This document shows positions 1 through 64,000 of a stretch of 64,000 nucleotides of DNA, in pieces (positions within the stretch are counted from its first letter, which is position 1; each line of letters begins with the position of its first letter). The position numbers and the translations under genes are program-made. The notes beneath the pieces were generated by a model. The model had not been told where the DNA came from, did no database searches, and saw only the letters and a list, made by a program, of their open reading frames with translations. Source of the DNA: Haloarcula laminariae (GTDB lineage: Archaea; Halobacteriota; Halobacteria; Halobacteriales; Haloarculaceae); contig NZ_JAMZFY010000004.1 of the NCBI RefSeq assembly GCF_025457605.1, forward strand, positions 1-64,000. Reading direction: 5' to 3'.

Positions 1-1059
1 GATGGTGGACTTCGTGTCGGGCGCGTTGTGGTAGACCTTCGCGCCGGTGTCGATGTCCTGCCCTTCGCCGGCCATGGCGATGGTGATATGATTGTCCGTC
101 GCGCCGGGGCCCTTGAGGACGGTCGAGGGGTAGAGCATCGTGGCTTTCGAGCCCATGCTACCCGAGACCCACTCCATCGTTCCCTCCTCCTCACAGATGG
201 CGCGCTTGGTGTTGAGATTGTAGGTGTTTTTCGACCAGTTCTGCACGGTGGAGTACTGGACGTGGGCGTTCTCGCCGACGAACACTTCCACGCCGCCGCT
301 GTGGAGGTTAAACGCCGAGTACTTGGGTGCACTGCAGCCCTCGATGTAGTGGACCTCGGAGTTGTCCTCGGCGATGATGAGCGTGTGCTCGAACTGGCCC
401 ATCCCCTCGGAGTTCATGCGGAAGTACGCCTGCACGGGCATGTTGACTGTCGTGTCTTCCGGGATGTAGACGAACGAGCCGCCGGACCAGATGGCGCCGT
501 GGAGCGCGGCGAACTTGTTGTCGCTCGGGGGGACGCACTTCGTCATGAAGTGCTCTTTGACGAGATCTTCGTGCTCCTGGACGGCCTTGTCCATGTCACA
601 GAAGATGACGCCTTTGTCCTCCCAGCGCTCCTGCATATTCTGGTAGACGATTTCGGACTCGTACTGGGCGCCGACGCCCGAGAGCGCGTTCTTCTCGGCT
701 TCCGGGATGCCCAGCTTGTCGAAGGTGTCCTGAATCTCCTCGGGGAGGTCTTCCCAGTTTTCGGCGCCGCCACGGGTCTCGATGTCCGGGCGGATGTAGG
801 GGACGATGTCGGCGATATCGACTTCCGAGAGGTCCGGCGCGCCGGGCCAGCCGGTCGGCATCGGCATCTCCTGGAACTGCTCTAGAGCGCGCAGTCGGCG
901 CTGGAGCATCCATTCGGGCTCGTCCTTGTCTTCGGAGATGATTCGGACGGTCTCCTCGGTGAGGCCCTTCTCGGTCTGGAAGGCGGACTTTTCCTCCTTC
1001 TTGAACTCAAAGCGGGCTTCGGTGTCGGTCTCTTTGAGATGGTCCTGATCTGAGCTCAT
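1..1059 (-). CDS. sufB: Fe-S cluster assembly scaffold SufB (5' part, cut by window edge)
   Basis: SufB is the scaffold subunit of the SufBCD complex, which builds iron-sulfur clusters in the cytoplasm using the SufC ATPase. The 353 codons present begin at an ATG at 1059 (MSSDQDHLKETDTEAR) and stay open to the left edge. They contain typical SufB stretches: KCVPPSDNKFAALHGAIWSG, the core beta-helix segment around EGCSAPKYSAFNLHSGGVEV, and the start of the region with TMEWVSGSMGSKATMLYPS. Haloarchaeal SufB proteins are about 475 residues, so roughly a quarter at the C terminus lies outside. Start choice: the ATG lies just past an AT-rich intergenic stretch and gives the expected N terminus. 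A SufD and SufC neighbour would be expected beyond the edge but cannot be seen. Confidence 0.96.
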   Translation of the reverse strand, partial: MSSDQDHLKETDTEARFEFKKEEKSAFQTEKGLTEETVRIISEDKDEPEWMLQRRLRALEQFQEMPMPTGWPGAPDLSEVDIADIVPYIRPDIETRGGAENWEDLPEEIQDTFDKLGIPEAEKNALSGVGAQYESEIVYQNMQERWEDKGVIFCDMDKAVQEHEDLVKEHFMTKCVPPSDNKFAALHGAIWSGGSFVYIPEDTTVNMPVQAYFRMNSEGMGQFEHTLIIAEDNSEVHYIEGCSAPKYSAFNLHSGGVEVFVGENAHVQYSTVQNWSKNTYNLNTKRAICEEEGTMEWVSGSMGSKATMLYPSTVLKGPGATDNHITIAMAGEGQDIDTGAKVYHNAPDTKSTI

Positions 1060-1181
1060 GTATCAGATATTGAAGCGAGGGGTTAAAAATTTCTAGGTGA
1101 ATTAGAGGTATTATTTTGTCTGTATCGTATACTATTTTTTAAACCGAAAATATTTTTCTGTCCTCGAAATATGGGTTGGTA

Positions 1182-1297
1182 TGGGAAAGACAGACAATTG
1201 CACCCGGGGATTGCCCCAGCTACCGGGAGCCGTAGTCTTTCCCAACTCCTATCAGAGTGGCACAGAGGACCGGCGACCCGGCTTCTCTGTGTGACTC
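1182..1297. ncRNA. Structured intergenic element upstream of selO (candidate RNA or leader)
   Basis: Two strong secondary structures lie in the 298-bp gap between the divergent sufB and selO genes. In the first, TGGGAAAGAC (1182-1191) pairs with GTCTTTCCCA (1235-1244) and encloses a CCCGG/CCGGG stem (1203-1207 with 1223-1227), leaving an internal loop between the two stems. The second hairpin is GAGT..CACAGAG (1255-1267) with CTCTGTG..ACTC (1285-1297), capped by CCGG-CGAC-CCGG. A single-stranded ACA follows at 1301-1303. The stem, pocket, stem, ACA arrangement faintly recalls H/ACA guide RNAs, but I cannot identify the family. It could equally be a selO leader or a terminator pair. The structures are seen; transcription and function are inferred. 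Confidence 0.35.
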
Positions 1298-1357
1298 TCT
1301 ACAGGGAGATGAAAAATGAGCTTATTAAAGCAAGCAAGATACACTAAATGAAACAAA

Positions 1358-2752
1358 ATGCCCTATTCGTTTGATACCACTTACAAAAATTTAGACTCGA
1401 ACCTCTATTCGAGAGTAACGCCCAAAAGTATCGCTAACCCCGAGATTTTGCTTCTCAATGACGGGCTATGTGCTGATCTTGGATTGGATACAGCAGAGCT
1501 CAATGCTAAAATTCTAGCAGGCCAAGATCTCTTGGAAGAGCCAATCGCCCAAGCATATGCAGGCCACCAGTATGGAAGTTTTACAGTTCTGGGCGATGGG
1601 AGAGCGATGATACTCGGCGAACATGTGCACGATGGTAAGAGATACGATATTCAACTGAAAGGGTCTGGTCGAACGCCGTACTCCGGAAGAGGCGATGGCG
1701 ACGCGACTGTCAGCTCGATGCTCAGAGAGTATCTGTATTCGTATGCGATGCAGAATCTAAACATTAAGACGTCGAGAAGTCTGGCAGTCGTCGAAACTGA
1801 CGAACCAGTCGAACGACGACGGACAGAACCTGGGGCCATCCTTGTCCGAGTGATGAATAGTCACATTCGATATGGGACCTTCCAGTATGTTGCAGGCCAA
1901 GCATCCGACGAACTACAGCGATTCACTGACTATGTTATCGACAGGCACTACCCGCAGCTAAATGCGAAAGATCGCACGTATCTAGAGTTCTTCGATGCAG
2001 TCATGCAGTCATCGATTGAGATGGTTGTGGACTGGCTGCGTGTCGGATTCATCCATGGGGTCATGAATACAGACAACATGAGTGTCGATGGAGAAACATT
2101 TGATTACGGACCCTGTGCGTTCATGAATTATTATGATGAGGAGACGGTCTTCAGCTCGATCGACAAGCACGGCCGATATGCATTCGGCAACCAGCGACCC
2201 ATCTTGCGGTGGAATCTTGAACGGTTTGCAGAGGCACTCCAACCGCTGTGTACGCAATCAGCGCTCACATATGATGAACTCGAAGGCAAACTGGACGAAT
2301 TTGAGAATCGGTTTGATGCGCAATACTACACGATGATGCGGAAGAAACTGGGAATCAACTCAGATGGTGAGGACGAGCTCGTCGATGAATTCATAGAGTG
2401 GCTTCGCAAATCGAACGCAGACTATACCAATACCTTCCTAGAATTAGAGACGCCTGGTACGTTTAATGACCCCGTGTTTGCAACTGCAGAGTTCGAACAG
2501 TTGAAGAATAAGTTGGCTGCTGTCGGTCTAGATAAAGAGTTGATGCAGGAAGCCAATCCGAGGTATATCCCCCGCAACTACCTGGTCGAAAAGGCACTGG
2601 ATGCGTATCTCGAAACTGAGAGTCTATCGAAATTCAAGGGGCTATTGACCGTGTTGGAAAACCCCTATACATCGAAGGAGATGGGTTCACAATTCCAGCA
2701 ACCACCGCCACGAGAATTCGATTCAGAGTATACAACGTACTGTAATACTTAA
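1358..2752 (+). CDS. selO: Protein adenylyltransferase SelO (YdiU/UPF0061 family)
   Basis: SelO is a pseudokinase-fold enzyme that transfers AMP from ATP to Ser, Thr or Tyr of target proteins and is linked to redox stress. The 464 residues match the usual length of about 480. Family motifs seen: QAYAGHQYGSFTVLGDGRAM, KGSGRTPYS, GVMNTDNMSVDG and DYGPCAF. The third residue from the end is Cys462, the same place as the C-terminal Cys (or selenocysteine) of other SelO proteins. The position matching E. coli Cys272, its disulfide partner by my recollection, is not Cys here. Codons are richer in A/T than the neighbours (many ATA, AGA and TTG), which suggests acquisition from elsewhere. The ATG at 1358 follows a TATA-like CTTATTAAAG at 1321-1330, fitting a leaderless transcript. 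Confidence 0.93.
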   Translation: MPYSFDTTYKNLDSNLYSRVTPKSIANPEILLLNDGLCADLGLDTAELNAKILAGQDLLEEPIAQAYAGHQYGSFTVLGDGRAMILGEHVHDGKRYDIQLKGSGRTPYSGRGDGDATVSSMLREYLYSYAMQNLNIKTSRSLAVVETDEPVERRRTEPGAILVRVMNSHIRYGTFQYVAGQASDELQRFTDYVIDRHYPQLNAKDRTYLEFFDAVMQSSIEMVVDWLRVGFIHGVMNTDNMSVDGETFDYGPCAFMNYYDEETVFSSIDKHGRYAFGNQRPILRWNLERFAEALQPLCTQSALTYDELEGKLDEFENRFDAQYYTMMRKKLGINSDGEDELVDEFIEWLRKSNADYTNTFLELETPGTFNDPVFATAEFEQLKNKLAAVGLDKELMQEANPRYIPRNYLVEKALDAYLETESLSKFKGLLTVLENPYTSKEMGSQFQQPPPREFDSEYTTYCNT

Positions 2753-2795
2753 GCGGATATTAGCAAAATGAGCATAGTCATCAATATTAGCAGCG

Positions 2796-4634
2796 TCAGT
2801 CGTCCTTTGGCTCACCGCCATCGGACACGTCCGATGAGGTTCGCCTCGCTTCGCTCGGCTCACCTCCGTCGGTCAACGTGGACTCCTCCTCGTCCTCGCC
2901 GCCGTCGGTGATAGCCGTCTCCAGCTTGCGGTCGAACCAGGTCCACTCCTTGTCGAGCATCCCGTCGCGTTCGAGGTTCCACGGATCGCCGTCCTCGATT
3001 TTTGGCCCCTCCAACCAGGACTGGAGAAGGTTCCAGACGAAAATAAGCTGGCCGACCAGTAGGATGAATGCGCCGGCAGTGGCCAGTTGGTGGAACGTCG
3101 AGACCTGTGCCAGCGGCGCGATAGCGCCGTCAAGCTGGTAAGTCGCGTACCGGCGAGGCATACCCAGGTAACCGAGTGCCAGCATCGCGAAGAACGTGAG
3201 GTTAGTCCCGATCATCGAGAGCCAGAAGTGGGCTTTGCCGAGCTTGCGCTGGTACATCCGGCCGGTAAAGACGGGAAACCAGTAGTAGATGCCCGCAAAG
3301 ACACCAAAAGCGATAGCGCCCATTAGGACATAGTGGAAGTGGCCGACAACGTAGTAGGTGTCGTGCAGAATCAGGTCGATGGGTATCGAGGCGAGGAAAA
3401 CGCCAGTGACGCCGCCGATGATGAAGTTTGAGATGAAGCCAATGCAGAACAGCATTGGCGTGGCCAGTCGAAGGCGACCGTTCCACATCGTCGTAATCCA
3501 GTTGAACGTCTTGACCGCGCTGGGTATCGAGATAGCTATCGAGACAGCCATAAAGGAGGCCCGCAGGCGTGGGTCCATCCCCGTTGAGAACATATGGTGG
3601 GCCCACACGCCAAAGGAAAGCACGCCTATAGCCAGCGTGGAGTAGACGACGAACTTGAAGCCGAACAGCTCCCGACTGGAGAATTTCGGCAAGATGAGGG
3701 AGACGAGCCCCATCGGCGGCAGCACGAGGATGTACACCTCGGGGTGGCCGAAGAACCAGAACAGGTGCTGCCACAGGAGCGGACCACCGCCCTCGACGGC
3801 GAAGAACGTCGTCCCGAGGTTGCGATCCATCAGGAGCATAACGATGGCGCTGCCCAGCAGCGGGAATGAAAAGAGGATGAGCCCCGACTGAGTGAGGACA
3901 GTCCACGAGAAGATGTCGAGGTTCGCCCAGTTGACGTCCTCACCCCGCTCGGTGAAGACGGTCACGATGAAGTTGATGGCACCCATCGTCGTCGCGACAC
4001 CGGAGAGGTGCAGGCCCAGCAACATCAGGTCCACGCCGGGGTTAGTCTGCTCGACAGACAGCGGCGTGTACATCGTCCACGCGGTCTGGGCCGGTTCGAT
4101 CATATTCTCAGTGACAGGGGCGAGGAAAAAGCCGGCCCAGATGAGGAGGGCGGCGGGCGGAAGCAGCCAGAAGGCGATTGCGTTGATACGCGGGAACGCC
4201 ATGTCGTCGGCTCCGATTAGCAGCGGGATGAAGTAGTTCGCGAAGGCCGCGATGATGGGTGTCCCGAAGAGGAACAGCATCGTGATACCGTGACTCGTTA
4301 GGATAGAGTTGTACGCGTTCGTTCCCAGAATCGCCCCGCCAGGGACGATGAGCTGGATGCGAATGAGCATCGCCATGATCCCCCCGACGGCGAAGGCGAT
4401 GATGGCGTACAATCCGTACAGTAAGCCGATGTCTTTGTGATCAACGGTCGTTAGCCAGCGAATTAGCCCAGTGGGTTTCTCCCGGTTGAGGACGACAGAA
4501 TCTTCACCGGTCGCTGTTCCACCGCCGGCCAGTGGCGTGTATGACCGCCAGTTCTCGATACGCGTGAGTACTGCGGTGATGCCGACGAGGAGGACGGCCA
4601 TCAGCCCTGTCAGCACTAGATCTCCTGCAGCCAT
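2796..4634 (-). CDS. coxA: Heme-copper terminal oxidase subunit I (CoxA)
   Basis: This is the catalytic subunit of an aerobic terminal oxidase, reducing O2 at a heme-CuB centre in the cytoplasmic membrane while pumping protons. The 612 residues form about 12 membrane helices. Visible ligand motifs are TSHGITMLF (low-spin heme His), GHPEVYI (CuB His with the cross-linked Tyr), WAHHMFSTG (CuB His pair) and HDTYYVVGHFHYV (heme ligands). These fit an A-type enzyme. The C-terminal tail of about 60 residues is acidic and carries three DGGE repeats, likely a cytosolic halophilic extension. The gene stands alone; other oxidase subunits are not next to it. It ends only 43 bp from the convergent selO gene. 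Confidence 0.97.
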   Translation of the reverse strand: MAAGDLVLTGLMAVLLVGITAVLTRIENWRSYTPLAGGGTATGEDSVVLNREKPTGLIRWLTTVDHKDIGLLYGLYAIIAFAVGGIMAMLIRIQLIVPGGAILGTNAYNSILTSHGITMLFLFGTPIIAAFANYFIPLLIGADDMAFPRINAIAFWLLPPAALLIWAGFFLAPVTENMIEPAQTAWTMYTPLSVEQTNPGVDLMLLGLHLSGVATTMGAINFIVTVFTERGEDVNWANLDIFSWTVLTQSGLILFSFPLLGSAIVMLLMDRNLGTTFFAVEGGGPLLWQHLFWFFGHPEVYILVLPPMGLVSLILPKFSSRELFGFKFVVYSTLAIGVLSFGVWAHHMFSTGMDPRLRASFMAVSIAISIPSAVKTFNWITTMWNGRLRLATPMLFCIGFISNFIIGGVTGVFLASIPIDLILHDTYYVVGHFHYVLMGAIAFGVFAGIYYWFPVFTGRMYQRKLGKAHFWLSMIGTNLTFFAMLALGYLGMPRRYATYQLDGAIAPLAQVSTFHQLATAGAFILLVGQLIFVWNLLQSWLEGPKIEDGDPWNLERDGMLDKEWTWFDRKLETAITDGGEDEEESTLTDGGEPSEARRTSSDVSDGGEPKDD

Positions 4635-4689
4635 TATACGAGAAAAAGCACCTCGAACTGGATTGTTGTGTAGGTTATCCGTATAACGT

Positions 4690-4700
4690 ATTTATATGGG
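4690..4700 (-). promoter_or_regulatory. TATA-like promoter element of coxA
   Basis: Reading on the minus strand, CCCATATAAA lies about 57-66 bp upstream of the coxA ATG, followed by a short AT-rich stretch. This is a good archaeal TATA box. It predicts a transcription start near 4665-4670 and a leader of roughly 30-35 nt. No factor-B recognition element or operator could be defined with confidence. Confidence 0.45.
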
Positions 4701-4988
4701 GTTGCGAAAATTTTGTACGGTTCTGGCCCTTCCGAACGTGACCACCGACTTCAAAAACCACACTTGACGTGAGATAACTCATAGTATTTCCTGCCCACCA
4801 CAATCGGTCAACAACATCGTTAGGACTGCCAGGACCTGTTCGGCCGCTTCCCTGAGACGACAGCGGAAATCACCACCTTACTTGTCTGACCACGCTAACA
4901 TTGTGACAATCTCGGCCGCCAGCACAGTAACATAAGTTACCGTCACGTATCGGAAAATAGGTTCGCAGCTAGATGATAAAATGCCACG
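4701..4988. other. Intergenic region between coxA and bat-like regulator
   Basis: No open frame with protein-like composition is visible here on either strand, and I see no strong inverted repeat. It must hold the promoter of the regulator gene that begins at 4989. Confidence 0.5.
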
Positions 4989-5663
4989 TTGAAACCAGTG
5001 ACCGATATTAAAGCCGACATACGGGTCGAGCATCCCGACATAGTGTGTACGAAGTCAGTCATGTACGACCAAAGTTCGAAAGTGATGTCGGTCTCAGAGG
5101 CGGGAACTGACCCAACATCTAGAACCTTCTATTACTACATCGAATCGTCCGACTTCCACCGACTCGAAGAGGGATTACGGAAGGATAATACCGTTGCTGA
5201 ATTCGAACGGGTCATCGAAACCAGAGATCAGGAGGCGATATATTGCGTCGAATACAGTGGCGAAGGGATACTTCTCTCACCGGTGATTTCGGACGCGAAC
5301 GGTGTTATCCTCGATAAGGAAAATAATGGAAGCGCTTGGCTGTTCACAATCTGGCTGACAGAACGAGCAGACCTGCATCATATCTGGGACTACGCCCAAG
5401 AGAACGACATTGACATCGAGTTACTTCGCGTGAACGAATACGCGAGTTTAGGAAATACGGACACTGGGTTGACCGATAGTCAACGGGAAGCACTCCTCGT
5501 CGCACTCGAAACAGGGTATTTCGAAGAACCACGGAGCGCAACACTCGACGAAGTCGCCGCTGAGCTGGATATCTCGCAACCTGCAGCAGGTGGTCTCCTC
5601 CGACGTGGCGTCAGGCGACTCATCATATCGTCCCTGCTAGCTGAGAGCAAAGCGCCAGAGTAA
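4989..5663 (+). CDS. Bacterio-opsin activator (HTH-10) family regulator
   Basis: This is a DNA-binding transcription regulator of the haloarchaeal Bat-type family, 224 residues. The N-terminal part (about residues 1-150) is a ligand or sensor region. The C-terminal HTH-10 domain starts at LTDSQREALLVALETGYFEE and continues through ATLDEVAAELDISQPAA, with the recognition helix before GGLLRRGVRRL. That signature is diagnostic for the family. The start is uncertain: TTG at 4989 gives the full frame, while an in-frame GTG at 4998 (MTDIKADIRVEHPD) is equally plausible, and the ATG at 4981 is followed by an immediate stop. The gene sits between coxA and cetZ with no operon partner; the regulated genes are unknown. 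Confidence 0.88.
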   Translation: MKPVTDIKADIRVEHPDIVCTKSVMYDQSSKVMSVSEAGTDPTSRTFYYYIESSDFHRLEEGLRKDNTVAEFERVIETRDQEAIYCVEYSGEGILLSPVISDANGVILDKENNGSAWLFTIWLTERADLHHIWDYAQENDIDIELLRVNEYASLGNTDTGLTDSQREALLVALETGYFEEPRSATLDEVAAELDISQPAAGGLLRRGVRRLIISSLLAESKAPE

Positions 5664-6020
5664 CTACGAATCTGACGCCAGTATACTGTAAGGCTTGACG
5701 ACCGGGTTCTTTAGCGCTGACTATGCGCCCTGTATCTTGCACGGCTACTGGAATATCTCTTGAAGCTGGCACAATCGCTGCAGCCCGTGCACAAATCCTC
5801 TGAGTTGCTGGGCCGGCCGAAAAATCCGAAATTAACTCTTTAGGAGCTATCCGCTGGCTCCGTGTCTGTGTAGTCAATTTCTGCTCATACGTCTCACGCT
5901 AATCAGAGTTGACATCTCTCTCGAAGAAACTGGTCGTGCTTCTCGCATGAATCACCAACTGCACGCGTGAAGAAGAACTGATGTCGGATTATTAATATCA
6001 GTCGACACCAGACATAGAGT
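5664..6020. other. Intergenic region upstream of cetZ
   Basis: No protein-like frame or strong repeat is visible. A TATA-like ATTATTAATA near 5989-5998 lies about 25-30 bp before the cetZ ATG and fits a leaderless start. Confidence 0.4.
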
Positions 6021-7127
6021 ATGCGAGTCGCGGCAGTCGGAATTGGTGGTGCTGGGGGTCGGATTGTCGATCGACTGTGGCGAGACAATGAGCAGCGTGA
6101 GACGACGTATCTCGGCGCGGCCTGTGCCGTCGACACGGATACCCAAGCGCTCGAGGAACTCAATGTTCTCCCAGAAGACCAGCGGCATAGCTTCGGACTC
6201 CTCGAAACAGATGGGAACGGGACAGACAGGGATCGGACGAACGGCATCGCCGCCATCGAAGATGAACGGCTCGAAGTACGGCGGGCGATTGATCCACTGG
6301 TGACCAGCGATGTCGACGCTATCGTCCTCGTGGCCGGGCTGGCAGGAGGGACAGGAGGTGGAGCCACCGCGTACATCGCCGACGCGCTCGAAGAGATTTA
6401 CGCGATTCCAATCTACTGTGTGTCCGTGTTACCTGCCGGGTGGGACGCCGAAGCAGCCGTGAATGCGATGCAAGCACTCCGGACGCTGGAGGCAACTGTT
6501 GACGCGCAGATTCTGTTCGACAACGAAGCCTGGCTCCCCAGCGGGCAGACAGTTGATGAAGCTGCCGAGTCACTGAATGAGACAGTTGTGACTCGACTCG
6601 GGGCACTATTTGCGGCAGGTGAGACCACGGAGTCCGAATCTGTCGGCCAGAGTGTCGTCGATGCCAGTGAAATAATTAACACCCTCTCAGACGCGGATTT
6701 CGCAACGCTTGGCTACGCCAGTCAGGAACTGGAAACGGGTGAGGATACCGGTAAAGGCACTGTCATCGATCGAATTCGGAATCAGTTTTTCACCGACGAA
6801 TCTGACGATATTGATGAAATTGAAGCATACGATGCCGTCGAGACGACACTTCGCAGGGCAGTGCGTGGTAAACTGACGGCCGAATGTACGCTGGACTCGG
6901 CTGATAGTGCCCTGACCGTGTTTGCCGGGCCACCCGCGTGGTTGCTTCGGGATGCGGTTACCGATGGCCAGCAGTGGCTCGCGGACGAACTGCAGTCACC
7001 GGAGATACGGAGCGGTGATATGCCGACACCGAGCCAGTCCAAGTTGTCAGTACTCGTCTTGTTCAGTGGCATCACAGAACTGCCGCGGTTAGCAGAGCTC
7101 GAAACACTGGTCGAAGAAGCGGATTGA
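6021..7127 (+). CDS. cetZ: CetZ tubulin-like cytoskeletal protein
   Basis: CetZ proteins are archaeal tubulin/FtsZ-superfamily GTPases that polymerise at the cell envelope and control cell shape rather than division. The N terminus reads VGIGGAGGRIVDR, the nucleotide-binding first loop. Residues 104-115 (VAGLAGGTGGGA) are the tubulin signature loop. NTLSDADF further on fits the T7 catalytic loop region. The 368-residue length is normal for CetZ. The sequence is divergent enough that it is probably one of the accessory CetZ paralogues rather than CetZ1. It stands alone between the Bat-like regulator and a convergent nuclease gene; a TATA-like element precedes the ATG. Confidence 0.9.
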   Translation: MRVAAVGIGGAGGRIVDRLWRDNEQRETTYLGAACAVDTDTQALEELNVLPEDQRHSFGLLETDGNGTDRDRTNGIAAIEDERLEVRRAIDPLVTSDVDAIVLVAGLAGGTGGGATAYIADALEEIYAIPIYCVSVLPAGWDAEAAVNAMQALRTLEATVDAQILFDNEAWLPSGQTVDEAAESLNETVVTRLGALFAAGETTESESVGQSVVDASEIINTLSDADFATLGYASQELETGEDTGKGTVIDRIRNQFFTDESDDIDEIEAYDAVETTLRRAVRGKLTAECTLDSADSALTVFAGPPAWLLRDAVTDGQQWLADELQSPEIRSGDMPTPSQSKLSVLVLFSGITELPRLAELETLVEEAD

Positions 7128-7175
7128 GATAGATTGCTGAAGATTATCTCGCTAACAGGATTAGCGCACTGGATT

Positions 7176-8285
7176 CTATCCCTCTGCGAGGTACGGTTCA
7201 ATATCTTGGAAGAAGTCACGAAGGCGGCTCTCAAACCCCTCAGAAGGATTAAAAGCCGTTTTTACATCGTCTGGCTGTCCGCTTTTGTCCTTCTTTCCCA
7301 GCTCCAGGAGATAGCTGTTGTCGGGAGTTGAGACAACCTTCAACCAAGCTGTTACCGGAGCATCGTATGCTTTCGGCCATCGAACAGCGAGGTCCTGCCA
7401 TTCGCCCTTGGTTTGGTCTTCCTCAAGTGCTGCCGTGATGACTGTATGCACGTTCTCGAGACTATCGAGATCACCCTCATTGAGCGGGACATGGACAAAA
7501 TCCGGGCGCTCCCCCTTCTTTCCCTTACTCAATTTCAGATGGAACCCCCCAGCAGGAGCTTCGACAAATTGCAGCGACCGGTTTGTCGGCTGGTGAGGTT
7601 TGCTCAACCATATGTGCTGGTGTGTCGTCCATGACCGGTTTGAACGCTGGCGTTGCCCTCGTTCGAATGCTTCGCGAAGCGACGATCGGTGTTCCTCCAG
7701 ATAATCAGGGGGAAGTGGGACGTCCATCTCGAGAGACGGCGTCGACTCCGAAGCTGGCCAAGAAAGACCGTCGTATCCCCGGAGCTGAGGGAGCGCATTG
7801 GGCCACACAGGCTGGATATGGTCTATCGTTACGTCGTAGTCGGAATAGTGCTGTTTGGACAACCAGAGGACGCTGTACCCTTCCTCATAGTAATCCTGAT
7901 CAGTCGCGAAGAGGTCTTTCGAGTTGTTTTTGTGCTGAACCTCAACAGCGATGCCCTGCCCGAGCGGCTGCTGCGGAGCTGGAAATGTCACGAGAATATC
8001 TGCCCGACGAGTACCAATTGACTCCTCGACAGCGATGGATGCCTCGGGATATTCTGCTACGAGTTTCGAGTACGCAATGGACTTCATTCGGAGGTGGGGA
8101 ATCGATTCCCCACCACAGTCATCGTTGAGTTGATGACGGAAATGACGAGCAACAAATCCACTCTTTCTGTGATGGCCCTCCACGACACTCATATCGTCAT
8201 CACAGACGGGACACACAAGCGAATCAGTGGCGCTCGCTTCGTGGGGGAGGATACGTTCGGACCCTCGAGTCGCGGTGAAAGGCAT
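7176..8285 (-). CDS. CoiA-like (PD-(D/E)XK) nuclease-domain protein
   Basis: The protein has an N-terminal zinc finger (CPVCDDDMSVVEGHHRKSG through RHFRH) and then a nuclease-like core. Its order, MKSIAYSKLVAEYPEASIAV, then RRADILVTF, then GIAVEVQHKN, matches the CoiA family, in which an acidic residue and an E-x-Q/K motif form a restriction-endonuclease-like active site. CoiA was named for bacterial competence, but in archaea such proteins are mostly unstudied and may act in DNA uptake, repair or defence. The C-terminal 170 residues look like a separate small-molecule or nucleic-acid-binding region that I do not recognise. The gene is convergent with cetZ and stands alone. The ATG at 8285 follows an AT-rich stretch. 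Confidence 0.75.
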   Translation of the reverse strand: MPFTATRGSERILPHEASATDSLVCPVCDDDMSVVEGHHRKSGFVARHFRHQLNDDCGGESIPHLRMKSIAYSKLVAEYPEASIAVEESIGTRRADILVTFPAPQQPLGQGIAVEVQHKNNSKDLFATDQDYYEEGYSVLWLSKQHYSDYDVTIDHIQPVWPNALPQLRGYDGLSWPASESTPSLEMDVPLPPDYLEEHRSSLREAFERGQRQRSNRSWTTHQHIWLSKPHQPTNRSLQFVEAPAGGFHLKLSKGKKGERPDFVHVPLNEGDLDSLENVHTVITAALEEDQTKGEWQDLAVRWPKAYDAPVTAWLKVVSTPDNSYLLELGKKDKSGQPDDVKTAFNPSEGFESRLRDFFQDIEPYLAEG

Positions 8286-8449
8286 ATCGTGAGTATGGAC
8301 CTATCAGTTAGATATCAGGCCAATGTTATCAGTATTGCTGCCTGAATCAAAACACGAATTTTTGGGTCCTCAGGGAGAGTCTCGAATAGATCTCACTCCA
8401 AACGAGGGGTGTCTTCGGTTAGCGCTCAATTTCTACATCTGTACCGAGA

Positions 8450-9019
8450 CTAATTCTGTTCGTTGTTCCGATACCGTTCCGGCGGGTAGAATACGATTTG
8501 AACAGCCGTGCCGAGACTGTACCAGGACTTCGGGAGGATCGAGACTTCCAGGCCCCACTCGGCAGCGAACTCGAAGACGTCGAACCAGAGGTTATGCGGC
8601 GGCTCTTTGGAATCCAACCGCTCGATGTTCCCCGGATAGACGTGCATCGAATACAGCGCGGGATCTCCATCGTCGAGCCAGAGTGTTGAATGGTCGTCTG
8701 CTGGCGGGCTGTGAGGCGGCCCAGTCGGGTCACTGTCGGCTTCCAGCGGTGAGTGGGGGCACTCCTCATCGCCCGTGATGAGCCGGCGTATGCAGGCTTG
8801 CTCGGCAGGCTCGTCGAGGTCGAACGCTTGGGCGAAGGCATCGCGTTGAAACTCGCCCATGATTGCGCCGAGCGCCCGCCAGATGTCGTCCCACGCCGGG
8901 TCGCCCGGGTCGTGGTCCAGATAGTCGTGGACGGCCTCGCGCAGCTGGCGGTACTCATTCCACGCCGGGACTGGTTCGTTCGGACCCGGCGTCGGCAAGG
9001 TCTCGTCTTTATGATTCAT
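8450..9019 (-). CDS. Hypothetical acidic protein
   Basis: This 189-residue acidic protein is not recognised. It has a Pro-rich linker in its middle (around SPLEADSDPTGPPHSPPADD) between a helical N-terminal half and a C-terminal part containing WFDVFEFAAEWGLEVSILP and VQIVFYPPERYRN, likely a small alpha/beta fold. Start choice: the ATG at 9019 has a Shine-Dalgarno match (AGGTGAT) seven bases upstream, better than the in-frame GTG at 9031. It lies 38 bp downstream of the tyrosine recombinase gene on the same strand and may be co-transcribed with it. Confidence 0.6.
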   Translation of the reverse strand: MNHKDETLPTPGPNEPVPAWNEYRQLREAVHDYLDHDPGDPAWDDIWRALGAIMGEFQRDAFAQAFDLDEPAEQACIRRLITGDEECPHSPLEADSDPTGPPHSPPADDHSTLWLDDGDPALYSMHVYPGNIERLDSKEPPHNLWFDVFEFAAEWGLEVSILPKSWYSLGTAVQIVFYPPERYRNNEQN

Positions 9020-9057
9020 ATTCGATATCACCTGTAGATTCTCGATATATCTGATAG

Positions 9058-10287
9058 CTAGATTGAGACATACTCCTCTCGCGCACAGGGATTGCAGAGG
9101 ACACCTTCGCCATCAACAGGCTCCATTGCAGAAAACGTCACAGCAGGCGGCTCACGGCCACACGAAGGGCATGTGATCTCACCCTCTTCGTGCGAGTCGT
9201 TGAGCAATGTCGGAATGTTATCTCGGTAGACCTCGGGGTAGCTCTTGCTGTCTTCGTTGATATCCCAGTCCTGGGTGTACGTGCTGATGACCGAGTCATC
9301 TGTGTCTCCTCGGAGCCCTTGTACGTACTCTTTTGCTGAACCGAGGGGCACCTCGCCATCGTCGATCCGTCCCCGTAATTGCGTGGTGAACCAGTGTCGG
9401 CACCAATGCGGCGTCACCCCCCCATCATCCACGTCCCAACCGTGTTCCTCTGCAACAGCGACAATTCTACGCCATACTCCGTGACATCCCATCCTGTCTC
9501 CTATTTCTGTGTTGCTCTTCCCGTACCCGAACACTTTGACAATCGGATTGGCTGGCGACTTTGAATTCGGAGCCAGCCCGAGATACCACTCAAACAGGTC
9601 AACTGTCTCTACATCGAGTGGGATTTGACGATACGACTTCGGCTTATTTCCGTGTTCCCGCACTTCACCGTTGACCGTATCGCCCTCACATATTGCTGAA
9701 TCGATGTAGAGTGTGTTCGGTTTGTCTCGTATTTCTGGCCGTGGGGCATCTAGGGCTTCCGAAATCGGTCGGTCAAGATTTACGTCACGCTCGTCGAGAT
9801 TCACTAGTTCCGAGCATCGTAATCCGGTCTTCAGCAGCACAACGAACGCGAATAGTGTGACTGGATGACCGATATCAAAGATCGCCCGGCGGAGAGAGTC
9901 AAGAGGGACTTCGAGTTTGTTCGTCGAATCGTCGTAACTGAATGGGTCGGTATCAAGTGCGTCCTGAAATGGGCTCCCCCCTCTGACCTCTGGCGTTTGT
10001 TTCAGATCATCTACCATCTTGCTTAGAGCACTCACGGATTTCTCAGCGGTGCTCTCTTTGATATCTCTCGCCCGTAAAAACTCACACCATTCTAGGGCTT
10101 CCTGTTTAGTTATATCAGATAGCGTGTAGCCTTCCGCTTCGAGAAAATCCTGTAAGTTGCTCCAGCCACTCCTGTAGTCCCTCTTTGAGCTCGGTTCGAG
10201 TTCTTTTCCCCGAAAATGAAGATAGTACTCAAGCAAGGATTCGTCGTCGCGCCGGGGCCGAGTGTCAGAGTCGAACTCTATCGTCAT
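9058..10287 (-). CDS. Tyrosine recombinase/integrase with C-terminal zinc ribbon
   Basis: This is a phage-integrase-type site-specific recombinase, likely for integration or dimer resolution of the surrounding element. The N-terminal SAM-like core-binding domain (about residues 15-105) is followed by a catalytic domain with Arg157 (KTGLRCSELVNL), His294-x-x-Arg297 (TPHWCRHWF) and the nucleophile Tyr337 (ISTYTQDW). The C terminus adds a zinc ribbon, CPSC (373-376) and CNPC (398-401), typical of haloarchaeal XerC/D-like enzymes. The start overlaps by 4 bp the stop of the preceding 123-residue gene, so the two are translationally coupled. The catalytic set looks complete. Confidence 0.92.
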   Translation of the reverse strand: MTIEFDSDTRPRRDDESLLEYYLHFRGKELEPSSKRDYRSGWSNLQDFLEAEGYTLSDITKQEALEWCEFLRARDIKESTAEKSVSALSKMVDDLKQTPEVRGGSPFQDALDTDPFSYDDSTNKLEVPLDSLRRAIFDIGHPVTLFAFVVLLKTGLRCSELVNLDERDVNLDRPISEALDAPRPEIRDKPNTLYIDSAICEGDTVNGEVREHGNKPKSYRQIPLDVETVDLFEWYLGLAPNSKSPANPIVKVFGYGKSNTEIGDRMGCHGVWRRIVAVAEEHGWDVDDGGVTPHWCRHWFTTQLRGRIDDGEVPLGSAKEYVQGLRGDTDDSVISTYTQDWDINEDSKSYPEVYRDNIPTLLNDSHEEGEITCPSCGREPPAVTFSAMEPVDGEGVLCNPCAREEYVSI

Positions 10288-10655
10288 TTGTAGATTTTGA
10301 ATCCGTCTCGATGTATCGCCGGGTCGTCTGCGACGATATCCATCATCTCATCCCGGAGAATTTGCTCCCAGAACTCGTCGGTCATATCGACAGCATTGTC
10401 GGCTCCTTCAGGTACTAGTTGTCGGATAGTGACTGGCGAAAAGTCTTCGTTTGTCTCAGATGCCGTTACGTGTCGAGGGTCGTTGTCTACAGCCGACATC
10501 ATACCCAGTTTCAGGAAACATCGTGCAGCTTCCGAATCGTAAGGGAAGTTGTACTTTTCTTTCAACTTATCGAACATTTCTCCGTCTGGCTCTGGCAACC
10601 TCGTCCCAATCTCGTCGTCCTGTTCCGGGAGAGTAATTTTGACAGGTCTGACCAT
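10284..10655 (-). CDS. Small putative DNA-binding protein coupled to integrase
   Basis: A 123-residue acidic protein. Its N terminus MVRPVKITLPEQDDEIGTRL, followed by MFDKLKEKYNFPYDSEAARC, resembles the strand and two helices of a ribbon-helix-helix fold, but this is weak. It overlaps the integrase start by 4 bp and is therefore likely a partner, such as a directionality factor or autoregulator. A 10-bp inverted repeat lies just upstream of its TATA-like box (CTTTTATTG at about 10677-10685 on the minus strand), consistent with autoregulation. No characterised relative is recognised. Confidence 0.65.
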   Translation of the reverse strand: MVRPVKITLPEQDDEIGTRLPEPDGEMFDKLKEKYNFPYDSEAARCFLKLGMMSAVDNDPRHVTASETNEDFSPVTIRQLVPEGADNAVDMTDEFWEQILRDEMMDIVADDPAIHRDGFKIYK

Positions 10656-10693
10656 ACTCAGTATTACTGATTGTCACAATAAAAGTTTTTACC

Positions 10694-10729
10694 ATTGAAA
10701 CAAGAATAAGTATAGAATATTGTTTCAAT
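10694..10729. promoter_or_regulatory. Inverted-repeat operator upstream of the integrase operon
   Basis: ATTGAAACAA (10694-10703) and TTGTTTCAAT (10720-10729) are perfect 10-bp inverted repeats with a 16-bp spacer. They sit immediately upstream of the predicted TATA box of the 123-residue gene/integrase operon, the usual place for an archaeal activator or regulator site. Confidence 0.5.
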
Positions 10730-10821
10730 ATGAGGATTAAAAGTACGTAAGCAAGATGTTTGTTATCTAGTAAGTATTAGAATACCAAAACGCAAGACGG
10801 GAGATAGTTGTGTTTGTTCTT

Positions 10822-10926
10822 CTATACAATATGCTCCAGATTATCTTGGTTATCTGCTTCATCGTCGAACCGGTTGGCGAGTCGATTGCTCATATCGTTC
10901 TGCTTCTCGTCACGCTTGTCACTCAT
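10822..10926 (-). CDS. 34-residue peptide coupled to ParA
   Basis: A short frame encoding MSDKRDEKQNDMSNRLANRF and 14 more, mostly acidic, residues. Its ATG overlaps the parA stop by 4 bp, so it is likely translated by coupling. The position, directly after parA, is where partition operons carry their DNA-binding or regulatory partner, but the peptide is too short for a normal ParB. It may be a ParA-stimulating peptide similar in role to the N terminus of ParB; that is an inference. Confidence 0.5.
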   Translation of the reverse strand: MSDKRDEKQNDMSNRLANRFDDEADNQDNLEHIV

Positions 10927-11729
10927 ACCATCTCACCTCGATTCTCGATGAGATGATCAGCCAATTGGAGGAGTTCATCCTCTTGATCACACTCCTCGTC
11001 ACTGCCGAAGATTGAGACCCCGTCGTTGAACGCCCGCTTCACCGCAGCTCGATTCCGGAACTCATAGATTGGGATATAATCGCCGAAAGTATCGTCGAAC
11101 CACTCCAACATTGATTTCTGTTCTCCGTCAAGCGGGTAGTCAATATTCGAAACGACAATGGCCTGTTCGGTAATTGTCGTCTCGTCGAAGTTCTCTTCCA
11201 GCGTATCAATCTGGTTGAAGAGGATATCGAGGGCCCGGATACTGGTGTCCTCTGCTTCAGCCGGGATGACGATATTCTCGCAGGCGAGCAGCGCGTTGTC
11301 AGTGAGGTGACCCAGAGACGGCGGACAGTCCATGATAACGAAGTCATAGCCTTCGACATCAGCCAAGAGCTGTGAAACACGCTCTCGCCCTCGCATTGCC
11401 GAAACCAATTCTTGTTCAAGTTGGAACATATCGATGTTCGCCGGAACGATATCAAACTCGTCATGAGTGAGAATGAGATCCCCAACATCGTGACTGCCCG
11501 GCTGTTTCAGTGCCGTGTATTGATTGGGGGCATCGGCAGTATAGGCATCGTCAAAGCCAACCCCCATCGTGAGGTAGCCTTGTGGATCAGCATCCCAGAG
11601 GAGCACACGCTGGCCTCGGGCCGCTAGCGCCCCAGCGATGTTGATCGCGTCGGTTGTTTTGGCGACTCCACCCTTCTGATTCGAGATTGCGATACGTGTC
11701 GGGGAACGGATATCTGGCTTATCTGGCAT
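10923..11729 (-). CDS. parA: ParA/Soj-family partition ATPase
   Basis: ParA ATPases drive segregation of low-copy plasmids or chromosomes by ATP-dependent non-specific DNA binding. The 268-residue protein has the deviant Walker A motif KGGVAKTT (19-26) with the signature lysine, DADPQGYLTMG (Walker A') and VIMDCPPSLG (Walker B). The start is the ATG at 11729, inside a tandem repeat that may be its operator. It is followed by the overlapping 34-residue gene, and no conventional parB is next to it. It probably serves the same replicon as the Orc1 gene about 8 kb away. Confidence 0.92.
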   Translation of the reverse strand: MPDKPDIRSPTRIAISNQKGGVAKTTDAINIAGALAARGQRVLLWDADPQGYLTMGVGFDDAYTADAPNQYTALKQPGSHDVGDLILTHDEFDIVPANIDMFQLEQELVSAMRGRERVSQLLADVEGYDFVIMDCPPSLGHLTDNALLACENIVIPAEAEDTSIRALDILFNQIDTLEENFDETTITEQAIVVSNIDYPLDGEQKSMLEWFDDTFGDYIPIYEFRNRAAVKRAFNDGVSIFGSDEECDQEDELLQLADHLIENRGEMV

Positions 11730-11762
11730 ATCTGGAAATCCCAGCTTATCCAGATAATCTGG
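11711..11762. promoter_or_regulatory. Repeat-rich parA operator or parS candidate
   Basis: TATCTGG occurs three times with an exact 9-bp period (11711, 11720, 11729), followed by a palindromic cluster CCAGATA/AATCTGG at 11750-11762. The array spans the parA start codon and upstream region. Repeats at a fixed short period over the start of a ParA gene are typical of binding sites for the partition complex and for autorepression. Confidence 0.5.
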
Positions 11763-11929
11763 GTGAATTGTCTTAACTCTGCGTCAGACGAGTAGCTGAC
11801 ATGCCTATAGCAGTAGATGGTTTATCGACTGTGCCCGCCTCGCGTCCACATGGTGAACTAATACACCCCCAGAAGCGTAGAATGGTACTATACCAAAGCA
11901 CTATACTTCTTTATGCTGTTGGTGTAGAT

Positions 11930-12520
11930 ATGACCGACGAACCCCACCCGGCCGAGTTTGAAGACATCAATGAGGCAGTCAGTGACGAGTGGAAATCGGA
12001 AACAACTCCCTACGAGCGGGTTCGTCACGTTATCGCGCACACGTACTCGGCAGTATCGGCTGAGACTGTTGCTGAAGACGCACAGACCTCACCGAAAACA
12101 GCGCGAAAACACTTGAACCTACTCGCAGATGAGGGATTCGTCGTTACCGCAACCGGAGAACATGGTGGGACAATATATCGGCGGTCGCCAGAATCGCTCG
12201 TCGTTGAGCAGGCCGCAGATATCCTCGAACACGTTTCGACTGACGAGCTCAGCACACGTATCGCAGAGATGCGTGAACAACTCAATGACTTTCGGGCAGA
12301 ACACGGCGTCGACTCACCCGAGGAGCTGTCGATCAAGCAGACAAATCAGACATTGTCAGAGGCTGGATCTAATCAATCTGAAATCGACAGTGAGACCCTC
12401 CAAGAGTGGCAAACGACGCGTCGAAATCTTGCCTTTGCGAACGCTGCACTCTCGATCGCGAACGCCGAGCGATTTGTCGACGGTGACTCACGAACAACTG
12501 ACGATGGTGTCCCCGTCTAA
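11930..12520 (+). CDS. Winged-helix transcriptional regulator (haloarchaeal two-gene module)
   Basis: A 196-residue protein with an N-terminal winged helix: PYERVRHVIAHTYSAVSAET, VAEDAQTSPKTARKHLNLLA (recognition helix) and the wing GFVVTATGEHGGTIYRRSPE. The C-terminal half is helical. By recall it resembles the haloarchaeal DUF7342-type regulators. Frames upstream could extend it, but the ATG at 11930 (MTDEPHPAEFEDINEAVSDE) gives the usual N terminus and has the TATA-like CTTTATGCTG about 25 bp upstream. The next gene starts 3 bp after its stop, so the two form an operon and likely act together. Confidence 0.75.
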   Translation: MTDEPHPAEFEDINEAVSDEWKSETTPYERVRHVIAHTYSAVSAETVAEDAQTSPKTARKHLNLLADEGFVVTATGEHGGTIYRRSPESLVVEQAADILEHVSTDELSTRIAEMREQLNDFRAEHGVDSPEELSIKQTNQTLSEAGSNQSEIDSETLQEWQTTRRNLAFANAALSIANAERFVDGDSRTTDDGVPV

Positions 12521-12523
12521 GAG

Positions 12524-13006
12524 ATGGGAGAGAGCAACGAGACAGACGAACTCCACTCGTTACGGGGCTCGATCGACCGGCCAGCTCTGCTCACGGTCCG
12601 TGACATCATCGAGAGAGAAGAGCCGCTCGCAGCGCCATCGCTTGATGACTATCTCAATCCGACAGTCCTCGAGGTCCCACTCGATGACGGCCTCTGTGAG
12701 GCCGAATCTGCACGAATTGACGTTCAGTGGACGACTCGATCAGACTACAAATTTCACTATACGGACGCTGACGGCGTGAACTTCCGCTGGGGCAGCCATC
12801 CACATGGCGGGGATTACATCAACGTTCCAGGACTCGAGCACTATCACCCGCCCCCTGAAGCCACCTCTGACCCAGATGATGTTGAAGAATCTTGCATCAA
12901 GCAATCTGTCGAAGCACTCGTTACCCGTGCTGTTCTCAAACTCTGGCGTGTTGCCTATCACGCAGACTCTTATGAGCCGTTGAATGCCGCAACAAACCCG
13001 CCGTGA
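12524..13006 (+). CDS. Partner protein of winged-helix regulator (toxin-like family)
   Basis: A 160-residue protein whose core, RIDVQWTTRSDYKFHYTDAD, then FRWGSHPHGGDYINVPGLEH and YHPPPEA, resembles a haloarchaeal family in which W-x-x-HP..H...HFHPPP motifs recur. These genes are repeatedly paired with a small winged-helix gene. The pairing suggests a toxin-antitoxin-like or regulator-effector unit, but no activity is established that I know of. It lies 3 bp downstream of the regulator on the same strand. Confidence 0.6.
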   Translation: MGESNETDELHSLRGSIDRPALLTVRDIIEREEPLAAPSLDDYLNPTVLEVPLDDGLCEAESARIDVQWTTRSDYKFHYTDADGVNFRWGSHPHGGDYINVPGLEHYHPPPEATSDPDDVEESCIKQSVEALVTRAVLKLWRVAYHADSYEPLNAATNPP

Positions 13007-13030
13007 GGTTCTATCTTGTTTCAGCGGGAC

Positions 13031-13088
13031 ACCCCTTTTGCAGAGTGTAAATGGACAAGGGGACCACCCCTTTTGCAGAGTGTAAATG
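13031..13088. repeat. Tandem direct repeat, 23-bp identical core
   Basis: A 23-bp sequence starting ACCCCTTTTGCAGAGTG is present at 13031-13053 and again, identically, at 13066-13088, a 35-bp period. The flanks are also partly alike (GGGAC before the first, GGGACC before the second). It lies between the toxin-like gene and the resolvase gene. No gene overlaps it. Possible resolvase site or origin-type iteron; function unknown. Confidence 0.6.
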
Positions 13089-13154
13089 TTCGTTTTCAGT
13101 CGGTAGACGACTTCTATCGCAGGAATTGTTCCGCATTAGCGAAGGGGTCGTCGA

Positions 13155-13820
13155 CTAGGCAATACCGTACAGCTCGGGCCGATCTCGAACGGCCGTCCGA
13201 ACAGTCTTTCTGGCACAGGCAAGTTCCTTCGCCGCTTCTCGTTGACTCATTTCGTCACGGGCGACACGTTCGAGGATTTCACAGACGCGATGATAGTCGC
13301 CGGCCTCAGCTAGTTCGCCGTTGTCTTTTTCGAAGCCGATGGGTGCGGGGCCGTGGTTGTACTCATCGCTTTCCTGACGGGCGGCGATGCCCTGCCGGAT
13401 GTTCTGGCGTTTGATTTTCGCGTCCAGTTCGGCGAAGACGCCCAGCATCTGGAACAACGCCCGCTGGTAGGGATCTTCATCTTCCTCGTCGGGCCGCAAG
13501 ACCATTCGTTCGGACACGATATGCACGGCGACACCGGCCTCACGTAGCCGTTGTACGGTTCGTTCAAGATCAGAGATACTGCGGGCCACGCGAGACACTT
13601 CATGCACGACGACGGCGTCGAGGCGGCCGTCCTCGGCGTCAGAAATCAATTCCTGGTAGCCCGACCGTTCGACATCAGTCCCGGTAGACTTGTCGCGATA
13701 CACTTCGATGGCGGGGGGTTCGACACCGAGTTCGTCGACTGCGTAGTCGTGGGTGGCTTGGAGTTGCCGGTTGAGGTTTTGGTCGGTCGTCGAGACACGA
13801 ACGTAGGTAGCGACGGCCAT
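13155..13820 (-). CDS. Serine recombinase (resolvase/invertase family)
   Basis: A small serine recombinase that would resolve dimers or invert DNA through a 5'-phosphoserine link. The catalytic domain begins ATYVRVSTTDQNLNRQL, where Ser in RVSTTDQ is the nucleophile, with DKSTGTDVERSGYQELI and VHEVSRVARSISDLE (with conserved Arg residues) following. A helix-turn-helix (MSQREAAKELACARKTVRTA) ends the 221-residue protein. The ATG at 13820 was chosen because GGGAG lies just upstream and MAVATYVRVS is the normal N terminus; frames extending to 13859 are unlikely to be translated. It may act on the tandem repeat beside its 3' end. Confidence 0.88.
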   Translation of the reverse strand: MAVATYVRVSTTDQNLNRQLQATHDYAVDELGVEPPAIEVYRDKSTGTDVERSGYQELISDAEDGRLDAVVVHEVSRVARSISDLERTVQRLREAGVAVHIVSERMVLRPDEEDEDPYQRALFQMLGVFAELDAKIKRQNIRQGIAARQESDEYNHGPAPIGFEKDNGELAEAGDYHRVCEILERVARDEMSQREAAKELACARKTVRTAVRDRPELYGIA

Positions 13821-13880
13821 GTATTCTCCCATACCCGGTCTATGTTTAAAGAATTGCATTAACTCCCATCTGGGAGAGGA

Positions 13881-13985
13881 CTACAGTTCTGTCCCATAAT
13901 CAATCCAACCAGTTTCAAGTTCGTCGAGGCGCTTCGTTTCTGTCGTCGGATCCACGAACTGTATTCTTGACCGTCCCCAAAGATA
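13881..13985 (-). pseudogene. Possible gene remnant (C-terminal fragment)
   Basis: On the minus strand the frame ending at TAG 13881-13883 reads RIQFVDPTTETKRLDELETG and then WIDYGTEL. This has haloarchaeal composition and a natural acidic end, but there is no start codon with upstream signals. It looks like the tail of a lost gene; the evidence is composition only. Confidence 0.22.
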
Positions 13986-14012
13986 ATTTATCAGGAAGAG
14001 AGGATATACAGT

Positions 14013-14492
14013 ATGTATGAGATTGACTCGGTATATGATAAGATCGGTGCTGACCGTCCTGAAAAATTGGCCGGTGGGATGGCTGTGTGGACGTTGATTG
14101 ATCGGATAGATACGTCCGATATCCTACACTGTCTGAATCCCGCGACAAACGATTCCCGAGGCCTACGCATACATCCAGCCGGATACCCCGATACAATCAA
14201 CGACCACTCGATATATTCTGAATCGGGTGGTCTGAATCAAGAAGTCTCAGATATTCCGGTCCGAGTGATACTCAAAGACGATCACGGAGGACATCTTGAA
14301 GGGTGGATACGAACGTGGACGACTAACCCCAAGGAACTGCGAGAGAACTCACTGTTCCAAGATCACACACGAGAAGAGGAAATCGAGTGGGACGGCACAA
14401 AGCAGACCATCTCTCCTGAACGAATCAAACAACGCAGTAGTATATTCAATGAAGACGATGTTCGCGGTTCGCGGAATGATTTAATCAAATAG
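14013..14492 (+). CDS. Hypothetical protein
   Basis: A 159-residue acidic protein starting MYEIDSVYDKIGADRPEKLA. No family is recognised. The middle part (VRVILKDDHGGHLEGWIRTW) may form beta strands. A TATA-like AATTTATC lies about 25 bp upstream of the ATG, fitting a leaderless transcript. No operon partner; the gene sits in AT-richer accessory DNA. Confidence 0.55.
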   Translation: MYEIDSVYDKIGADRPEKLAGGMAVWTLIDRIDTSDILHCLNPATNDSRGLRIHPAGYPDTINDHSIYSESGGLNQEVSDIPVRVILKDDHGGHLEGWIRTWTTNPKELRENSLFQDHTREEEIEWDGTKQTISPERIKQRSSIFNEDDVRGSRNDLIK

Positions 14493-14616
14493 CTCTAAAG
14501 TAAACGTCCATACCCTAAGAGGCTATTACGATTAGTCTAGGAACCGTAACTACGCTACCCTATCAAGAGCCACTAATCCCGTATTGTACGGTATAGGCCC
14601 TGATAGACGGATAATC

Positions 14617-14645
14617 TATTACGACTTTTCGGATAAGTCGTAATA
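14617..14645. repeat. Perfect 11-bp hairpin
   Basis: TATTACGACTT (14617-14627) and AAGTCGTAATA (14635-14645) pair perfectly around a 7-nt loop in the gap after the 159-residue gene. There is no T-run on either side, so it is not a classic terminator; it may be an operator or a small RNA stem. The rest of the 14493-14821 gap shows nothing else. Confidence 0.5.
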
Positions 14646-14821
14646 CGAGTTTCGTAGGGAATTGACCACTCAGCGAATATTTCATTACACTGTGCACGCC
14701 ACACGGCACATTTTTGTACGATGAGAAGCTATTACTGTTCAGTAACAAGCGTAAGAGGCCTGCTTCATGTGGAGTACTTCGAGTTATCCACAGACAGACC
14801 CTCTAAAAAAGGAACTCAGCA

Positions 14822-14986
14822 ATGGCAAAATTCCAGCCGAAACCCGAGCCAGAAGAGCGAGACGAGCCAGTAGCGGCTGTTCTTGCTGAGATGACTGGTC
14901 GCCCTCAATCTGATTTCGAGCTTGACGGTGAATACGACTATCCGGATTTAGATGAGCTCGAATCCGTGCCGGAAGACGAGTGGTAG
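14822..14986 (+). CDS. Small acidic protein (54 residues)
   Basis: The frame from ATG 14822 to TAG 14986 encodes a 54-residue, very acidic peptide beginning MAKFQPKPEPEERDEPVAAV and ending in SVPEDEW. A Shine-Dalgarno-like AAAGGA lies 8-9 bases upstream of the ATG. Composition and the start signal support a real gene. It ends exactly where the convergent gene at 14987 ends, with no gap. Function unknown. Confidence 0.5.
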   Translation: MAKFQPKPEPEERDEPVAAVLAEMTGRPQSDFELDGEYDYPDLDELESVPEDEW

Positions 14987-15394
14987 TTACGACCGGAAAA
15001 GACCGTCCGAAATATCATTCCGCTTCTCGTAGTTGATTAGAAGCTTCTCTGCTCGGCTCAAAAGATAGTTTTCACAGAAGGTCGGACAATCTCCGAGTAG
15101 GACTGGTCCGAACCCACGCCGCACGTCGTATTTCGAGCCATCTGGATTGAGTAAATCTAGATGCAACCCCTCTTCCGTCACGTCATGACCATCTGGCGCC
15201 TGTGGGTTATGATCAAATCTCGCAATGGCACACCAACTGTCTGGGCCTGTGTCAACCAGTTGGTGATTGTATTCAAGCTGTATCAAAAACTCTGAAACTT
15301 CTCCATCTGATGTGACAAGATGAAAACGCAGTCGGAGGTGTGACAGGCCAGCCGACTTGATATAGTCCTTTTCAGCCACTGTTATCAAATCCAT
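14987..15394 (-). CDS. Hypothetical protein (DUF7718-like)
   Basis: A 135-residue protein containing LRLRFHLVTSDGEVSEFLIQ, LEYNHQLVDTGPDSWCAIAR and FDHNPQAPDGHDVTEEGLHL. This arrangement, strands followed by R-F-D-H-N..P..G-H-D, recalls a common haloarchaeal domain of unknown function (DUF7718 by recall) often found beside small antitoxin-like genes. The stop codon abuts that of the convergent 54-residue gene. No membrane segment or catalytic motif is evident. Confidence 0.55.
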   Translation of the reverse strand: MDLITVAEKDYIKSAGLSHLRLRFHLVTSDGEVSEFLIQLEYNHQLVDTGPDSWCAIARFDHNPQAPDGHDVTEEGLHLDLLNPDGSKYDVRRGFGPVLLGDCPTFCENYLLSRAEKLLINYEKRNDISDGLFRS

Positions 15395-15511
15395 TGCCCT
15401 GAGGGGCCTAAAGGTTCCCGCACGCGCGTGCGTGCGCTAATCAGCGGTATTGGCGATCTATTTCGACGTCAACGATCTATTCCAACGCTTTATTCGGAAA
15501 GCCGTTACTGT

Positions 15512-15548
15512 GCGAACGTCGGGGTTTACTCCAAACTACGACGTTCGC
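15512..15548. repeat. Perfect 10-bp inverted repeat
   Basis: GCGAACGTCG (15512-15521) and CGACGTTCGC (15539-15548) are perfect inverted repeats with a 17-nt spacer, in the gap between the DUF7718-like gene and the zinc-ribbon gene. A 12-bp palindrome, GCACGCGCGTGC, lies at 15420-15431. Both may be regulator sites for the gene that starts at 15394 on the minus strand. Confidence 0.5.
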
Positions 15549-15612
15549 CGGACTCCGTGACACATCTCGAAGAATGAATATATTACAGTACGTCAGACAA
15601 AGCCACAAAATA

Positions 15613-15810
15613 TTAGCGGTAGTATGTTTCGCTGCAATTGGAGCATATTATTGGTGGTGCTGAAATGTCTATATGTGAGTCGTCTTCTGGTCCTACAGTA
15701 CTATGACCACTGTCTGGTTCTATAGTATCGATGTGCGCTTTGTCGTTTGGGTCGATTTGCTTATGATTTGGTCTTGAGTTTTCTTGACCACATTCGGGAC
15801 ATACTGGCAT
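15613..15810 (-). CDS. Small zinc-ribbon protein
   Basis: A 65-residue protein with CPECGQE near the N terminus and CSNCSETYYR at the C terminus, together a four-cysteine zinc ribbon with a hydrophilic, His-containing insert. The ATG at 15810 (MPVCPECG) is the natural start for such proteins. An in-frame ATG at 15840 is possible and overlaps by 4 bp the stop of a short upstream frame. Such proteins usually bind nucleic acid or protein; no specific role can be given. Confidence 0.55.
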   Translation of the reverse strand: MPVCPECGQENSRPNHKQIDPNDKAHIDTIEPDSGHSTVGPEDDSHIDISAPPIICSNCSETYYR

Positions 15811-15936
15811 ATACGCTATTTCATCCCCGACACATTTCATACCCAGTCGTCGTCAAACGGCATATTGGACAAGTCGTCAATTGACTCAAAGACTAAATGG
15901 ACTGCCGTAATTCTACCAGACGGCGACAAGATACCG

Positions 15937-16587
15937 ATGGCCGGAGAACGCGTGCAGGCTACCGAAGCGACGAACGAGACGGAGACTGACAACGAGGTGG
16001 ATGAGGATCCGGAACTGGTCCCGTCCGCACAGCAGTTGCGCGACCACCAGCCCGACGCCTACACGACGGGATATGATCCGTTCGGAGAGACACGGATTGG
16101 GGTCGGGACGGCGAACGGGAACATCGAGCGACTCATCCGACTGAACGAGGGTCGTCACCACAGCGACGGCGATCACAGCACTCGCGAGGCCGCACGCGAT
16201 AAGAAACGCATCACTGGATCACTCTGTTCGACCCTCGACGTTCCTACCTACCAGCAACGGCGGGCCGTCGCTGCGATGAGCCAGATGAACCTCGACCGTT
16301 TCGGGCAGCAAAAACGGATCGAGAAGGTTGCCCTCTGTACGATCGGGATTGTCGTCAATCGTGAGCGGAGACGTTACTTTTTGCAAGGAAATGACCCGAC
16401 AGAGGTGGATCTATCGGAGGCGAGCCAGCAGGATTTTCCGGATCGCTTCAGCCAAAATTCGGATTTCAACGATCTCTGCACCCTGCATGGCGTCTCCGAT
16501 GATGATCATTACAGCGTGACCCAACTCGTCAAAGCGGAACTCAAACGAATCGGATACTTCGAGCGGGAGAACCAGCCACTGCAGTAG
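15937..16587 (+). CDS. Hypothetical protein, cyclin-fold-like core
   Basis: The 216-residue protein has an acidic N-terminal 60 residues, then a helical core: KRITGSLCSTLDVPTYQQRR, AVAAMSQMNLDRFGQQKRIE and KVALCTIGIVVNRERRRYFL. The spacing of hydrophobic helices reminds me of TFIIB/cyclin repeats and of a haloarchaeal family sometimes named after an RNA-polymerase-associated subunit, but this is a weak impression. Upstream frames could extend it to 15784, but the ATG at 15937 starts the haloarchaeal-type acidic sequence. It could be a transcription-associated factor of the element. Confidence 0.5.
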   Translation: MAGERVQATEATNETETDNEVDEDPELVPSAQQLRDHQPDAYTTGYDPFGETRIGVGTANGNIERLIRLNEGRHHSDGDHSTREAARDKKRITGSLCSTLDVPTYQQRRAVAAMSQMNLDRFGQQKRIEKVALCTIGIVVNRERRRYFLQGNDPTEVDLSEASQQDFPDRFSQNSDFNDLCTLHGVSDDDHYSVTQLVKAELKRIGYFERENQPLQ

Positions 16588-16659
16588 GCTGCCTGTTGAT
16601 CTTTGCCGGTAGAGCATCTCTGACGATCATACGCAGTCTTTTAAGTACTTCTTGCGACA

Positions 16660-17035
16660 ATATGCGTAATTGAGGCGGTTCGGTCAGTGAGGTTCCCCGA
16701 ATGGGGAAGCCGCTGGCCGGCCCTTATCGCGGCCGAATTTGGCCACCTCGAAGTCATAAGACTTCAACAAGACTGTCCATTTCGAGCTTTGGCTCTCGGG
16801 AAACAGTACGCTCGCGCGAAGGAAGCCCTTAGCAGGGTTTCCAGCGAGGGCTCATCCTCCGAAGTCTTTCATCGAGGGGTCACCAACTGTCCGCAGACCG
16901 TTCTTATGAACACGCGCGCTAATTCCCGCGCGATGTATTCGAAGTCTTCGACAGTCGGTACTCAGCACTGTCCTCATTGTGAAGAGTTGTGACTGACTCG
17001 ACGACCAGTAGTCGTCGATAGCGGCTGTTCTCTCG
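16660..17035 (+). ncRNA. Hairpin-rich noncoding region (candidate structured RNA)
   Basis: No frame in this 540-bp gap looks protein-like, yet it carries a chain of stems: TTCCCC/GGGGAA (16693-16708), GGCC/GGCC around 16731-16744, GAAGTC/GACTTC (16750-16765), GAGC/GCTC near 16787, AAGCCCT/AGGGTTT (16823-16840) and a final CGACGAC/GTCGTCG near 16998-17016. A TATA-like CTTTTAAGTA (16639-16648) lies about 25 bp before GAGGCGGTTCGG, which would start the transcript on the plus strand. It is not RNase P RNA: the universally conserved blocks are absent. Structure is seen; transcription is inferred. Confidence 0.35.
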
Positions 17036-17131
17036 GAATTTGCGTCCCACGCCCAGTGGCGACGCTGTCCAGCGATGCCGCGATATCTGGCTGAGTACCG
17101 CCGTCGGCAGACAGGGAATCAACACTGTACA

Positions 17132-17524
17132 ATGTTCGATCACTACACGCACGACGAGTCATACGTCCCGCCCATCAACCGCCCACACGCACCTGAGATG
17201 TGGGAAGCACGCACGCCCGCAGAGATCTCTCTCGAAGAGGGATGGAAGGCGGCGATCCCCGTTCGTGCCCCCGAGTGCAACGCACGGTTCACGCGTCTGT
17301 ACCCGCCCTACAACGTGCTGTTCGTCGTCCGAGGTGGTCTGCTTCGGACGGAGCTCATCAACGACGGCCGCATCGACACGGAAGGACTCTCGGTCTGTTC
17401 GGCATGCGACGAACTCTACGACCCGCTCCGAGCGAGCAGGACCTGTCCCTGGTGCGATGCCGTGCTCCCCGACCAGCGGACAACGGGCGGAGTGACGCTG
17501 TCCTCGGGAGGTGGGCAGCGATGA
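17132..17524 (+). CDS. Hypothetical zinc-ribbon protein
   Basis: A 130-residue protein with a C-terminal treble-clef or zinc-ribbon motif, CSACDELYDPLRASRTCPWC. The N-terminal part (EISLEEGWKAAIPVRAPECN and so on) is unrecognised. The start at 17132 (MFDHYTHDESYVPPINRP) is preferred over an upstream frame from 17075. The stop overlaps the next start by 4 bp (ATGA), beginning a three-gene operon with 17521-17823 and 17820-18089. Confidence 0.55.
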   Translation: MFDHYTHDESYVPPINRPHAPEMWEARTPAEISLEEGWKAAIPVRAPECNARFTRLYPPYNVLFVVRGGLLRTELINDGRIDTEGLSVCSACDELYDPLRASRTCPWCDAVLPDQRTTGGVTLSSGGGQR

Positions 17525-17823
17525 GCGGGCCGCCGTTCATGAAGCTGGGTGACCTCGATGGGACGCACGGCTGGGTCAGGACGAAAGGATTCGTCAACTG
17601 GATCGAAGACGTTGCCTCACACCAACCGTATCAGCGTGTGGCGCTCGGCGACGATACGGTATCGGAGCCGGTCATCTGCACAGTTTGGACCGAGGATGTC
17701 GAGCTTGAGGAGGGTGTCGGCTACTACCTCGGCGGCGTCGACGACACCTACGAGAAGCGCGAGGAAATCCAGCTCAAGCTCTACGAGAAGTCCTGGGCGG
17801 ACGAGTTCTGGCGGCGAGAGTGA
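17521..17823 (+). CDS. Small OB-fold-like protein
   Basis: A 100-residue protein: MKLGDLDGTHGWVRTKGFVN, then QPYQRVALGDDTVSEPVICT and VWTEDVELEEGVGYYLGGVD. The pattern of strands with a charged turn between them and GDDT..EPVICTVW is like OB-fold single-strand DNA/RNA-binding domains, as in the larger OB protein at 27738. Confidence in the fold is moderate only. It overlaps both neighbours by 4 bp, so the three genes are translationally coupled. Confidence 0.5.
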   Translation: MSGPPFMKLGDLDGTHGWVRTKGFVNWIEDVASHQPYQRVALGDDTVSEPVICTVWTEDVELEEGVGYYLGGVDDTYEKREEIQLKLYEKSWADEFWRRE

Positions 17824-18089
17824 GCGACCAACAGAAACCACACATCATGCATCACAACAACACGGACGCGAACGGCTGGGGATACCGAAGCGGAGACGGA
17901 CACATCATCGGTGAGTCGATGCCAGGGACGTTTGGGGATGCCGAGCGCACGCTGCATGACCGACAGGGGCAGACACCTGTCGTGGATGAGGATATTGGGG
18001 TTCCGGCGACTGAAACAGAGGACGGGAATGAATCGGTCGATACCGGCGATGTCGAGATTGATGATCTCGTGAAGCGGCTGCGGGAGTGA
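17820..18089 (+). CDS. Hypothetical small acidic protein
   Basis: An 89-residue acidic, low-complexity protein starting at a GTG that overlaps the previous stop (GTGA), so it is probably coupled to the OB-like gene. It begins MSDQQKPHIMHHNNTDANGW and ends IDDLVKRLRE. No family is recognised. Last gene of the three-gene operon. Confidence 0.5.
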   Translation: MSDQQKPHIMHHNNTDANGWGYRSGDGHIIGESMPGTFGDAERTLHDRQGQTPVVDEDIGVPATETEDGNESVDTGDVEIDDLVKRLRE

Positions 18090-18324
18090 CGCGCGTGTAG
18101 CTCCTAGCAGTTGCTGGGGGTTCAAGAGAGCAGACAATGTGAGCGATTCACAGAAGAGACTGATTTGAAATATATTATACAATTCGCAGTAATATTCTTG
18201 TTAGCGTCCTCTAACCCCAATCATATACGGGCTAATGTGAGTGTTCTATGAGAATATAAACCTCAATCGTTCACTGTGATTGAAGACCGGTGATTTTTTA
18301 ATACCTCGCTCATACATATATAAT

Positions 18325-18774
18325 ATGGCGAGTTACCTGCCAACCCTCGCGGCGCTCTTGGCCATCCAAGTACAGACATGTGTTCCAAGCCGGCGCGCTC
18401 CTCCGGAACCTCACGAGCCGGTTCGTGACCCAAGTGGTCCGGACCGAGATAATGGAGATGAACCTGTGTCTGCGCGTGAAGCTCTCCTCTCGTACGTCGG
18501 GACTCGGGGCCGCGATTTCCAAGGCCGCGAACTGCACGATGTCTTCATCACTGCACCACAGCTTGCGGAAATCGTCGGTTACAGCGAAGCGACGGCACGA
18601 CGCCGTTTGAACTACTTCGAGGAACAGGGCGTTGTTAAGTCCAACCACGAGGCTAACGTTCGGTTTTGGGAGCTGACAGAGGACTTCAGTGCTTTGGAAG
18701 ACGACATGATTCGGGATGAAGAGATGGTGACTGAAACGGCACAGCGGCTGATGGAGCTCGCAGAGGACGCATAG
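18325..18774 (+). CDS. Winged-helix protein, likely antitoxin of RelE-like toxin
   Basis: A protein of 149 residues from the ATG at 18325 with a C-terminal winged helix: ITAPQLAEIVGYSEATARRR, LNYFEEQGVVKSNHEANVRF. It lies 16 bp upstream of a RelE-like gene on the same strand, an order typical of type II toxin-antitoxin pairs whose antitoxin binds DNA. A TATA-like TTTTTTAATA (18294-18303) about 25 bp upstream supports this leaderless start; the residues around MASYLPTLAALLAIQV are hydrophobic and unusual for an antitoxin. The start could instead be further in. Confidence 0.6.
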   Translation: MASYLPTLAALLAIQVQTCVPSRRAPPEPHEPVRDPSGPDRDNGDEPVSAREALLSYVGTRGRDFQGRELHDVFITAPQLAEIVGYSEATARRRLNYFEEQGVVKSNHEANVRFWELTEDFSALEDDMIRDEEMVTETAQRLMELAEDA

Positions 18775-18790
18775 GGCTAGGGCCTGTTAC

Positions 18791-19060
18791 ATGACCTACA
18801 TCATCGACTACAACAACGACGCAGCGGACGTGTACTCGGGTATCGACCGCAACAGGAAGGATATCGTCGTCAACAAACTCTACGACATCGCGACAAACGA
18901 GTTCCGTCAGCCATGGGAGTGGGATTACAAGGAAGTTCACACACGCGCTGCTGATGGCCGGCTACGAGTGGGGGATGACCTTCGGGTTTTCATGTCCGTT
19001 GATCAAGACGCCGAAGTCCTTCGCGTTAGCGACGTTGGACATCGAGAGAATCTCTACTAA
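18791..19060 (+). CDS. RelE/ParE-like toxin
   Basis: An 89-residue protein with the RelE-superfamily pattern: MTYIIDYNNDAADVYSGIDR, and the conserved C-terminal strand LRVFMSVDQDAEVLRVSDVG ending HRENLY. RelE-like toxins cut mRNA on the ribosome or block gyrase; which applies here is unknown. It follows the winged-helix gene by 16 bp, so the two form a likely toxin-antitoxin operon that would stabilise the element. Confidence 0.72.
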   Translation: MTYIIDYNNDAADVYSGIDRNRKDIVVNKLYDIATNEFRQPWEWDYKEVHTRAADGRLRVGDDLRVFMSVDQDAEVLRVSDVGHRENLY

Positions 19061-19386
19061 CCACATAACGTCTTATTGGACAAGTCATTACGACACTGGA
19101 GTAGACTCGAATCCATCGCAATCTCCAATAGATTGAATTGTTTGGGGTGAAAATCTTCAAACGCCCTCGAGGATATGAGGCGTTTCCCGAGGGAAGCAAT
19201 CAGCGTATGAAAGGAAACAACCGCGATGCGGCCTCGTGGGTACTGCCCACTGATCGCCGCAAGTAGTTGACCAACGTACGCTGGTGCACCTACGTTAGCC
19301 GGCGGCCACGTCGGTAGCAAAGGTGCTCCTACCATGCTTACTCTTGCATCAAATGAGTAGGACCGACGGTGACCCGTCGGGTAGTT
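19061..19386. other. Intergenic region with short hairpins
   Basis: No convincing gene. Visible structures are CCGACGG/CCGTCGG (19363-19380, 4-nt loop), AAACGCC/GGCGTTT near 19162-19188 and AACGTA/TACGTT around 19273-19297. The block GGTGCTCCTACCATGCTTAC at 19322-19341 recurs almost identically at 19507-19527, in front of the 44-residue frame; at both places the minus strand reads GAGTAAGC followed by ATG. Confidence 0.45.
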
Positions 19387-19521
19387 CTAACCCTGGTTGA
19401 GAAACATCCCGAGTGCCAAGAGTATTAGTCCTGGACCCAGCGGATGGCCCCCTAGAGTTAGGACAGTTCCTGCCCCCATCGTGCTGACGGGAGCTGCAAC
19501 GTCGCTGGTACTCCTACTCAT
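19387..19521 (-). CDS. Possible small membrane peptide (44 residues)
   Basis: From ATG 19521 the frame reads MSRSTSDVAAPVSTMGAG and then a hydrophobic stretch (TVLTLGGHPLGPGLILLALG) that could span the membrane. There is no clear ribosome-binding site, but the sequence around the start is duplicated at 19335. Support is composition only. Confidence 0.3.
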   Translation of the reverse strand: MSRSTSDVAAPVSTMGAGTVLTLGGHPLGPGLILLALGMFLNQG

Positions 19522-19647
19522 GCTTACTCTGACGGACAGCCGTTCTCGTTCGGTACTAACCTGCCGCCGCTCGGGATATCCACTGCGCCGCGGAAAACGG
19601 TTTGCCTACCCGCCATTTCGTCGCCTTCCCGGTCTCCTCAATCAAAA

Positions 19648-19791
19648 TTGAATATCATCGCACAGTTTCTGTTCGCGGTCGTCGGCCTCGCGAAGCCGTA
19701 CGCGCCCAGTGCCGAGGTCCTGGTCAGCGTGCAACTCGTGTTGGCCGTCAGCTTGTCGACCGTCTCGACCGGGGCGTGGATGGTGCGATGA
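19648..19791 (+). CDS. Possible small hydrophobic peptide
   Basis: A frame of 47 codons starting TTG 19648 reads IIAQFLFAVVGLAKPYAPSA and then a second hydrophobic segment. It may be a remnant of a membrane protein. It stops 6 bp before the inverted repeat at 19798, which could then be its terminator. No start signals seen; low confidence. Confidence 0.22.
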   Translation: MNIIAQFLFAVVGLAKPYAPSAEVLVSVQLVLAVSLSTVSTGAWMVR

Positions 19792-19797
19792 ATAGCC

Positions 19798-19838
19798 TTA
19801 ACCAACATGCCGGCACAGATCCCGCCTATGTTGGTTAA
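19798..19838. repeat. Inverted repeat TTAACCAACAT / ATGTTGGTTAA
   Basis: Perfect 11-bp arms (19798-19808 and 19828-19838) separated by 19 bp. The arms match those of the three 79-bp promoter modules at 29371, 30859 and 32373, but here the spacer is 19 bp rather than 20 and the downstream palindrome is lacking. A further perfect hairpin, AGTAGCG/CGCTACT, follows at 19838-19855. It lies just downstream of the orc1 gene's 3' end. Confidence 0.6.
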
Positions 19839-19963
19839 GTAGCGCCGACGCTACTCGTACCGACCAATCCGGTTGATAGTTTGAGAGTCTAGGAGCGATG
19901 GTGGGTTCAAGCGTGTGGAAGCGGTGAGGACTTTTACTGTCGAAAATGGCGAACCGGGCAGTA

Positions 19964-21172
19964 TCAGGTGTCGAGAGTGAGCACGATATCCGCATCCCAC
20001 AAAAGTGTGTACTGGCTATAGTGTCCCTTCCCTTCTCCGGTCCCTCGACGACTCCCTGCGACTTCCAAGAAGCACAGCTCGTTGAGTAATTGCCGAGTTC
20101 GCTCGGATGAAAGAGGATCAGCCCCACTCTGGTTGCACACCTCAAGATACGTCTCACGTACTTGCACCGTCCGGAACCATTCTCGCTCGGGGTGGTTCTT
20201 GGTGAGGTTCGCCAGCGCGACTAACACATGTTTGCTGTGGGGTGGGAGTCCCGATATGAGTTCAAGCAGTCGGTCAACTTCTGCTGAAGCCCGTGCATCG
20301 TTGAGGTGGGACTCTTTCACCCGATCAGCGTTCTCCTTGTTCGCTTGATCCCCAGCATACCGAAGAAGGCGCATAGCCTTTCGTGCATCTCCGTGTTCCT
20401 TCGCACTCAGTGCCGCAGCACGGGGAATTACGCCGTCATCAAGAACGCCATCAGCGAATGCATCAGTCCGATTTTCGAGAATCTCTCGAATCTGATCCGC
20501 GTCGTAGGGTTCGAAGATGAACTCGTTATGCCCGAACGAACTCTTTGTCCGTTCGCTCATCTTGTCCCGGTAGTTGATTTTGTTCGACACCGCGATTACC
20601 CCAATCGGAACATCAACACTCCCATCTTCTCCCGCTCGAGAAAGCGCCATTAGCAGATCGTCGTTATTGAGCTTGTCAACTTCATCCAGTACGATGATTG
20701 CAGCATCATAAAACTCGTTCAGGACCGACCAGACCCGCTCAAAATACTCATTTTCGGAGATTCCCCGCGCCGGGAACTTCGTCCCACTTTCTGGTGGATT
20801 AATTTCGCGACCGTACTTGCTTAGAGCGTCGGAGTTTCCCTTTGCCTGCTGGCAGTTGACGTATCCAGTAGCAAGTCTCACACCTCGGTTTTCAGCCTCT
20901 TCCTTAGCAATCTTAGAGACGTGCTTTGCGACAAGGGATTTTCCACATCCCGTTTTGCCGTAGATAATGATAGAGTTTGGCGGCTCACCGACAACAATGG
21001 GCCCGATTTCTCCAGCAACCTTCTCAATTTGCTCGTCACGACCAACGATTCGTTTCTCACTCGGAACATAGTCGATTTGAAGGATTTCTCGTTGCTCAAA
21101 GATCCCTCCACCTTTCTTAGTAACAGTATCAAAGACGCTATGAACAGTCTCTGATCCATCTTCACTATCCAT
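19964..21172 (-). CDS. orc1: Orc1/Cdc6 replication initiator
   Basis: Orc1/Cdc6 proteins bind origin repeats and load the MCM helicase. The 402-residue protein has the AAA+ core: Walker A GKTGCGKS (72-79), Walker B IIVLDEVD (159-166), sensor 1 in IGVIAVSNK and sensor 2 in HGDARKAMRLLRYAG. A C-terminal winged helix follows (EREWFRTVQVRETYLEVCNQ). It is divergent from chromosomal Orc1 proteins and has its own set of repeats directly upstream (21262-21556), so it probably replicates a plasmid-like element. The ATG at 21172 is the first in the frame; a TATA-like AAATAAAC lies about 25 bp upstream. Confidence 0.93.
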   Translation of the reverse strand: MDSEDGSETVHSVFDTVTKKGGGIFEQREILQIDYVPSEKRIVGRDEQIEKVAGEIGPIVVGEPPNSIIIYGKTGCGKSLVAKHVSKIAKEEAENRGVRLATGYVNCQQAKGNSDALSKYGREINPPESGTKFPARGISENEYFERVWSVLNEFYDAAIIVLDEVDKLNNDDLLMALSRAGEDGSVDVPIGVIAVSNKINYRDKMSERTKSSFGHNEFIFEPYDADQIREILENRTDAFADGVLDDGVIPRAAALSAKEHGDARKAMRLLRYAGDQANKENADRVKESHLNDARASAEVDRLLELISGLPPHSKHVLVALANLTKNHPEREWFRTVQVRETYLEVCNQSGADPLSSERTRQLLNELCFLEVAGSRRGTGEGKGHYSQYTLLWDADIVLTLDT

Positions 21173-21261
21173 TATCGATCAAGACAGCAGTCATCAAAAT
21201 AAACTTTTGGGACCGAGTTATGAGTAATAACCACAGTATAGAGATTGTATTGCCCTATGAG

Positions 21262-21556
21262 CCGCATATTCTCTTACTCAAAATTTGGTCAGGGCACACC
21301 AGATTTTGAGTAAGGAGTCGTAGGACACACACCTAGTTTGGAGTAAGAAGATTAGACAAAGTGCGGCTAAGGATAACAGTTTCTAGAGCTGCTCTGATGT
21401 ATCTATTAGTTCAACAAAAACTACTACACTACTTACTAGAATAACTAGACTAGAGAGACACACCTAGTTTGGAGTAAGAACTACCACTCAAAACTCGTTA
21501 AGCGTCCTCATAACCCGCATATTCTCAATCTCTTACTCAAAATCTGGTGTGTGTGT
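21262..21556. other. Replication origin with five ORB-like elements
   Basis: The gap next to orc1 holds five copies of a motif with consensus ACACACC-W-R-R-TTTKGAGTAAG. Copies are at 21273-21290 (minus orientation), 21295-21314, 21325-21347 and 21458-21478 (plus), and 21532-21556 (minus). The outer copies face inward, and CCGCATATTCTC is repeated beside both outer ones (21262-21273 and 21515-21526). Between 21348 and 21457 lies a 110-bp AT-rich stretch suited as the unwinding element. Paired, inverted motifs around an AT-rich core beside an orc1 gene are the standard haloarchaeal origin layout. Confidence 0.82.
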
Positions 21557-21647
21557 ATTCTACAAATCATTCTTAAATTGACTAGTCATCAGATGACAGC
21601 AGGGTTTCATACACTTCGCTCGAAAAACTGAGACGGACAAGCTGCTG

Positions 21648-21959
21648 CTACTCCCCGTTGACCGCATCCAATGCCTCGGCAGAGAGATACTCTTCCGGGA
21701 CAGCTAACGTTGACCAGACCGGAAACTTGGCGTTCTGTATCGCTTCAATTCCTTGTCCAGCGAACACACTGAGGTCGTATCCCACCGTAGTATCCATGCA
21801 AAGATGCATACAGTCTTTTTCTTGGTCAACGGGCACTGTATAGTAGCATTCACTGGGTTCAGTCACGGTCCCCGTTACAAAGTACTGATCTTCGGGGAGG
21901 GGTTCAACAAGTCTCGTTTGGAACTGGTCAGCGGTCCAGACGTAGTTGACTGGCTTCAT
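21648..21959 (-). CDS. Hypothetical protein
   Basis: A 103-residue acidic protein beginning MKPVNYVWTADQFQTRLVEP, with ECYYTVPVDQEKDCMHLCMD in the middle. No family is recognised; the three close cysteines might bind metal. Its start overlaps by 4 bp the stop of the 190-residue gene before it, so they are coupled. It lies on the far side of the origin from orc1. Confidence 0.5.
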   Translation of the reverse strand: MKPVNYVWTADQFQTRLVEPLPEDQYFVTGTVTEPSECYYTVPVDQEKDCMHLCMDTTVGYDLSVFAGQGIEAIQNAKFPVWSTLAVPEEYLSAEALDAVNGE

Positions 21960-22528
21960 CGAATATCATCTCCAGCAGGCTTGAACTGGATCCTCCGTGG
22001 GCCACACCCAGACATTTTCACAACGAATTCGACCCCAGCAATGTCCTCCAATTCCTGTTCAAACATCCCACTGAGTCGTGTATCATACTCTTGGATTCCA
22101 TCCTGAATCACGATCTGCTGGTCATGGCCGGGATATTCGATGTCCAAAAACCCTGTTTCACCGACGAGATCTGGTGGTGCTCTGGGCCCAGATTCCGTTA
22201 CAGGTACTTCTTGTAGAGGTAACCCAGTGATTTCCACATCCCGTATTGTGCCAATCGAGGAACGATCAGGGTCGCTTCGAGGGATGAGTTCAATTGTGTC
22301 CGTATCTATGCGAGCAAGGATGAGTTCTTGATCCAATTCCGGACAGTCAACGAGTGTGGCCGTAGAGAACTCATCGCTGATGATCGTTGCCGATGTCGAT
22401 TGGGGAGGAGACTCATCAGACGGTTGCCACGTGAGTTCTACCGTCGTGTCGGGGAGCAGTACGTCTAGTAATCGTTGCAAAGATTGTGCGTGAATTGCGG
22501 CCTCAGAAGTCTTCTTATTTGTACTCAT
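21956..22528 (-). CDS. Hypothetical protein (source of a duplicated fragment)
   Basis: A 190-residue acidic protein beginning MSTNKKTSEAAIHAQSLQRL. The predicted strands (ATIISDEFSTATLVDCPELD and so on) suggest a beta-rich fold. It is coupled to the following 103-residue gene by a 4-bp overlap. A segment of it (around residues 70-100) is duplicated as a degenerate copy at 23079-23160. Function unknown; part of the region around the origin. Confidence 0.5.
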   Translation of the reverse strand: MSTNKKTSEAAIHAQSLQRLLDVLLPDTTVELTWQPSDESPPQSTSATIISDEFSTATLVDCPELDQELILARIDTDTIELIPRSDPDRSSIGTIRDVEITGLPLQEVPVTESGPRAPPDLVGETGFLDIEYPGHDQQIVIQDGIQEYDTRLSGMFEQELEDIAGVEFVVKMSGCGPRRIQFKPAGDDIR

Positions 22529-22731
22529 GCTAGTATAAGATCATCTCCTGAAAGCCACGGGATAGATTGACGTCTTCGAACACTCCCTCAGTCAAATCCT
22601 CCTTCGAGATATTAATCATATGTTGACTCGAGCACAGTCAAAACTGGTTCTGAGCAGACGGGTCATGAGTGGCCGTTGTGGGCCCGATACATACTGTAAC
22701 ATTTCGGTTCCGTGACTGTCAATCACTCCAC

Positions 22732-22784
22732 CGTGATACTTAAAACTTCACGAAATCGTGATTCTAGATTACAATAACGTGATT
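22732..22784. promoter_or_regulatory. Repeated CGTGATT sites upstream of the PhiH-like regulator
   Basis: CGTGATT occurs at 22757-22763 and 22778-22784, exactly 21 bp (two helical turns) apart, with a partial copy CGTGAT at 22732. The last copy runs into a TATA-like GATTAAAAAT, about 45 bp before the ATG at 22830. Same-face repeats touching the promoter are typical of a regulator binding site. Confidence 0.42.
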
Positions 22785-22829
22785 AAAAATTGATAAGTTA
22801 CGGGCAAGCGACGGCTTACGAGACACCTG

Positions 22830-23081
22830 ATGAAAGAGCGACCAGAGTGGATGTCGAATACTGATGTTCTCCTTCTCGTAGCGCTAGATTCCTCAGAGTT
22901 ACTCCCAGTCCAGTCACCATCCATTCTCGGCTATAATCTCGGCATGTCACGTGAACACGCCTCTCGACGGCTAGCCACTCTCAGCGACCACGGGTACGTC
23001 GAGAAAATCGAGGACGGCAAATACAGCGTGAGCGAGCGTGGCAAGTCATTTTTGTCCGAGATTCCAGAGCCGAACGAGTGA
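22830..23081 (+). CDS. PhiH1-repressor-like winged-helix regulator
   Basis: An 83-residue winged-helix protein: NTDVLLLVALDSSELLPVQS, MSREHASRRLATLSDHGYVE, KIEDGKYSVSERGKSFLSEI. This single wing-helix form matches haloarchaeal repressors like that of phage PhiH. It probably binds the repeats in its own promoter. Its stop codon lies right at the beginning of a sequence copied from the 190-residue gene, so the gene end was formed or moved by a recombination. A second in-frame ATG at 22851 is possible. Confidence 0.72.
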   Translation: MKERPEWMSNTDVLLLVALDSSELLPVQSPSILGYNLGMSREHASRRLATLSDHGYVEKIEDGKYSVSERGKSFLSEIPEPNE

Positions 23082-23160
23082 TTTCCACATTCCGATATGC
23101 ACCGATCGAGTTACGGTTAGGATCGCTTCGAGGAACGAGTTCAGTTGCGTATCTTTGCGT
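23079..23160 (-). pseudogene. Degenerate copy of part of the 190-residue gene
   Basis: The roughly 80 bp from TGATTTCCACATTCCG onward match, with scattered substitutions, the region near 22227-22310 inside the upstream hypothetical gene (same orientation, blocks such as TCGCTTCGAGG and GAGTTCA identical). The copy has no start or stop of its own. The junction lies at the regulator's stop codon. Confidence 0.65.
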
Positions 23161-23184
23161 TAAGGAAGAGATCGACGCTCTCGA

Positions 23185-26067
23185 TCAGCCCACAGCTGCC
23201 AGCGAAGTCTGTGTGGTCTCTGGACTGGGATCTTTGCCGAGTAAGAGTGACCGTGTGGATTGGACGAGCCCAGGCTGTTCGCTACCATCGTCGGATGGTT
23301 CTATAACGCCATCAATGGGAACCTCACGATAGGGAACTCCCACAAGATCAAGCACGACCCGACAGATTGGCTGCAATTCGGGATGTCTCGCGAGGAGTGG
23401 ACCGAGGTCGCCACCGAGACTCGTCGATTCGATGAACCAGTTGCTCCCATAGTCGATATCCCGATGGGACGCTGCGAAGCAACACTCGGCCAGTGCGTCG
23501 ACCGGCCGGTCGAGATTGGTTGTAGACCCGGTTGTCCCGACGCTACGGGTGGGGTTCGGGGCCGAAGATTGCCGTCGCTCGGTCTCAAACGGGAGCGTAA
23601 TCCGCCACTGAGTCGCTTTCCCGACGCCGAGGTCCTCCCGGTCGAGCAGACCAGCTGCCTCCAGGTCAGCGAAGAATGCGTCGTTGTTCGCGAGAGTCTG
23701 GGTTGTGACGCCGACGTGGTCCGCCACCGCACTCGTCGAGAGTGGCTCGTCGACGTCTAGGAGGAGCTGGACCACCGCCGAGACTGTCCGGGGCCCAATA
23801 TCGGGAACCAGTTCGTCTGGGTCGAGGAACGACAGCGCCGATCGAACGTCGTAGGGTTCGAGGTCGCGAGGCTGATTAGCCTCCGATCCCAGTCGGGAGA
23901 CCGCCTTCGTAGCTGCGACCACGTCGCTGCTGACTGCCCGAAGCACCGAGACAGTCTGACGGGTCGTCGACAAACTCTTGAGTTGGGTCTGGCGAGTCAG
24001 TGCTGTGGCGTAGGCCGACCGCCGGTTGCCGTCGACGATGTCGAGCTGAAGCGTGAACGGAGCGAAGTGTTCCTCATCGGTCTGTAACACCAGGTGATTC
24101 GTAAGGTCCTCGAGGGGGTCTCGCAGCGAGTCGACAGTCTCGCCGATGAGGACCCAGCCACCGACAACATCACCGACCGGGTCAGCGTCGTCGATATCCG
24201 GCGTCCCCAGCAGTTGCTGACGTTTCCCCGATCGCTGTTCGTACAGTACTCGATGCGCCGAATAGACGCCATAGCGTGACGAGACGGTCGTCTGGGTAGC
24301 CAACATTTTGACGAGATGACGCCGCCGGTCAGTATCGTCGACGACGTGGTCGGGGACCTTCAGGATGCGAGTGAGGTCGACACCGAGCATATCGTAAATC
24401 CGGGTCGCGACACCGGCCAGCCCGTGGGCCTTCCGGGCCAGCTCTCCGATGGCGTCGATATCGGGGTCAGCACCAAACTCGATATCCTCAGTCATCGCGA
24501 GAAGATCGTTGCGTTCCCGACGGAGCCGACGACGGAAGTCCGTTGCATTCGCGTCGGCGTTCTTGAGGTAGCCAAAGCAGGCTCCCGACCGGAGGACATA
24601 GGGATTTGAGATGGGCAACCCGTCCAACCCGGACCTGTCTGGCCCACCGGCGAGTCGATTCACCGTCAAGACCTGCTGAAACGCCGGATCTGACAGTAAC
24701 GCCGCGCAAAGTCGGGTCATTGTCAGGGCCGCCCAGCTCGAACCCTCAACTCGGACAACCACTTCATCACGCTGCTCAAGGAACGACCACTCGGCTTCCC
24801 GACTGTCACCGCTGTGGTCAACTGGGCGGTTACACAGTGCAATTTCGCCGTCTCGGGCCATCGCGACTCCGCTGTCGTGTTCGAACCCATCGAGGAAGCC
24901 AACATCGAGAGCAGTTTTCGATCGGGTATCACTCTCTCCTGCAGTGGCGGTTTGGGCCTCTGTGGCCGGCCGGTCCCCCCCTCCCTCGTGTGCGGGTGGG
25001 GAGTACACGGTACTGTCGCTAGCGTTTGGGGGGTCGCTCACGGCGGCTGTATCCTCATCCACCTCGGTAGCCATCGGCTTACTATGTGCGTCAGTACGAC
25101 CCGCACCGCCCTGTGACGGCCCCACAGCGATATCTGGGTGTTCGGCCAAGAGTGCATAGCCCGTCGGCAATAGACGGACCTGACGGTCCTGTGGGGAGCC
25201 GTGGGCTTCGAGAAGATCGTGTTCAGACAGCCGTCGGACCCACTGCTTCAGCGCGTCCCGTGAGGGAAAGTCCGCAACCGTATCGGCTTCGAGCGTGTCG
25301 TAGCTCGCCGTCTCCTGTGGCGCGTCGTAGAGCGCTTTGAGCCGTCGCCAGTCTGGATGGTCCTCCCCACGGCCGGCGAGCAAGTCACGGGCCGTCTCAC
25401 GTCGCTTGGCAGTGCGTGTCGCAACGTCACCAGCACCACCATGGCGTGACTCTGCATCGGCAGTCACGCTGGCCGGCAACTCGTCGCGATGCGAATCAAG
25501 CAGACAGCGCTGGTCCAGTGGCGTCACGACGAGGCGGACGTTGACGACCGTCGCGAGCTCAAGCAGATAGCTGAGGATGGCACGCCGCTGGTTCGATTTG
25601 AGATCCCGGAAGCGCGTACACTCGACGACGACCGTGGGTGTTGGCACGTCCGCAGCCTTGAGAATCTGGAGCGGGCCCATCCAAACATCTGCAAGTGAGG
25701 AGGCTGCCCCAATCGAGGTCGTGCCACCAAGCTGTCGTGTGACCTGGAGGAAGCGCAGCCGTTCGAGGTCTGATTCGAGCGCATACGCGGCCAGTCGGGC
25801 GTAGTGATACTCATCGCTGGGACCGTGGTAGGGCTCCCGAAGTGCAGTGACACCGTGCTCCTTAACGAGTGTCGCCGGTCGACTCGTACGTGGCTCCTCA
25901 CCCACAAGTTGGTGAAGCGCTTGGAGGAGCGCATCAGCGAGATCATGACGATCAGGTCGCCACAGATCACGAGTGATGGCTCTGGGACTAGTCAGACCAT
26001 CTGGGCCGACTGCAAGGCGTGCTGCGGGGTTGATAGACCCCTCGCGGGAGATAGAGAGATGTGACAT
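23185..26067 (-). CDS. Large protein of unknown function with winged-helix segments
   Basis: A 960-residue acidic protein. I do not recognise the family. The N-terminal region includes VPTPTVVVECTRFRDLKSNQ and LSYLLELATVVNVRLVVTPL, which looks like an alpha/beta domain. A first winged helix is near FPSRDALKQWVRRLSEHDLL, then a long disordered acidic linker (residues about 320-400). A second winged helix lies in the last quarter (STSAVADHVGVTTQTLANND, AFFADLEAAGLLDREDLG). It is the size and style of haloarchaeal plasmid proteins of the Rep or regulator type, next to an orc1 origin, so a replication role is possible but not shown. The start is the ATG at 26067. Confidence 0.6.
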   Translation of the reverse strand: MSHLSISREGSINPAARLAVGPDGLTSPRAITRDLWRPDRHDLADALLQALHQLVGEEPRTSRPATLVKEHGVTALREPYHGPSDEYHYARLAAYALESDLERLRFLQVTRQLGGTTSIGAASSLADVWMGPLQILKAADVPTPTVVVECTRFRDLKSNQRRAILSYLLELATVVNVRLVVTPLDQRCLLDSHRDELPASVTADAESRHGGAGDVATRTAKRRETARDLLAGRGEDHPDWRRLKALYDAPQETASYDTLEADTVADFPSRDALKQWVRRLSEHDLLEAHGSPQDRQVRLLPTGYALLAEHPDIAVGPSQGGAGRTDAHSKPMATEVDEDTAAVSDPPNASDSTVYSPPAHEGGGDRPATEAQTATAGESDTRSKTALDVGFLDGFEHDSGVAMARDGEIALCNRPVDHSGDSREAEWSFLEQRDEVVVRVEGSSWAALTMTRLCAALLSDPAFQQVLTVNRLAGGPDRSGLDGLPISNPYVLRSGACFGYLKNADANATDFRRRLRRERNDLLAMTEDIEFGADPDIDAIGELARKAHGLAGVATRIYDMLGVDLTRILKVPDHVVDDTDRRRHLVKMLATQTTVSSRYGVYSAHRVLYEQRSGKRQQLLGTPDIDDADPVGDVVGGWVLIGETVDSLRDPLEDLTNHLVLQTDEEHFAPFTLQLDIVDGNRRSAYATALTRQTQLKSLSTTRQTVSVLRAVSSDVVAATKAVSRLGSEANQPRDLEPYDVRSALSFLDPDELVPDIGPRTVSAVVQLLLDVDEPLSTSAVADHVGVTTQTLANNDAFFADLEAAGLLDREDLGVGKATQWRITLPFETERRQSSAPNPTRSVGTTGSTTNLDRPVDALAECCFAASHRDIDYGSNWFIESTSLGGDLGPLLARHPELQPICRVVLDLVGVPYREVPIDGVIEPSDDGSEQPGLVQSTRSLLLGKDPSPETTQTSLAAVG

Positions 26068-26169
26068 TCTCAGCGCTCATGACAGTCACAGTGCTACCAA
26101 CTCTGTGAGCAATCCCCACTGCGCAGAGACGTCTCTACTTGTGGGGAAACGCTTATTGAGGGGGCACGA

Positions 26170-26224
26170 GAAGCAGAAGGTGTCCAACCATTGGGGCTCA
26201 GCGGGAGAGCCCCTATTCTGCTTC
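26170..26224. repeat. Nested stem-loop upstream of the 960-residue gene
   Basis: GAAGCAGAA (26170-26178) pairs with TTCTGCTTC (26216-26224). Inside it GGGGCTC (26193-26199) pairs with GAGCCCC (26207-26213). Both stems are perfect. It lies about 100 bp upstream of the large gene's ATG, in a stretch with no gene of its own. It could be an RNA element or binding site. Confidence 0.5.
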
Positions 26225-26318
26225 CCAACCACCCATCAGTGGTGGGTATTCACGGATCCTGTCTTGATGCTAGTGTCTCTCTAAGCCCGATGCCTTTATT
26301 CTGTCGCCGCTGACAGGG

Positions 26319-26492
26319 ATGTCTGACGCACGTCTTGCGTATCTCCAGTTGAAAGAACAGTCCATCGGAGAAGCAGAAAACAATTCAGATTATCAGATTG
26401 CCCGCTATTCAGACAGTCTTCGATTTGACCGACGAGGCCCAGTTGAGGGAGCAGAACGGGTTCTGGCAGGTCCGACCGACATAGATCGGTGA
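26319..26492 (+). CDS. Possible small protein (57 residues)
   Basis: A frame from ATG 26319 encodes MSDARLAYLQLKEQSIGEAE and continues to a stop at 26492. A TATA-like CTTTATT lies about 25 bp upstream. Its second half overlaps, on the opposite strand, a decayed gene whose translation looks more protein-like, so this frame may be fortuitous. Confidence 0.28.
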   Translation: MSDARLAYLQLKEQSIGEAENNSDYQIARYSDSLRFDRRGPVEGAERVLAGPTDIDR

Positions 26493-26764
26493 GCCGCAGT
26501 CCTCACTAGCAAAGGTGGGGATATGCCCCGCACAGTCGTCGTATTGGAGCCCATCTTTGTCCGACAGTGGGAGTTCAGGGAGGCCGTCATCAAGCGTGGA
26601 TTTTGTCGTCTCGAGTCGGTTACGTCACCAGGAAAAAGACCGGGTTCGCCGTAGCCCTAGTGGGAGAGCTCTGTGATGTGCAGTTCATCGGTATCGTCAG
26701 TGCAGCCGTAGATGATTGAGGGCTGGTCATTGAGGCCGTGGCCGTCGAGCTTATCGACGCTCAC
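26409..26764 (-). pseudogene. Decayed gene fragments (zinc-binding, replication-protein-like)
   Basis: On the minus strand, a GTG at 26764 opens a 35-residue frame (MSVDKLDGHGLNDQPSIIYG...). After a stop and a shift, a frame without a start (26624-26409) reads DGLQYDDCAGHIPTFASEDC, then GSPIYVGRTCQNPFCS. The paired cysteines and aromatic residues are far too ordered for chance. By memory this resembles the N-terminal part of replication-type proteins of haloarchaeal plasmids and viruses. The break after SKTV and the missing start show that it no longer works. Confidence 0.42.
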
Positions 26765-26950
26765 GGCTTCTCACTCTGTCTCAGGGCTTAGCTAACAATG
26801 GGAGAAAACCAAGAGTCTGGAACGCAGAGAAGCAGACACGGCTCACATACACTCTGACGTTTCAGCACCCAAGACCTTTCCACGATCGTATGCGCTGAAT
26901 CGTGCGTGGCCCGTGTCAGCCCCTCTTGGGGCTAACACGTACATTCTTAG

Positions 26951-27166
26951 CTACAGCTCTTTAGTGTAGACATCCGTGACCTCAATCTCTCCTTGGACGA
27001 CCACTTTCTCAACGTGATTGCCCTTTTTGTAGCTCAAATTCTCGTCAATCGCGCCGATCGCTCTTCGGGCTCGGAGCGGGACTGCGGCATTGTACTTCGG
27101 CGGACCAAACTCTAGCTGCACGAGAGTCTTATCACCGACCTGTGGTTTGTCGTCGGAATCAGTCAT
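26951..27166 (-). CDS. Hypothetical small protein
   Basis: A 71-residue protein, MTDSDDKPQVGDKTLVQLEF followed by GPPKYNAAVPLRARRAIGAI. It seems beta-rich, with a conserved-looking GDKTLVQLEFGPP opening. No family is recognised. The gene stands alone between accessory fragments and the GC-rich region before the OB-fold gene. Confidence 0.5.
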   Translation of the reverse strand: MTDSDDKPQVGDKTLVQLEFGPPKYNAAVPLRARRAIGAIDENLSYKKGNHVEKVVVQGEIEVTDVYTKEL

Positions 27167-27603
27167 ATACAGCGCTCAATGCCATGGACACTTAGTATTA
27201 CTGGGGAACCCTAAACACCGACAGAGTACTAACCCTCATGCACTGGAACAAAACTCTGCGGAGAGTCTTGCGTCCGTCGCCAGCCCACCCGCCTGACGTC
27301 GGCTCGCCGTCGCGAGCCTCGTCAGCCGGGCGCGCTGGCGCCGTCGCTGGCGACTCTCTATTGCTCCTCCGGTCCGGGCTGCTCGCTTCGCTGCGCTGCC
27401 GGGCTTTCGGCATCCGGCACTCGGTCGGTCGCTCGGGATGCTAGTTCTACCGCAACCGCCGACGATTGGACCGCCCGGTGGGGTGGTCATTCCCACGCCG
27501 AGCATTTATATACTCATTTCCCTCGCGAATCCGAAACGAAAACACTGCTTAGAAAGCTTGAAACCACCGTAAAACTGCTTTATTCCACCAGAAATAAGAG
27601 TTA
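27167..27603. other. Gene-free region, GC-rich then AT-rich
   Basis: The first 250 bp are GC-rich with short inverted repeats (for example GGGCGCGCTGGCGCCGTCGC) of the kind common in haloarchaeal accessory DNA. The rest turns AT-rich. A second TATA-like CATTTATATA at about 27504-27513 is a possible additional promoter. No coding frame is convincing. Confidence 0.4.
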
Positions 27604-27737
27604 TCTTTAAGTGGTATCCACCCGTGACACTAAGTAACGGGAAGGCATTACACGCGGCGCTCAGAGACGTGCGGTGCGCCGCAGGAAATCGGGTGTTGGA
27701 GCACCCGACAAGTGTCTTTCCGCGATGGTGAAAGACA
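27604..27737 (+). promoter_or_regulatory. Promoter and three-hairpin 5' leader of the OB-fold gene
   Basis: A TATA-like CTTTAAGT (27605-27612) predicts a transcript start near 27632, leaving a leader of about 105 nt. It contains three perfect stems: GCGGCGC/GCGCCGC (27654-27682), CGGGTG/CACCCG (27690-27707) and TGTCTTTC/GAAAGACA (27713-27737). The last one abuts the ATG and its loop and 3' arm include the ribosome-binding site GGTGA (27727-27731). This arrangement would let the leader control translation, for example by the OB protein binding its own mRNA. Confidence 0.55.
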
Positions 27738-28883
27738 ATGTACGCTAGCAAATCCAGCGGTAAGAAAGCATCGTCCGATTTCGACCAGACCATCCAGCTC
27801 TCCGCCCGTGTTGACGGGGCTGAGCACCTGCTTGAGCAGGTGGCCGAGACGGACGCCGGCGAACTCGATTATCGCCTCAGCCGGAACGACAGCCGTGGCA
27901 ACTTCTACGCTCACCAAGACGACTACGACTGGACCCGAGACACCGATGTCGGGCCGAACCGACGTTTCGGTGAGACGCTCGCCCAGCAGGAGGAGCGACA
28001 CGGGCGCGAGGCCGAGCAAGCCCGACACACGGCGACGGCACGCGCGGCCCACGCCGACGGGGTGGACCGGGAAGGGTCGGCCCGACGACTCACCGAAGCC
28101 GAGACGGGCCGAACGGACACCTTCGACAGTGAGGACCCACGGGCCGACATGGACCGCGAGACGCTGGCCGACATCAACCAGCAGGCCGCCACTATCGCAA
28201 AGCAGACGAACATGACGAGGGCGGCGGCAAGCCGACGTATCGCGGACCACATGGACGACGGCGAGGACCTATGTAGCGCCGCCTTTTCGACCCAACTCGA
28301 TGCGAAGGCCGCGATGGATGCGCCGACGCCCATCGAGTACGTGTCTCCTTACAGCTACGAGTGTACTGTCGAGGGAGAGGTGACCCACATCATCGACGAG
28401 CCAGCTAGCAACAATCAGTATCAGGTGGCCTATATTGAGGACGACGAGGGCACCAGCGCGAAGGTCACCATCTGGACCAAGTCGGTCCACGGCGGCGAGA
28501 TGGTCCGAACGCTCCGCGAGGGTGACCGGGTGCGGATTTCGGGCGGCAAGCCCGACGAATATGGCGGCACCAAGACCGTCGCGGTCACCAGCGACACGTG
28601 CATCTGTGTCCTCGAACGCGGGGATGGTGACGCTCCGACCGTCAACTGGCCACGTAGCTCGTTCGGGTGTGACTGGGAGACTCGTCGGCGGGCACCGTGG
28701 GATGCGGAGTCAGACGCACATACGTGGGTCAGTACCTCCGAGCGAGAGACCCGCGTCGATGGCGACGGCGATGGCCCAGTGACGACGTTCACCGTCAAAC
28801 AGCACCAGCGGACGCGGGCCGACCCGGAAGCCGAACAGGTAGACGACCGAACCAACACCACTAGCATGTCCCACGGGTTCTGA
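27738..28883 (+). CDS. OB-fold nucleic-acid-binding protein (SSB/RPA-like)
   Basis: A 381-residue protein. Residues 1-175 are charged and helical, with a possible helix-turn-helix (AATIAKQTNMTRAAASRRIA). From about residue 205 an OB fold follows: YECTVEGEVTHIIDEPASNN, QYQVAYIEDDEGTSAKVTIW, EGDRVRISGGKPDEYGGTKT, VAVTSDTCICVLERG. This is the pattern of single-strand DNA-binding domains. The tail is low-complexity. Proteins of this build recur on haloarchaeal plasmids and could protect single-stranded DNA during transfer, which fits the conjugation operon downstream. The leader carries three hairpins next to the ATG. A strong hairpin lies 85 bp after the stop. Confidence 0.75.
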   Translation: MYASKSSGKKASSDFDQTIQLSARVDGAEHLLEQVAETDAGELDYRLSRNDSRGNFYAHQDDYDWTRDTDVGPNRRFGETLAQQEERHGREAEQARHTATARAAHADGVDREGSARRLTEAETGRTDTFDSEDPRADMDRETLADINQQAATIAKQTNMTRAAASRRIADHMDDGEDLCSAAFSTQLDAKAAMDAPTPIEYVSPYSYECTVEGEVTHIIDEPASNNQYQVAYIEDDEGTSAKVTIWTKSVHGGEMVRTLREGDRVRISGGKPDEYGGTKTVAVTSDTCICVLERGDGDAPTVNWPRSSFGCDWETRRRAPWDAESDAHTWVSTSERETRVDGDGDGPVTTFTVKQHQRTRADPEAEQVDDRTNTTSMSHGF

Positions 28884-28967
28884 CCTCCGAGACGGGGAGG
28901 CCGTCCTCGGCGTCCCCGAGCGACTTAGGGTGGCCTCGGTCGGGGAGCGAGGTGCTCGCGCACGCGA

Positions 28968-29006
28968 CTCGGCGGCGGCCACCGGCGAGGCCGGGCCGCC
29001 GCCGAG
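28968..29006. terminator. Very stable 13-bp hairpin downstream of the OB-fold gene
   Basis: CTCGGCGGCGGCC (28968-28980) and GGCCGCCGCCGAG (28994-29006) pair perfectly with a 13-nt loop. No T-run follows, so it may be a terminator of another kind or an mRNA-stabilising stem. A smaller stem (CCTCC/GGAGG) directly follows the stop codon. Confidence 0.45.
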
Positions 29007-29159
29007 CGACCGCGCGCACGGACTGGAGCGCCGGACTGCGCTGGCGTGGGTCAGTCTGGCCGGGCGCTGGGCCAGCTGGATGGCTGGGCAGTCGTGATCG
29101 TGGGCCAGCCGGCCAGGCTGGGGAGGCCCAGTGCCCAGATGGCCGTGTCGGCGCGCGGC

Positions 29160-29270
29160 GCCACCGACAGACGTCGCTCCGCTCGCTTGTCGGGTCATCG
29201 CTCGCTGGCGCTCGCGAGGACGACGGGACGCTGCGCTCGGCGCTATCGCGCGCCTCGCTTCGGTCCATCG
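29160..29270. repeat. GC-rich repeat block, copy A
   Basis: The block starting GCGCGGCGCCACCGACAGAC is shared with copies near 31275 and 32900. Copy A and the 32900 copy also share TCGGCGCTATCGCGCGCCTC and TCGGTCCA. The blocks lie between genes on the plus strand, one near the end of each small gene unit. Origin unknown; possibly a cassette boundary. Confidence 0.5.
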
Positions 29271-29370
29271 TGCTCACTCCGTTGCGCGCGATCCCCGCCC
29301 ACGGCGGGAGAGATGGAGCCGCATTCATTCTGTGGTTCGACATCGCGAGAAGTCAGTAGTATCCTCAACG

Positions 29371-29449
29371 TTAACCAACACTGGACGGTATTTGAGGAGT
29401 TGTGTTGGTTAAGCCCAAAGCGGCGGCTCGAATGCCACTGCTCGCGAGC
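29371..29449 (+). promoter_or_regulatory. 79-bp promoter module, copy 1
   Basis: TTAACCAACAC (29371-29381) and GTGTTGGTTAA (29402-29412) are 11-bp inverted repeats with a 20-bp spacer. After exactly 27 bp comes the palindrome GCTCGCGAGC (29440-29449), then an AT-rich TTATTTTG (29451-29458) as TATA-like box. Downstream, GGCCGC/GCGGCC (about 29461-29482) forms a leader stem, then AGGAGGTGA and the ATG of the 50-residue gene. Two other modules share the same spacing to the base. Confidence 0.65.
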
Positions 29450-29506
29450 GTTATTTTGTGTGGCCGCGGGCGGGTGGCGGCCAGCTAGGGCCGCTAGGAG
29501 GTGACA

Positions 29507-29659
29507 ATGGGCGAAATCCAGTGTCCACGCTGCGAGGAGACGTTCATCACGGAATGGCACGAGGTGCGATTCCGTGCGGGGTCGTTCTACGACTCCGAGC
29601 GTGACGAGTCGTTCGAGCAACTGTGTGAGGACTGTCACCGCGAGGTGACTGACAAGTAG
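29507..29659 (+). CDS. 50-residue zinc-finger protein
   Basis: MGEIQCPRCEETFITEWHEV ... LCEDCHREVTDK has two CxxC pairs (CPRC and CEDC) forming a compact zinc ribbon. The ATG at 29507 has an excellent Shine-Dalgarno (AGGAGGTGA) four bases upstream, and the gene is preceded by promoter module 1. It could be a DNA-binding regulator or adaptor, or a small protein with a structural zinc. Confidence 0.7.
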   Translation: MGEIQCPRCEETFITEWHEVRFRAGSFYDSERDESFEQLCEDCHREVTDK

Positions 29660-29670
29660 TCCGTTCTCTC

Positions 29671-30036
29671 TTACCCCTCATTTTTTCGCGTGATCGGGTC
29701 TGGGATATGTCCCAGCTCCATTTCCAACAGGACCTCGCGTTCGTCGTCGATAGTATCCTTCTCCGTCAGGAACCCCTTGATAACTTCCTGGTCGCTGTGG
29801 TAGCGGACGATGGCTTCGTATCCATAGCGGTTCCCGCTGCCAGCTGGATACCAGTGTTTGACATGAACCTCAAATTCGCGGTCCTCCCACGTCCGTAGTC
29901 GCACTTTGATTGGCCGCTCGAGTTGGTGCCGAGCGATATCAATCACCTCGTCGACGACGGGCCCGATGGTCGACATCTCCGGGACAATACGCTCACTGGA
30001 TGGCTGTCGCTCTGGAGATAGGTGTGTCTGTGCCAT
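29671..30036 (-). CDS. Hypothetical protein
   Basis: A 121-residue protein beginning MAQTHLSPERQPSSERIVPE, with VIDIARHQLERPIKVRLRTW and EDREFEVHVKHWYPAGSGNR in the middle. It is charged and probably alpha/beta. No family is recognised. It converges with the 50-residue zinc gene (stops 11 bp apart) and lies 99 bp downstream of the LAGLIDADG endonuclease gene on the same strand. Confidence 0.5.
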   Translation of the reverse strand: MAQTHLSPERQPSSERIVPEMSTIGPVVDEVIDIARHQLERPIKVRLRTWEDREFEVHVKHWYPAGSGNRYGYEAIVRYHSDQEVIKGFLTEKDTIDDEREVLLEMELGHIPDPITRKNEG

Positions 30037-30135
30037 GAAAACGGTACAGTTTGTCGTTTGCCAGCATCGAATAAAAACTCTCGGGGCTGCCCCTCAGTGG
30101 GGCTTGTACCGCCGCGGCCGTATTGGATGTCCCGT

Positions 30136-30813
30136 CTACTGTGCGCTATCGACGAGATCACGGCGTCGCTCGTACTCGTCCCAATCAAGTGCCCATTTGT
30201 ACTCACTCCCCGGTGGTGGCTCACCGAGCCACTCCAGGAAGCGCTCCGTCTCGTCAAACGGGAGCGCGAGCCGGCGCTCCCACTCCATCGGGTCGTAGCC
30301 CTGGTCGCGAAGCACCCGCTTGCAGGCGGCGCGCTTCGTGTCGTCGGTGATGGTCCACTGCGCTCGTGGTCGGGTGGAGGTCCCAGGCCACTCGAGCCCG
30401 CCATCGCAAGCGTACCAGCAGCGTGCGATAGGACGGGATAAGGTCCAGCCATCGGACGGTGGCGAGTCCATCCACGTCCAATACTGGTGGAACACAGGAT
30501 GGGACAGCGTTCGGAGGCGATACGCGCCGCGGCTGTCCTGTGTCACACCACGGGAGAGCCAGCCCAGCTGCTCGTGTATCCACTCGATGTGTGCCCACCG
30601 CATGGACGAAATCCGCAGCGCTGGCGGACCCTCGTTCGGGTTGTCGAGACTCCCGTCGCCCAGCAAGCACCCACGGATGCTATCAGTGATGTGGTCCTCG
30701 ACATCGGGATACGTACAGTTCTGGTTGCGCGCCCAGTGGCTTGCGAGGCTTCGATAGTCCTGGCTGCACTGCTCACAGACGCCGCCACGGTCGTCGACGA
30801 TCCACTCACCCAT
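30136..30813 (-). CDS. Free-standing LAGLIDADG homing endonuclease
   Basis: A 225-residue protein. The N terminus has a zinc-knuckle-like CEQCSQDYRSLASHWARNQNC. The first LAGLIDADG helix, SIRGCLLGDGSLDNPNEGPP, contains the catalytic acidic residue. ALRISSMRWAHIEWIHEQLG is the typical following part, and a second motif lies in WTITDDTKRAACKRVLRDQG or nearby. Homing endonucleases cut long target sites and spread their own gene. No intron or intein host is visible, so it is free-standing. It may contribute to the mosaic build of this region. Confidence 0.75.
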   Translation of the reverse strand: MGEWIVDDRGGVCEQCSQDYRSLASHWARNQNCTYPDVEDHITDSIRGCLLGDGSLDNPNEGPPALRISSMRWAHIEWIHEQLGWLSRGVTQDSRGAYRLRTLSHPVFHQYWTWMDSPPSDGWTLSRPIARCWYACDGGLEWPGTSTRPRAQWTITDDTKRAACKRVLRDQGYDPMEWERRLALPFDETERFLEWLGEPPPGSEYKWALDWDEYERRRDLVDSAQ

Positions 30814-30858
30814 CGGTAGTCGCCGATGTCCCGCCAGAAAGTTCTCAGTGTCGCTGAG

Positions 30859-30937
30859 TTAACCAACACCCTACCAGTTCGACGCGAGTGTGTTGGTTAA
30901 TTTGGCGGCGGCGAATTGTGGCCCGCTGCTCGCGAGT
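30859..30937 (+). promoter_or_regulatory. 79-bp promoter module, copy 2
   Basis: The same inverted repeats (30859-30869 and 30890-30900) with a 20-bp spacer. The 10-mer GCTCGCGAGT, nearly the same palindrome, is again exactly 27 bp further (30928-30937). The TATA-like GGGTTTTG follows at 30940-30947, and GGCGC/GCGCC forms a leader stem. It precedes a small plus-strand gene. Confidence 0.65.
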
Positions 30938-30953
30938 TGGGTTTTGTGCCGCC

Positions 30954-31187
30954 ATGGCGGGTGACGGCGCGGTGACTGCGCCGTCAGTCAACATCATGTA
31001 CTGGGAATACCCCAGCTGTCTGACGGAGTTCGAGACGTACAGCAGCGCAACCGCACACGAGCACCAGGTGTTCACGAGGGACGACGCCGGGGCTGTGTTC
31101 GACCTCTCACTCTCGCCGACGCACCTGAAGGTTACCGCGTCGCTGTCGCGACGACTCAGATTCAGGGTCAGGACGCTCCTCCGGTGA
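30954..31187 (+). CDS. Small hypothetical protein behind promoter module 2
   Basis: The frame from ATG 30954 has 77 residues; an ATG at 30996 (MYWEYPSCLTEFETYSSATA) gives 63. The second start agrees better with a TATA-like box at 30940 and a transcript start near 30967. No strong ribosome-binding site is seen for either. The protein is basic at its end (LSRRLRFRVRTLLR), unlike typical halophilic proteins, so coding status is moderate. Confidence 0.4.
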   Translation: MAGDGAVTAPSVNIMYWEYPSCLTEFETYSSATAHEHQVFTRDDAGAVFDLSLSPTHLKVTASLSRRLRFRVRTLLR

Positions 31188-31241
31188 TCACGGGCGGCTC
31201 GTGGTTGTAGGGGGTCGCCAGCGTGGAGCTGCCTGGGCTGG

Positions 31242-31345
31242 CTCGGTAACTCGGAATCAGGTGTGTCGTACCAGCGCGCGGCGCCACCGACAGACTCGCT
31301 GTGCTCGTCTGTCGAGCCCTCGCTCGCTGTCGCTCGCAAGGACGA
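31242..31345. repeat. GC-rich repeat block, copy B
   Basis: Shares GTAACTCGGAA and GGTGTGTCGT (31246-31268) with copy C, and CGCGCGGCGCC followed by ACCGACAGAC with copy A. It follows the small gene behind promoter module 2. Confidence 0.5.
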
Positions 31346-31391
31346 CGGCGCACGTCGTGCCAGGAGCCCTCGTCATCGCTGATTGATGCAG

Positions 31392-31820
31392 CTACGCGCT
31401 ATCTCGAAACCACTGGGCGATTTGGCGACTGTACTCGTCGTACACTGTCAACCCGGTCTGAAGCGTTTCGTACACTTCATCGGGGTCAACGTGTCCGTAT
31501 TCGTGTGCGAGGACGTTCCGAAAACCAACAGCGGCGAGCAGTGTCGTCATCGTCTCCTCGTCGATGACGTCCGCTTGCTGCAGCACACGGAGTGCACCTT
31601 TGGCACTACTCCCATCGAAATCGAAATCGGTAGTCGCAATGTGGTTCGCGAGATCGGAACACGCCTGGATAGCGTTCTCGAACATTCGCTCAACGGCGCG
31701 CTGTTCGGTTGTACTCCCAAGAAACTCGCTGCGTGACAACGACTCTTGTTTCGTCTTCAGTTCGCCGTGGTACTGCTCAATCTGTTCGAGCTTGACCGAG
31801 ACAACACGCTCGTCAGCCAC
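31392..31820 (-). CDS. hepT: HepT-like HEPN toxin
   Basis: HEPN-domain RNase toxin (DUF86 family) of a HepT/MNT toxin-antitoxin system. The helical protein carries the Rx4HxY motif in GFRNVLAHEYGHVD (Arg, His and Tyr), which forms the RNase site and contains the Tyr that the MNT partner can modify with AMP. The best start is the GTG at 31820, overlapping the MNT stop by 8 bp. An upstream start at 31838 would lie inside mntA. The gene follows mntA in the same operon, and the pair probably protects or stabilises this region. Confidence 0.85.
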   Translation of the reverse strand: MADERVVSVKLEQIEQYHGELKTKQESLSRSEFLGSTTEQRAVERMFENAIQACSDLANHIATTDFDFDGSSAKGALRVLQQADVIDEETMTTLLAAVGFRNVLAHEYGHVDPDEVYETLQTGLTVYDEYSRQIAQWFRDSA

Positions 31821-32244
31821 GCAAGCCGTCCTCCGCAATCCGATCGATTACCCCTCGGTGGTGCTCCCGCAGTGTCTCCCGCTGGTCGTCGAACTGTGCT
31901 TCGACAGTCGATTTGAATTGCTCGAACGCTTGGCTGTCGCCACAGACAAACTGCCCATTGACAGCGTCGTGGGTGACCTCCAAGGGGAGCGACTCGATAT
32001 CCGAGAGGTCGACGAACGGAGCGTCTTCTTGTTGGAGGTCTCCCGAGAGGAAACACAGCTTCTCGAAGCGGTTCCGGTCGGACGCTTTGTCGGCGAACTT
32101 GACTGCGAGGTCCAGATCGGACGATGCTTGTGACTCACCAGAAACCTGTGAGCCGAATGCGACCACGAATTCGACAGCCGAGTCGGGACAGACCGATGCC
32201 CGAACAGCGTCGAGGACCTGTGAACGGTCTCCCTGCGTGGCCAT
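31813..32244 (-). CDS. mntA: MNT-type nucleotidyltransferase antitoxin
   Basis: A 143-residue minimal nucleotidyltransferase. The active-site signature GSQVSGESQASSDLDLAVKF (G-S-x10-D-x-D) is intact, so it could AMPylate the HepT Tyr and neutralise it. The second half (LEVTHDAVNGQFVCGDSQAF) is as in other MNT proteins. The ATG at 32244 starts the operon; hepT overlaps its end by 8 bp. Confidence 0.87.
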   Translation of the reverse strand: MATQGDRSQVLDAVRASVCPDSAVEFVVAFGSQVSGESQASSDLDLAVKFADKASDRNRFEKLCFLSGDLQQEDAPFVDLSDIESLPLEVTHDAVNGQFVCGDSQAFEQFKSTVEAQFDDQRETLREHHRGVIDRIAEDGLRG

Positions 32245-32372
32245 ATGTGGGTTGACGACAGTTCAGAACAAAAGAATTCCGCCCGGGCTATTGCTTGGAG
32301 TCGAACAGCTATCCCGAACCGACGTAATATCCAGCGTCAGTGTTCACGTGCTAAGAAGCAAGTCCATCAGCG

Positions 32373-32451
32373 TTAACCAACACTGGCCGGAGAATCTGGG
32401 ATGTTGTTGGTTAAGGCGCGAGCCGCGGACTGAATCCTGCTGCTTGCGAGC
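32373..32451 (+). promoter_or_regulatory. 79-bp promoter module, copy 3
   Basis: TTAACCAACAC (32373-32383) and TTGTTGGTTAA (32404-32414; one mismatch in 11) have a 20-bp spacer. GCTTGCGAGC (32442-32451) follows exactly 27 bp later, then AAATTTTATG as TATA-like box. A perfect leader stem, GCGGGTGC/GCACCCGC, follows at about 32462-32486. It precedes a small plus-strand gene. Confidence 0.65.
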
Positions 32452-32490
32452 GAAATTTTATGCGGGTGCATACAACCGGCACCCGCGAGG

Positions 32491-32763
32491 GTGCCACGCG
32501 ATGAGTCACCCCGCACGTCGGGTCACGACGAAGCGTTGTCCGACGGGGCGCGGGGCATGGTTGCCACTGTGGTCGCTGAAAAGCGGGGTCGCAGAGAACG
32601 CGCCCCAATCAACCAAGCTACGGTGAAAATTAGCGTCGCGAGGCTCAAAAAGGCACTGGACGACAAGGACCGACGAGCGGTCGTCACGGCGGTTCTCAAG
32701 TGGGTCGTGATGGTCACGACCGCACTGGTGAACGTCGCGACAGTCACCGAACTCGTCGGCTAA
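32491..32763 (+). CDS. Small protein with hydrophobic C terminus
   Basis: From GTG 32491 a frame of 90 residues continues to 32763; the ATG at 32557 (MVATVVAEKRGRRERAPINQ) may be the actual start. The last 25 residues (VLKWVVMVTTALVNVATVTE) form a likely membrane helix after a basic, helical stretch. It is the gene of promoter module 3. Size and build, a short basic helix plus a membrane segment, are those of small toxins or envelope peptides, but this is speculation. Confidence 0.45.
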   Translation: MPRDESPRTSGHDEALSDGARGMVATVVAEKRGRRERAPINQATVKISVARLKKALDDKDRRAVVTAVLKWVVMVTTALVNVATVTELVG

Positions 32764-32869
32764 TCTCTCTTCTCTCTCCTTGCTGTTCAGTGCTGGATGG
32801 TCACCGTAGTGGACGCGTCGCGTCACCTCTCTTTGTGGTACCTCAAGCGTAGGGCTGCCGGCCGTGGCA

Positions 32870-32962
32870 ATGTAACTCGGAAGCGGGTGTGTCGTCACTG
32901 CGCGCGGCGCCGACGGGGCGCTTCGTTCGGCGCTATCGCGCGCCTCACATCGGTCCACCATG
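32870..32962. repeat. GC-rich repeat block, copy C
   Basis: Contains GTAACTCGGAA and GGTGTGTCGT (as in copy B), GCGCGCGGCGCC, and TCGGCGCTATCGCGCGCCTC (as in copy A). It follows the small gene behind promoter module 3, so two of the three units end with such a block. Confidence 0.5.
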
Positions 32963-33469
32963 CCTGCAGTAGCGGGCGTGGTCCCGCCCCGCAGCTGGGG
33001 GCGTCGAGGGCAGAAATCTATGGTTGCTAAGGGGTTCGAATCGGTGGGGCTGCCGGCACTGGTTCGACCGGTCGGACTGATATCCTATGCGGCGACATTC
33101 TGTATTGCTAGCGTGATAGGTTCCGTCAGAAGGTTGGTGGTTCTCGGCAGAATCCTATGGGGCAAGATAAAGAGACACGTTATTCGAAATCTCTCCCTCC
33201 GCAGTCTTGCGATTTGGTGTGAATACGTTGTGTTTACAATGTATTCAGATATACCTTATACCTCCGCTGTCTTGCGATTATCTGCGGATTTTGCAGTGAA
33301 TACATCGTCCAAAATGACTTTACTGGAAATCCTATATTATTTTGGGAGAGTAGTCAGAGATGAGATTATAGATCGGCTCCGTAATAATATAGGGAGCACC
33401 TTTAGAGCAAGTATATATTGGCACCCCAACTAATTAATAGCCTACAGCTACACTGCGTGAGAAACAGAG
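32963..33469. other. Region without convincing gene, before the conjugation operon end
   Basis: A plus-strand frame of 157 residues from 32960 exists, but its composition is basic and hydrophobic and switches to AT-rich halfway, so I do not call it a gene. The AT-rich part (33150-33430) contains the repeated TCTTGCGAT (33209 and 33270) and TGTGTTTACAATG-type sequence. It lies downstream of the coupling-protein gene, and a terminator is not obvious. Confidence 0.4.
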
Positions 33470-36082
33470 TTACATGAATTCGTGGGCGTTGTGATCGTCG
33501 TCCTCATCAGTCTCACTTGTCTCTGTAATATCGTCGTCTTGAGTTGCGGCATCGTCGACAGCTTTTGAGTCACCGTTAATCGTGGACTCAGCTTGACTGA
33601 CAGTGTCATCAGAGAGTTGCTCATCCAGATCGCCAAGAGTGGATTGCTGGTCATCAGACTGAGTGTCCGGGGCAGTGTCCGATGGAGCAGCATCATCTGC
33701 TCTAGGTTCTGCCCCCGATGCGGGGGTTACTGAGTTTGACTCACCATTTGATTCCTCAGCATGCATCGACTCGGATAGTGACGTAGCGTTTGTCCTACCG
33801 GTATCTTGAGCGAAGGGATTTTCGGCAGTGTTCCCTGCCGATGCGGAAAATTCTGACCCGCCTTGAGTGAATGACTCTTCGAATCGCTCGTTGACTCGCA
33901 GTATTTCAGTTCGATCAGTCACAATATCTAGGGTTTGTGTTTCCGAGAGACCGGTCTGGGCCACGATATCGGCGAAGAGCTCTCGTATTTCAGTGGTAGC
34001 TACGGATTCTGGAAGCGTTAAGACTCGGTCGTCAAGCATTGTTGCGATGTCGCGGATAGCGTCGACGTTCTGTTTTTCCGTAATCGGTGGTTCCTGAACG
34101 TCAAGCCGATCAAGCGTCTGTTCCCAGCCACCCTGGGTAAACGTACGATACGGGGTAGCGTCAGTCTCTTTTGCCCAGACTGCTGGGCTGCTATCTGATT
34201 CATCCCCCGTAGTGATCATTTCGCCGTCGATGTCGCCAGAGTCATCGGTGTTATCAGCGTCGTCGGTGTCGCCAGTTAGATCGGCGGCCTTCGACCGAGC
34301 TAGCGCCATCCAGCTGTCGTGGTTCTCCAGATCTTCATCATCCTCGTCTTCGGTACGTGGTGTAGCCGGTGATTCGGCCCCCATCTCGGGGAGATCATCG
34401 CGAACTTCGTGGAGTTCATACGATTGTCCGTGCCACCACGTCGTTCGAGAGACAACGATGCACTCCCCAGGTTCAAAGTCGCGTAGGAGACCAGACGTGA
34501 TCGGTGTTTTGTCCTTCTCCTTGTACGTATCCCGGGACTGGGAGCGAGCCGACTCGTTGCGCCCCTGGTGACTCATCGCGACCATTTCAGTGCGGTCCAG
34601 CTGCCGCCGTTCGCCAAGCTCGTCAAGGACGAACTCGGTCGACTCTGCGTCACCGGGGCCGAAGTAGACGCCCTGTGGACAGTTGCCTACGATGCCAGAG
34701 ATAGTACTGTAGGTATCTTCGAGTTGACCGATTGTCTGAACACCGATCAGCGCACGGGCCTTGTTTTTCCGCCCACGGGCCGTCAGGTTCGTTACCTGTG
34801 TAAGCGACGGCAGCGCATCGATCTCGTCGAGGATGTGGACCGTTGGGTTCGGCGAATTCATCGCGTACCGAATCGACCAGTCAAGCAGCAATTGATACAT
34901 CGGCCCGAGCGTTTCCATTCGCGATGGGTCGGAGTCGATAATCAGCACTCGCCCATCCGGGTTTTTGATGTACTCTTCCAGGGAGAACCGGCCGTAGTCG
35001 GCGAAGTCGTCGACGAAGACTGGGCGAACGTTCTCCCGCAGTGTCTGGTAGACGTTCTGCGCTCCTTTCCCCTTGTCCGGGTCGATATGGCCGGAATCGA
35101 GTCGGTCGTACTCATCGAGTGCCTCTTTGAGTGCGTAGTGGCCCTGATCGAGCAGCGAGACGATATCTGTGTGACAGAGGTCCTGCCGGCGGTTGTTTCG
35201 CTGGGCCTCCAGATGGAGGTACAGCAGCATATCCTGGAATGTCTGCTTCGCTGGCCGATGGAACGGATTGTGGCCGTCAGGTTCCCCGAAGATAGCGCCA
35301 GCCACTTCCCGGAATTCCGATTCACTGTCAGCATCTTGGAACAGATTCCAGACGACATCGCTGTCGGTCGCACTGATACGCTTGACGTCGAACCCGAGGT
35401 CCGTGTAGAATTGCTGGAACTCTTCGCCAGTGTCGTGAGCGATGACCGCAGTATCGCGGTCATAGGGGAACTGGTAGGCTAGTAGCCGCATCATCGATGT
35501 TTTCCCACTTCCAGTCTCACCGATGACAGCCGTCGAGATATCCTGATCGAGGGTCGGCGGCGTGTCGGCATCGTCGTCCTTGTTCGCGACCTCTTCGAGC
35601 GGGACGACTGATTCACCGTCCTCGGAGTCCCAGGGGTTACGAGCAAACATCGCCGGCGATGTCCGGCGGAGTGCATCGCCAGAGAGCGTAAGGACAATCC
35701 CTGTACCGTAGAGTACAACGGTGGTCTGATAGCTCACCAACGGGAGCGAGAGGCCAGGTATCGGATAGCCAGCGAAGAGCCCAGCGAGCGACAACGCAGC
35801 GACGACATGGGCAAACGGGAACAAGAACAACCAGTCGAAGTCGCCGGCGAGTAGTTCAGGGGCGAAGAAAATCGCGCTGACGAGGAAGAAGCCGCTGTAA
35901 ATGTAGCGCCAGGCCCAGAACCGTTTGTGCAGCGGCTTGTCGCTATCGACCCACATAGGTGGGAACAGCAGCATTACCGCGGCCCACAGAAAGGAGGTGA
36001 CATCGTCATACTTGAGACTCTGGGGCACCTCTGCGGACTGTTGTCCGGGCGGAGTGTGTGAGGAATCAGAACTCGAGCTCAT
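33470..36082 (-). CDS. virD4: VirD4/TraG-type coupling protein
   Basis: The coupling protein is a hexameric membrane ATPase that links the relaxase-DNA complex to the secretion channel. The 870-residue protein has N-terminal membrane helices (about residues 58-135), Walker A GETGSGKT (188-195), RVLIIDSDPSRMETLGPMYQ and Walker B VHILDEIDAL followed by SLTQVTNLTARGRKNKARAL, which is the VirD4 pattern. The last 280 residues are acidic and disordered. It is the last gene of the conjugation operon, 6 bp after the relaxase. A complete ATPase core argues for function. Confidence 0.9.
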   Translation of the reverse strand: MSSSSDSSHTPPGQQSAEVPQSLKYDDVTSFLWAAVMLLFPPMWVDSDKPLHKRFWAWRYIYSGFFLVSAIFFAPELLAGDFDWLFLFPFAHVVAALSLAGLFAGYPIPGLSLPLVSYQTTVVLYGTGIVLTLSGDALRRTSPAMFARNPWDSEDGESVVPLEEVANKDDDADTPPTLDQDISTAVIGETGSGKTSMMRLLAYQFPYDRDTAVIAHDTGEEFQQFYTDLGFDVKRISATDSDVVWNLFQDADSESEFREVAGAIFGEPDGHNPFHRPAKQTFQDMLLYLHLEAQRNNRRQDLCHTDIVSLLDQGHYALKEALDEYDRLDSGHIDPDKGKGAQNVYQTLRENVRPVFVDDFADYGRFSLEEYIKNPDGRVLIIDSDPSRMETLGPMYQLLLDWSIRYAMNSPNPTVHILDEIDALPSLTQVTNLTARGRKNKARALIGVQTIGQLEDTYSTISGIVGNCPQGVYFGPGDAESTEFVLDELGERRQLDRTEMVAMSHQGRNESARSQSRDTYKEKDKTPITSGLLRDFEPGECIVVSRTTWWHGQSYELHEVRDDLPEMGAESPATPRTEDEDDEDLENHDSWMALARSKAADLTGDTDDADNTDDSGDIDGEMITTGDESDSSPAVWAKETDATPYRTFTQGGWEQTLDRLDVQEPPITEKQNVDAIRDIATMLDDRVLTLPESVATTEIRELFADIVAQTGLSETQTLDIVTDRTEILRVNERFEESFTQGGSEFSASAGNTAENPFAQDTGRTNATSLSESMHAEESNGESNSVTPASGAEPRADDAAPSDTAPDTQSDDQQSTLGDLDEQLSDDTVSQAESTINGDSKAVDDAATQDDDITETSETDEDDDHNAHEFM

Positions 36083-36088
36083 GATGTC

Positions 36089-36880
36089 TCACCCACCCAT
36101 CGTCCGGTCCATGTCCCGCTCTGGTTCCGGTTCTGGTTCTCGTTCTGGCTCTGGCTCAGGTTGTAGTTCCCGGCTGGGTTCCTCTGGAGTTGTTGTGTCA
36201 GCTTCCCGGCTAAGCACTGATTCCGACTGTCGCTCCTGAGCGCGGGATTTGTCGCGTTTGTTCTCAGATGAGGGTGTGGAAGGCGATGTCTCCTGGGACC
36301 GCGCTCTGTCCTGTAGAACGTCTTTTTCGGGGTGCTCTTCCAGCGACAGCTCGCGCTCATGCAATTCTTCCCGAGCCTCGTCGGATACCGTCTGTGACGG
36401 TGTTTGGGCAGCTGTGTCCGTGCTTGCTTGCGTGGCGCCTCTAGCACGCTCCGCTTCACTATAGACGGTTGCAGCGCGCTCCCGGAGGCGCTCGATTTCA
36501 GCACGGTCCATCTCCAGTTCCGACTCTCGACCCGTAGCAGCGACGTGTGCGTGTGGGAACTCGGTGTCACGGTGGACTGCGTAAACGTACTGGGTAGTCG
36601 CTCGTTGGCCAAACGCTCGATTCATTACCTCCCGAGTATTGGCGCTCACCTCTTCGGGGGTGTACTGTCCCTGGGGATCCGGCGAGACGATTAGATGACG
36701 CTGGAACTGGAATTCACGACTCTTCTCGACGAATCTATTGACTTCGGCTTCGGAGAGCTCTCGGCCTGCCGAGTTTTGGACATCGACAGTACTCTCTGCA
36801 TCTCGCGAGCGATCTCGCTGGATGTAGTCGACGAGATTCCCAGCACTGCCCTCTCGAAAGTCAGTTTTGAGGATCATCAC
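36089..36880 (-). CDS. HUH relaxase (VirD2/MobA-like)
   Basis: A relaxase nicks the transfer origin and stays bound to the transferred strand. In this 263-residue protein Tyr19 (GNLVDYIQRD) is the candidate nucleophile. RHLIVSPDPQGQYTPEEVSA is the typical central strand-helix. The three-histidine metal motif VHRDTEFPHAHVAATG has His103, His110 and His112 and is nearly identical in spacing to VirD2 and MOBP/MOBV relaxases. The C-terminal 120 residues are a charged, Pro-Glu-rich tail with EPEPER repeats. The gene overlaps the upstream ribbon-helix-helix-type gene by 4 bp and precedes the coupling protein by 6 bp. The protein is shorter than most bacterial relaxases, but the catalytic core is complete. 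Confidence 0.85.
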   Translation of the reverse strand: MMILKTDFREGSAGNLVDYIQRDRSRDAESTVDVQNSAGRELSEAEVNRFVEKSREFQFQRHLIVSPDPQGQYTPEEVSANTREVMNRAFGQRATTQYVYAVHRDTEFPHAHVAATGRESELEMDRAEIERLRERAATVYSEAERARGATQASTDTAAQTPSQTVSDEAREELHERELSLEEHPEKDVLQDRARSQETSPSTPSSENKRDKSRAQERQSESVLSREADTTTPEEPSRELQPEPEPEREPEPEPERDMDRTMGG

Positions 36881-37374
36881 CTATCCTCCTCATTCGTGTC
36901 GTTGAGCGCAGTGGACGTCTGGTCCGTGACTGAGTGAGAAGACTGGGCTTCTTTCGATGTTATTGCTGCCTGCATCTCCGAGTCATCGCTAAGATCACAA
37001 CCAATATGCTCAGCGGCACGTTTCAGCGCGGCCTCCTGCTGGGCCGATGAGTAGTCGTCTTTGAGTAGGTGCCAAAGGGCCAAAACATAGACTGTCCGAA
37101 TGCGCTGGATTCGATCTAATCTGGCCCCACTCTCAGACTGGAAATTGGAGAGGATTGCGGTAGCTTCGTCACGGATCTGGTCGAGGGCCAACTCTATTTG
37201 TTGGTCAACCCCATATCGGCCGTATTGCTGCCTATCTTGTTCTCGATCAATATGCTCGGTGATTACTTGGTCACAATATTTTGAGAGGGATTGACCTGCA
37301 GCTTCGGCTTGGTCGGTGAGCCACTCTTCTTTCTCATCAGTCGTGTAGAATTGGATTATCGTATCTCGTGTCAT
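36877..37374 (-). CDS. Ribbon-helix-helix-type relaxosome protein, copy C
   Basis: The 165-residue protein opens with DTIIQFYTTDEKEEWLTDQA and AEAAGQSLSKYCDQVITEHI, the strand-helix-helix pattern of MobC/Arc-like DNA-binding proteins. The middle part, VYVLALWHLLKDDYSSAQQE, has counterparts in the two paralogues upstream. Its start overlaps the previous stop by 1 bp (TAATG), and the stop overlaps the relaxase start by 4 bp. It probably binds the transfer origin and helps recruit the relaxase. Confidence 0.7.
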   Translation of the reverse strand: MTRDTIIQFYTTDEKEEWLTDQAEAAGQSLSKYCDQVITEHIDREQDRQQYGRYGVDQQIELALDQIRDEATAILSNFQSESGARLDRIQRIRTVYVLALWHLLKDDYSSAQQEAALKRAAEHIGCDLSDDSEMQAAITSKEAQSSHSVTDQTSTALNDTNEEDR

Positions 37375-37763
37375 TAGGTATCACCTCCCTCTTTTTCAGC
37401 CAGTCCTTCGAGCTCTTCCTCCAGCGTGGCAGGCGCCTTTTTGAGCGCCTGAGTACGCTCATTCCCAGAGAACTCGCTCCCGAGGAGTTCCCAGAGCGCT
37501 ATCCCGTACAGAGATTCCTGTTGGGTATTGATATCCGTAGCAGTCGACACCTCTGCAATGATATCCGTTTGTAGCTCATCTAAACGGCTCTCAATATCTA
37601 AGTCATCGATACGCTCAGCCTCTGCTTCCCGAGCGATCTGCTGTTCGATCGCCATTAGACAGTACTCTGAGACGCTTGTATCGTGTTTTTCGGCCTGCGC
37701 CTCGATTCGCTGTTTTTGCGCTATATTGTCTGGGTAAATCGAAATGTGTGGTGTCTCACTCAT
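37374..37763 (-). CDS. Ribbon-helix-helix-type relaxosome protein, copy B
   Basis: From the ATG at 37763 (MSETPHISIYPDNIAQKQRI) the protein has 129 residues. The N-terminal strand HISIYP and helices EAQAEKHDTSVSEYCLMAIE correspond to the ribbon-helix-helix of its neighbours, and SLYGIALWELLGSEFSGNER to their second conserved part. The start overlaps the stop of copy A by 8 bp; a start at 37775 is also open. It is the shortest of the three paralogues. Confidence 0.65.
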   Translation of the reverse strand: MSETPHISIYPDNIAQKQRIEAQAEKHDTSVSEYCLMAIEQQIAREAEAERIDDLDIESRLDELQTDIIAEVSTATDINTQQESLYGIALWELLGSEFSGNERTQALKKAPATLEEELEGLAEKEGGDT

Positions 37764-38343
37764 CGGCATCACCACCAGTGCCGTCAGCCATGAACTGGGC
37801 TGGACCCAGTGTCTCGTCAGTGTCGGCGTCTGTGTCCTGTTTGTCTGCCACCTGAGTTCTTTTACTCCCAGTAGAGCGGCTCCTGTACCGGGCTGGATCC
37901 ACTTCTCCAGTTGCAGTCGTGTCTCTCCATTTCTCTCCGGTCTGGGGTCCGTTGGGAACCAGATTTAGATCCTCGCCAATGTAGTCCTGGGCCAGTCGCA
38001 TCGCAAACTGGCGTTCCTCGTTCGAGTATTCACCCGCGACCAGCCGCCAGAGCACGAGCAGATGGAGGCGGCCTGGCTCATATTCTACCGCGGTCTCGCT
38101 GGCTGTTTCACCCCAGAACTCTCGTAACAGGATGTCGGTCTCGTCGTAGACGTCGTCGACGACCGTCTGCAATCGTTCAGAGTCATCGTATGGGTACTCT
38201 TTGTCGTCGCTGATGATGTCGATGTGTTTCTGGATGAGCTCATGGACGTACTCCGATAGCGAACAGTCCAGCTCCTCAGTACGGTCTTCCAGCCATCGTT
38301 TGTTCTCTTCGGTCGTATGGATCTGAAATGTCGAATCCTTCAT
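37756..38343 (-). CDS. Ribbon-helix-helix-type relaxosome protein, copy A
   Basis: The 195-residue protein starts MKDSTFQIHTTEENKRWLED and RTEELDCSLSEYVHELIQKH, again strand, helix, helix, and has HLLVLWRLVAGEYSNEERQF as the second conserved part. A disordered tail follows. Its ATG overlaps the stop of the 42-residue gene by 4 bp. Three tandem members suggest a heteromeric complex or separate binding sites at the transfer origin. Confidence 0.68.
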   Translation of the reverse strand: MKDSTFQIHTTEENKRWLEDRTEELDCSLSEYVHELIQKHIDIISDDKEYPYDDSERLQTVVDDVYDETDILLREFWGETASETAVEYEPGRLHLLVLWRLVAGEYSNEERQFAMRLAQDYIGEDLNLVPNGPQTGEKWRDTTATGEVDPARYRSRSTGSKRTQVADKQDTDADTDETLGPAQFMADGTGGDADE

Positions 38344-38468
38344 CGTTCACCACACTCCTGGGCAGTCCCAGTCTGTCCACGAAACACCTTGGCGTCGATC
38401 CCTACAGGGGGTGCTACAGGTGTATCAGCCGGCTCTCCGGGCTGAACCGTCGGCTCTCGCTCACTCAT
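38340..38468 (-). CDS. 42-residue peptide in the conjugation operon
   Basis: The frame MSEREPTVQPGEPADTPVAP (first 20 residues) ends with ...CGER. Its ATG overlaps the virB4 stop, and its stop overlaps the next start by 4 bp. This double overlap with both neighbours is strong evidence that it is translated. It is Pro-rich and unrecognised; it could be a small accessory or linker peptide, or serve just for translational coupling. Confidence 0.6.
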   Translation of the reverse strand: MSEREPTVQPGEPADTPVAPPVGIDAKVFRGQTGTAQECGER

Positions 38469-41400
38469 TGTCATCACCGCTGGCAGTCGTCTTGTCTTCC
38501 GTACTCCAAATCCCGTTGCCCTCTGGATCGAACGTCACCGTTCGCTTGTCATCACCCGGGACACCGGGCTCAGACTGTCTCTCCGATGGCTGTAGATTGG
38601 ACCCTGTCGTCCCGGACGTCTCTGACTCTGTCACTTCCAGCATGCCGTCCGTCGAGGACGAAGTTCGTTCCTGTGAGACTGAGGTGCGTTCGTCGGTGCC
38701 AGCTAACGCACCGCCGTCGGCAACCGCTTTCGAGGGCATCTGTCGGTCGAGGGCCACGGAGACTATCTCCACCAGTTCGTCTTCACTCAGTTCGTTCAGC
38801 AGCTTTTCAGCCCGTTCCGGTGTGAGTCCATGAACCTGCGTCAGTTCATGTTCCATCGCCTCAGTGTACACGAACTGTTCGAACTGCTGGACCTTCGGCG
38901 ATACCTGATCTGCGAGTTCGTCGAGGACATCTCGACCGTGAGCATCGAGATCGATGACACGCTTTTCCTCCCACGACGTCCGGATAGTCAGCGGGTAGTC
39001 GCCGTGCTCGTCGACCCGAACGAGAGCTTGAGAATACCCCTGACCGTCGCCGATGGACTCTTTGCCAGCCTCGGCTGTCTGGATGTAGTACTGCTGTTCG
39101 CTGGTCAGGCCGGCCTTCTTGGCGGTGTGGTCGCCCAGGTCCGGCTCGCGATGGTGGACCATGATCGGACACATCCCCGCTATCTCTTCGGCGACACCGT
39201 TGTCGTAGAACTCCTGGAGCGTCTGGGAGAGCATCACCAGCCGTAGCCCGGCGTGTCGCTGGTGGCGAGCAATTTGGTTGAGGAACGCCAGATTGGCGTC
39301 ATCGTTGAATAGGTAGTGGGCCTCGTCGATGATGATCTCCACTTTCGAATCCATGTTCTTGGCCTGCTGGTACAGTGTCGACAGCAGCAGCTGCATGATG
39401 AACGACTGTTTGCCCAGACCATCGCCAGTGCCTTCGACCTGCTGGAGGTCGAGATAGACTGCCTTGCTCGAATCGTCGATGAGCTTCATGTCCGACGCCT
39501 GCGAGAGATTCCCGTACGTACTGCCCTCACGGAACGGATGCAGCGCGACCGAGAGCTCATCGGCATATTCCCGGATTTTCTGACGCGAGGAGTCCGTGGT
39601 CGCGCCGGGGAACATTCCGGGGCTGTCCTGCAGTCGGTCCAGCAGGTCCAGGAAGTCCTGCATGTTGGGCGAGTTCTCGGGTGTGTGCGTCGACGGATCA
39701 TCGGGCTCGATATCGGATTCTGCGAAGATCGTATCGATGATGAACGTGATCAGCCCACTGTGCATTTCCAGCTGGACGTCACGGGCTTCGAGGAAGTTCT
39801 CGATGACCCCGTAGACTTCGTCTTTCTTCGCTGCGACAGGCTGCATGTCCGGCGATTGCTCTAGGATATGCTCCGGCGTCGGGTGCATCTCGCAGGGATT
39901 GAGCGGCGTCTCACCGCTGACGGTAATCGTCTTCGCGTCCAGCATTTTCGCGCTGCCGCGCATATCTCCGACCGGGTCGATGTAGACCTGCTTGACGTCG
40001 GGCCGTTTCTTCATCATCCGCATCGCCCGTGCTTGCGTGCCGTGCGTTTTCCCGCCCCCAGGCATCCCCGTCACGAGCTCAGAGTGGCCGGTTTCGAGGT
40101 CCCATGGGTCGATCAGCAACGAGGAGTTGTTGTGCCCATGGGTTCCGTACTCGATACCGTTCTCCATGCGGAGGTAGTTCGACGAGAACGGGAACAACGA
40201 CCCCAGTGCCTCGCTGGTCATCGACGAGAGACGATCTTTCCCGAGCTCGTTCGCCCCGATTGGCGAGACAGTCACCAGACCGTCCTCTTGTCGGCGGGTG
40301 GCCCGCTTGATGCTACAGTTCGCGGGCGAGTCCCGGAGCACGCTTTCGAGCTGGTTCGTCCGTCGACGGAGTTCCTCTTCGCTCTCGGCAGTGATACGGA
40401 CAAACACGCCAGCGCGGAATAGCGACGTGTGATTACGCCGGACCATCTGCCGGATGAACTTGGCCTGGTTCACATCTTGTTGGATGTCTTCCGCTTGAAT
40501 CTGGCCCTGGTCATCCTGAACGACCTGCAGGGAGGAGATCCATTTCTCCATGACCGTCAGTGCCTCCTGCGTGTCGTACGGGTCGATGTGAATGGACACG
40601 TCGGCACGAAGGTCCGTATCCAGCAGCAGGCGTTCGAGCAGCCCGTTTGACGGTTCTTCGGGGAAGGTTTCGACCCAGAACGTTCGGGCGTAGGTCTCTT
40701 GGTCGATGAATGCATGATCCTCGGCCCAGTCGATGGCCGTGGGTGCGACCAGCGACTGGTGTTCGTGGCCAGGATTCGATACACCGTGGGGAACCTCCAC
40801 AGCTTCATCGATACCTCTCGTCTCGCTATCAGTCCCTTCGGCAGTTGCATGGTTCTCGAGCATCTCGCTGGCGCGAGCGAGCTCTCTATCGGAGTACGTA
40901 ATCGGCGAGATATCGGCTGCCTGCTCGATATCACCGAACTGCCGTGGCTCACAGGCCCAGTAGTCCTTGGTAAGCTGGGCGAGCTTGTACGACGATACGG
41001 GCTCGCTTCGACACCGATAGAGACTGTCGACCGAGCGAGCGACTCTGGAGAGTCGGTCGTGGAGTTTCTTGGCCTTGTGTTCCTCTCGCTCCCCGGCAGT
41101 CAGTCCGTTGCTCCCGACACTGGAGACCAACTCACCCACCACCGGAAGGTCTTCAAGGTAGTTCGCAACAGACGCGTCATCACTGACGAGGTCCTCAATC
41201 TCGGCATCGGTGACTGTGACGATGATGTAGTATTCGCGTTGCATCTCGGTCTCGGCGACGATTTCGCCATCATCGTCGGTATGTCGGTTGAGCCACTCCA
41301 TGAGGACCCCCCGGAAGATGGAGTGGTTCTGTGTATCGGCATCCTCGAGCCGCTCTTTGTGGGCCTTGATATGCTCCGTGTTGTCAGCATCTCGCGTCGT

Positions 41401-41922
41401 GACGTAGATCTTGGCGGTACCTTCCAATGAGTTAACCATCTCAGTCAGGGACTGGACAGCGTTCTGCCACTGCTCACCGTCTTCGAGGGCCATGTTGGCT
41501 GGCTGGACCTCGACGGCCCCGACGTAGGCGCCGTCGACCCGCTCGATTCCGTGGGGCATGATGCGTTTCAGCCGGGTAGCATTCCGAGTGTCCTGGGCCC
41601 CATCGTCGACGGTGTGTTCCTCTTCTTTGACCCGCCAGAACGCCCGGACACGAAGCCACTCAGTCAGCCGGTAGTAGTTCGGCCGGACTGCTCGCAGCGT
41701 GAAGAGGCCGACCTCAGCCAGAACCAATCCGAGCAGCGCCGGGAGGGTCACACTGGCTGGGACGAACGGCATTCCCAAGACGAGTACAAACAGGAAGACG
41801 GGAGCAGCGAACAGGAGCAGTTCACCGAGGGTATATCCGCCCCAGAACTCGGTCGTATCCCCGAGTGAGCCGTGGATGATGTTCGTACTGTACTGCTGTG
41901 TGCTCTGTTGTGCTTGTGCCAT
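38461..41922 (-). CDS. virB4: VirB4-like conjugation ATPase with N-terminal membrane part
   Basis: VirB4 powers assembly of the conjugative channel and pilus. The 1153-residue protein has two membrane helices near residues 33-77 (LLLFAAPVFLFVLVLGMPFV and beyond), a possible fused VirB3-like part, then the VirB4 N-terminal region and an ATPase core: Walker A GMPGGGKT (619-626), Walker B VEIIIDEAHY (861-870) and the later LVMLSQT. The C-terminal 100 residues are disordered. The ATG at 41922 was chosen: it is 7 bp after the VirB6-like stop and upstream residues are not protein-like. Confidence 0.92.
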   Translation of the reverse strand: MAQAQQSTQQYSTNIIHGSLGDTTEFWGGYTLGELLLFAAPVFLFVLVLGMPFVPASVTLPALLGLVLAEVGLFTLRAVRPNYYRLTEWLRVRAFWRVKEEEHTVDDGAQDTRNATRLKRIMPHGIERVDGAYVGAVEVQPANMALEDGEQWQNAVQSLTEMVNSLEGTAKIYVTTRDADNTEHIKAHKERLEDADTQNHSIFRGVLMEWLNRHTDDDGEIVAETEMQREYYIIVTVTDAEIEDLVSDDASVANYLEDLPVVGELVSSVGSNGLTAGEREEHKAKKLHDRLSRVARSVDSLYRCRSEPVSSYKLAQLTKDYWACEPRQFGDIEQAADISPITYSDRELARASEMLENHATAEGTDSETRGIDEAVEVPHGVSNPGHEHQSLVAPTAIDWAEDHAFIDQETYARTFWVETFPEEPSNGLLERLLLDTDLRADVSIHIDPYDTQEALTVMEKWISSLQVVQDDQGQIQAEDIQQDVNQAKFIRQMVRRNHTSLFRAGVFVRITAESEEELRRRTNQLESVLRDSPANCSIKRATRRQEDGLVTVSPIGANELGKDRLSSMTSEALGSLFPFSSNYLRMENGIEYGTHGHNNSSLLIDPWDLETGHSELVTGMPGGGKTHGTQARAMRMMKKRPDVKQVYIDPVGDMRGSAKMLDAKTITVSGETPLNPCEMHPTPEHILEQSPDMQPVAAKKDEVYGVIENFLEARDVQLEMHSGLITFIIDTIFAESDIEPDDPSTHTPENSPNMQDFLDLLDRLQDSPGMFPGATTDSSRQKIREYADELSVALHPFREGSTYGNLSQASDMKLIDDSSKAVYLDLQQVEGTGDGLGKQSFIMQLLLSTLYQQAKNMDSKVEIIIDEAHYLFNDDANLAFLNQIARHQRHAGLRLVMLSQTLQEFYDNGVAEEIAGMCPIMVHHREPDLGDHTAKKAGLTSEQQYYIQTAEAGKESIGDGQGYSQALVRVDEHGDYPLTIRTSWEEKRVIDLDAHGRDVLDELADQVSPKVQQFEQFVYTEAMEHELTQVHGLTPERAEKLLNELSEDELVEIVSVALDRQMPSKAVADGGALAGTDERTSVSQERTSSSTDGMLEVTESETSGTTGSNLQPSERQSEPGVPGDDKRTVTFDPEGNGIWSTEDKTTASGDDNE

Positions 41923-41929
41923 AGTTTGA

Positions 41930-43744
41930 TTAGGTGTTCGGGGAGTCGTCTCGCGGTCGATACGCATCGGGACCGAGCACGTCGTCATCGGTCGCGAACA
42001 AGTCTTTGGCGTTGGCAGCCCCACCCGTTGCAGGCGAGTCACCATCGTCGCCAGCATCGGTGGTCGGAGCGGCCCCAGCTGCGGGATCGTCATCGTCAGC
42101 ACTGTCTACTTGACCAGCAGCACTGTCGACGTCCGAGGGGACCTGCGCTGCATCATCAGGGGGCGAACCGTCCTCAACAGTGGTTCCCTCATCGAGCAGG
42201 TCCCAGTAGCGGACAGTGTCGCCAAGGTCAGGAGCGTCTGATTCCGCTGCCGAACCCCGCCCTGTGTCAGGCAGACGGCCTTGAGCGGGAGGGCCGGCAG
42301 GTTCAGGCGGCCGGGAGCCGCTGGGGTCTGATGTCGGATTTGGAGCGGTCCGAATTGCGTTCTCAGGGCCTGGGTCAGATGGGTCTGGACCTGCTGTTGG
42401 GCCAGGGTCGGAGGCTCCAGAACCGTTCGAGCCACCGAAGTTCGCGTTCGACAGGCCTCGATGGAGATTCATAGCGCCATAGGCCGCCCGACCAATACGA
42501 CCCTTCGCAGCGTTCCCCAGCGCGCTGAAACCGCCAGCCGCGCTCAGTGCTCCCCCAGACCCTGCGACTGCGCCGGCACCGGCGGTCGCAGCACCGGCGC
42601 CAATTGCTGCCGAGGCCTTGGCAGGTTTCTTCACCGACTGTTTCGCTCCGCCGAGGGTCTGCTCGCTCACCCGCACCGCAGTCCGACTGCTCCGAACAAT
42701 CATCTCTTTTTGAGCCTTCGCTGCCAGGAAGATCGTGGCGATAGAGGCCAGTGCGGTGAGCCCCTCAGGCAGACCCCATGCGTCTGTTTCAAAGCTTATC
42801 CTGAAGAGGACAGCTGCTGGGATGCCACCCGCCAAAGCCCCAGGGTATGCGCCAGCAATTTGCTTAGCGAGTCCAGCGAACCGATTGAACGGCCATACTT
42901 CTAGCGGCCAGAAGGCCGCCACAAGCGGCATACACAGCGTTAGCAATATAATCAGTATCCAGCGGACAATCGCGATAAATATCGCTTTCAGGTATACATA
43001 AAGGCCAACGAGAACAAGGATCGCAAGCAGTCCCGGGTTTTTCACCGAAATCTCTGTAATCGAATACAAGGTGTTTACAACCTTGTCAATATCGTACCCA
43101 GAGAAAACGATTTGTCGGGCAAGAATATCGAAGAATTGCGTCGCGAGAGACGCAGCAGGTAGCCAGAGGAAAATCGCGAAGAACACCATCACGACTCGCC
43201 GGCCGACCTGTTTGCGGACCACTGGATCCATCGACTTGTATCGCAGGCCGACAGCAGCTAGTGTGATGAACTGGAGACCGAGAGCTAAACCGACAATTCC
43301 CTCAAAATAGACATTCGAAATAAGTCCACTCCAGGGATCATTAGTGGCGCCTGTGAACGCTATCTCAAGCGGTCCTGCAACAGTGTCACCCTTAGGTGAT
43401 GGAGTCTCCACTAAAGGCGTGATGAGGGCTCTGAAGAAAGATCTGAATGCGTTCTGTACCCCAGTTGCGAGCCCCTCAAGGAACGCATCAATGCCAGCTT
43501 CTATGGGATTTTCGAGTACGCTCTCGGTGAATACCTGTGTTTTGAGGTCCTCGACTAACTTGGTGAGGAATTTCGGGATGAAATCATCGATGAAATCCTG
43601 AACCGATGGCACATCGACGTTAACATCGACATCTCCGACGCCCCCTCCATCGCCACCGTCACCATTACCATCGCCACTGTCACCTCCTCCACCATCACCG
43701 CAACCAGGAAAAGGATCAGGACAAGGGACTTGCCTCTGGCTCAT
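41930..43744 (-). CDS. virB6: VirB6/TrbL-like polytopic channel protein
   Basis: A 604-residue membrane protein with a Gly/Asp-rich N terminus, several hydrophobic segments in its middle (from VYFEGIVGLALGLQFITLAA through LTALASIATIFLAA), and an Ala/Gly-rich then acidic disordered C-terminal half. This build and the place directly before virB4 match VirB6/TrbL proteins, which form the inner-membrane channel of type IV secretion. The sequence itself is divergent. The start overlaps the preceding lipoprotein stop by 4 bp. Confidence 0.75.
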   Translation of the reverse strand: MSQRQVPCPDPFPGCGDGGGGDSGDGNGDGGDGGGVGDVDVNVDVPSVQDFIDDFIPKFLTKLVEDLKTQVFTESVLENPIEAGIDAFLEGLATGVQNAFRSFFRALITPLVETPSPKGDTVAGPLEIAFTGATNDPWSGLISNVYFEGIVGLALGLQFITLAAVGLRYKSMDPVVRKQVGRRVVMVFFAIFLWLPAASLATQFFDILARQIVFSGYDIDKVVNTLYSITEISVKNPGLLAILVLVGLYVYLKAIFIAIVRWILIILLTLCMPLVAAFWPLEVWPFNRFAGLAKQIAGAYPGALAGGIPAAVLFRISFETDAWGLPEGLTALASIATIFLAAKAQKEMIVRSSRTAVRVSEQTLGGAKQSVKKPAKASAAIGAGAATAGAGAVAGSGGALSAAGGFSALGNAAKGRIGRAAYGAMNLHRGLSNANFGGSNGSGASDPGPTAGPDPSDPGPENAIRTAPNPTSDPSGSRPPEPAGPPAQGRLPDTGRGSAAESDAPDLGDTVRYWDLLDEGTTVEDGSPPDDAAQVPSDVDSAAGQVDSADDDDPAAGAAPTTDAGDDGDSPATGGAANAKDLFATDDDVLGPDAYRPRDDSPNT

Positions 43745-44640
43745 GAGTCAGTTGATTTTGTGGGGGAGACAGTTGGTGATCCAGTCAGCGAACCGCAATG
43801 AGTACCGTTAGTCGAATATGTGATGGTTTGAGAGACGCTCAATATGTTCGCCCAGAGGGACGAAATAGTAAATTCGAGCTTTCGCTCCGTATTATCTGGA
43901 CAACCGATCCCCTTCCATATGCTGAGTGGCACTGTTGCTGCACCCGTACTGTCGGGCTTGATAACTGAGAACTCAGACGCTAGTCTCTGCCCGGCTGCAT
44001 CGTTACCAGGGACATTCGCGTACTGAATGATTCCCGGAGAAGTAGGATGTGGGCCCGTGTTTTTGAGGACGATAGCCAAATCTAGGTCATCTACACCGTC
44101 AACTGATTCGCCCCACGCAACTCGTTGGACTTCGACAGAAGTGCCAAGCCGGAGTGGAATTCGTTCATCGTCTTTGTCGGTTTCTTCGGTAAGGTTGACA
44201 ACGATGGTATTTTCACCAGAAGTTATCGCCTCAACTTCTGGTGGCTCCTCGCTGTACTCATTATCCGCCCCGTCAGCAAGGGTAAGTGTCGCCTTTCCCT
44301 GTTCAGGAAATGCTAATGTGTACTCATTGTCTCGTGCATCCAATAGATCTATAGTGACTATATCCACCGAGTTTTGGAGTTCTAACTCTAATGATAGCTC
44401 CAAGCCATCAGCCACGAAACTGCTGTCAGTGATATACTCCGACTGCTCTTCTGGCGGGACCCAGCCTTCAGCACCGGACTCATCACCAGAACTACCTCCA
44501 GTCGATGGAGGTGGGGATTCTGGAGACCCTGAAGACGGTGAGTCAGAACACCCCGCCAGCGCGGTCAGGCCACCGCCAAGGAGTGTCAACGCTGTTCGTC
44601 GGTCGATACTGTCGCTGTATGAGTGTGGGTTCTGTGTCAT
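43741..44640 (-). CDS. Tat-exported lipoprotein of the conjugation operon
   Basis: A 299-residue protein with a twin-arginine signal (SIDRRTALTLLGGGLTALAG) and a lipobox ending in Cys (LAGC), so it is exported folded and anchored by a lipid. A Ser/Pro/Gly-rich linker follows, then a beta-sandwich-like domain (LELSLELELQNSVDIVTIDL and so on) like those in surface or adhesion-type proteins. It might help cell contact or stabilise the channel outside the membrane. It overlaps both neighbouring genes by 4 bp. Confidence 0.8.
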   Translation of the reverse strand: MTQNPHSYSDSIDRRTALTLLGGGLTALAGCSDSPSSGSPESPPPSTGGSSGDESGAEGWVPPEEQSEYITDSSFVADGLELSLELELQNSVDIVTIDLLDARDNEYTLAFPEQGKATLTLADGADNEYSEEPPEVEAITSGENTIVVNLTEETDKDDERIPLRLGTSVEVQRVAWGESVDGVDDLDLAIVLKNTGPHPTSPGIIQYANVPGNDAAGQRLASEFSVIKPDSTGAATVPLSIWKGIGCPDNTERKLEFTISSLWANILSVSQTITYSTNGTHCGSLTGSPTVSPTKSTDS

Positions 44641-46352
44641 GGTTCGTACCAGCCGAGGAATTTTCCTCTTGTGAGGATGTCAAAGCCGTACAGCAGCAGA
44701 TAGAGCGGCAGGAACACCAGCCCAGTAATGACGATGAAGTCGATAATCTCGCGAATCGCAGGCAGATTCGCTGTGTCAAGGAAGGACCCGTTCGTCGCCA
44801 ACGCTGGATAGGTCCGGGACTGGTCCCACCACGGAGCGGGCGGCTCGTACCGCAGTCTTCCCCTCCGAACTCTCGCTTGATCCAGTTCGACTACCACTTT
44901 CCCACCATCGGCCGGCGTCAGCCGCCGTTCAACACGGGTCTCACGAGTCGTGAGGATAATCCGCCCACGCTTGAGGGGCGCGCCAGCCCGTGGACGTATC
45001 GATACTCGCAGTCGAGTCCCAGCGTCACTCGTGTTCAGCACCTGCGCGGTGAGATTCACTTCGTAGGCAGTCGGTGGCTCACTGGTGTTCACTGAGACGT
45101 TTACTGACCGACCACGGACGAGACCGTAGACGGTGAACTTGCCGGCGTCACGAAGCGAGCGGGAACTATGGAGCGTAAATCGGTTGGCCGTCGTCGAGTT
45201 GTCCGCTCGGTCTAACTCGATTTCCGGTGGGAGCGACGGCTGCGGTGCCATCGCTGTCTCCGGATATGTGAGGTCAACGGGCACGTCACGAGACTGGGTC
45301 GCCCCATCATCCGTTGGGTTGAGCCACTCGTAGGTGAGTTCAGGGCTCGCAGTTACCGGCACTGCATGCACTTCGTAGGGGGCAATCGGCTGCCACTCCG
45401 GCGCCACAGTGCTGGGTTCCGTAGCTGTCGTCTCCCAGTCGACCCACCCATCACCGTTGCGAGTGTAGTAGTACCATTGGCTGTGAGCACGCAGTCCATT
45501 GTCGAACTGCACTCGATGCCACAACCCAGGTACAGACAGGGTCAGCGCACTGTCGGTTCGAGTCGTTCCAGTCTCGTTGCGCCAGGCCAGCTGGCCGGAC
45601 ACACCGAGTCCGGAGAGATCCTGGACCCGGACCGTTTCCGAGTCGGTCACCGCCATCGTGTACGACCGAACGTGGTTGTCGGCGGGTTGTACCGTCCCCG
45701 TGAGTCGAAGCCGCACTGTCAGATTCGTTGTCCCGGACAGCCCGCGGTACTGTAGTTCGGGTGTCAACGACGACGACGTATCTACGACAGTTCCGTTGGC
45801 CAGCAATTCGACCTGACCGCCAAGACCGGTGAGATTCGCCCCGACTGGGCTCGTAGTGGAATTGAGCAGCCGGTCATTGAGTCGGAAATTCGACACAGCC
45901 CGGACGGTGCCGTTCGGACTCCCGTAGCGCTGCTTGCCCGCTCGGGAATGGACGATGGTCGAGGGCGTAATCGAGAAAATCTCGGTATACACCTCACTGA
46001 AGAGCCGCCCGTCGATGTCTGTCGAGGACTGTAACCGACAGCAAGACTCCCAACTCACGTGCGAGGGTCGGGCCGAAAAGTTCGCTCCGCCAGTGCTGTA
46101 GCGACCGACATATCGATCGTTCCAGGACGTCACGTTCGGTGGGCGTGATTGGGCACTCTCGGTGCGATTGGCAGCAGGCTGTTGTGCAGCTCGGAGCGTC
46201 GGTGTTCCGTTAGCTGTCCGATTCTCCGCTTGCTGCTGAACGATGGGCGACACTCGCTCAGTCTGTAGTCCCACTCCCGAAGCAACGACTGTCGGCGTCG
46301 TCACTACCAGACAGACCAATACCGGCACCAACACCCGGAGTGGAACGGACAT
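44637..46352 (-). CDS. Secreted, sequon-rich membrane-anchored protein
   Basis: A 571-residue protein with an N-terminal signal peptide (VPLRVLVPVLVCLVVTTPTV), a large outside domain with more than ten N-glycosylation sequons (NRT, NGT, NFS, NLT and others) and a C-terminal membrane anchor (IDFIVITGLVFLPLYLLLYG). It is unrecognised in family terms, but placement and architecture suggest a surface protein that mediates mating-pair contact. It lies 12 bp after the pilin-like gene and overlaps the lipoprotein start by 4 bp. Confidence 0.7.
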   Translation of the reverse strand: MSVPLRVLVPVLVCLVVTTPTVVASGVGLQTERVSPIVQQQAENRTANGTPTLRAAQQPAANRTESAQSRPPNVTSWNDRYVGRYSTGGANFSARPSHVSWESCCRLQSSTDIDGRLFSEVYTEIFSITPSTIVHSRAGKQRYGSPNGTVRAVSNFRLNDRLLNSTTSPVGANLTGLGGQVELLANGTVVDTSSSLTPELQYRGLSGTTNLTVRLRLTGTVQPADNHVRSYTMAVTDSETVRVQDLSGLGVSGQLAWRNETGTTRTDSALTLSVPGLWHRVQFDNGLRAHSQWYYYTRNGDGWVDWETTATEPSTVAPEWQPIAPYEVHAVPVTASPELTYEWLNPTDDGATQSRDVPVDLTYPETAMAPQPSLPPEIELDRADNSTTANRFTLHSSRSLRDAGKFTVYGLVRGRSVNVSVNTSEPPTAYEVNLTAQVLNTSDAGTRLRVSIRPRAGAPLKRGRIILTTRETRVERRLTPADGGKVVVELDQARVRRGRLRYEPPAPWWDQSRTYPALATNGSFLDTANLPAIREIIDFIVITGLVFLPLYLLLYGFDILTRGKFLGWYEP

Positions 46353-46364
46353 ACGTGCTTATGA

Positions 46365-46829
46365 TCAGGCGAGGGGGTTCACACAGTCGCTGAACGTGAA
46401 ATTCGCTTGATTGGCGAATTTGCTGATGAGTTCAGGGGAGACAATTGCCAGCAGAATCACCCCAAACCCAGTCATCGACAGGATGAGGTCCTTTCGGGCC
46501 TCATTTTGCTGGTTGGGGTTGCCCGACGCTCGCATATACGAGAGCCCAGAGCGACCGACGTAGAACATCGTCGTTGGGAGTCCGAGTCCAACCAACGCTC
46601 CAAACGTGACATCAAGGAGCCCTTCGACACTGGTGCCACAGTAGGTGTCTCCGAACGTCGTCTGGGCCATTGCGGTCCCGCTAAACAGGAGCAGGACTAG
46701 CGAAAACTGGGCGGCTCGTCTAAATGTGGTGTTCGTGGTAGCCTGTGCGGCCCGAAGTTTGGCATGTGCAGCGAGTGATCGGAGTGATATTGAGTGCGAT
46801 GCGTCCGTACTGCGAGGGCTGTTGCTCAT
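46365..46829 (-). CDS. VirB2-like pilin candidate
   Basis: A 154-residue protein with a long basic N-terminal extension, a signal-peptide-like segment ending at about residue 56 (AQFSLVLLLFSGTAMA followed by QTT), and then two hydrophobic helices (LLDVTFGALVGLGLPTTMFY and LILSMTGFGVILLAIVSPEL). After cleavage a two-helix protein of about 98 residues with two Cys remains, the design of VirB2/TrbC pilins. Being first in the operon also fits. No sequence-level match can be shown here. Confidence 0.6.
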   Translation of the reverse strand: MSNSPRSTDASHSISLRSLAAHAKLRAAQATTNTTFRRAAQFSLVLLLFSGTAMAQTTFGDTYCGTSVEGLLDVTFGALVGLGLPTTMFYVGRSGLSYMRASGNPNQQNEARKDLILSMTGFGVILLAIVSPELISKFANQANFTFSDCVNPLA

Positions 46830-47214
46830 GGATTTCTCTCGTTGGATGGTGGTTGCTTACTGTGCGATGCATTCGAGGACTACACCCGGTCAGGGGACGG
46901 GCTTCATTACCTTAGTATTCTTATTAGTGATAGTTTCCCCACGTTCACATCACCTATCTCGGGATACTTCTTTTCGGACTAAAAAGTTTTAGTTTCAATT
47001 TTCCCTGAGCCATATATTACGTAGTAATATAGAGAACGGTCTTCTAAGACCTCAAAAGTGGGTTTAATTATAATCGAATATTTTATATTAGTATACTATT
47101 GTATATTTTTTCTGAAATAATAATCTATAGGCAAAATAAAAGTCAGCATTAGAATAAATGCTGTTCTGAATGGCTACTTGAAAAATAAGGTTGCACCGAT
47201 ACTGCGTCGGTTCC
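46830..47214. other. AT-rich region upstream of the conjugation operon (possible oriT)
   Basis: No gene. From about 46970 to 47190 the DNA is very AT-rich. A perfect inverted repeat, ATATTAC-GTA-GTAATAT (47014-47030), lies in its middle, and CAGCATT/AATGCTG (47144-47163, 6-nt loop) lies 52 bp downstream of the integrase stop. The region must hold the operon promoter and is a reasonable place for a transfer origin or attachment site, but no nick motif can be recognised. Confidence 0.4.
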
Positions 47215-48483
47215 TCAGTCCAATCCGGTATCGAACGCAGTGGCGAGTTTCTCTCGCATGAACTCCCGTCGGAGTTCACGACGACGATCTTCTGAGAGGT
47301 AATCTTCCCAGACGACACTTGCTGAGGCACTCCCCTGTTCCTCAGCGACTTCTTGGATCTGGTGCTCAACCAGCTCTTCAACCGTCGAAGAGTACCGGTC
47401 GTACCAGAACCGCCGTGCCATCTGTGGAACCGGGCTACGACCATCAATCGTTTCTGGGAGCGCAGCTCGTTCGGCGAGCTCGTCGAACCAGTTGCGTATG
47501 GTTCCGCCGGTGCGGTGACCGCTGGACGAGCGTGGCGACGGAAACAAGTACCCGCTCCAGTCTTCGTCGTCAGAAAACTGTGCGATTCGAGATTCGACGA
47601 TGTCTTGGCCGTATATGAGTGCAACCGACCCCGGGCCGTTCTTCCGACTCTCGAATTCAATGCGGGAGGCATCATCGTCCAGCACGAGCTGGTCGGCATG
47701 GAGGGCCGCAACCTCACCAGAGCGGAGTCCCCACCCACAGAGCGCAACGACGAGTAGCTTCTCGCGAGTGTCTTCGGCGGCTTCGAACAGAGCTGCGACG
47801 TGGTCGGGCCCTAGGGGCGGATTCGACGTCGTCCCGGCGTCGTCGCCACTCCAGTTGTAGTCGAGTCCATCGGTGGGATTCAGCGCCGCCTCGCGACGGC
47901 TGACCAGTGTTGTGTACCAGTCCGAGACAGTGATGTAGATGCGCCGCAACGTCTCTCGGGCAACCTCTTGGTCCAGCTCGTCGAAAGTAGCCCAGCAGGC
48001 GTCGACAGCTTCGTGAGCGGGTACTGTTGACTCTCTGGCGACCGGCGAGAGGAGGTCATCTGTGTCGTTCACCCGAGCATAGGCCCGCACGTAACGGCCG
48101 AGTCGGCTTCGGTGGGCGTCGACGGTCGACTCGCTCCAGGACTTGCGCTGTCGCTGGCGGTCGAGGTAACGTTCCAGTGCTTCGACAGTGTCGGCGTGGT
48201 CGATCTCCCAGTCGTACCCCTGGGATTCGAGTTCGAGTTCCTGCTCGCAGAATTCCGTGACGGTAGTATCGTGGTGTTCTTGCAGTGTGTAAATAAAGCG
48301 CCGGAAGCCATTTTTGTTGAGCCATTCGTAGGTCGGCTGCTCGGTCTTGGGGTTGAGTCCGTCGGCCCGCATGGCGGGGGCGACGACGTCCCAGTAGGCG
48401 TCGACGAGGCCGTCGCGGCCCAGCAGTGTCCAGGAGGGCTCGTCCTGGGCGGTGCCTGAATCTGAATCGGCCGATTTTGGCAT
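47215..48483 (-). CDS. Tyrosine recombinase/integrase
   Basis: A 422-residue phage-integrase-type recombinase. The N-terminal core-binding domain covers about residues 85-185 (TVDAHRSRLGRYVRAYARVN). The catalytic domain has Arg in LCGWGLRSGEVAALHADQL and PQMARRFWYDRYSSTVEELV as the later Arg box. The candidate nucleophile Tyr is in ASVVWEDYLSEDRRRE. The His of the H-x-x-R box appears replaced (QMARRFW), as in some haloarchaeal members. A single gene; the ATG at 48483. It probably integrates the conjugative element. Confidence 0.82.
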   Translation of the reverse strand: MPKSADSDSGTAQDEPSWTLLGRDGLVDAYWDVVAPAMRADGLNPKTEQPTYEWLNKNGFRRFIYTLQEHHDTTVTEFCEQELELESQGYDWEIDHADTVEALERYLDRQRQRKSWSESTVDAHRSRLGRYVRAYARVNDTDDLLSPVARESTVPAHEAVDACWATFDELDQEVARETLRRIYITVSDWYTTLVSRREAALNPTDGLDYNWSGDDAGTTSNPPLGPDHVAALFEAAEDTREKLLVVALCGWGLRSGEVAALHADQLVLDDDASRIEFESRKNGPGSVALIYGQDIVESRIAQFSDDEDWSGYLFPSPRSSSGHRTGGTIRNWFDELAERAALPETIDGRSPVPQMARRFWYDRYSSTVEELVEHQIQEVAEEQGSASASVVWEDYLSEDRRRELRREFMREKLATAFDTGLD

Positions 48484-48922
48484 ACTGAGCGGTACAGTAT
48501 TTTATCTTATATTTTTGTCGACCTTTGTGACCGCGACAGTCACCATAGCCAACAGCAGGAAATGCGCGGAGTGCATAATAATCAATAAACCATATACTGC
48601 TATACAGAATGCGTGCCCAGACCATCAGATATTCTGCGTTTGATTCCTACAAACCACCAATTGAACATTAATTCATATAAGCTGATCAGTAGACGTGCGT
48701 ACTGACAGGAGCCACCAATTGGAGTAATGGAAAAGTAGTTGGTTTCATAAGTGAATCGGTCCGGATACAGCAAGAGAAACACATCTATTAGCCATCATTC
48801 GGATCAATCTACTTGCTGTCTGACTATAACCAACTATGTTCCCATATTATACCGGATACTACGGTCCACAGAATCATTCCACTAACCCTATCAACTAACT
48901 GGATGGAATTTGACTAACTGCT
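48484..48922. other. Gene-free region between integrase and HMG-CoA reductase
   Basis: AT-rich and without convincing coding frames. TATTATAC at 48846-48853 may be the TATA box of the downstream gene, giving a leader of about 50 nt. Two tiny frames (20 and 4 codons) precede the ATG at 48923, but one overlaps that TATA box. No tRNA gene, the usual integrase target, is seen. Confidence 0.4.
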
Positions 48923-50191
48923 ATGGACTCACGTATTCCTGACTTCTACGAAGAAACTCCGGAGCGACGACGTGAAATCATTACGAGTCGCTGCCTCCTT
49001 TCTGAAGAAGATTCTGACGCTCTGAGGGAGGGGCCCAATAGCGAACTCATGGATAGTTTGAGTGAAAACGTGATCGGCAGTATTTCCCTCCCGTTGAGTG
49101 TTGCGACAAACTTCGTTATCGATGGCGAAGACGTACTTGTGCCAATGGCGGTTGAAGAAAGCTCCGTTGTGGCAGCCGCTTCGTATGGGGCGAAACTTAC
49201 GCGTGAGACGGGCGGATTCTCAACCTCTGTCTCGGGACCGTATATGCTCGGACAGATCCAAATTCGAGACATCAGTGACCCATACAGTGCGAAAATGCGG
49301 GTTCTCGAACGAGCTGACGAGATTAGATCTATGGCTAATGATCAGGGTGTCCTCGTCTCTCACGGTGGCGGGTGTGAGAACGTTACTGCTCGTGTCGTAG
49401 ACACCCCTCGTGGCCCAATGGTTGTCGTTCATCTCCTTGTAAATGTGCAGGACGCCATGGGAGCGAATGCAGTCAACACAATGGCAGAGGCAGTGGCCCC
49501 GCTCGTTGAAGAAGAGACCAGTGGGGAAGCCGTTCTCCGTGTGTTGTCAAACTTAGCGGATCACCGAGTTGCGCGTGCTCGGTGTACTGTCACACCAGAT
49601 ATGCTTGAGCGCGAGCAGAGTTCGCTGGCTGGAGAAGAGGTAAGGGACCGAATCGTTGATGCGTGGGCCTTCGCCGCCGGTGATCCGTACCGGGCAGCAA
49701 CGCACAACAAGGGCATCCTGAACGGGATGGATGCGCTTGCAGTTGCAACAATGAATGACTGGCGAGCAATTGAGGCCGGCGCTCACGCCTTTGCAGCCAA
49801 TGATGGATACGGCCCGCTTTCGACCTACGAAATTGATACAGAGGGAAATCTGTCGTGCAGTATTGAGGTACCAGTCCAAGTGGGCACTGTTGGCGGCGCT
49901 ACTCGTGCCCATCCAACTGCTAGTGCAGCGATGGAGATCCTTGACGTTGAATCGAGTGACGAGCTAGTGGGAATCTTCGGAGCCGTGGGGCTCGCAGAAA
50001 ACATCGCCAGTATGCGTGCACTGGCTGATGAAGGAATCCAAACTGGACACATGAAACTTCATGCGAAGAATATTGCCCGTGAGACTGACGCACCCGATGA
50101 ACTAATTGAGGAAATTGCGGCGCGGATGGTTGCCGAAGATGATATTCGGGCTGGACGAGCCCGTGAATTGGCCGAAGAACTGAGCCAGTGA
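48923..50191 (+). CDS. Class II HMG-CoA reductase
   Basis: The enzyme interconverts HMG-CoA and mevalonate, normally for isoprenoid lipids in archaea. This 422-residue protein is of class II, not the class I form expected for haloarchaeal housekeeping: ENVIGSISLPLSVATNFVID, PMAVEESSVVAAAS with the catalytic Glu, DAMGANAVNTM with Asp, THNKGILNGMDA with Lys and the late GHMKLHAKN with His. All catalytic residues are present. Codon use is less GC-rich than the neighbours, suggesting transfer from a bacterium or other archaeon. It stands alone behind the integrase, as cargo. A spare, differently inhibited reductase could give statin-type resistance or raise flux; that is inference. Confidence 0.92.
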   Translation: MDSRIPDFYEETPERRREIITSRCLLSEEDSDALREGPNSELMDSLSENVIGSISLPLSVATNFVIDGEDVLVPMAVEESSVVAAASYGAKLTRETGGFSTSVSGPYMLGQIQIRDISDPYSAKMRVLERADEIRSMANDQGVLVSHGGGCENVTARVVDTPRGPMVVVHLLVNVQDAMGANAVNTMAEAVAPLVEEETSGEAVLRVLSNLADHRVARARCTVTPDMLEREQSSLAGEEVRDRIVDAWAFAAGDPYRAATHNKGILNGMDALAVATMNDWRAIEAGAHAFAANDGYGPLSTYEIDTEGNLSCSIEVPVQVGTVGGATRAHPTASAAMEILDVESSDELVGIFGAVGLAENIASMRALADEGIQTGHMKLHAKNIARETDAPDELIEEIAARMVAEDDIRAGRARELAEELSQ

Positions 50192-50736
50192 GACCGGCCG
50201 TAATCCCTTGGTAACTACGCAGTTCTACTAATTGGCTGTTTCATTTGAATTTCGTCGAAGAAATCGGTACAACAGAGCCACCAAAACAGCAATCTGTGTT
50301 GGCTGTAGATTGTATCCGTATTTGGTTTCATGGGGGTCCACGGGTCTCGGTTAGGAAGTCCTGGTACTGAACGGAGATTGGGTACACGTAGTTGGGGGTG
50401 GTTTGAAGAATCTGGGATAGCGTAGGGGGGCTTCGCTCTCACTGAGTCACACTCGTTTTTTCTCCGGTTATCCACATGACGGCCGCAATTCATTCGGCGT
50501 AGGCAAAGTTGAGAACCGGTTATCAGGAGGCTCGCTGCCTTTTGATCAAATTTTTGTCGCACGACGGCGAGCATCCGCGTGGCGTGTCCCGCGCTCTCCG
50601 GATAGTGGTCGACCGCGATGGGTATACCCCGACTGGTACCCGCGTAGCCGTAGCTTCCGAGTCAAGGGCAGGAGAGTGCGACACGGCAACACACGGACAT
50701 CACACTGTTTATGGCCGCACGCGAAAACGACTGGAT
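50192..50736. other. Gene-free region, possible insertion-sequence remnant
   Basis: No intact gene. The minus strand between 50560 and 50215 has degenerate frames with protein-like pieces that could be the tail of an old transposase, but no motif allows a name. A TATA-like CTGTTTATGG (50704-50713) lies about 25 bp upstream of the dehydratase ATG. Confidence 0.3.
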
Positions 50737-52506
50737 ATGAATGGCAAACCAGAGTCGAACACGGACGAGACGGATATCGAATCTACGGAGGGATCGACGC
50801 CCGAGAAGGACCCTGACCTGAGGAGCACCGAAGTGACCAAGGGCCCCGAGAGTGCTCCGCACCGCGCGATGTTCCGCGCGATGGGTTACGATGATGCGGA
50901 CCTCTCCTCACCGATGGTCGGCGTCGCCAACCCAGCTGCGGACGTCACGCCCTGCAACGTCCACCTCGACGATGTCGCGAACACTGCAATCGCTGGCATC
51001 GAGGACACCGGCGGGATGCCCATCGAGTTCGGTACCGTCACTGTCAGCGACGCTATTTCCATGGGGACAGAGGGAATGAAGGCCTCGCTGATCTCCCGGG
51101 AGTTGATTGCCGACTCCGTCGAGCTCGTCTCGTTCGCCGAGCGGATGGACGCCCTCGTCACCGTCGCCGGGTGCGACAAGAACCTCCCCGGCATGATGAT
51201 GGCCGCCATCCGCACCGATCTCCCCAGCGTCTTCCTCTACGGTGGGTCCATCCTCCCCGGCCACCACGACGGCCGCGATATTACGGTCCAGAGCGTCTTC
51301 GAGGGCGTCGGTACCTACGCTGCCGGCAACATGACCGAGGAAGAGCTCTACGAGATGGAGCACGAGGCCTGTCCAGGAGCAGGCTCTTGCGGCGGGATGT
51401 TCACCGCGAACACGATGGCCTCGATCAGCGAGATACTCGGTCTCGCTCCCCTCGGGTCGGCGTCGCCGCCCGCCGAGGATGAAGAGCGCTACAAGGTTGC
51501 TCGCGAGGCTGGAGAGGTCGTTCTCGACGCCGTCGAGAATGACCGCCGGCCGAGCGATATCCTCACAAAAGAGTCCTTCGAGAACGCTATCACTCTCCAG
51601 ACGGCGCTCGGCGGCTCCACGAACGGCGTCCTGCATATCCTCGCGCTCGCTGCCGAGGCTGGCATCGACCTTACGATCGACGAGTTCGACGAGATCAGCA
51701 AGCGTACGCCGAAGATCGCGAACCTCCAACCAGGCGGCACGCGCGTCATGAAGGACCTCCACGATGTCGGCGGTGTCCCCGTCGTCATTCGCCGCCTCTT
51801 GGAGGGCGGGTACCTCCACGGCGACGCGATGACCGTCACCGGGAACACAATCGCCGAGGAGGTGGAAACGCTCGACTTACCGGACGACGAGGACATCGAT
51901 GCAGACTTCCTCGCGACGACCGAGGACCCGTTTCACGAGGAGGGTGCAATCAAAATTCTAACTGGGAACCTCGCGCCGGATGGTGCCGTCCTCAAGGAAA
52001 CGGGTGAGGAAGGCTTCTATCACAACGGCCCCGCGCGCGTGTTCGAGAACGAGGAGGACGCGATGGCCTACGTGCAGGAAGGCCATATTGAGTCTGGCGA
52101 CGTCATCGTCGTCCGGAACGAGGGCCCACAGGGCGGCCCCGGGATGCGCGAGATGCTCGGTGTCACCGCCGCCGTCGTCGGCCAAGGCCATGAGGACGAC
52201 GTCGCCCTCCTCACCGACGGGCGCTTCAGTGGTGCGACCCGTGGCCCGATGGTCGGCCACGTCGCCCCTGAGTCTGTGGTCGGCGGACCGATTGCCGCCC
52301 TCGAAGACGGTGATACAGTTACTGTTGACATCCGCAAGCGCGAACTCTCTGTCGACCTCAGCGACGAAGAACTCGAAGCCCGCCTCGACGAATACGAGCG
52401 TCCCGAGATCCAGTATGAGGGAGGTTTCCTCCGTAAGTATGGCGACGCCTTCGACTCCGCTGCGAACGGCGCGGTGACGAATCCCGCTGTCAAGCGCGAC
52501 AACTGA
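50737..52506 (+). CDS. ilvD: Dihydroxy-acid dehydratase
   Basis: IlvD dehydrates dihydroxy-acids in valine, isoleucine and leucine synthesis using an Fe-S cluster. The 589 residues contain the cluster ligands in [21 protein letters not shown] and [17 protein letters not shown], and the C-terminal [19 protein letters not shown]. The ATG at 50737 was chosen because the haloarchaeal-type N terminus begins there and a TATA box lies 25 bp upstream; a longer frame from 50509 has no such support. It stands apart from other ilv/leu genes, so it may be a second copy. A clear terminator follows at 52557. Confidence 0.95.
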
Positions 52507-52556
52507 GCGAGCGTGCTTGCCCGTCAGGGGGCGTTTCACCGAACGACGGAGCCAAT

Positions 52557-52580
52557 CGGGAGTACTCTCCCGTGTTTTTT
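52557..52580 (+). terminator. Hairpin and T-run terminator of ilvD
   Basis: CGGGAG (52557-52562), loop TACT, CTCCCG (52567-52572), followed by TGTTTTTT (52573-52580). A stem plus T-run about 50 bp after the ilvD stop is a good intrinsic terminator. Confidence 0.7.
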
Positions 52581-52882
52581 GGAGCGAGCGAGGCGCAAAG
52601 CTCCCTCAAGGGAGAAAAGACGGAGGTATCTCCGGTGAGCAGCCGAAGCTGACGCATGAACAGATCGAGAAACAAGGGACATTGGACACTTCGATGTGGC
52701 CGTTGACTTACGGAGACCCGTGGTTGCAGGAACGCTAAATATATCAGTGGTTGTTCTATCAGTACTGCTGCAGATTCACAGAGTCGTGATTGATACGCCC
52801 TCTGTACTCAGCGATTGAGAGCCAAATTTGTTGGCTACTGAGGATTTCACAAGAGTCAACCGAGCCGCTATAGATATTTGTC
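52581..52882. other. Intergenic region
   Basis: No convincing gene or strong repeat in this stretch. A TATA-like AAATATAT at 52736-52743 is visible without an associated gene. Confidence 0.35.
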
Positions 52883-53431
52883 TCAGTCGCTGTTCTCTCC
52901 TGTCCCATCAGCGTCCTCAACTTCTTCAACTGGCTTGAGGTTCGCTTCCATACGATCGTATTTGGCTTCACGAAGTTCCTCTTCTGTCGGCGTCTTCGAC
53001 ACCAAAGACGCACCTTCAGGGAGGTCAAAGTCCTGATCCTGTATTGGTTCCGAATCGGCTACCATTTTGAGGAGTTCCTGATCCCGGTTGATCTTCCCGA
53101 CCATCTGCTCAAACGCCGTATCCCGTTCGTGTCGAAGCCGCCGGAGTTCTCGGATCTTCCGCTCGAACTCCGTCTGCACTGCCCAATCATACACGCGCCG
53201 CCCAAGTATGGTGAGTTCATACCGCTTCTCTGTCCCGTGCTCGGTCGGCCTATGACTCACCGTGAACACGTCGTGATCAACGCCTTCTGAGAGTCGCGAG
53301 GAGACCGTCGATCCACTTACCGCAACTGCGTCGACGAGCGCGTTGAACGTCGCTGTTCCCGTCCCGATCTCCGTAACGAGTTCCGCCGCGCCCTTCTTCC
53401 GAAGAAACGCCTCGAGTTCGTCCAAGCCCAT
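52883..53431 (-). CDS. Winged-helix transcriptional regulator with coiled tail
   Basis: The 182-residue protein has an N-terminal winged helix: LDELEAFLRKKGAAELVTEI, GTGTATFNALVDAVAVSGST (recognition helix with VSSRLSEG) and the wing with RPTEHGTEKRYELTILGRRV. A charged helical or coiled-coil segment follows (ERKIRELRRLRHERDTAFEQ), then an acidic tail. The winged helix looks HxlR- or MarR-like. The ATG at 53431 with GGGAG upstream is preferred to a GTG at 53452. The gene is divergent from the transposase; its targets are unknown. Confidence 0.75.
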   Translation of the reverse strand: MGLDELEAFLRKKGAAELVTEIGTGTATFNALVDAVAVSGSTVSSRLSEGVDHDVFTVSHRPTEHGTEKRYELTILGRRVYDWAVQTEFERKIRELRRLRHERDTAFEQMVGKINRDQELLKMVADSEPIQDQDFDLPEGASLVSKTPTEEELREAKYDRMEANLKPVEEVEDADGTGENSD

Positions 53432-53727
53432 CGTACTCCCGATTCTCCCCACATCACTATAAGCCCAACTGAAATTTGATTCAAACTGATTCTTGACCTA
53501 TATCGAATTATGGCTACAACTGATTCTCTAAGTACAGCGCGTATACCCCTTGATATGTCTCTATCTACAAGCTTAGAACAGATAATCGACGACAATGATC
53601 AACTATATTTTTACTATACTCTATACAGTTCTTCGCTCCTACTCAGTAGATATTTCTATACAGAATCATTCCAGTATTGGGCCGACCACAACTCAGAAGC
53701 GGAGTGGTTCGCCCTGGAGGTGGCTCA

Positions 53728-55458
53728 ATGCCGACTGACCCGTCGGCTGTCGCTGATTCAATCATTGTCCACGCAGAGGCGATCTGTGAGCAGGAGAACC
53801 ACCTCTGGGATGTCATTCGTCAGCTATCGATTCCCGTCGACAACCTCGGGGATGCCCGCGATCAGAACCGTGTTGACTTTGGGACTGACGAAATGTTTCG
53901 CACACTCTTGTTCAAAGGGATTCGAGGCATCTCACAGAACGAATTAGCGCAACGACTTGGCCGGGAGCCGAGCTTAGTCAAGAGCTTCCACCTTGATATC
54001 ACCGATCTCTCGAATACGCCGACCCAGCAACAGCTCTCGTACACGCATGCGCAGTTTAGTGAGGATACCCAAGAAGTGCTCAATCGGACGGTTGCTGGCG
54101 TCCGACAAGTTGCTCTCGACAACGACGTCCTCACGGAAGGGCTCGTCCCATCAGTCCCAGCCGAAACCAAGGAAGAATCACAAAGCACGAATGAGTACAA
54201 GAAGGAGAAGGCCCAGAAGACGCTGACGCTCGCTCGAAAACATGTTATCCCCGAATTCGACACGCACCGAGCAGCCCACAAAACGTACTCCGACGAGGTA
54301 ATGCTAGATATGTTCGCGAGCATCTGCGCGAACAACGGTAGTGCTCATTCAGAAGCCGAGTACGGCTGGCTCACCGACGACGAACTCATCTGCGACGACT
54401 CGACCTTCCTACGGGCAATCAAGAAGATAGCCATGCCCAAAGACTCGGACGACCAGCTCACGTTCGAGGACTTCGAGGACGATAACTCGATGCCCGAGAT
54501 CGACCAGATTCGGGACGCTATTATGACGGCGTTCAACGCCGCGACGAAAAACATCATCAACTCGATCCGTGGTGACGATCCCTTCGACTCTCGTCAGACC
54601 GTTGCGGCGATCGACATCACCCACGAGCAGTTCCACGTCTGGCCGTGGGAGGACAAAGAAGCAGGCATCGCGAAGCCAGACTACCCGAAGATGGTGAGCG
54701 GGTACAAGAAAGACGGCGAGTACAAGCGCGGGTACAAGTACGCCACTATCACGCTGGTTGGCGACCACGCACCGATCGTTCTCGGTATTGAGCCAGTGAA
54801 AGAGAATTCCACGTGGGAGCCCGACGATTCTCCATCGTACTCGAAAGCCGATTTAGTGAGTCGATTACTTGACCGCGCTGAGCAGTTCGTCGATCTGGAT
54901 CTGGTGATGTTCGATCGCGGATTCTACGTCAACCGAGTGTACGCAGACGTTCACGATCGCGGGCTCACGTATCTCTCACCGGTTCCGACGTACGAGGATG
55001 ACTTGGCGGCAATTCAGGATATTCAGGAGCATCCGACGGCGGACGAAGCTGTCAAGCACGAGGTTCCATTCGGAATCGATGGCGAGGTACATCACGAGGC
55101 TGAGTTCCTCTATGCTCCCAGTACGAGCGATGATGCTGACGGAAAGTACGCGGTGTTCGTAACGAACCAGGACTGCGTCGAGCCCGAAGAAATCTCGAGT
55201 GTCGTGAACGGGTACAGTCGTCGGTGGGACATTGAGAACCAGTACAAGTCGATCAAGGATTTCATGCCGAAGACATCGTCGACGGATTACCGGCTTCGGC
55301 TGTGTAACTTCGCGCTGTCGACGCTGATCTACAATCTGTGGCGGCTGACGGATTATCTAATCAAGGTCGCGCTCGACGAGCCGATCCGGTCGCCGCCAGT
55401 GATCACAGCAAAGACGTTCGTGCGGGCGTTAGGCGACTTCTTGCGTGAGTTCGGGTAA
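53728..55458 (+). CDS. DDE transposase (IS4-superfamily-like)
   Basis: A 576-residue transposase. The catalytic triad is visible: Asp in VAAIDITHEQFHVW, Asp in LDLVMFDRGFYVNRVYADV and Glu in SRRWDIENQYKSIKDFMPK, where the Y-x(2)-R-x(3)-E-type arrangement is like the IS4/ISH families of haloarchaea. The start at ATG 53728 has a perfect ribosome-binding site, GGAGGTG, five bases upstream. It is apparently full-length. I could not find terminal inverted repeats by eye, so the limits of the insertion sequence are not given. Confidence 0.85.
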   Translation: MPTDPSAVADSIIVHAEAICEQENHLWDVIRQLSIPVDNLGDARDQNRVDFGTDEMFRTLLFKGIRGISQNELAQRLGREPSLVKSFHLDITDLSNTPTQQQLSYTHAQFSEDTQEVLNRTVAGVRQVALDNDVLTEGLVPSVPAETKEESQSTNEYKKEKAQKTLTLARKHVIPEFDTHRAAHKTYSDEVMLDMFASICANNGSAHSEAEYGWLTDDELICDDSTFLRAIKKIAMPKDSDDQLTFEDFEDDNSMPEIDQIRDAIMTAFNAATKNIINSIRGDDPFDSRQTVAAIDITHEQFHVWPWEDKEAGIAKPDYPKMVSGYKKDGEYKRGYKYATITLVGDHAPIVLGIEPVKENSTWEPDDSPSYSKADLVSRLLDRAEQFVDLDLVMFDRGFYVNRVYADVHDRGLTYLSPVPTYEDDLAAIQDIQEHPTADEAVKHEVPFGIDGEVHHEAEFLYAPSTSDDADGKYAVFVTNQDCVEPEEISSVVNGYSRRWDIENQYKSIKDFMPKTSSTDYRLRLCNFALSTLIYNLWRLTDYLIKVALDEPIRSPPVITAKTFVRALGDFLREFG

Positions 55459-55696
55459 CGCTTTTCTCACTCTGGGTTCACTGATTCGGTAGCGGTTGCG
55501 CTGTCGGTTTTTGCGGATTTCGAACTAACTATCATATCTATGAATGGTCCGTGGTTGCTAATTCGGTCTCGTCCGATTTTCGCACCGGATTTACAGTCAC
55601 TAACTCGTGAATTTCCGAGTTTCATTTGTAGGTTTATAAGCACGCGGAGAATGTGATACCCCCCGAAGTGCCTGTCATTCAGAGGGCGGGACTAGC

Positions 55697-56026
55697 TTAC
55701 TCCGGTGAGAGATCCTCTATGTCGATCTCGAAGTTGAGCGTCCCGTCGATCACCTCGCGGTTGACCGGGACCTGTTTACCGACCAATTGCTCAACTTCGT
55801 CCGGTCCCAGCTCGTAGGCATCCAGAACACGTTTCAGATCGCAATTGGCTCCCCAGACCGGCGGGCGGTTGAGCCACTGTTCAAAGTCGGGACTGCCCGG
55901 CAATTGGAGGTGGAGACCCACTTCTTGGCTCTCTTCGGTGACTTCAACGATCTCAACGGTGTCGAGGTCCCCATTCGACTGCACGCTGTCCAAGGCTTCG
56001 ACGGTGTTGTCGATATCTCCGTCCAT
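55697..56026 (-). CDS. Hypothetical protein
   Basis: A 109-residue acidic protein starting MDGDIDNTVEALDSVQSNGD, with IVEVTEESQEVGLHLQLPGS and VLDAYELGPDEVEQLVGKQV later. It probably has a small alpha/beta fold, not recognised. It lies 57 bp downstream of the ParA partner gene on the same strand and may belong to that operon. Confidence 0.5.
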   Translation of the reverse strand: MDGDIDNTVEALDSVQSNGDLDTVEIVEVTEESQEVGLHLQLPGSPDFEQWLNRPPVWGANCDLKRVLDAYELGPDEVEQLVGKQVPVNREVIDGTLNFEIDIEDLSPE

Positions 56027-56083
56027 GTACGGCCGTGGCGTCGCGCCACGTCTAATCTCTTACTGACGACACGATAATCGGTG

Positions 56084-56458
56084 CTACTTCATTCCGTAGC
56101 CCATCTCCCGCAACTCCTCGCTCACGGAAGCTGGGTTACCAGCAGCTGCTATCAGCGCCGCTTCAAGGACATCAATTTTATAGACTGCCTCGGACTCGAA
56201 TTCGTCCTCCATCACCTCAATGAGCCGCTCAATATCCGCTTCAGCTTCATCACGAAGAAAGAGATTAGCTCTGTTGCGGCCATCCTGGATATTCTCGCGC
56301 TGGTATTTGTATGGGAGACCGTCATCAAGAGAGCTTTCAGAGGAGTCCGTTTCCTGTGAATCCGCGTCAATTGTCGACTCTGTTTCGGGTTCAGGTGCCT
56401 CTTCCTCTTCTTCATCTTCGTCGAAGTCATCGAACGGACTGCCAGATCCGGACTTCAT
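56084..56458 (-). CDS. ParA partner protein
   Basis: The 124-residue protein has an acidic, disordered first half and a helical second half (RANLFLRDEAEADIERLIEV, YKIDVLEAALIAAAGNPASV), which might be a ribbon-helix-helix or helix-turn-helix module. Its ATG overlaps the parA stop by 4 bp. It sits where a ParB or centromere-binding partner is expected. Confidence in the DNA-binding role is moderate. Confidence 0.6.
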   Translation of the reverse strand: MKSGSGSPFDDFDEDEEEEEAPEPETESTIDADSQETDSSESSLDDGLPYKYQRENIQDGRNRANLFLRDEAEADIERLIEVMEDEFESEAVYKIDVLEAALIAAAGNPASVSEELREMGYGMK

Positions 56459-57333
56459 TCGTCGAATGCCTCCTTAATCTCGGTAGCGAGGTCGTTATAC
56501 TTCTCGAGTGTTTCGTGTTCCCGATCAGGAACTCTGCGAACACCTTTTTCACCGTTCTTCCAGCCTTCATCGACGACTTGGTAGGCCGTTGCACGAGAGT
56601 CCCACATCTCCTGCATCAGCGACTCACGCTTACGGAAGACCGCTGGCACCTCATACTGGATATCGTTTTGGAGCGTCTGTAGATGTTCGCGGTGCCCAGT
56701 TGTATCACCGAAGGCGACCGGCACGACGCCGAGCACACCCACCTCGATATCGAGATTCCCTTCCAGACCAGCGACGAGTGCTTCGAGCCCATCGATACTG
56801 AGCGACCCCTTGCCCGAGAGTTCGACCGGAATAAGGATAGTACGAGTGACCATCACGGCGTTGTAGAGCCCTTGACCCTCGGAAGCCTGCGGGTCACAAA
56901 TGATTACGTCGTACTCCTCTTGGATACCGTTGCGACCAAGCAGCTGGTACAATTGCTCTTCCTGGACCCATTCGTAATCTGGGTCAGAGTGCATCTCTTC
57001 TTCTGATTCCTTGGCCCGGCGCATTGAAGTATCCAGGTTCGAGAGCATATTGTGGGCCGGGATCACATCGATATTGTCAATGCCAGTGTCTGTTTTGATG
57101 AGGTCTGTGAATGGGCCCTTGCTGCGGCCGACCATGTGCCGGACTAGGTTATCGGCTTCAGGATTGTCACGGTCATCGTCGACGTCAAAAATATAGGACA
57201 GAGAGGCATCTTGCGGGTCAAGATCAATGATTAGCGTCCGAAGGCCATCCTGAGCGTGCGCATGGGCGAGATTCGCTGCCGTCGTTGTTTTCCCGACGCC
57301 CCCAGCCTCGCTATAGACTGTGTATGCAAGCAT
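56455..57333 (-). CDS. ParA-family ATPase lacking the signature lysine
   Basis: A second ParA-type ATPase of 292 residues. The P-loop reads EAGGVGKTT (residues 9-17): the KGGxGKT signature lysine is Ala10 here, while the second Lys15 is kept. DLDPQDASLSYIF (Walker A') and YDVIICDPQASEG (Walker B) are present. The ATG at 57333 is used; a TTG at 57354 would add seven residues. Loss of the signature lysine, which in ParA/MinD acts across the dimer, suggests altered ATP use. The partner gene overlaps its end, and upstream repeats may be parS. Confidence 0.87.
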   Translation of the reverse strand: MLAYTVYSEAGGVGKTTTAANLAHAHAQDGLRTLIIDLDPQDASLSYIFDVDDDRDNPEADNLVRHMVGRSKGPFTDLIKTDTGIDNIDVIPAHNMLSNLDTSMRRAKESEEEMHSDPDYEWVQEEQLYQLLGRNGIQEEYDVIICDPQASEGQGLYNAVMVTRTILIPVELSGKGSLSIDGLEALVAGLEGNLDIEVGVLGVVPVAFGDTTGHREHLQTLQNDIQYEVPAVFRKRESLMQEMWDSRATAYQVVDEGWKNGEKGVRRVPDREHETLEKYNDLATEIKEAFDE

Positions 57334-57371
57334 AATATGGAATGTTCTTTGCAACTACTAATAATTAGCGT

Positions 57372-57495
57372 ATATTACTAACACTCGTTATTAACGTCTA
57401 CTGCTACTTTTTGTTCTTAACGTTAGTAACGAACAGTAGTATCTACTATGAATGTTGTGTGGTAGATACAAATGGTCGAACCCACTGTTCGTAAC
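57372..57495. promoter_or_regulatory. Repeat cluster upstream of the second parA (parS candidate)
   Basis: GTAACGAACAGT (57426-57437) and its inverse ACTGTTCGTAAC (57484-57495; one mismatch) flank another inverted repeat, TATCTAC (57440-57446) and GTAGATA (57462-57468). TACTAACACTCGTTATTAACG-like sequence precedes them from 57377. The AT-rich cluster lies 40-160 bp upstream of parA, where centromere sites are common. Confidence 0.45.
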
Positions 57496-57677
57496 TACTG
57501 TTTGTCAATCAAACATTTGGAGGAGATGCAGACTGCACAGAAATTATTTACAAGTCCAGACCTCGGCAATCGAATTCAGCTCTGATTTTTCCTAAGGCAA
57601 CTGCTTGCCTTTATTGGAGTAAACGTAAGCACCCGAGACCGGACGAGAATTAGCCGAATTCGGACGTTTGAAGGCCT

Positions 57678-57872
57678 ATGAAAGTCGTTTTTCGCTTGCT
57701 TATTATTTATATATCATATACCGCTATACTATTTTCACTCGAGTCAGGGATTAAGCTATTACGAAAGGATCACCGTATTACAATTAATTCAACTGGACAA
57801 TCAGACGGCGACAACACAGATATGCAAAATTTCAACGGAATAGATGAAATTGACACCGCGCTGTTGAAGTGA
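57678..57872 (+). CDS. Possible small membrane-anchored protein
   Basis: A 64-residue frame with a hydrophobic N terminus (VVFRLLIIYISYTAILFSLE) and a polar, acidic remainder. It is AT-rich and without clear start signals. It could be a real small membrane protein in the same transcript as the next gene, but evidence is limited to composition. Confidence 0.35.
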   Translation: MKVVFRLLIIYISYTAILFSLESGIKLLRKDHRITINSTGQSDGDNTDMQNFNGIDEIDTALLK

Positions 57873-57904
57873 ATGTCCTCTGTTGTAATCATCAACACTG
57901 ACGT

Positions 57905-58114
57905 ATGTCTCACCGAGATATGGAAGCAGGAGGAAAGGAGCCTCAATGGCCTGGTTACATCATGTTTACTGGTCTTCTGTGTATCATCGGTAGTATACTC
58001 ATCAGCCTCGCCTTGGGACCCGAATTAGGATACAGCAGTATCTTAGCAGGGATGAGATATTTCGGGTTCGCTCTAATCGTCGTGGGGTTTCTTATTTTTG
58101 TGACAGTAGAGTGA
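57905..58114 (+). CDS. Small two-helix membrane protein
   Basis: The 69-residue protein has two likely membrane helices (YIMFTGLLCIIGSILISLAL and YFGFALIVVGFLIFVTVE) joined by GPELGYSSILAGMR. Unrecognised, but the pattern is not random. An ATG at 57905, 32 bp after the preceding short frame; it may be the second gene of a small operon next to the potassium transporter genes. Confidence 0.5.
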   Translation: MSHRDMEAGGKEPQWPGYIMFTGLLCIIGSILISLALGPELGYSSILAGMRYFGFALIVVGFLIFVTVE

Positions 58115-58247
58115 GGTACACATCAATAAGACCGACGACTGACTCCCCACGGGAGGTGACTGCTAGGCCGTAACACAACCTCTGGTTAGTCGAGTTCCGT
58201 GCAACAATTTCAGATGGCTATTTTGTCAAATCTAAATTACATCTAAT

Positions 58248-59798
58248 TTAGCGGTACATATTGAGCCGCTGTAGGACTGATCCAACTAGTACGGCGATGG
58301 GGATGATTTCGAGCCGCCCGACCCACATATTGAGTATCAGCATGGCCTTCGCAGTATCGGGCATATCCGGCCCGGTGATACCACTGCTGAGGCCGACGTT
58401 ACTCTGTGCGCTCATCACGTCGAAGATGACGTACTCCAGCGGGTGGGCCGGTGAGAGCACACGGAGCAACACTGCGACGCCGATAACGAGGAATGTAATC
58501 CAGAGGATGAACACGACCGTCGCTTCAGTGTACTCGCGTTGGGCCTGTTCTTCGCTGAGCTTCCGGTCACCTATCTGCAGGTACGCAATGGCGGACTGCG
58601 GGCGGAAAACGTCCTGTATCTGCCAGACAGTCCCCTTGATCAGCGTTATCACGCGGATGAGCTTGAGACCGCTGACAGTCGACCCCGCTGCAGCACCAGT
58701 GAGCATGCCGAGACAGGCCCACAGCGTAGCACCAGCACTCCAGACTTGCTCGGTTCCGCCACCGATTGCCGTGCTTCCGAAGCCAGTGTTCGACGTTGCG
58801 GAGACGAACTGGAAGAGCGCGACCCGGAACGTCTCTTCAAGCGTCGCGTACTGACCGTTCGCGTACAGGATTGCCGTAAGGACAAGCGAGCCGACAGTGA
58901 ACCAGATGAACACCCATCGGGTCTGGAGATCGGTGTACAGATTCCGCACCTCGCCTTTGAATATGAGGTAGTGGATCGGGAAGGCGATACTGCCAGCGAC
59001 CATAATCGGCACAGTCGCGTACTCGATCAGCGGACTGTCGTAGTACCCGATAGACTCTGCGTGAACGGAGAATCCACCGGTAGCGATACCAGTCATCCCG
59101 TGATTGATAGCGTCCCACAGCGGCATGCCGGCCAGCAGGAACAAGACAATCGACCCAAGCGTGAGCCCGACGAAGATTTTCCAGATCTCGCGGACGGTGG
59201 TCACGATGCTCGGATGGATCTTCTCCGAGCGTGCTTCGCTCTCGTAGAGGGTGTAGGAGCCACTGCTACCTCCTCGTCGGAGGATAGCAACCGTCAGGAC
59301 GATGACGCCGACGCCGCCGACCCACTCGATGAACGACCGCCACCAGTGCAGCGAGCGCGGCAGTTTTTCTTCGACAGCGGCTACAGTGAGCCCGGTGCCG
59401 GTGAAGCCGCTCATACTCTCGAACACCGCATCCAGTGGGTTGAGGAAGATAGCCGTCGTCTCGTCCATTGCCGGCGTGTTCATCCAGATCGGCAGCGGGT
59501 CGAGCTGGATAGTCCACGCGATGAGGAGAAAGGGCAGCCCGCCGAGGACGCCGACGAGCGCCCATGCAGTAGCTGCGGTAACCATCGCCTCGCGTTTCTC
59601 CGGCGGGTCAGCGTCTTCGTAGCGCCAAACCAGCAGACTCCCGAGACCGGCCATAATCAGCGCCGAGATGAGGAAGGCCGGAATCGCAAAGAACTCGCCG
59701 TTTACTGCCGCGACGAGGACAGAAATCATCATCATAAACGAGATAGCTTGCACGATGCGACCGACGTCACGGCCGACGGTTCGTCTGTTTACGATCAT
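58248..59798 (-). CDS. trkH: TrkH/KtrB-type potassium channel subunit
   Basis: The membrane subunit of the Trk potassium uptake system, 516 residues with about 10-12 helices. Four pore loops with the filter glycines are visible: MSGFTGTGLTV, GMTGIATGGFS, SATSNTGFGST and MSAQSNVGLSSG. The C terminus NMWVGRLEIIPIAVLV is typical. It lies 21 bp downstream of trkA in the same operon. Potassium uptake is central to salt-in osmotic balance in haloarchaea. Confidence 0.95.
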   Translation of the reverse strand: MIVNRRTVGRDVGRIVQAISFMMMISVLVAAVNGEFFAIPAFLISALIMAGLGSLLVWRYEDADPPEKREAMVTAATAWALVGVLGGLPFLLIAWTIQLDPLPIWMNTPAMDETTAIFLNPLDAVFESMSGFTGTGLTVAAVEEKLPRSLHWWRSFIEWVGGVGVIVLTVAILRRGGSSGSYTLYESEARSEKIHPSIVTTVREIWKIFVGLTLGSIVLFLLAGMPLWDAINHGMTGIATGGFSVHAESIGYYDSPLIEYATVPIMVAGSIAFPIHYLIFKGEVRNLYTDLQTRWVFIWFTVGSLVLTAILYANGQYATLEETFRVALFQFVSATSNTGFGSTAIGGGTEQVWSAGATLWACLGMLTGAAAGSTVSGLKLIRVITLIKGTVWQIQDVFRPQSAIAYLQIGDRKLSEEQAQREYTEATVVFILWITFLVIGVAVLLRVLSPAHPLEYVIFDVMSAQSNVGLSSGITGPDMPDTAKAMLILNMWVGRLEIIPIAVLVGSVLQRLNMYR

Positions 59799-59819
59799 CT
59801 CAGGATAATTGAGGACTGC

Positions 59820-60530
59820 TCACAGGCTGAATCCGTTCGAATCGTTCGTTTCGTGGTCCTCGTAATGGCCGAAAATGTCGGTCACTTCCGGTGTAGCCCC
59901 GGTTCCGGAGTACACCGTCAACAGGTCTCCCTGTTCGATACGAGTCTGTCCACGCGGAGTGATGGGCGAATCCGATTCGTTCCGTTCAATCGCCACAACG
60001 AGCGTGTCTTCGTCGAGTAATCCTTCCTCGTCCGCTTCGATGAGGGTCAGGCCGGCGATTGGTGCGTCCTCGGCGACAGTTATCTCGAACACTTCGGCGA
60101 CATCGCCGACCCGCATGTAATCGACAATCGAGGGGCGGTCCACAGATCTGAACAGCGATTCGGCGATGAGGCGCTGTGGGTTCTCCATCGTATTGACGCC
60201 GATTTGCCGGAAGAGGTTCATGTGCTCCGGATTGTGGACGACCGAGACGATGCCAGGGATTTCGAGTTCCTGTGCGAGCAGGCAAATCATGACATTGGTC
60301 GCGTCCTGGTCCGTCGTCGAGATGATGGCGTCTGCGCGTTCGGCCCCGGCATCCTCTAACGTCTCCTTGATTGTGGCATCCGCATTGATCACCATGCAGT
60401 CGAACTCACTGGCGACCTCGTCTGCCCTGGCTGCGTCTTTCTCGATGACGACGACTTCGTTTCCGGTTCCCGTTGCGATTTCGATGAGCGGCGTTCCGAT
60501 ATCGCCGGCTCCGACAGTGATTATATACAT
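59820..60530 (-). CDS. trkA: TrkA potassium transport regulator
   Basis: A cytoplasmic RCK protein that forms a ring under TrkH and gates it in response to NAD(H) or ATP. The Rossmann motif VGAGDIGTPLIEIA and the acidic residue ending strand 2 (VVVIEKD) are present. Residues 1-120 are RCK-N, and RCK-C follows (VFEITVAEDAPIAGLTLIEA to the end). The 236 residues represent one RCK unit, half the bacterial TrkA. It is first in the trkA-trkH operon. Confidence 0.93.
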   Translation of the reverse strand: MYIITVGAGDIGTPLIEIATGTGNEVVVIEKDAARADEVASEFDCMVINADATIKETLEDAGAERADAIISTTDQDATNVMICLLAQELEIPGIVSVVHNPEHMNLFRQIGVNTMENPQRLIAESLFRSVDRPSIVDYMRVGDVAEVFEITVAEDAPIAGLTLIEADEEGLLDEDTLVVAIERNESDSPITPRGQTRIEQGDLLTVYSGTGATPEVTDIFGHYEDHETNDSNGFSL

Positions 60531-60783
60531 GTACTTTCACTCCTACTGGTGCCGTTTGCGCTGCGTAATTCGTGGTCAGGATGCCGAACGCAGTGCTTGT
60601 CCTGCTGCCTGCTAACCTGACATTGCGGACCTAAGTTCGTAGTCACTTGGCAGTAGATTACGGTCCTAGAATAAAAACTCCGCTATCTTGCGGTATCAGT
60701 ATAATATGGGGCTTCAGGTCAGTATTCGGGAGTGGTATTGACTTTACCACCAGAATAAGAGTGATATAAAATCAATCGTGTCA

Positions 60784-61548
60784 TCACGAGGGTGTCATCG
60801 GCTTGTTCGTATTGCCGAAGGCTTCTAGTGTCGACTCGGGCACGCCGTCCCGGGCGAACACGGAGATGAGGTCACCAGAACGGATCTCTGTGTCACCTTT
60901 CGGCGTAATCATTTCTTCCCCCCGTTCGATGGCGATTACGAGGACTTCACTGCCAAGCAGCGATTGTTCGTTGGCTTCCCGTAGCGTCGTGTTGACAATC
61001 GGTGCGTCCTTGCTGACTGTCACGTCCACCACTTCGGCGCCGCCAGAGAGTGACACCATGTCGGTCATGGCACCCTGCTTGCTCGCGCCGTCCGGTCCGA
61101 ACGGCTCGTATGGCGTAAAATACTCCTCCTGAATCAGGTCTTCGTCCTCGATTTCCAGGCCGAGCTTGCTGAGCTGGTGTGCAATCCGCGTCAGGTCGCT
61201 CATCTCTTCACCCACGGCCTTGACCTGAAGGTTGCCACGCCCTGTCCGGAGTTCCCGGACGTTCACGACACCGGGTACGGTGAGCGCCTTTCTGGCGAGA
61301 TTCTCTCGCTCACTTGCAGAGGTGTTACAGACAAATAGATTGGTCATGCGGCTCTCACACCGCTCGTAGTCGATGTCCGCGTGATACCCCTTGATAATTC
61401 CCGCCTCTTCGAGCTGGTCAATGCGGTTACGAATCGTCCCCGGAGAGACATCCATCTCCTCCGCGACCATCGGGGCCGAGATGTTCCGTGCGTCCTGCTG
61501 TAGCGCGTGGATGATGCGCTTGTCAATTTCGTCGAGACGACGACTCAT
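60784..61548 (-). CDS. Lrp/AsnC regulator fused to RCK-C domain
   Basis: The 254-residue protein joins an AsnC-type DNA-binding domain (LDEIDKRIIHALQQDARNIS, VSPGTIRNRIDQLEEAGIIK) and a ligand-binding part (residues 65-150) to a C-terminal RCK-C domain (VVDVTVSKDAPIVNTTLREA, ITPKGDTEIRSGDLISVFAR). RCK-C domains bind small ligands such as cyclic dinucleotides. The fusion suggests a regulator that adjusts transport genes, probably trkA/trkH or the adjacent permease. The ATG at 61548 is the natural N terminus. Confidence 0.93.
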   Translation of the reverse strand: MSRRLDEIDKRIIHALQQDARNISAPMVAEEMDVSPGTIRNRIDQLEEAGIIKGYHADIDYERCESRMTNLFVCNTSASERENLARKALTVPGVVNVRELRTGRGNLQVKAVGEEMSDLTRIAHQLSKLGLEIEDEDLIQEEYFTPYEPFGPDGASKQGAMTDMVSLSGGAEVVDVTVSKDAPIVNTTLREANEQSLLGSEVLVIAIERGEEMITPKGDTEIRSGDLISVFARDGVPESTLEAFGNTNKPMTPS

Positions 61549-61598
61549 AGGGGAATTACAGGGCGCGCGCCAATCCCTTTTTCCCCTTCTGCCAGTGT

Positions 61599-63869
61599 CT
61601 ACGATTCGAGGCGTTGGACGATGGCCTGACGGACCGACATCGCGGACTCTTCGGGACCCCGAGCCATGACCACAGTCCGATCAGCCTGTTCACCAATCGT
61701 CTCGGGTAATGAGCCGAAGACGGCCTGTGACACCGCACCAGTGCGGGTTGCACCCACACAGATAGTATCGTACTCCGAGGCCGCATCGAGAATCGTCCCC
61801 TCGATATCCTCGGCGACCTCGATACGGCTCTCGTATTGAGTCGCTTCGAGACCGGCCCGCTCGACGAACTCCTCAATGAGCACCTCCCCGCGCTCCTGTG
61901 GCGACGCACCTTCGTCATCGTCGCCTGGTTCCTGGACGTTGAACAGCGTCAACGAGGTATCCTCGCCGGACGCCTCAGCAAACTCCGCTGCCCGCCGGGC
62001 GGTAACTGGTGCGTGGGGGCCCTCACCGGCGAGGACCATGATATCTCCCTCTCCGCGCCCGTCCTCGGGCCAGAGTTTCACGAGCGTCGCATCACACGAA
62101 GCGCGGCCAATGACGGGGTCGATAGTCGAGCCGAGGACGTGTTCGCGCCGACTCCGTGTGCCTTTCCAGCCCAGCAGGACGTGGTCGGCGTCTTCCTCCT
62201 CGATGACGTCCAGAATCGCCGAACCGGCGTTGCGGCCGACGATTGCGCGAGTTCGTAGACCGACATCGAGCTCGTCGGCAATGTCCCGCGCGGAGTCCAG
62301 CAGTTCCTGCTGTCTTTCAACACGTGCTTCCTCGAAAGTGAGGTCCTGCGCTAGCGAGGTCTGCTGTGGGACTTCGATGATATTCACCACGATGACTTCG
62401 GCCGTCTCACTATCGTGAGCGTGTGCACTGGCCGCTGCCATCCGGAGCAGGTCCCGTTCGGTTTCGGGGTTCGCTACCGGTACAACGACTTGGTAGCGCC
62501 CCTGTCCGTCGGTAACTTTCGTCGGACCCGGCGCGATTGCTTCCCCGACCAAGCTCTGGCTGAGCGCCCGGTCGCGTGCGTAGACGGCGTACCAGAGGAT
62601 CCCAAAGACGACGATGACACCGCCGATAGCCTGCACGATAAGGCTCATCTGGAGCAGAATGGCGATACAGGCAATAAATCCGAGTATCGGGACAATCGGA
62701 TACAGAACGCTCGGAATCCGGAACGACGGGTCATAGGCCTCGGGGTCGGCACGTCGCAGGACGACGACCGCGACGTGGACGAGCGCGTAGGTGACGAGAT
62801 ACATGAAACTCGCCACTTCAGCGAGTGTTCCGATACCGACGCCGATGGCGATGAGCACCAGCGTGATGATACCTGTCGCGGTGATTGCACGGTACGGCGT
62901 TCGGAACCGGTCGTGAACCTCGTTGAGCCAGTTAATGAGAATCTTGTCACGACCCATGGCAAAGTTCACGCGGGCCGCCGAGAGGATACTCGCGTTCGCA
63001 CTCGACACCGTTGCCAGAACAGCACCGACAATCATTGCCAGCGCGCCGATGGAGCCCATGAACTCGGTCGCCACGTCAGCGACCGGAATCTGTGAGGTTG
63101 CGAGCGCCTCGATGGAGAGCGTCCCCGTCGAGACGAACATCACACCCACGTACATCAGCGTGGGCGTCACAACCGCGGCAATCATCGCCAAAGGGAGGTT
63201 CCGGCTTGGGTTCTTGATCTCCTCGGCGCTGGTTGCAATCACCTCGAAGCCGATGAACGTCACGTAGACGGTTCCGATGGTGGCCGCGACGGCCGGCCAC
63301 CCGTTGGGGTTGAAATCCCCGATAGTCGGGCCATCGACGATTCCGATGCCGAGGAAGGTGACGATGAGACCGACCAGCGTGAGGACAATAACGTTCTGCA
63401 GTGCGCCGGTCTCCTTGACGCCGTAGTAGTTGACGCCGGTCAGCAGTGCTGCCATGACGAGTGCAGCGACAGTAATCCCAATCTCGCCCCATCCGGCTAG
63501 GAAGCCGACATACTGACCAAGGCCGGGTAGCAGGTATTGGCCGAACCCAATCATGTAGAAGGCACTGGCGAAAGTCAACCCGGCCCACATCCCCCATCCG
63601 ACGATACTGCCGAAGAATGGGCCCAGTGCTCGATTGACGTAATAGTAGCTCCCACCGGCTTTCGGCATCCCGGTGGCAAGCTCCGAGAGCGAAATCGCCG
63701 CGAGCAGCGAGACAAGCCCGCCGGCGAAGAAGGAGATCATGCTTGCAGGACCCGCCTGTTCGGCGGCGATACTCGGCAGGACGAAGATGCCGGCACCAAT
63801 CATCGTCCCGAGTCCAATAGTGTACGCTTCGAGGAAGCCGAGGTCGCGTGCGAGTTCCTGGTCAGTCAT
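61599..63869 (-). CDS. Amino-acid permease (APC) with universal-stress domains
   Basis: A 756-residue transporter: about 12 membrane helices of the APC superfamily (GLGTMIGAGIFVLPSIAAEQ is the consensus first helix with the unwound GAGIF) and, from about residue 460, two universal-stress-protein domains (RYQVVVPVANPETERDLLRM and GDIMVLAGEGPHAPVTARRA). Haloarchaea use these to couple uptake of amino acids or polyamines to stress or ATP sensing. The ATG at 63869 was chosen; 20 more upstream codons are open but overlap the previous gene. It starts 8 bp before the end of the universal-stress gene upstream. Confidence 0.93.
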   Translation of the reverse strand: MTDQELARDLGFLEAYTIGLGTMIGAGIFVLPSIAAEQAGPASMISFFAGGLVSLLAAISLSELATGMPKAGGSYYYVNRALGPFFGSIVGWGMWAGLTFASAFYMIGFGQYLLPGLGQYVGFLAGWGEIGITVAALVMAALLTGVNYYGVKETGALQNVIVLTLVGLIVTFLGIGIVDGPTIGDFNPNGWPAVAATIGTVYVTFIGFEVIATSAEEIKNPSRNLPLAMIAAVVTPTLMYVGVMFVSTGTLSIEALATSQIPVADVATEFMGSIGALAMIVGAVLATVSSANASILSAARVNFAMGRDKILINWLNEVHDRFRTPYRAITATGIITLVLIAIGVGIGTLAEVASFMYLVTYALVHVAVVVLRRADPEAYDPSFRIPSVLYPIVPILGFIACIAILLQMSLIVQAIGGVIVVFGILWYAVYARDRALSQSLVGEAIAPGPTKVTDGQGRYQVVVPVANPETERDLLRMAAASAHAHDSETAEVIVVNIIEVPQQTSLAQDLTFEEARVERQQELLDSARDIADELDVGLRTRAIVGRNAGSAILDVIEEEDADHVLLGWKGTRSRREHVLGSTIDPVIGRASCDATLVKLWPEDGRGEGDIMVLAGEGPHAPVTARRAAEFAEASGEDTSLTLFNVQEPGDDDEGASPQERGEVLIEEFVERAGLEATQYESRIEVAEDIEGTILDAASEYDTICVGATRTGAVSQAVFGSLPETIGEQADRTVVMARGPEESAMSVRQAIVQRLES

Positions 63870-64000
63870 GGTCTGGTAGTGTGATAACAGGCAAGTCGCT
63901 CTCCGAGACGAGTGACAGCGCCACGTCACCGGTCAGCAGACGGATCCACCGACTGCCACCACGTGGAGTGAAGACGATAGCACTCGCGTCGATGTCGTGT
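63862..64000 (-). CDS. Universal stress protein (C-terminal end, cut by window edge)
   Basis: The last 45 residues of a frame open to the right edge: ASAIVFTPRGGSRWIRLLTG, then DVALSLVSESDLPVITLPDH. The pattern G-G-x-R/S-x-x-x-x-L-x-G-D-V and the end L-P-V-I-T-L-P are those of UspA-type domains. The stop overlaps the permease start by 8 bp, so the two are co-translated. Confidence 0.75.
   Translation of the reverse strand, partial: HDIDASAIVFTPRGGSRWIRLLTGDVALSLVSESDLPVITLPDHD

Follow-up and report, generated by a model that had tools for sequence, protein, structure and literature searches.

A Haloarcula operon encoding a MOBP-type relaxase, VirB4 and VirD4, with a candidate oriT beyond it: the likely transfer region of a conjugative plasmid

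We analysed a 64,000-nucleotide window (positions 1 to 64,000) of contig NZ_JAMZFY010000004.1 of Haloarcula laminariae, in which eleven tightly spaced open reading frames run on the minus strand from 46829 to 33470, neighbouring genes overlapping or sitting no more than 12 bp apart. The contig is 101,936 bp in length and encodes its own Orc1/Cdc6; no overlap was found between its ends and circularity is therefore unproven. Members of this operon family are mostly located on plasmid-sized replicons. The genes and the features beyond virD4 are listed in operon order, a slash marking the predicted nick.

46365-46829, minus: VirB2-like pilin (PF18895, E=2.3e-4, and matches of its homologues)
44637-46352, minus: surface protein with signal peptide, Ig/FN3-like beta-sandwich domains and C-terminal transmembrane helix
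43741-44640, minus: Tat lipoprotein with beta-sandwich domains, RR and lipobox C31 invariant in the alignment
41930-43744, minus: VirB6-like polytopic membrane protein, assigned by position and hydrophobic segments only
38461-41922, minus: VirB4 ATPase (start corrected from 42102; NF045971 conju_CD1110, 2.5e-47)
38340-38468, minus: lineage-specific 42-residue ORF, shared only with locus L041 (64%)
37756-38343, minus: RHH-type protein 1, a lineage-specific paralogue aligning to the RHH3 orthologues of other loci
37374-37769, minus: RHH-type protein 2, probable relaxosome accessory (NikA-like, 0.007), in all class A loci
36877-37374, minus: RHH-type protein 3, probable relaxosome accessory (NikA-like, 2.6e-4)
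36089-36880, minus: MOBP-type relaxase, 263 aa (PF03432, E=1.4e-9; catalytic motifs)
33470-36082, minus: VirD4/TrwB-like coupling ATPase (TrwB_AAD_bind PF10412, 1e-31)
33264-33276, minus: oriT candidate direct repeat 1, CGCAAGACAGCGG, preceded by AAT
33220-33247, minus: inverted repeat between the direct repeats, TGAATACATTGT-aaac-ACAACGTATTCA
33199-33211, minus: oriT candidate direct repeat 2, CGCAAGACTGCGG, preceded by AAAT
33162-33171, minus: candidate nic TTTATCTTG/C, predicted nick at 33163/33162 on the operon-sense strand
27738-28883, plus: OB-fold protein, possibly binding ssDNA (PF01336, E=0.0029, under cut-off)

The eleven packed minus-strand genes of the original prediction were all recovered in place, with a correction to the VirB4 start. 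The VirB4 reading frame opens at GTG 42102; homologues begin to align only near residue 60, and the start is therefore likely to be ATG 41922, which sits 7 bp past the VirB6 stop and gives a protein of 1153 aa. The operon genes are under purifying selection, every dN/dS value obtained being below 0.3. The conserved core excludes the first RHH gene and the 42-residue peptide, both of which are restricted to the window and to L041, the locus most closely related to it. A palindrome at 47012-47032 is present in the same two loci only, a restriction for which it was rejected as a general operator. For most operon proteins, sequence searches against PHROGs and PDB yielded nothing informative.

Profile searches confirm that relaxase, coupling protein and VirB4 are encoded together in the operon. 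The PF03432 domain of the relaxase scores 38.7 bits against a curated score of 24.6, above the gathering cut-off, and carries LVDYI with the catalytic Tyr and HRDTEFPHAH with three His residues (H-x6-H-x-H). The Tyr and three His are present throughout the class A alignment; the Pro before the second His differs in three class A loci and the later His positions in some class C loci. The protein is short with a low-complexity tail, and its dN/dS is 0.08-0.14 (five pairs). Its identity as a MOBP-type relaxase is established by sequence, while nicking and covalent 5' attachment are inferred. VirD4 aligns by sequence to the TrwB crystal structure (1.6e-5) and also matches CD1115, scoring lower than with TrwB/TraD-type profiles. 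The RHH identity of the three small proteins is weak and their relaxosome roles are inferred: the first has its own orthologue only in L041 and no direct profile match, and the third is kept in all class A and some class C loci.

Among the channel proteins, the pilin has a signal peptide ending in AxA, a mature length of about 100 aa and two invariant cysteines. Its own match to T4SS_pilin PF18895 (21.6 bits) falls under the gathering cut-off of 26.6; however, all 23 homologues match this profile at E<=0.01 (best 3.7e-10) and 4/23 match TrbC/VirB2, profile matches through which the VirB2-like identity is confirmed. The surface-protein gene is kept at the same position in class A and class B loci, and its AF2 model (pLDDT 62) matches only generic beta-sandwiches; it is possibly an adhesin or stalk, a role that is inferred, as is that of the lipoprotein (AF2 pLDDT 77) in transfer. 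Either protein was considered as a VirB8 and rejected, as both models are beta-sandwiches with generic matches and no specific relative. No VirB8-like part was recognised in the operon, and profile searches of the operon found no gene or credible match for a VirB1-type cell-wall hydrolase, an absence expected because there is no peptidoglycan. The VirB6-like protein gave no match in profile searches; its gene is kept between the lipoprotein gene and virB4. The assignment rests on position and hydrophobic segments, and the role is inferred.

The best VirB4 profile, conju_CD1110, is matched under its equivalog cut-off, and the placement derives from profile scores with no tree including bacterial VirB4 behind it. 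The ATPase motif GMPGGGKT is intact. Matches of 2.5e-47 to CD1110 compare with 0.033 for CedB and 0.002 for CedD; Ced/Ted components are thus not the best match. An N-terminal two-TM segment matches PF11990 (DUF3487) weakly in 4/9 homologues (best 0.037), and it may represent a fused VirB3-like part. VirB4 relatives were not found in viral contigs. A second VirB4-like gene, 32% identical, is located on another contig, C3.

The operon is colinear in 23/23 relaxase-selected Haloarcula loci and in 10/10 VirB4-selected loci of Haloarcula type, two partly overlapping sets, and the VirB4s accompanied by a relaxase form one clade (support 100/100). Class B loci of other haloarchaea retain the pilin-surface-lipoprotein-VirB6-VirB4 order and carry another VirD4, and no relaxase was detected in 30/30 of them. 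Conversely, relaxase-VirD4 modules also exist without channel genes (class C). The system is modular, the channel being separable from the relaxase/VirD4 part.

These results bear on the remaining claims of the original prediction, which would have been refuted by a lack of relaxase, VirB4 or VirD4 profile matches or if the genes never occurred together elsewhere; matches to all three and the shared gene order rule out both outcomes. That the relaxase and two ATPases were clear from motifs held, as did the pilin-like gene, through its homologues. The claim of three RHH-type proteins held in part, with weak NikA-like matches for two and only paralogy for the third. The suggested structure prediction of the surface protein yielded no more than the generic fold given above. 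'Minimal' failed as overstated because the 42-residue peptide and first RHH gene are lineage-specific extras, and 'complete' can only be inferred, given that the operon has no recognised VirB8-like or VirB1-like component. A self-transmissible element is supported by sequence; self-transfer was not shown. Missed altogether was the presumed target of the relaxase.

This candidate oriT lies about 300 bp beyond virD4 and consists of two direct repeats followed by the nic candidate. The first direct repeat has a mean identity of 0.86 across 11 divergent loci compared with 0.44 for other 11-mers, the control applying a coverage rule against gap columns; the most conserved block is the MOBP-nick-like motif, not the repeats alone. 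TTTATCTTG has no other match on the 102-kb contig. In 23/24 class A loci, those with the relaxase operon, TTTAYCTTGY is present exactly once, in operon-sense orientation and at a distance of 276-357 bp beyond virD4, against 0.05 loci expected from shuffles, and the 24th locus has a one-base variant, TTTAACTTGC, at the same place. These statistics overstate independence because class A loci are related. The repeat+nic composite was detected at 22 sites in 391 haloarchaeal genomes, all in Haloarcula (0 with a reversed-pattern control), and was not found in genomes with only the relaxase-less channel. Two of the sites lack a nearby relaxase match; oriT-only hitchhikers were dropped as an explanation since both also sit just past a virD4, one in a partial copy and one at a contig end. 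Four class C relaxases are preceded by TTTANCTTGC at a distance of 525-595 bp. The relaxase-less class B loci gave only two nic-motif matches, both within the virB4 reading frame.

Relative to the MOBP nick consensus (C/T)ATCCTG(C/T) (PMC3772185), TATCTTGC agrees at 7/8 bases and the TACCTTGY of some loci at 6/8. Inverted repeats abutting nic are typical of MOBP oriTs. Such a repeat is significant (p<=0.01) in only 5/20 sites and, by this test, not in the window, and a hairpin 5' of nic is unsupported as a general feature; where the window has its inverted repeat, L041 carries a hairpin with another sequence. The OB-fold gene keeps its side and orientation in all 15 loci that were checked, and its homologue in pNG500 is annotated as SOSS complex subunit B family. 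The conservation of the site is shown; that it is the oriT at which the relaxase cuts is likely as part of the best overall explanation, nicking itself being inferred.

The pilin-to-VirD4 gene order is the same in pNG500 of Haloarcula marismortui, pNYT1, pHH126 and other Haloarcula plasmids. VirB4 is ~69% identical between the window and the pNG500 group and the relaxase ~55% overall and 68% over its catalytic part, the window differing by an additional RHH gene and the 42-aa ORF. pNG500 was listed in 2011 as the one archaeal conjugative plasmid (PMC3158045) but is typed non-mobilizable by PLSDB/MOB-suite; PMC6333295 mentions the relaxase of pNYT1. Likeness to the MPF_FATA systems of monoderm bacteria (CD1110/CD1115 family ICEs) extends from VirB4, closest to conju_CD1110, and VirD4, which matches CD1115, to the pilin type, which matches Mbov_0395-type and PF18895 profiles. 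Those systems differ in that the window operon has no detected VirB1 hydrolase or VirB8-like part, and its surface protein and Tat lipoprotein are without a profile. MOBP relaxases such as RP4 TraI and VirD2 share PF03432 and the Tyr and three-His motifs with the window protein, which is short in comparison, and the nic-like TATCTTG/C is near their consensus, its core differing at one or two positions. In the class B systems of Natrinema, Halorussus and others, VirB4 is ~45-50% identical; where examined, the genes that follow encode an unknown protein of ~380 aa, a TraG/VirD4-like ATPase of another kind and, in many cases, a protein with an NrS-1-polymerase-like domain. Sulfolobales conjugative plasmids, pT33-3 and Ced/Ted also use VirB4-like ATPases and DNA transfer has been shown, Ced importing chromosomal DNA, but they are reported without a recognisable relaxase (PMC9905601, PMC12857230).

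We consider the operon likely to be the transfer region of a Haloarcula conjugative plasmid, with transfer, nicking and direction inferred. A monoderm-type channel would be formed by the VirB2-like pilin, surface protein, lipoprotein, VirB6-like protein and CD1110-like VirB4, and bacterial-style DNA processing would be provided by the RHH accessory proteins, the small MOBP-type relaxase, the TrwB-like VirD4 and their own oriT. The two CGCAAGA repeats are predicted to be recognised by the RHH proteins together with the relaxase, whose tyrosine would cut the nic candidate on the operon-sense strand and remain on the 5' end. VirD4 would then deliver the nucleoprotein to the channel, which VirB4 powers. 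The OB-fold gene side would leave first and the transfer operon last; the former would thus be first to enter the recipient, where the T-strand would serve as template. We found no report of transfer experiments with these plasmids in the literature searched, and self-transfer between cells remains inferred and unproven.

Other explanations were weighed against this reading. The secretion system may no longer mobilise the plasmid, being co-opted for Ced-like DNA import, protein delivery or killing with the relaxase a relic or regulator. Haloarchaea commonly carry relatives that have this channel but no relaxase, and archaeal Ced systems do import DNA (PMC9905601). Against this, purifying selection acts on the relaxase and VirD4 as it does on the channel genes, conservation extends to the candidate oriT beside them, the VirB4 profile is far from CedB and the operon is mostly on plasmid-sized replicons; co-option is thus unlikely. 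It is similarly improbable that the plasmid is mobilisable only, its own channel defective and another cellular system needed. The second VirB4-like gene on C3 and the existence of channel-less relaxase-VirD4 modules favour this possibility; against it, all channel genes are open with dN/dS under 0.3 and the VirB4 ATPase motif is undamaged.

Alternatively, the site past virD4 could be an RHH-bound centromere or operator, or part of a replication origin, with transfer perhaps proceeding from another site. RHH partition or repressor proteins often bind direct repeats, and ParA genes are present on the contig. However, these lie more than 20 kb away (10926-11729, 56458-57354) whereas the RHH genes adjoin the relaxase, conservation is strongest at the MOBP-nick-like motif rather than the repeats alone, class C relaxases have a similar motif that is placed differently, upstream of the relaxase gene, and the composite is missing where only the relaxase-less channel occurs. 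We regard this explanation as doubtful.

Papers of 2023 and 2024 considered archaeal relaxases unknown and a 2025 review found none identified on known archaeal conjugative plasmids (PMC9905601, PMC11389934, PMC12857230). This kind of system is partly known because the relaxase-bearing pNG500 was flagged in 2011; the oriT candidate and the module swap appear undescribed in the literature searched. In a bolder reading, towards which we incline by a narrow margin, haloarchaea possess relaxase-driven, oriT-based conjugation with an interchangeable RHH-relaxase-VirD4-oriT module, one channel being served in Haloarcula by a relaxase and in Natrinema and others by a different ATPase module that has none, and stand-alone relaxase modules with a similar nic being hitchhikers. 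The operon and its relatives show that a bacterial-style relaxase is retained in archaea alongside a mating channel, together with a candidate nick site that is conserved. Haloarcula species can be cultured and are genetically tractable, and relaxase-led single-strand transfer in archaea is therefore testable at a named base. As relaxase-bearing and relaxase-less systems are paired on one channel type, the role of the relaxase could be isolated.

The original prediction of a conjugation operon proved right: its eleven ORFs all lie on the minus strand as described, the VirB4 start being probably better placed at 41922, while all function, transfer and nicking included, remains a prediction only. 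The relaxase matches PF03432 at 1.4e-9, over the cut-off, and a catalytic-type tyrosine (LVDYI) and H-x6-H-x-H are conserved across class A, the Haloarcula locus type. VirD4 matches TrwB_AAD_bind (1e-31) and, by sequence, the TrwB structure, VirB4 matches the conju_CD1110 profile (2.5e-47), and the ribbon-helix-helix (RHH) proteins give weak NikA-like profile matches. T4SS_pilin is detected in 23/23 pilin homologues and TrbC/VirB2 in 4. The surface protein is modelled as a beta-sandwich with low confidence (pLDDT 62) and a C-terminal membrane helix, and the lipoprotein has beta-sandwich domains with twin arginine and lipobox cysteine both invariant. VirB6 had no match in profile searches, its identity being inferred from sequence alone by position and hydrophobicity. 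Upstream of the operon, a near-perfect palindrome, CTATATTACTACGTAATATAT (47012-47032, minus strand), and a TATA-like element, CTTTTTAG, are common only to the window and its closest relative, locus L041, and could represent an operator/promoter.

The window spans bases 1-64000 of contig C4. This contig, 101,936 bp within a 3.69-Mb genome whose kin are Haloarcula, is probably a plasmid because it carries its own Orc1/Cdc6 gene and two ParA-like genes; a terminal overlap was looked for and none was found. Named Haloarcula plasmids include pNG500 (132,678 bp) and pNYT1 of H. taiwanensis (129,893 bp). Genes outside the operon include:

20003-21103, the contig's own Orc1/Cdc6 gene
23188-26067, minus strand, 960-aa protein without Pfam match, 52% identical to proteins near class A operons L050 and L057
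47218-48483, minus strand, 422-aa protein upstream of the pilin gene, without Pfam match, 94% identity in L041; its place corresponds to that of the Cdc6 gene in pNYT1
50509-52506, plus strand, IlvD/Edd gene (dihydroxy-acid/6-phosphogluconate dehydratase family), near a transposase (53677-55458)

Haloarchaeal loci fall into three classes. Class A order, pilin-surface-lipoprotein-VirB6-VirB4-RHH-RHH-relaxase-VirD4, is kept in 23/23 relaxase-chosen loci (two cut by contig ends) and 10/10 VirB4-chosen loci, two overlapping sets. Class B (Natrinema, Halorussus, Haloferax elongans and others) shares the first five genes, followed, where examined, by a ~380-aa unknown protein and a TraG/VirD4-like ATPase, with no relaxase detected in 30/30 VirB4-chosen loci, some cut by contig ends. 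Class C loci, without class A channel genes, have a relaxase that is accompanied in most cases by VirD4 and in some by an RHH gene. Homologues of the window relaxase and VirB4 occur in 33 and 261, respectively, of 391 sampled Halobacteria genomes, and PF03432 is rare in the phylum (7/393 genomes). Relaxase-bearing VirB4s form a single clade in a maximum-likelihood tree (100/100 support), so that one module switch suffices, its direction being unsettled. No dN/dS value obtained reaches 0.3 (relaxase 0.08-0.14, five pairs). These observations provide evidence that channel and DNA-processing modules evolve as separable units.

Other loci were also observed. At L079 (genome G342, contig C15), RHH, relaxase and VirD4 genes form a stand-alone module that includes a nic-like site abutted by an inverted repeat, possibly an archaeal mobilisable element; the same genome carries a full class A operon (L052). 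At L061, L075 and L080, the VirB4 neighbouring the relaxase and VirD4 is distant (23% identity), and these loci may represent another relaxase-bearing archaeal transfer system. The source genome has a second VirB4-like system (contig C3, 8848-11716; L037, L038; 32% identity), of a type common across haloarchaea.

Alignment of the window with its closest relative revealed conserved repeats in non-coding DNA past virD4, a candidate oriT. Typically, two copies of AAATCGCAAGAYGGCGG lie 64-77 bp apart, with TTTAYCTTGY ~40-50 bp further. This motif occurs exactly once in 23/24 class A sequences, on the operon-sense strand 276-357 bp past the virD4 stop (shuffled control, mean 0.05 loci); the 24th has TTTAACTTGC instead. 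In eleven divergent loci, identity is 0.89 for the motif and 0.86 and 0.79 for the repeats, compared with a mean of 0.44 and maximum of 0.57 for other 11-mers. The composite pattern gave 22 sites in 14/391 genomes, all Haloarcula, and its reverse none in the same 391; sites unexplained by a relaxase match also lie just past a virD4. Two class B matches, both within the virB4 reading frame, are likely chance. Among class C loci, four have TTTANCTTGC 525-595 bp upstream of their relaxase, and two have it farther away. MOBP relaxases cut at (C/T)ATCCTG(C/T) (PMC3772185), from which TATCTTGC departs at one base. A hairpin adjoining nic is not general across sites. DNA just past the candidate nic (32900-33230), together with further copies (29096-29298 and 31274-31349), matches several places in L041 and makes up an uncharacterised family of dispersed repeats.

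MOBP systems suggest by analogy that the relaxase nick would fall between 33163 and 33162 and that DNA on the 3'-ward side, pointing away from the operon, would be first into the recipient. In 15/15 loci checked, an OB-fold gene (27738-28883, plus strand, in the window) lies on this predicted entering side at a distance of 2.1-9.4 kb from nic, and its template would be the transferred strand. Leading-region SSB genes of bacterial conjugative plasmids are typically oriented for transcription off the transferred strand (PMC11541004). The placement fits the proposed direction of transfer, a tentative reading, as a shared plasmid backbone is an alternative.

pNG500 was the sole archaeal conjugative plasmid in a 2011 relaxase/T4CP/VirB4 survey (PMC3158045), and a pNYT1-type relaxase was mentioned in 2019 (PMC6333295). 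Later literature, namely Beltran 2023, an essay of 2024 and a review of 2025 (PMC9905601, PMC11389934, PMC12857230), nevertheless treats archaeal relaxases as unknown or unidentified, and PLSDB's MOB-suite typing lists most of these Haloarcula plasmids as non-mobilizable. No description of an archaeal oriT or module swap was found in the literature searched, which excluded subscription papers and preprints, and priority is unproven. Beyond the original prediction, the analysis adds a candidate nick site and evidence for separable channel and DNA-processing modules.

Follow-up and report, generated by a model that had tools for sequence, protein, structure and literature searches.

HMG-CoA reductase (HMGR) carries out a key step in the synthesis of archaeal lipids, and a second, structurally different HMGR gene lies on a plasmid of Haloarcula laminariae. 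We examined a 64,000-nt stretch of this plasmid (the window), in which an open reading frame (ORF) at 48923-50191 (+ strand) is predicted to encode a protein of 422 amino acids. Class membership was defined as a score above the cut-off for the class II family model and far below it for the class I model. The ORF scored 410.6 bits with TIGR00532 (HMG_CoA_R_NAD, degradative/class II), above the cut-off of 259.95, and 63 bits with the class I model TIGR00533, far under its cut-off of 441.8. In an alignment to the Pseudomonas mevalonii enzyme (1QAX), residues E83, R261, K267, N271, D283, and H381 correspond to E79, R257, K263, N267, D279, and H376 of the plasmid protein. All of the catalytic and substrate residues examined were present, including the catalytic glutamate, lysine, aspartate, and histidine (E79, K263, D279, and H376). 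With these results, we conclude that the ORF encodes a predicted intact class II HMGR, as a first-pass annotation of this DNA had claimed for both the enzyme class and the active site. We found no paper describing a haloarchaeal class II HMGR in the literature searched.

The contig that contains the window repeats its first 17,050 bases at its end with zero mismatches, and is therefore a circle of 84,886 bp. The window is thus part of a complete plasmid, whose matches are mostly to Haloarcula. The minus strand encodes an Orc1/Cdc6 plasmid replication initiator (19964-21172), a TrwB/TraG-like type IV secretion coupling protein (33470-36082), a MobA/VirD2-like relaxase (36089-36877), a large ATPase of the transfer region (38461-42093) whose neighbouring plasmid matches are annotated "conjugal transfer protein", and a weak T4SS pilin-like protein (46365-46829; 21.6 bits to Pfam T4SS_pilin, under the cut-off of 26.6). 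Having found a circular replicon, a replication initiator, a relaxase, and a coupling protein, the features by which we recognized such plasmids, we classify the molecule as conjugative-type, with transfer ability predicted from its genes. The plasmid also carries genes for a heme-copper oxidase subunit I (2796-4634), SelO (1358-2752), and a CetZ-family tubulin-like protein (6021-7127).

The HMGR gene lies between a tyrosine-recombinase-like ORF (47215-48483, - strand), which scored 27.8 bits to archaeal XerA against a cut-off of 220 and had no Pfam match, and a second ilvD gene (50737-52506, + strand). The latter codes for a dihydroxy-acid dehydratase (DHAD) that is 73% identical to the chromosomal copy. 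This ilvD is divergent (no copy in the genus exceeds 78% identity to it), and it is also cargo. Beyond it is an IS4/ISH3-like mobile element (52887-55655, + strand; transposase at 53677-55458) that is common to other haloarchaeal plasmids and contains a wHTH-like ORF on the minus strand. We noticed a near-identical 17-nt sequence just upstream of the HMGR gene (48868-48884) and in the mobile element near the transposase start (53660-53676). Two matches occurred in 2 of 100 shuffles, and the repeat is probably due to chance.

The plasmid enzyme has its nearest relative in Halocatena salina, where a class II HMGR is likewise encoded on a plasmid (NZ_CP096021.1). The two proteins are 98% identical, whereas the class I proteins of the two hosts are only 74% identical, and we therefore conclude that the class II gene moved horizontally, recently and between genera. 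The DNA common to both plasmids (48855-50221, + strand; 96% nucleotide identity) covers the gene and extends about 68 bp upstream of it and 30 bp downstream; outside this segment, the flanks are unrelated to the Halocatena plasmid within about 20 kb. The two genes differ at 46 nucleotides, 36 of them at third positions. With a dN of 0.010 and a dS of 0.128 (dN/dS about 0.08), purifying selection has maintained the protein. GC content at third positions is 0.50 in the class II gene versus 0.92 in the class I gene of this genome, and the value of 0.50 falls inside the range of other plasmid genes.

The first-pass annotation had proposed horizontal gain as cargo, with the neighbouring recombinase as the vehicle. 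The first part is supported in the form of plasmid cargo; the second is not. The integrase ORF was absent near all other class II loci searched, the 64,000-nt window contained no tRNA gene, no convincing att repeats were found for the recombinase ORF, and both the integrase and ilvD fall outside the segment common to the Halocatena plasmid. We therefore reject the integrase as the mover. Carriage by viruses was likewise rejected, as a search of viral contigs with this HMGR as the query gave no relative.

The phylogenetic check proposed with that annotation was run on 102 sequences with a quick method and no bootstrap, and the class II gene of one genome (G406) was not placed. All haloarchaeal class II proteins in the tree, including that of a Halodesulfurarchaeum MAG, formed one clade (SH-aLRT 100) that a long stem separates from Pseudomonadota, Chloroflexota, and other archaea. 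We therefore reject a recent gain directly from bacteria. The window copy belongs to branch A (SH-aLRT 100, 10 sequences), together with proteins from Halocatena, Natronosalvus, Halomontanus, Halorussus litoreus, a Halobacteriales MAG, and four members of a single genus; in three of these four, the class II gene adjoins EF-1A and rpsJ. Branch B (SH-aLRT 89) includes genes whose operon also encodes AtuA, an AtuA ferredoxin-like protein, and a sodium:solute symporter.

The two branches differ at the cofactor site. The published cofactor-helix motifs are Dx(V/L)xxxL for NADH and (H/Y)xSxxxR for NADPH (PMC13370337). The aspartate equivalent to P. mevalonii Asp146, which is part of the NADH motif and sets NADH use, was kept in all 16 branch B sequences examined and lost in all 10 of branch A, which read ANDQG-VLVSHGGGC (ADDQG in one) with one residue fewer, although shifting the alignment gap could retain an aspartate. 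The branch A helix matches neither motif, and the cofactor preference of the plasmid HMGR is therefore not predictable. This is a subtype feature that class membership does not need: other class II HMGRs also fall outside both motifs (preprint PMC13370337), and the mismatch thus does not exclude class II membership. Cofactor use in the Ruegeria HMGR shifts when the aspartate at the position that determines the cofactor is changed (PMC12292504). The loss specific to branch A offers a natural experiment on the choice between NADH and NADPH.

Does the host depend on this gene? Searches of the genome contigs, on which all genome-wide statements here rest, located a class I HMGR, also intact, on a different contig (C2:776571-777689), a 403-amino-acid ORF with 433 bits to PF00368 and the expected motifs. 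The class I enzyme that the first-pass annotation had wanted looked for elsewhere in the genome is thus present, and the outcome that it named as refuting its claim, a genome without class I, did not occur. Class II genes are uncommon, exceeding the cut-off in 18 of 391 genomes in an even sample of the class, and a strong match was found in 9 of 146 genomes of the same GTDB family, the source genome included. The same annotation had stated that haloarchaea rely on class I. This is correct for most, but not for three genomes in which the only HMGR is class II: G146 and G151, which adjoin Halodesulfurarchaeum in the tree, and Halorussus litoreus HD8-51 (G275). At the class I locus of H. litoreus (G275:C25:29000-36500), icd, a TPR gene, a cupin gene, and the next gene are in order and hmgA is missing; no hmgA remnant was detected there, the contig is ungapped, and a congener holds hmgA at this position. 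The class II enzyme of H. litoreus is in branch A, as is the window copy. Given the three genomes with class II as the sole HMGR and the clean loss of hmgA in H. litoreus, class II evidently can carry the biosynthetic load.

Several other explanations for the plasmid gene have to be weighed against a biosynthetic role. One, raised by the first-pass annotation, is degradation: the host would import mevalonate and catabolise it by oxidation to HMG-CoA, like P. mevalonii. The family model is indeed named degradative, and related branch B genes sit in the operon described above. In this genome, however, the best match to HMG-CoA lyase reached 73.8 bits, far below the cut-off of 246 and short of what a P. 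mevalonii-type pathway calls for, AtuA was absent genome-wide, and neither a transporter nor any other catabolic operon partner adjoins the plasmid gene, whose neighbours are the recombinase-like ORF and ilvD. There are, moreover, relatives whose sole HMGR is class II. Because the lyase and AtuA searches were negative, we reject a degradative pathway here, and consider a degradative enzyme very unlikely. Across the class II carriers, HMG-CoA lyase was under the cut-off in 20 of 23 (above it in G066, G444, and G186), and AtuA was present in 8 of 23, all in branch B. The branch B operon, consisting of class II HMGR, AtuA, the AtuA ferredoxin-like protein, a small unknown protein, and the sodium:solute symporter, was seen at L038:12001-16902, at L039:12001-16953, and in about 8 more genomes. 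Genomes with this operon mostly have no HMG-CoA lyase, and the operon may encode an undescribed route for the use of HMG-CoA or a related acid. The gene could also be a neutral passenger, recently moved, without effect on the host, and due to decay. Its patchy distribution and the unrelated flanks in Halocatena would fit such a history, but the low dN/dS accumulated after divergence from the Halocatena copy, the intact active site, and the conserved upstream sequence make it highly improbable.

Another possibility is that the gene was selected as inhibitor-resistance cargo, since statin-like fungal metabolites would inhibit class I HMGR and affect class II only weakly. Haloarchaeal HMGR is inhibited by mevinolin, and markers for resistance are available (PMC12186497); statin inhibition of bacterial class II enzymes is about 10,000-fold weaker (PMC10070635, PMC13370337); fungal statin clusters protect their host with a resistant HMGR copy (PMC9500038); and saltern sediment at 20% salinity has yielded an isolate of Aspergillus terreus, a species that produces lovastatin (PMC3164379). 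From the biochemistry of the family, statin tolerance of the plasmid HMGR is plausible. The gene also lies on a plasmid beside a second ilvD, and aspterric acid, another A. terreus product, inhibits IlvD/DHAD (PMC11528067). We therefore considered the idea of twin targets, with lovastatin acting on HMGR and aspterric acid on IlvD. The plasmid IlvD, however, has the residues of ordinary genus members at the sites examined in plant DHAD and AstD, with no AstD-like resistance residues beyond these, and a search for ilvD near other class II HMGR genes did not find it, leaving the two unlinked in other carriers. We rejected the idea, which lends weak circumstantial support at most. In addition, no source that we read shows statins in these habitats, and one carrier branch holds the gene at a stable chromosomal locus, the one beside EF-1A and rpsJ. 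On balance, selection as resistance cargo seems unlikely to us. A broader version, which we regard as quite unlikely, is that plasmid class II HMGRs are natural, transferable target-bypass resistance to statin-type inhibitors of the essential lipid pathway, such that class I is made dispensable, as in H. litoreus, and the mobile gene turns essential. Natural statin tolerance, which archaea may possess, can be put to a direct test with the plasmid HMGR, and the gene suggests an inhibitor-tolerant marker for haloarchaeal genetics.

Since neither an HMG-CoA lyase above the family cut-off nor AtuA was found here and class I has been replaced in a relative, we read the plasmid gene as a second biosynthetic HMGR. 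It would work from HMG-CoA to mevalonate, alongside the class I enzyme of the chromosome. Class II has a different cofactor site and binds inhibitors such as statins differently, and the host would thereby usually gain a source of mevalonate that does not depend on class I. The lineage to which the gene belongs can replace class I outright. Some observations caution against this biosynthetic reading. The HMGR reaction is reversible, and some branch B carriers have the gene in an apparent catabolic or uptake operon. The close carrier G186 (Natronosalvus) has HMG-CoA lyase, and a recent arrival that is retained just temporarily would look similar. We infer the expression of the plasmid gene, the direction of its reaction in this cell, and its selective benefit. 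Taken together, we consider it probable, with moderate confidence, that the gene is a functional, mobile biosynthetic HMGR isozyme, carried on a conjugative-type plasmid and derived from a lineage able to replace class I. A mobile, structurally different HMGR that can replace the resident enzyme shows a natural swap of a core pathway step.

The plasmid HMGR is a further member of a known enzyme family with small lineage-specific variation, and its novelty is modest; its interest is that it is mobile and that its own branch replaced the housekeeping enzyme in a relative. It shares its Pfam family and reaction with the chromosomal class I HMGR (hmgA), the housekeeping enzyme of most haloarchaea, but identity between the classes is about 30%. 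The Halocatena copy has the same short flanks in addition to its near-identical protein, yet it occupies a different context, with neither ilvD nor an adjacent integrase among the annotated neighbours. The enzymes of the AtuA-operon branch (Salinigranum and Halalkalicoccus plasmids) are 60-64% identical to the plasmid HMGR and belong to the same haloarchaeal clade, and differ in keeping the cofactor aspartate and in being encoded with AtuA and the symporter. The class II HMGRs of P. mevalonii (1QAX) and Burkholderia cenocepacia (6DIO) align over the full length with 425-435 bits and have the same size and catalytic residues, whereas the plasmid gene has no lyase partner gene. Relative to the cofactor helix of the P. 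mevalonii enzyme, the plasmid HMGR has glycine in place of Asp146, a one-residue deletion, and histidine in place of Leu152.
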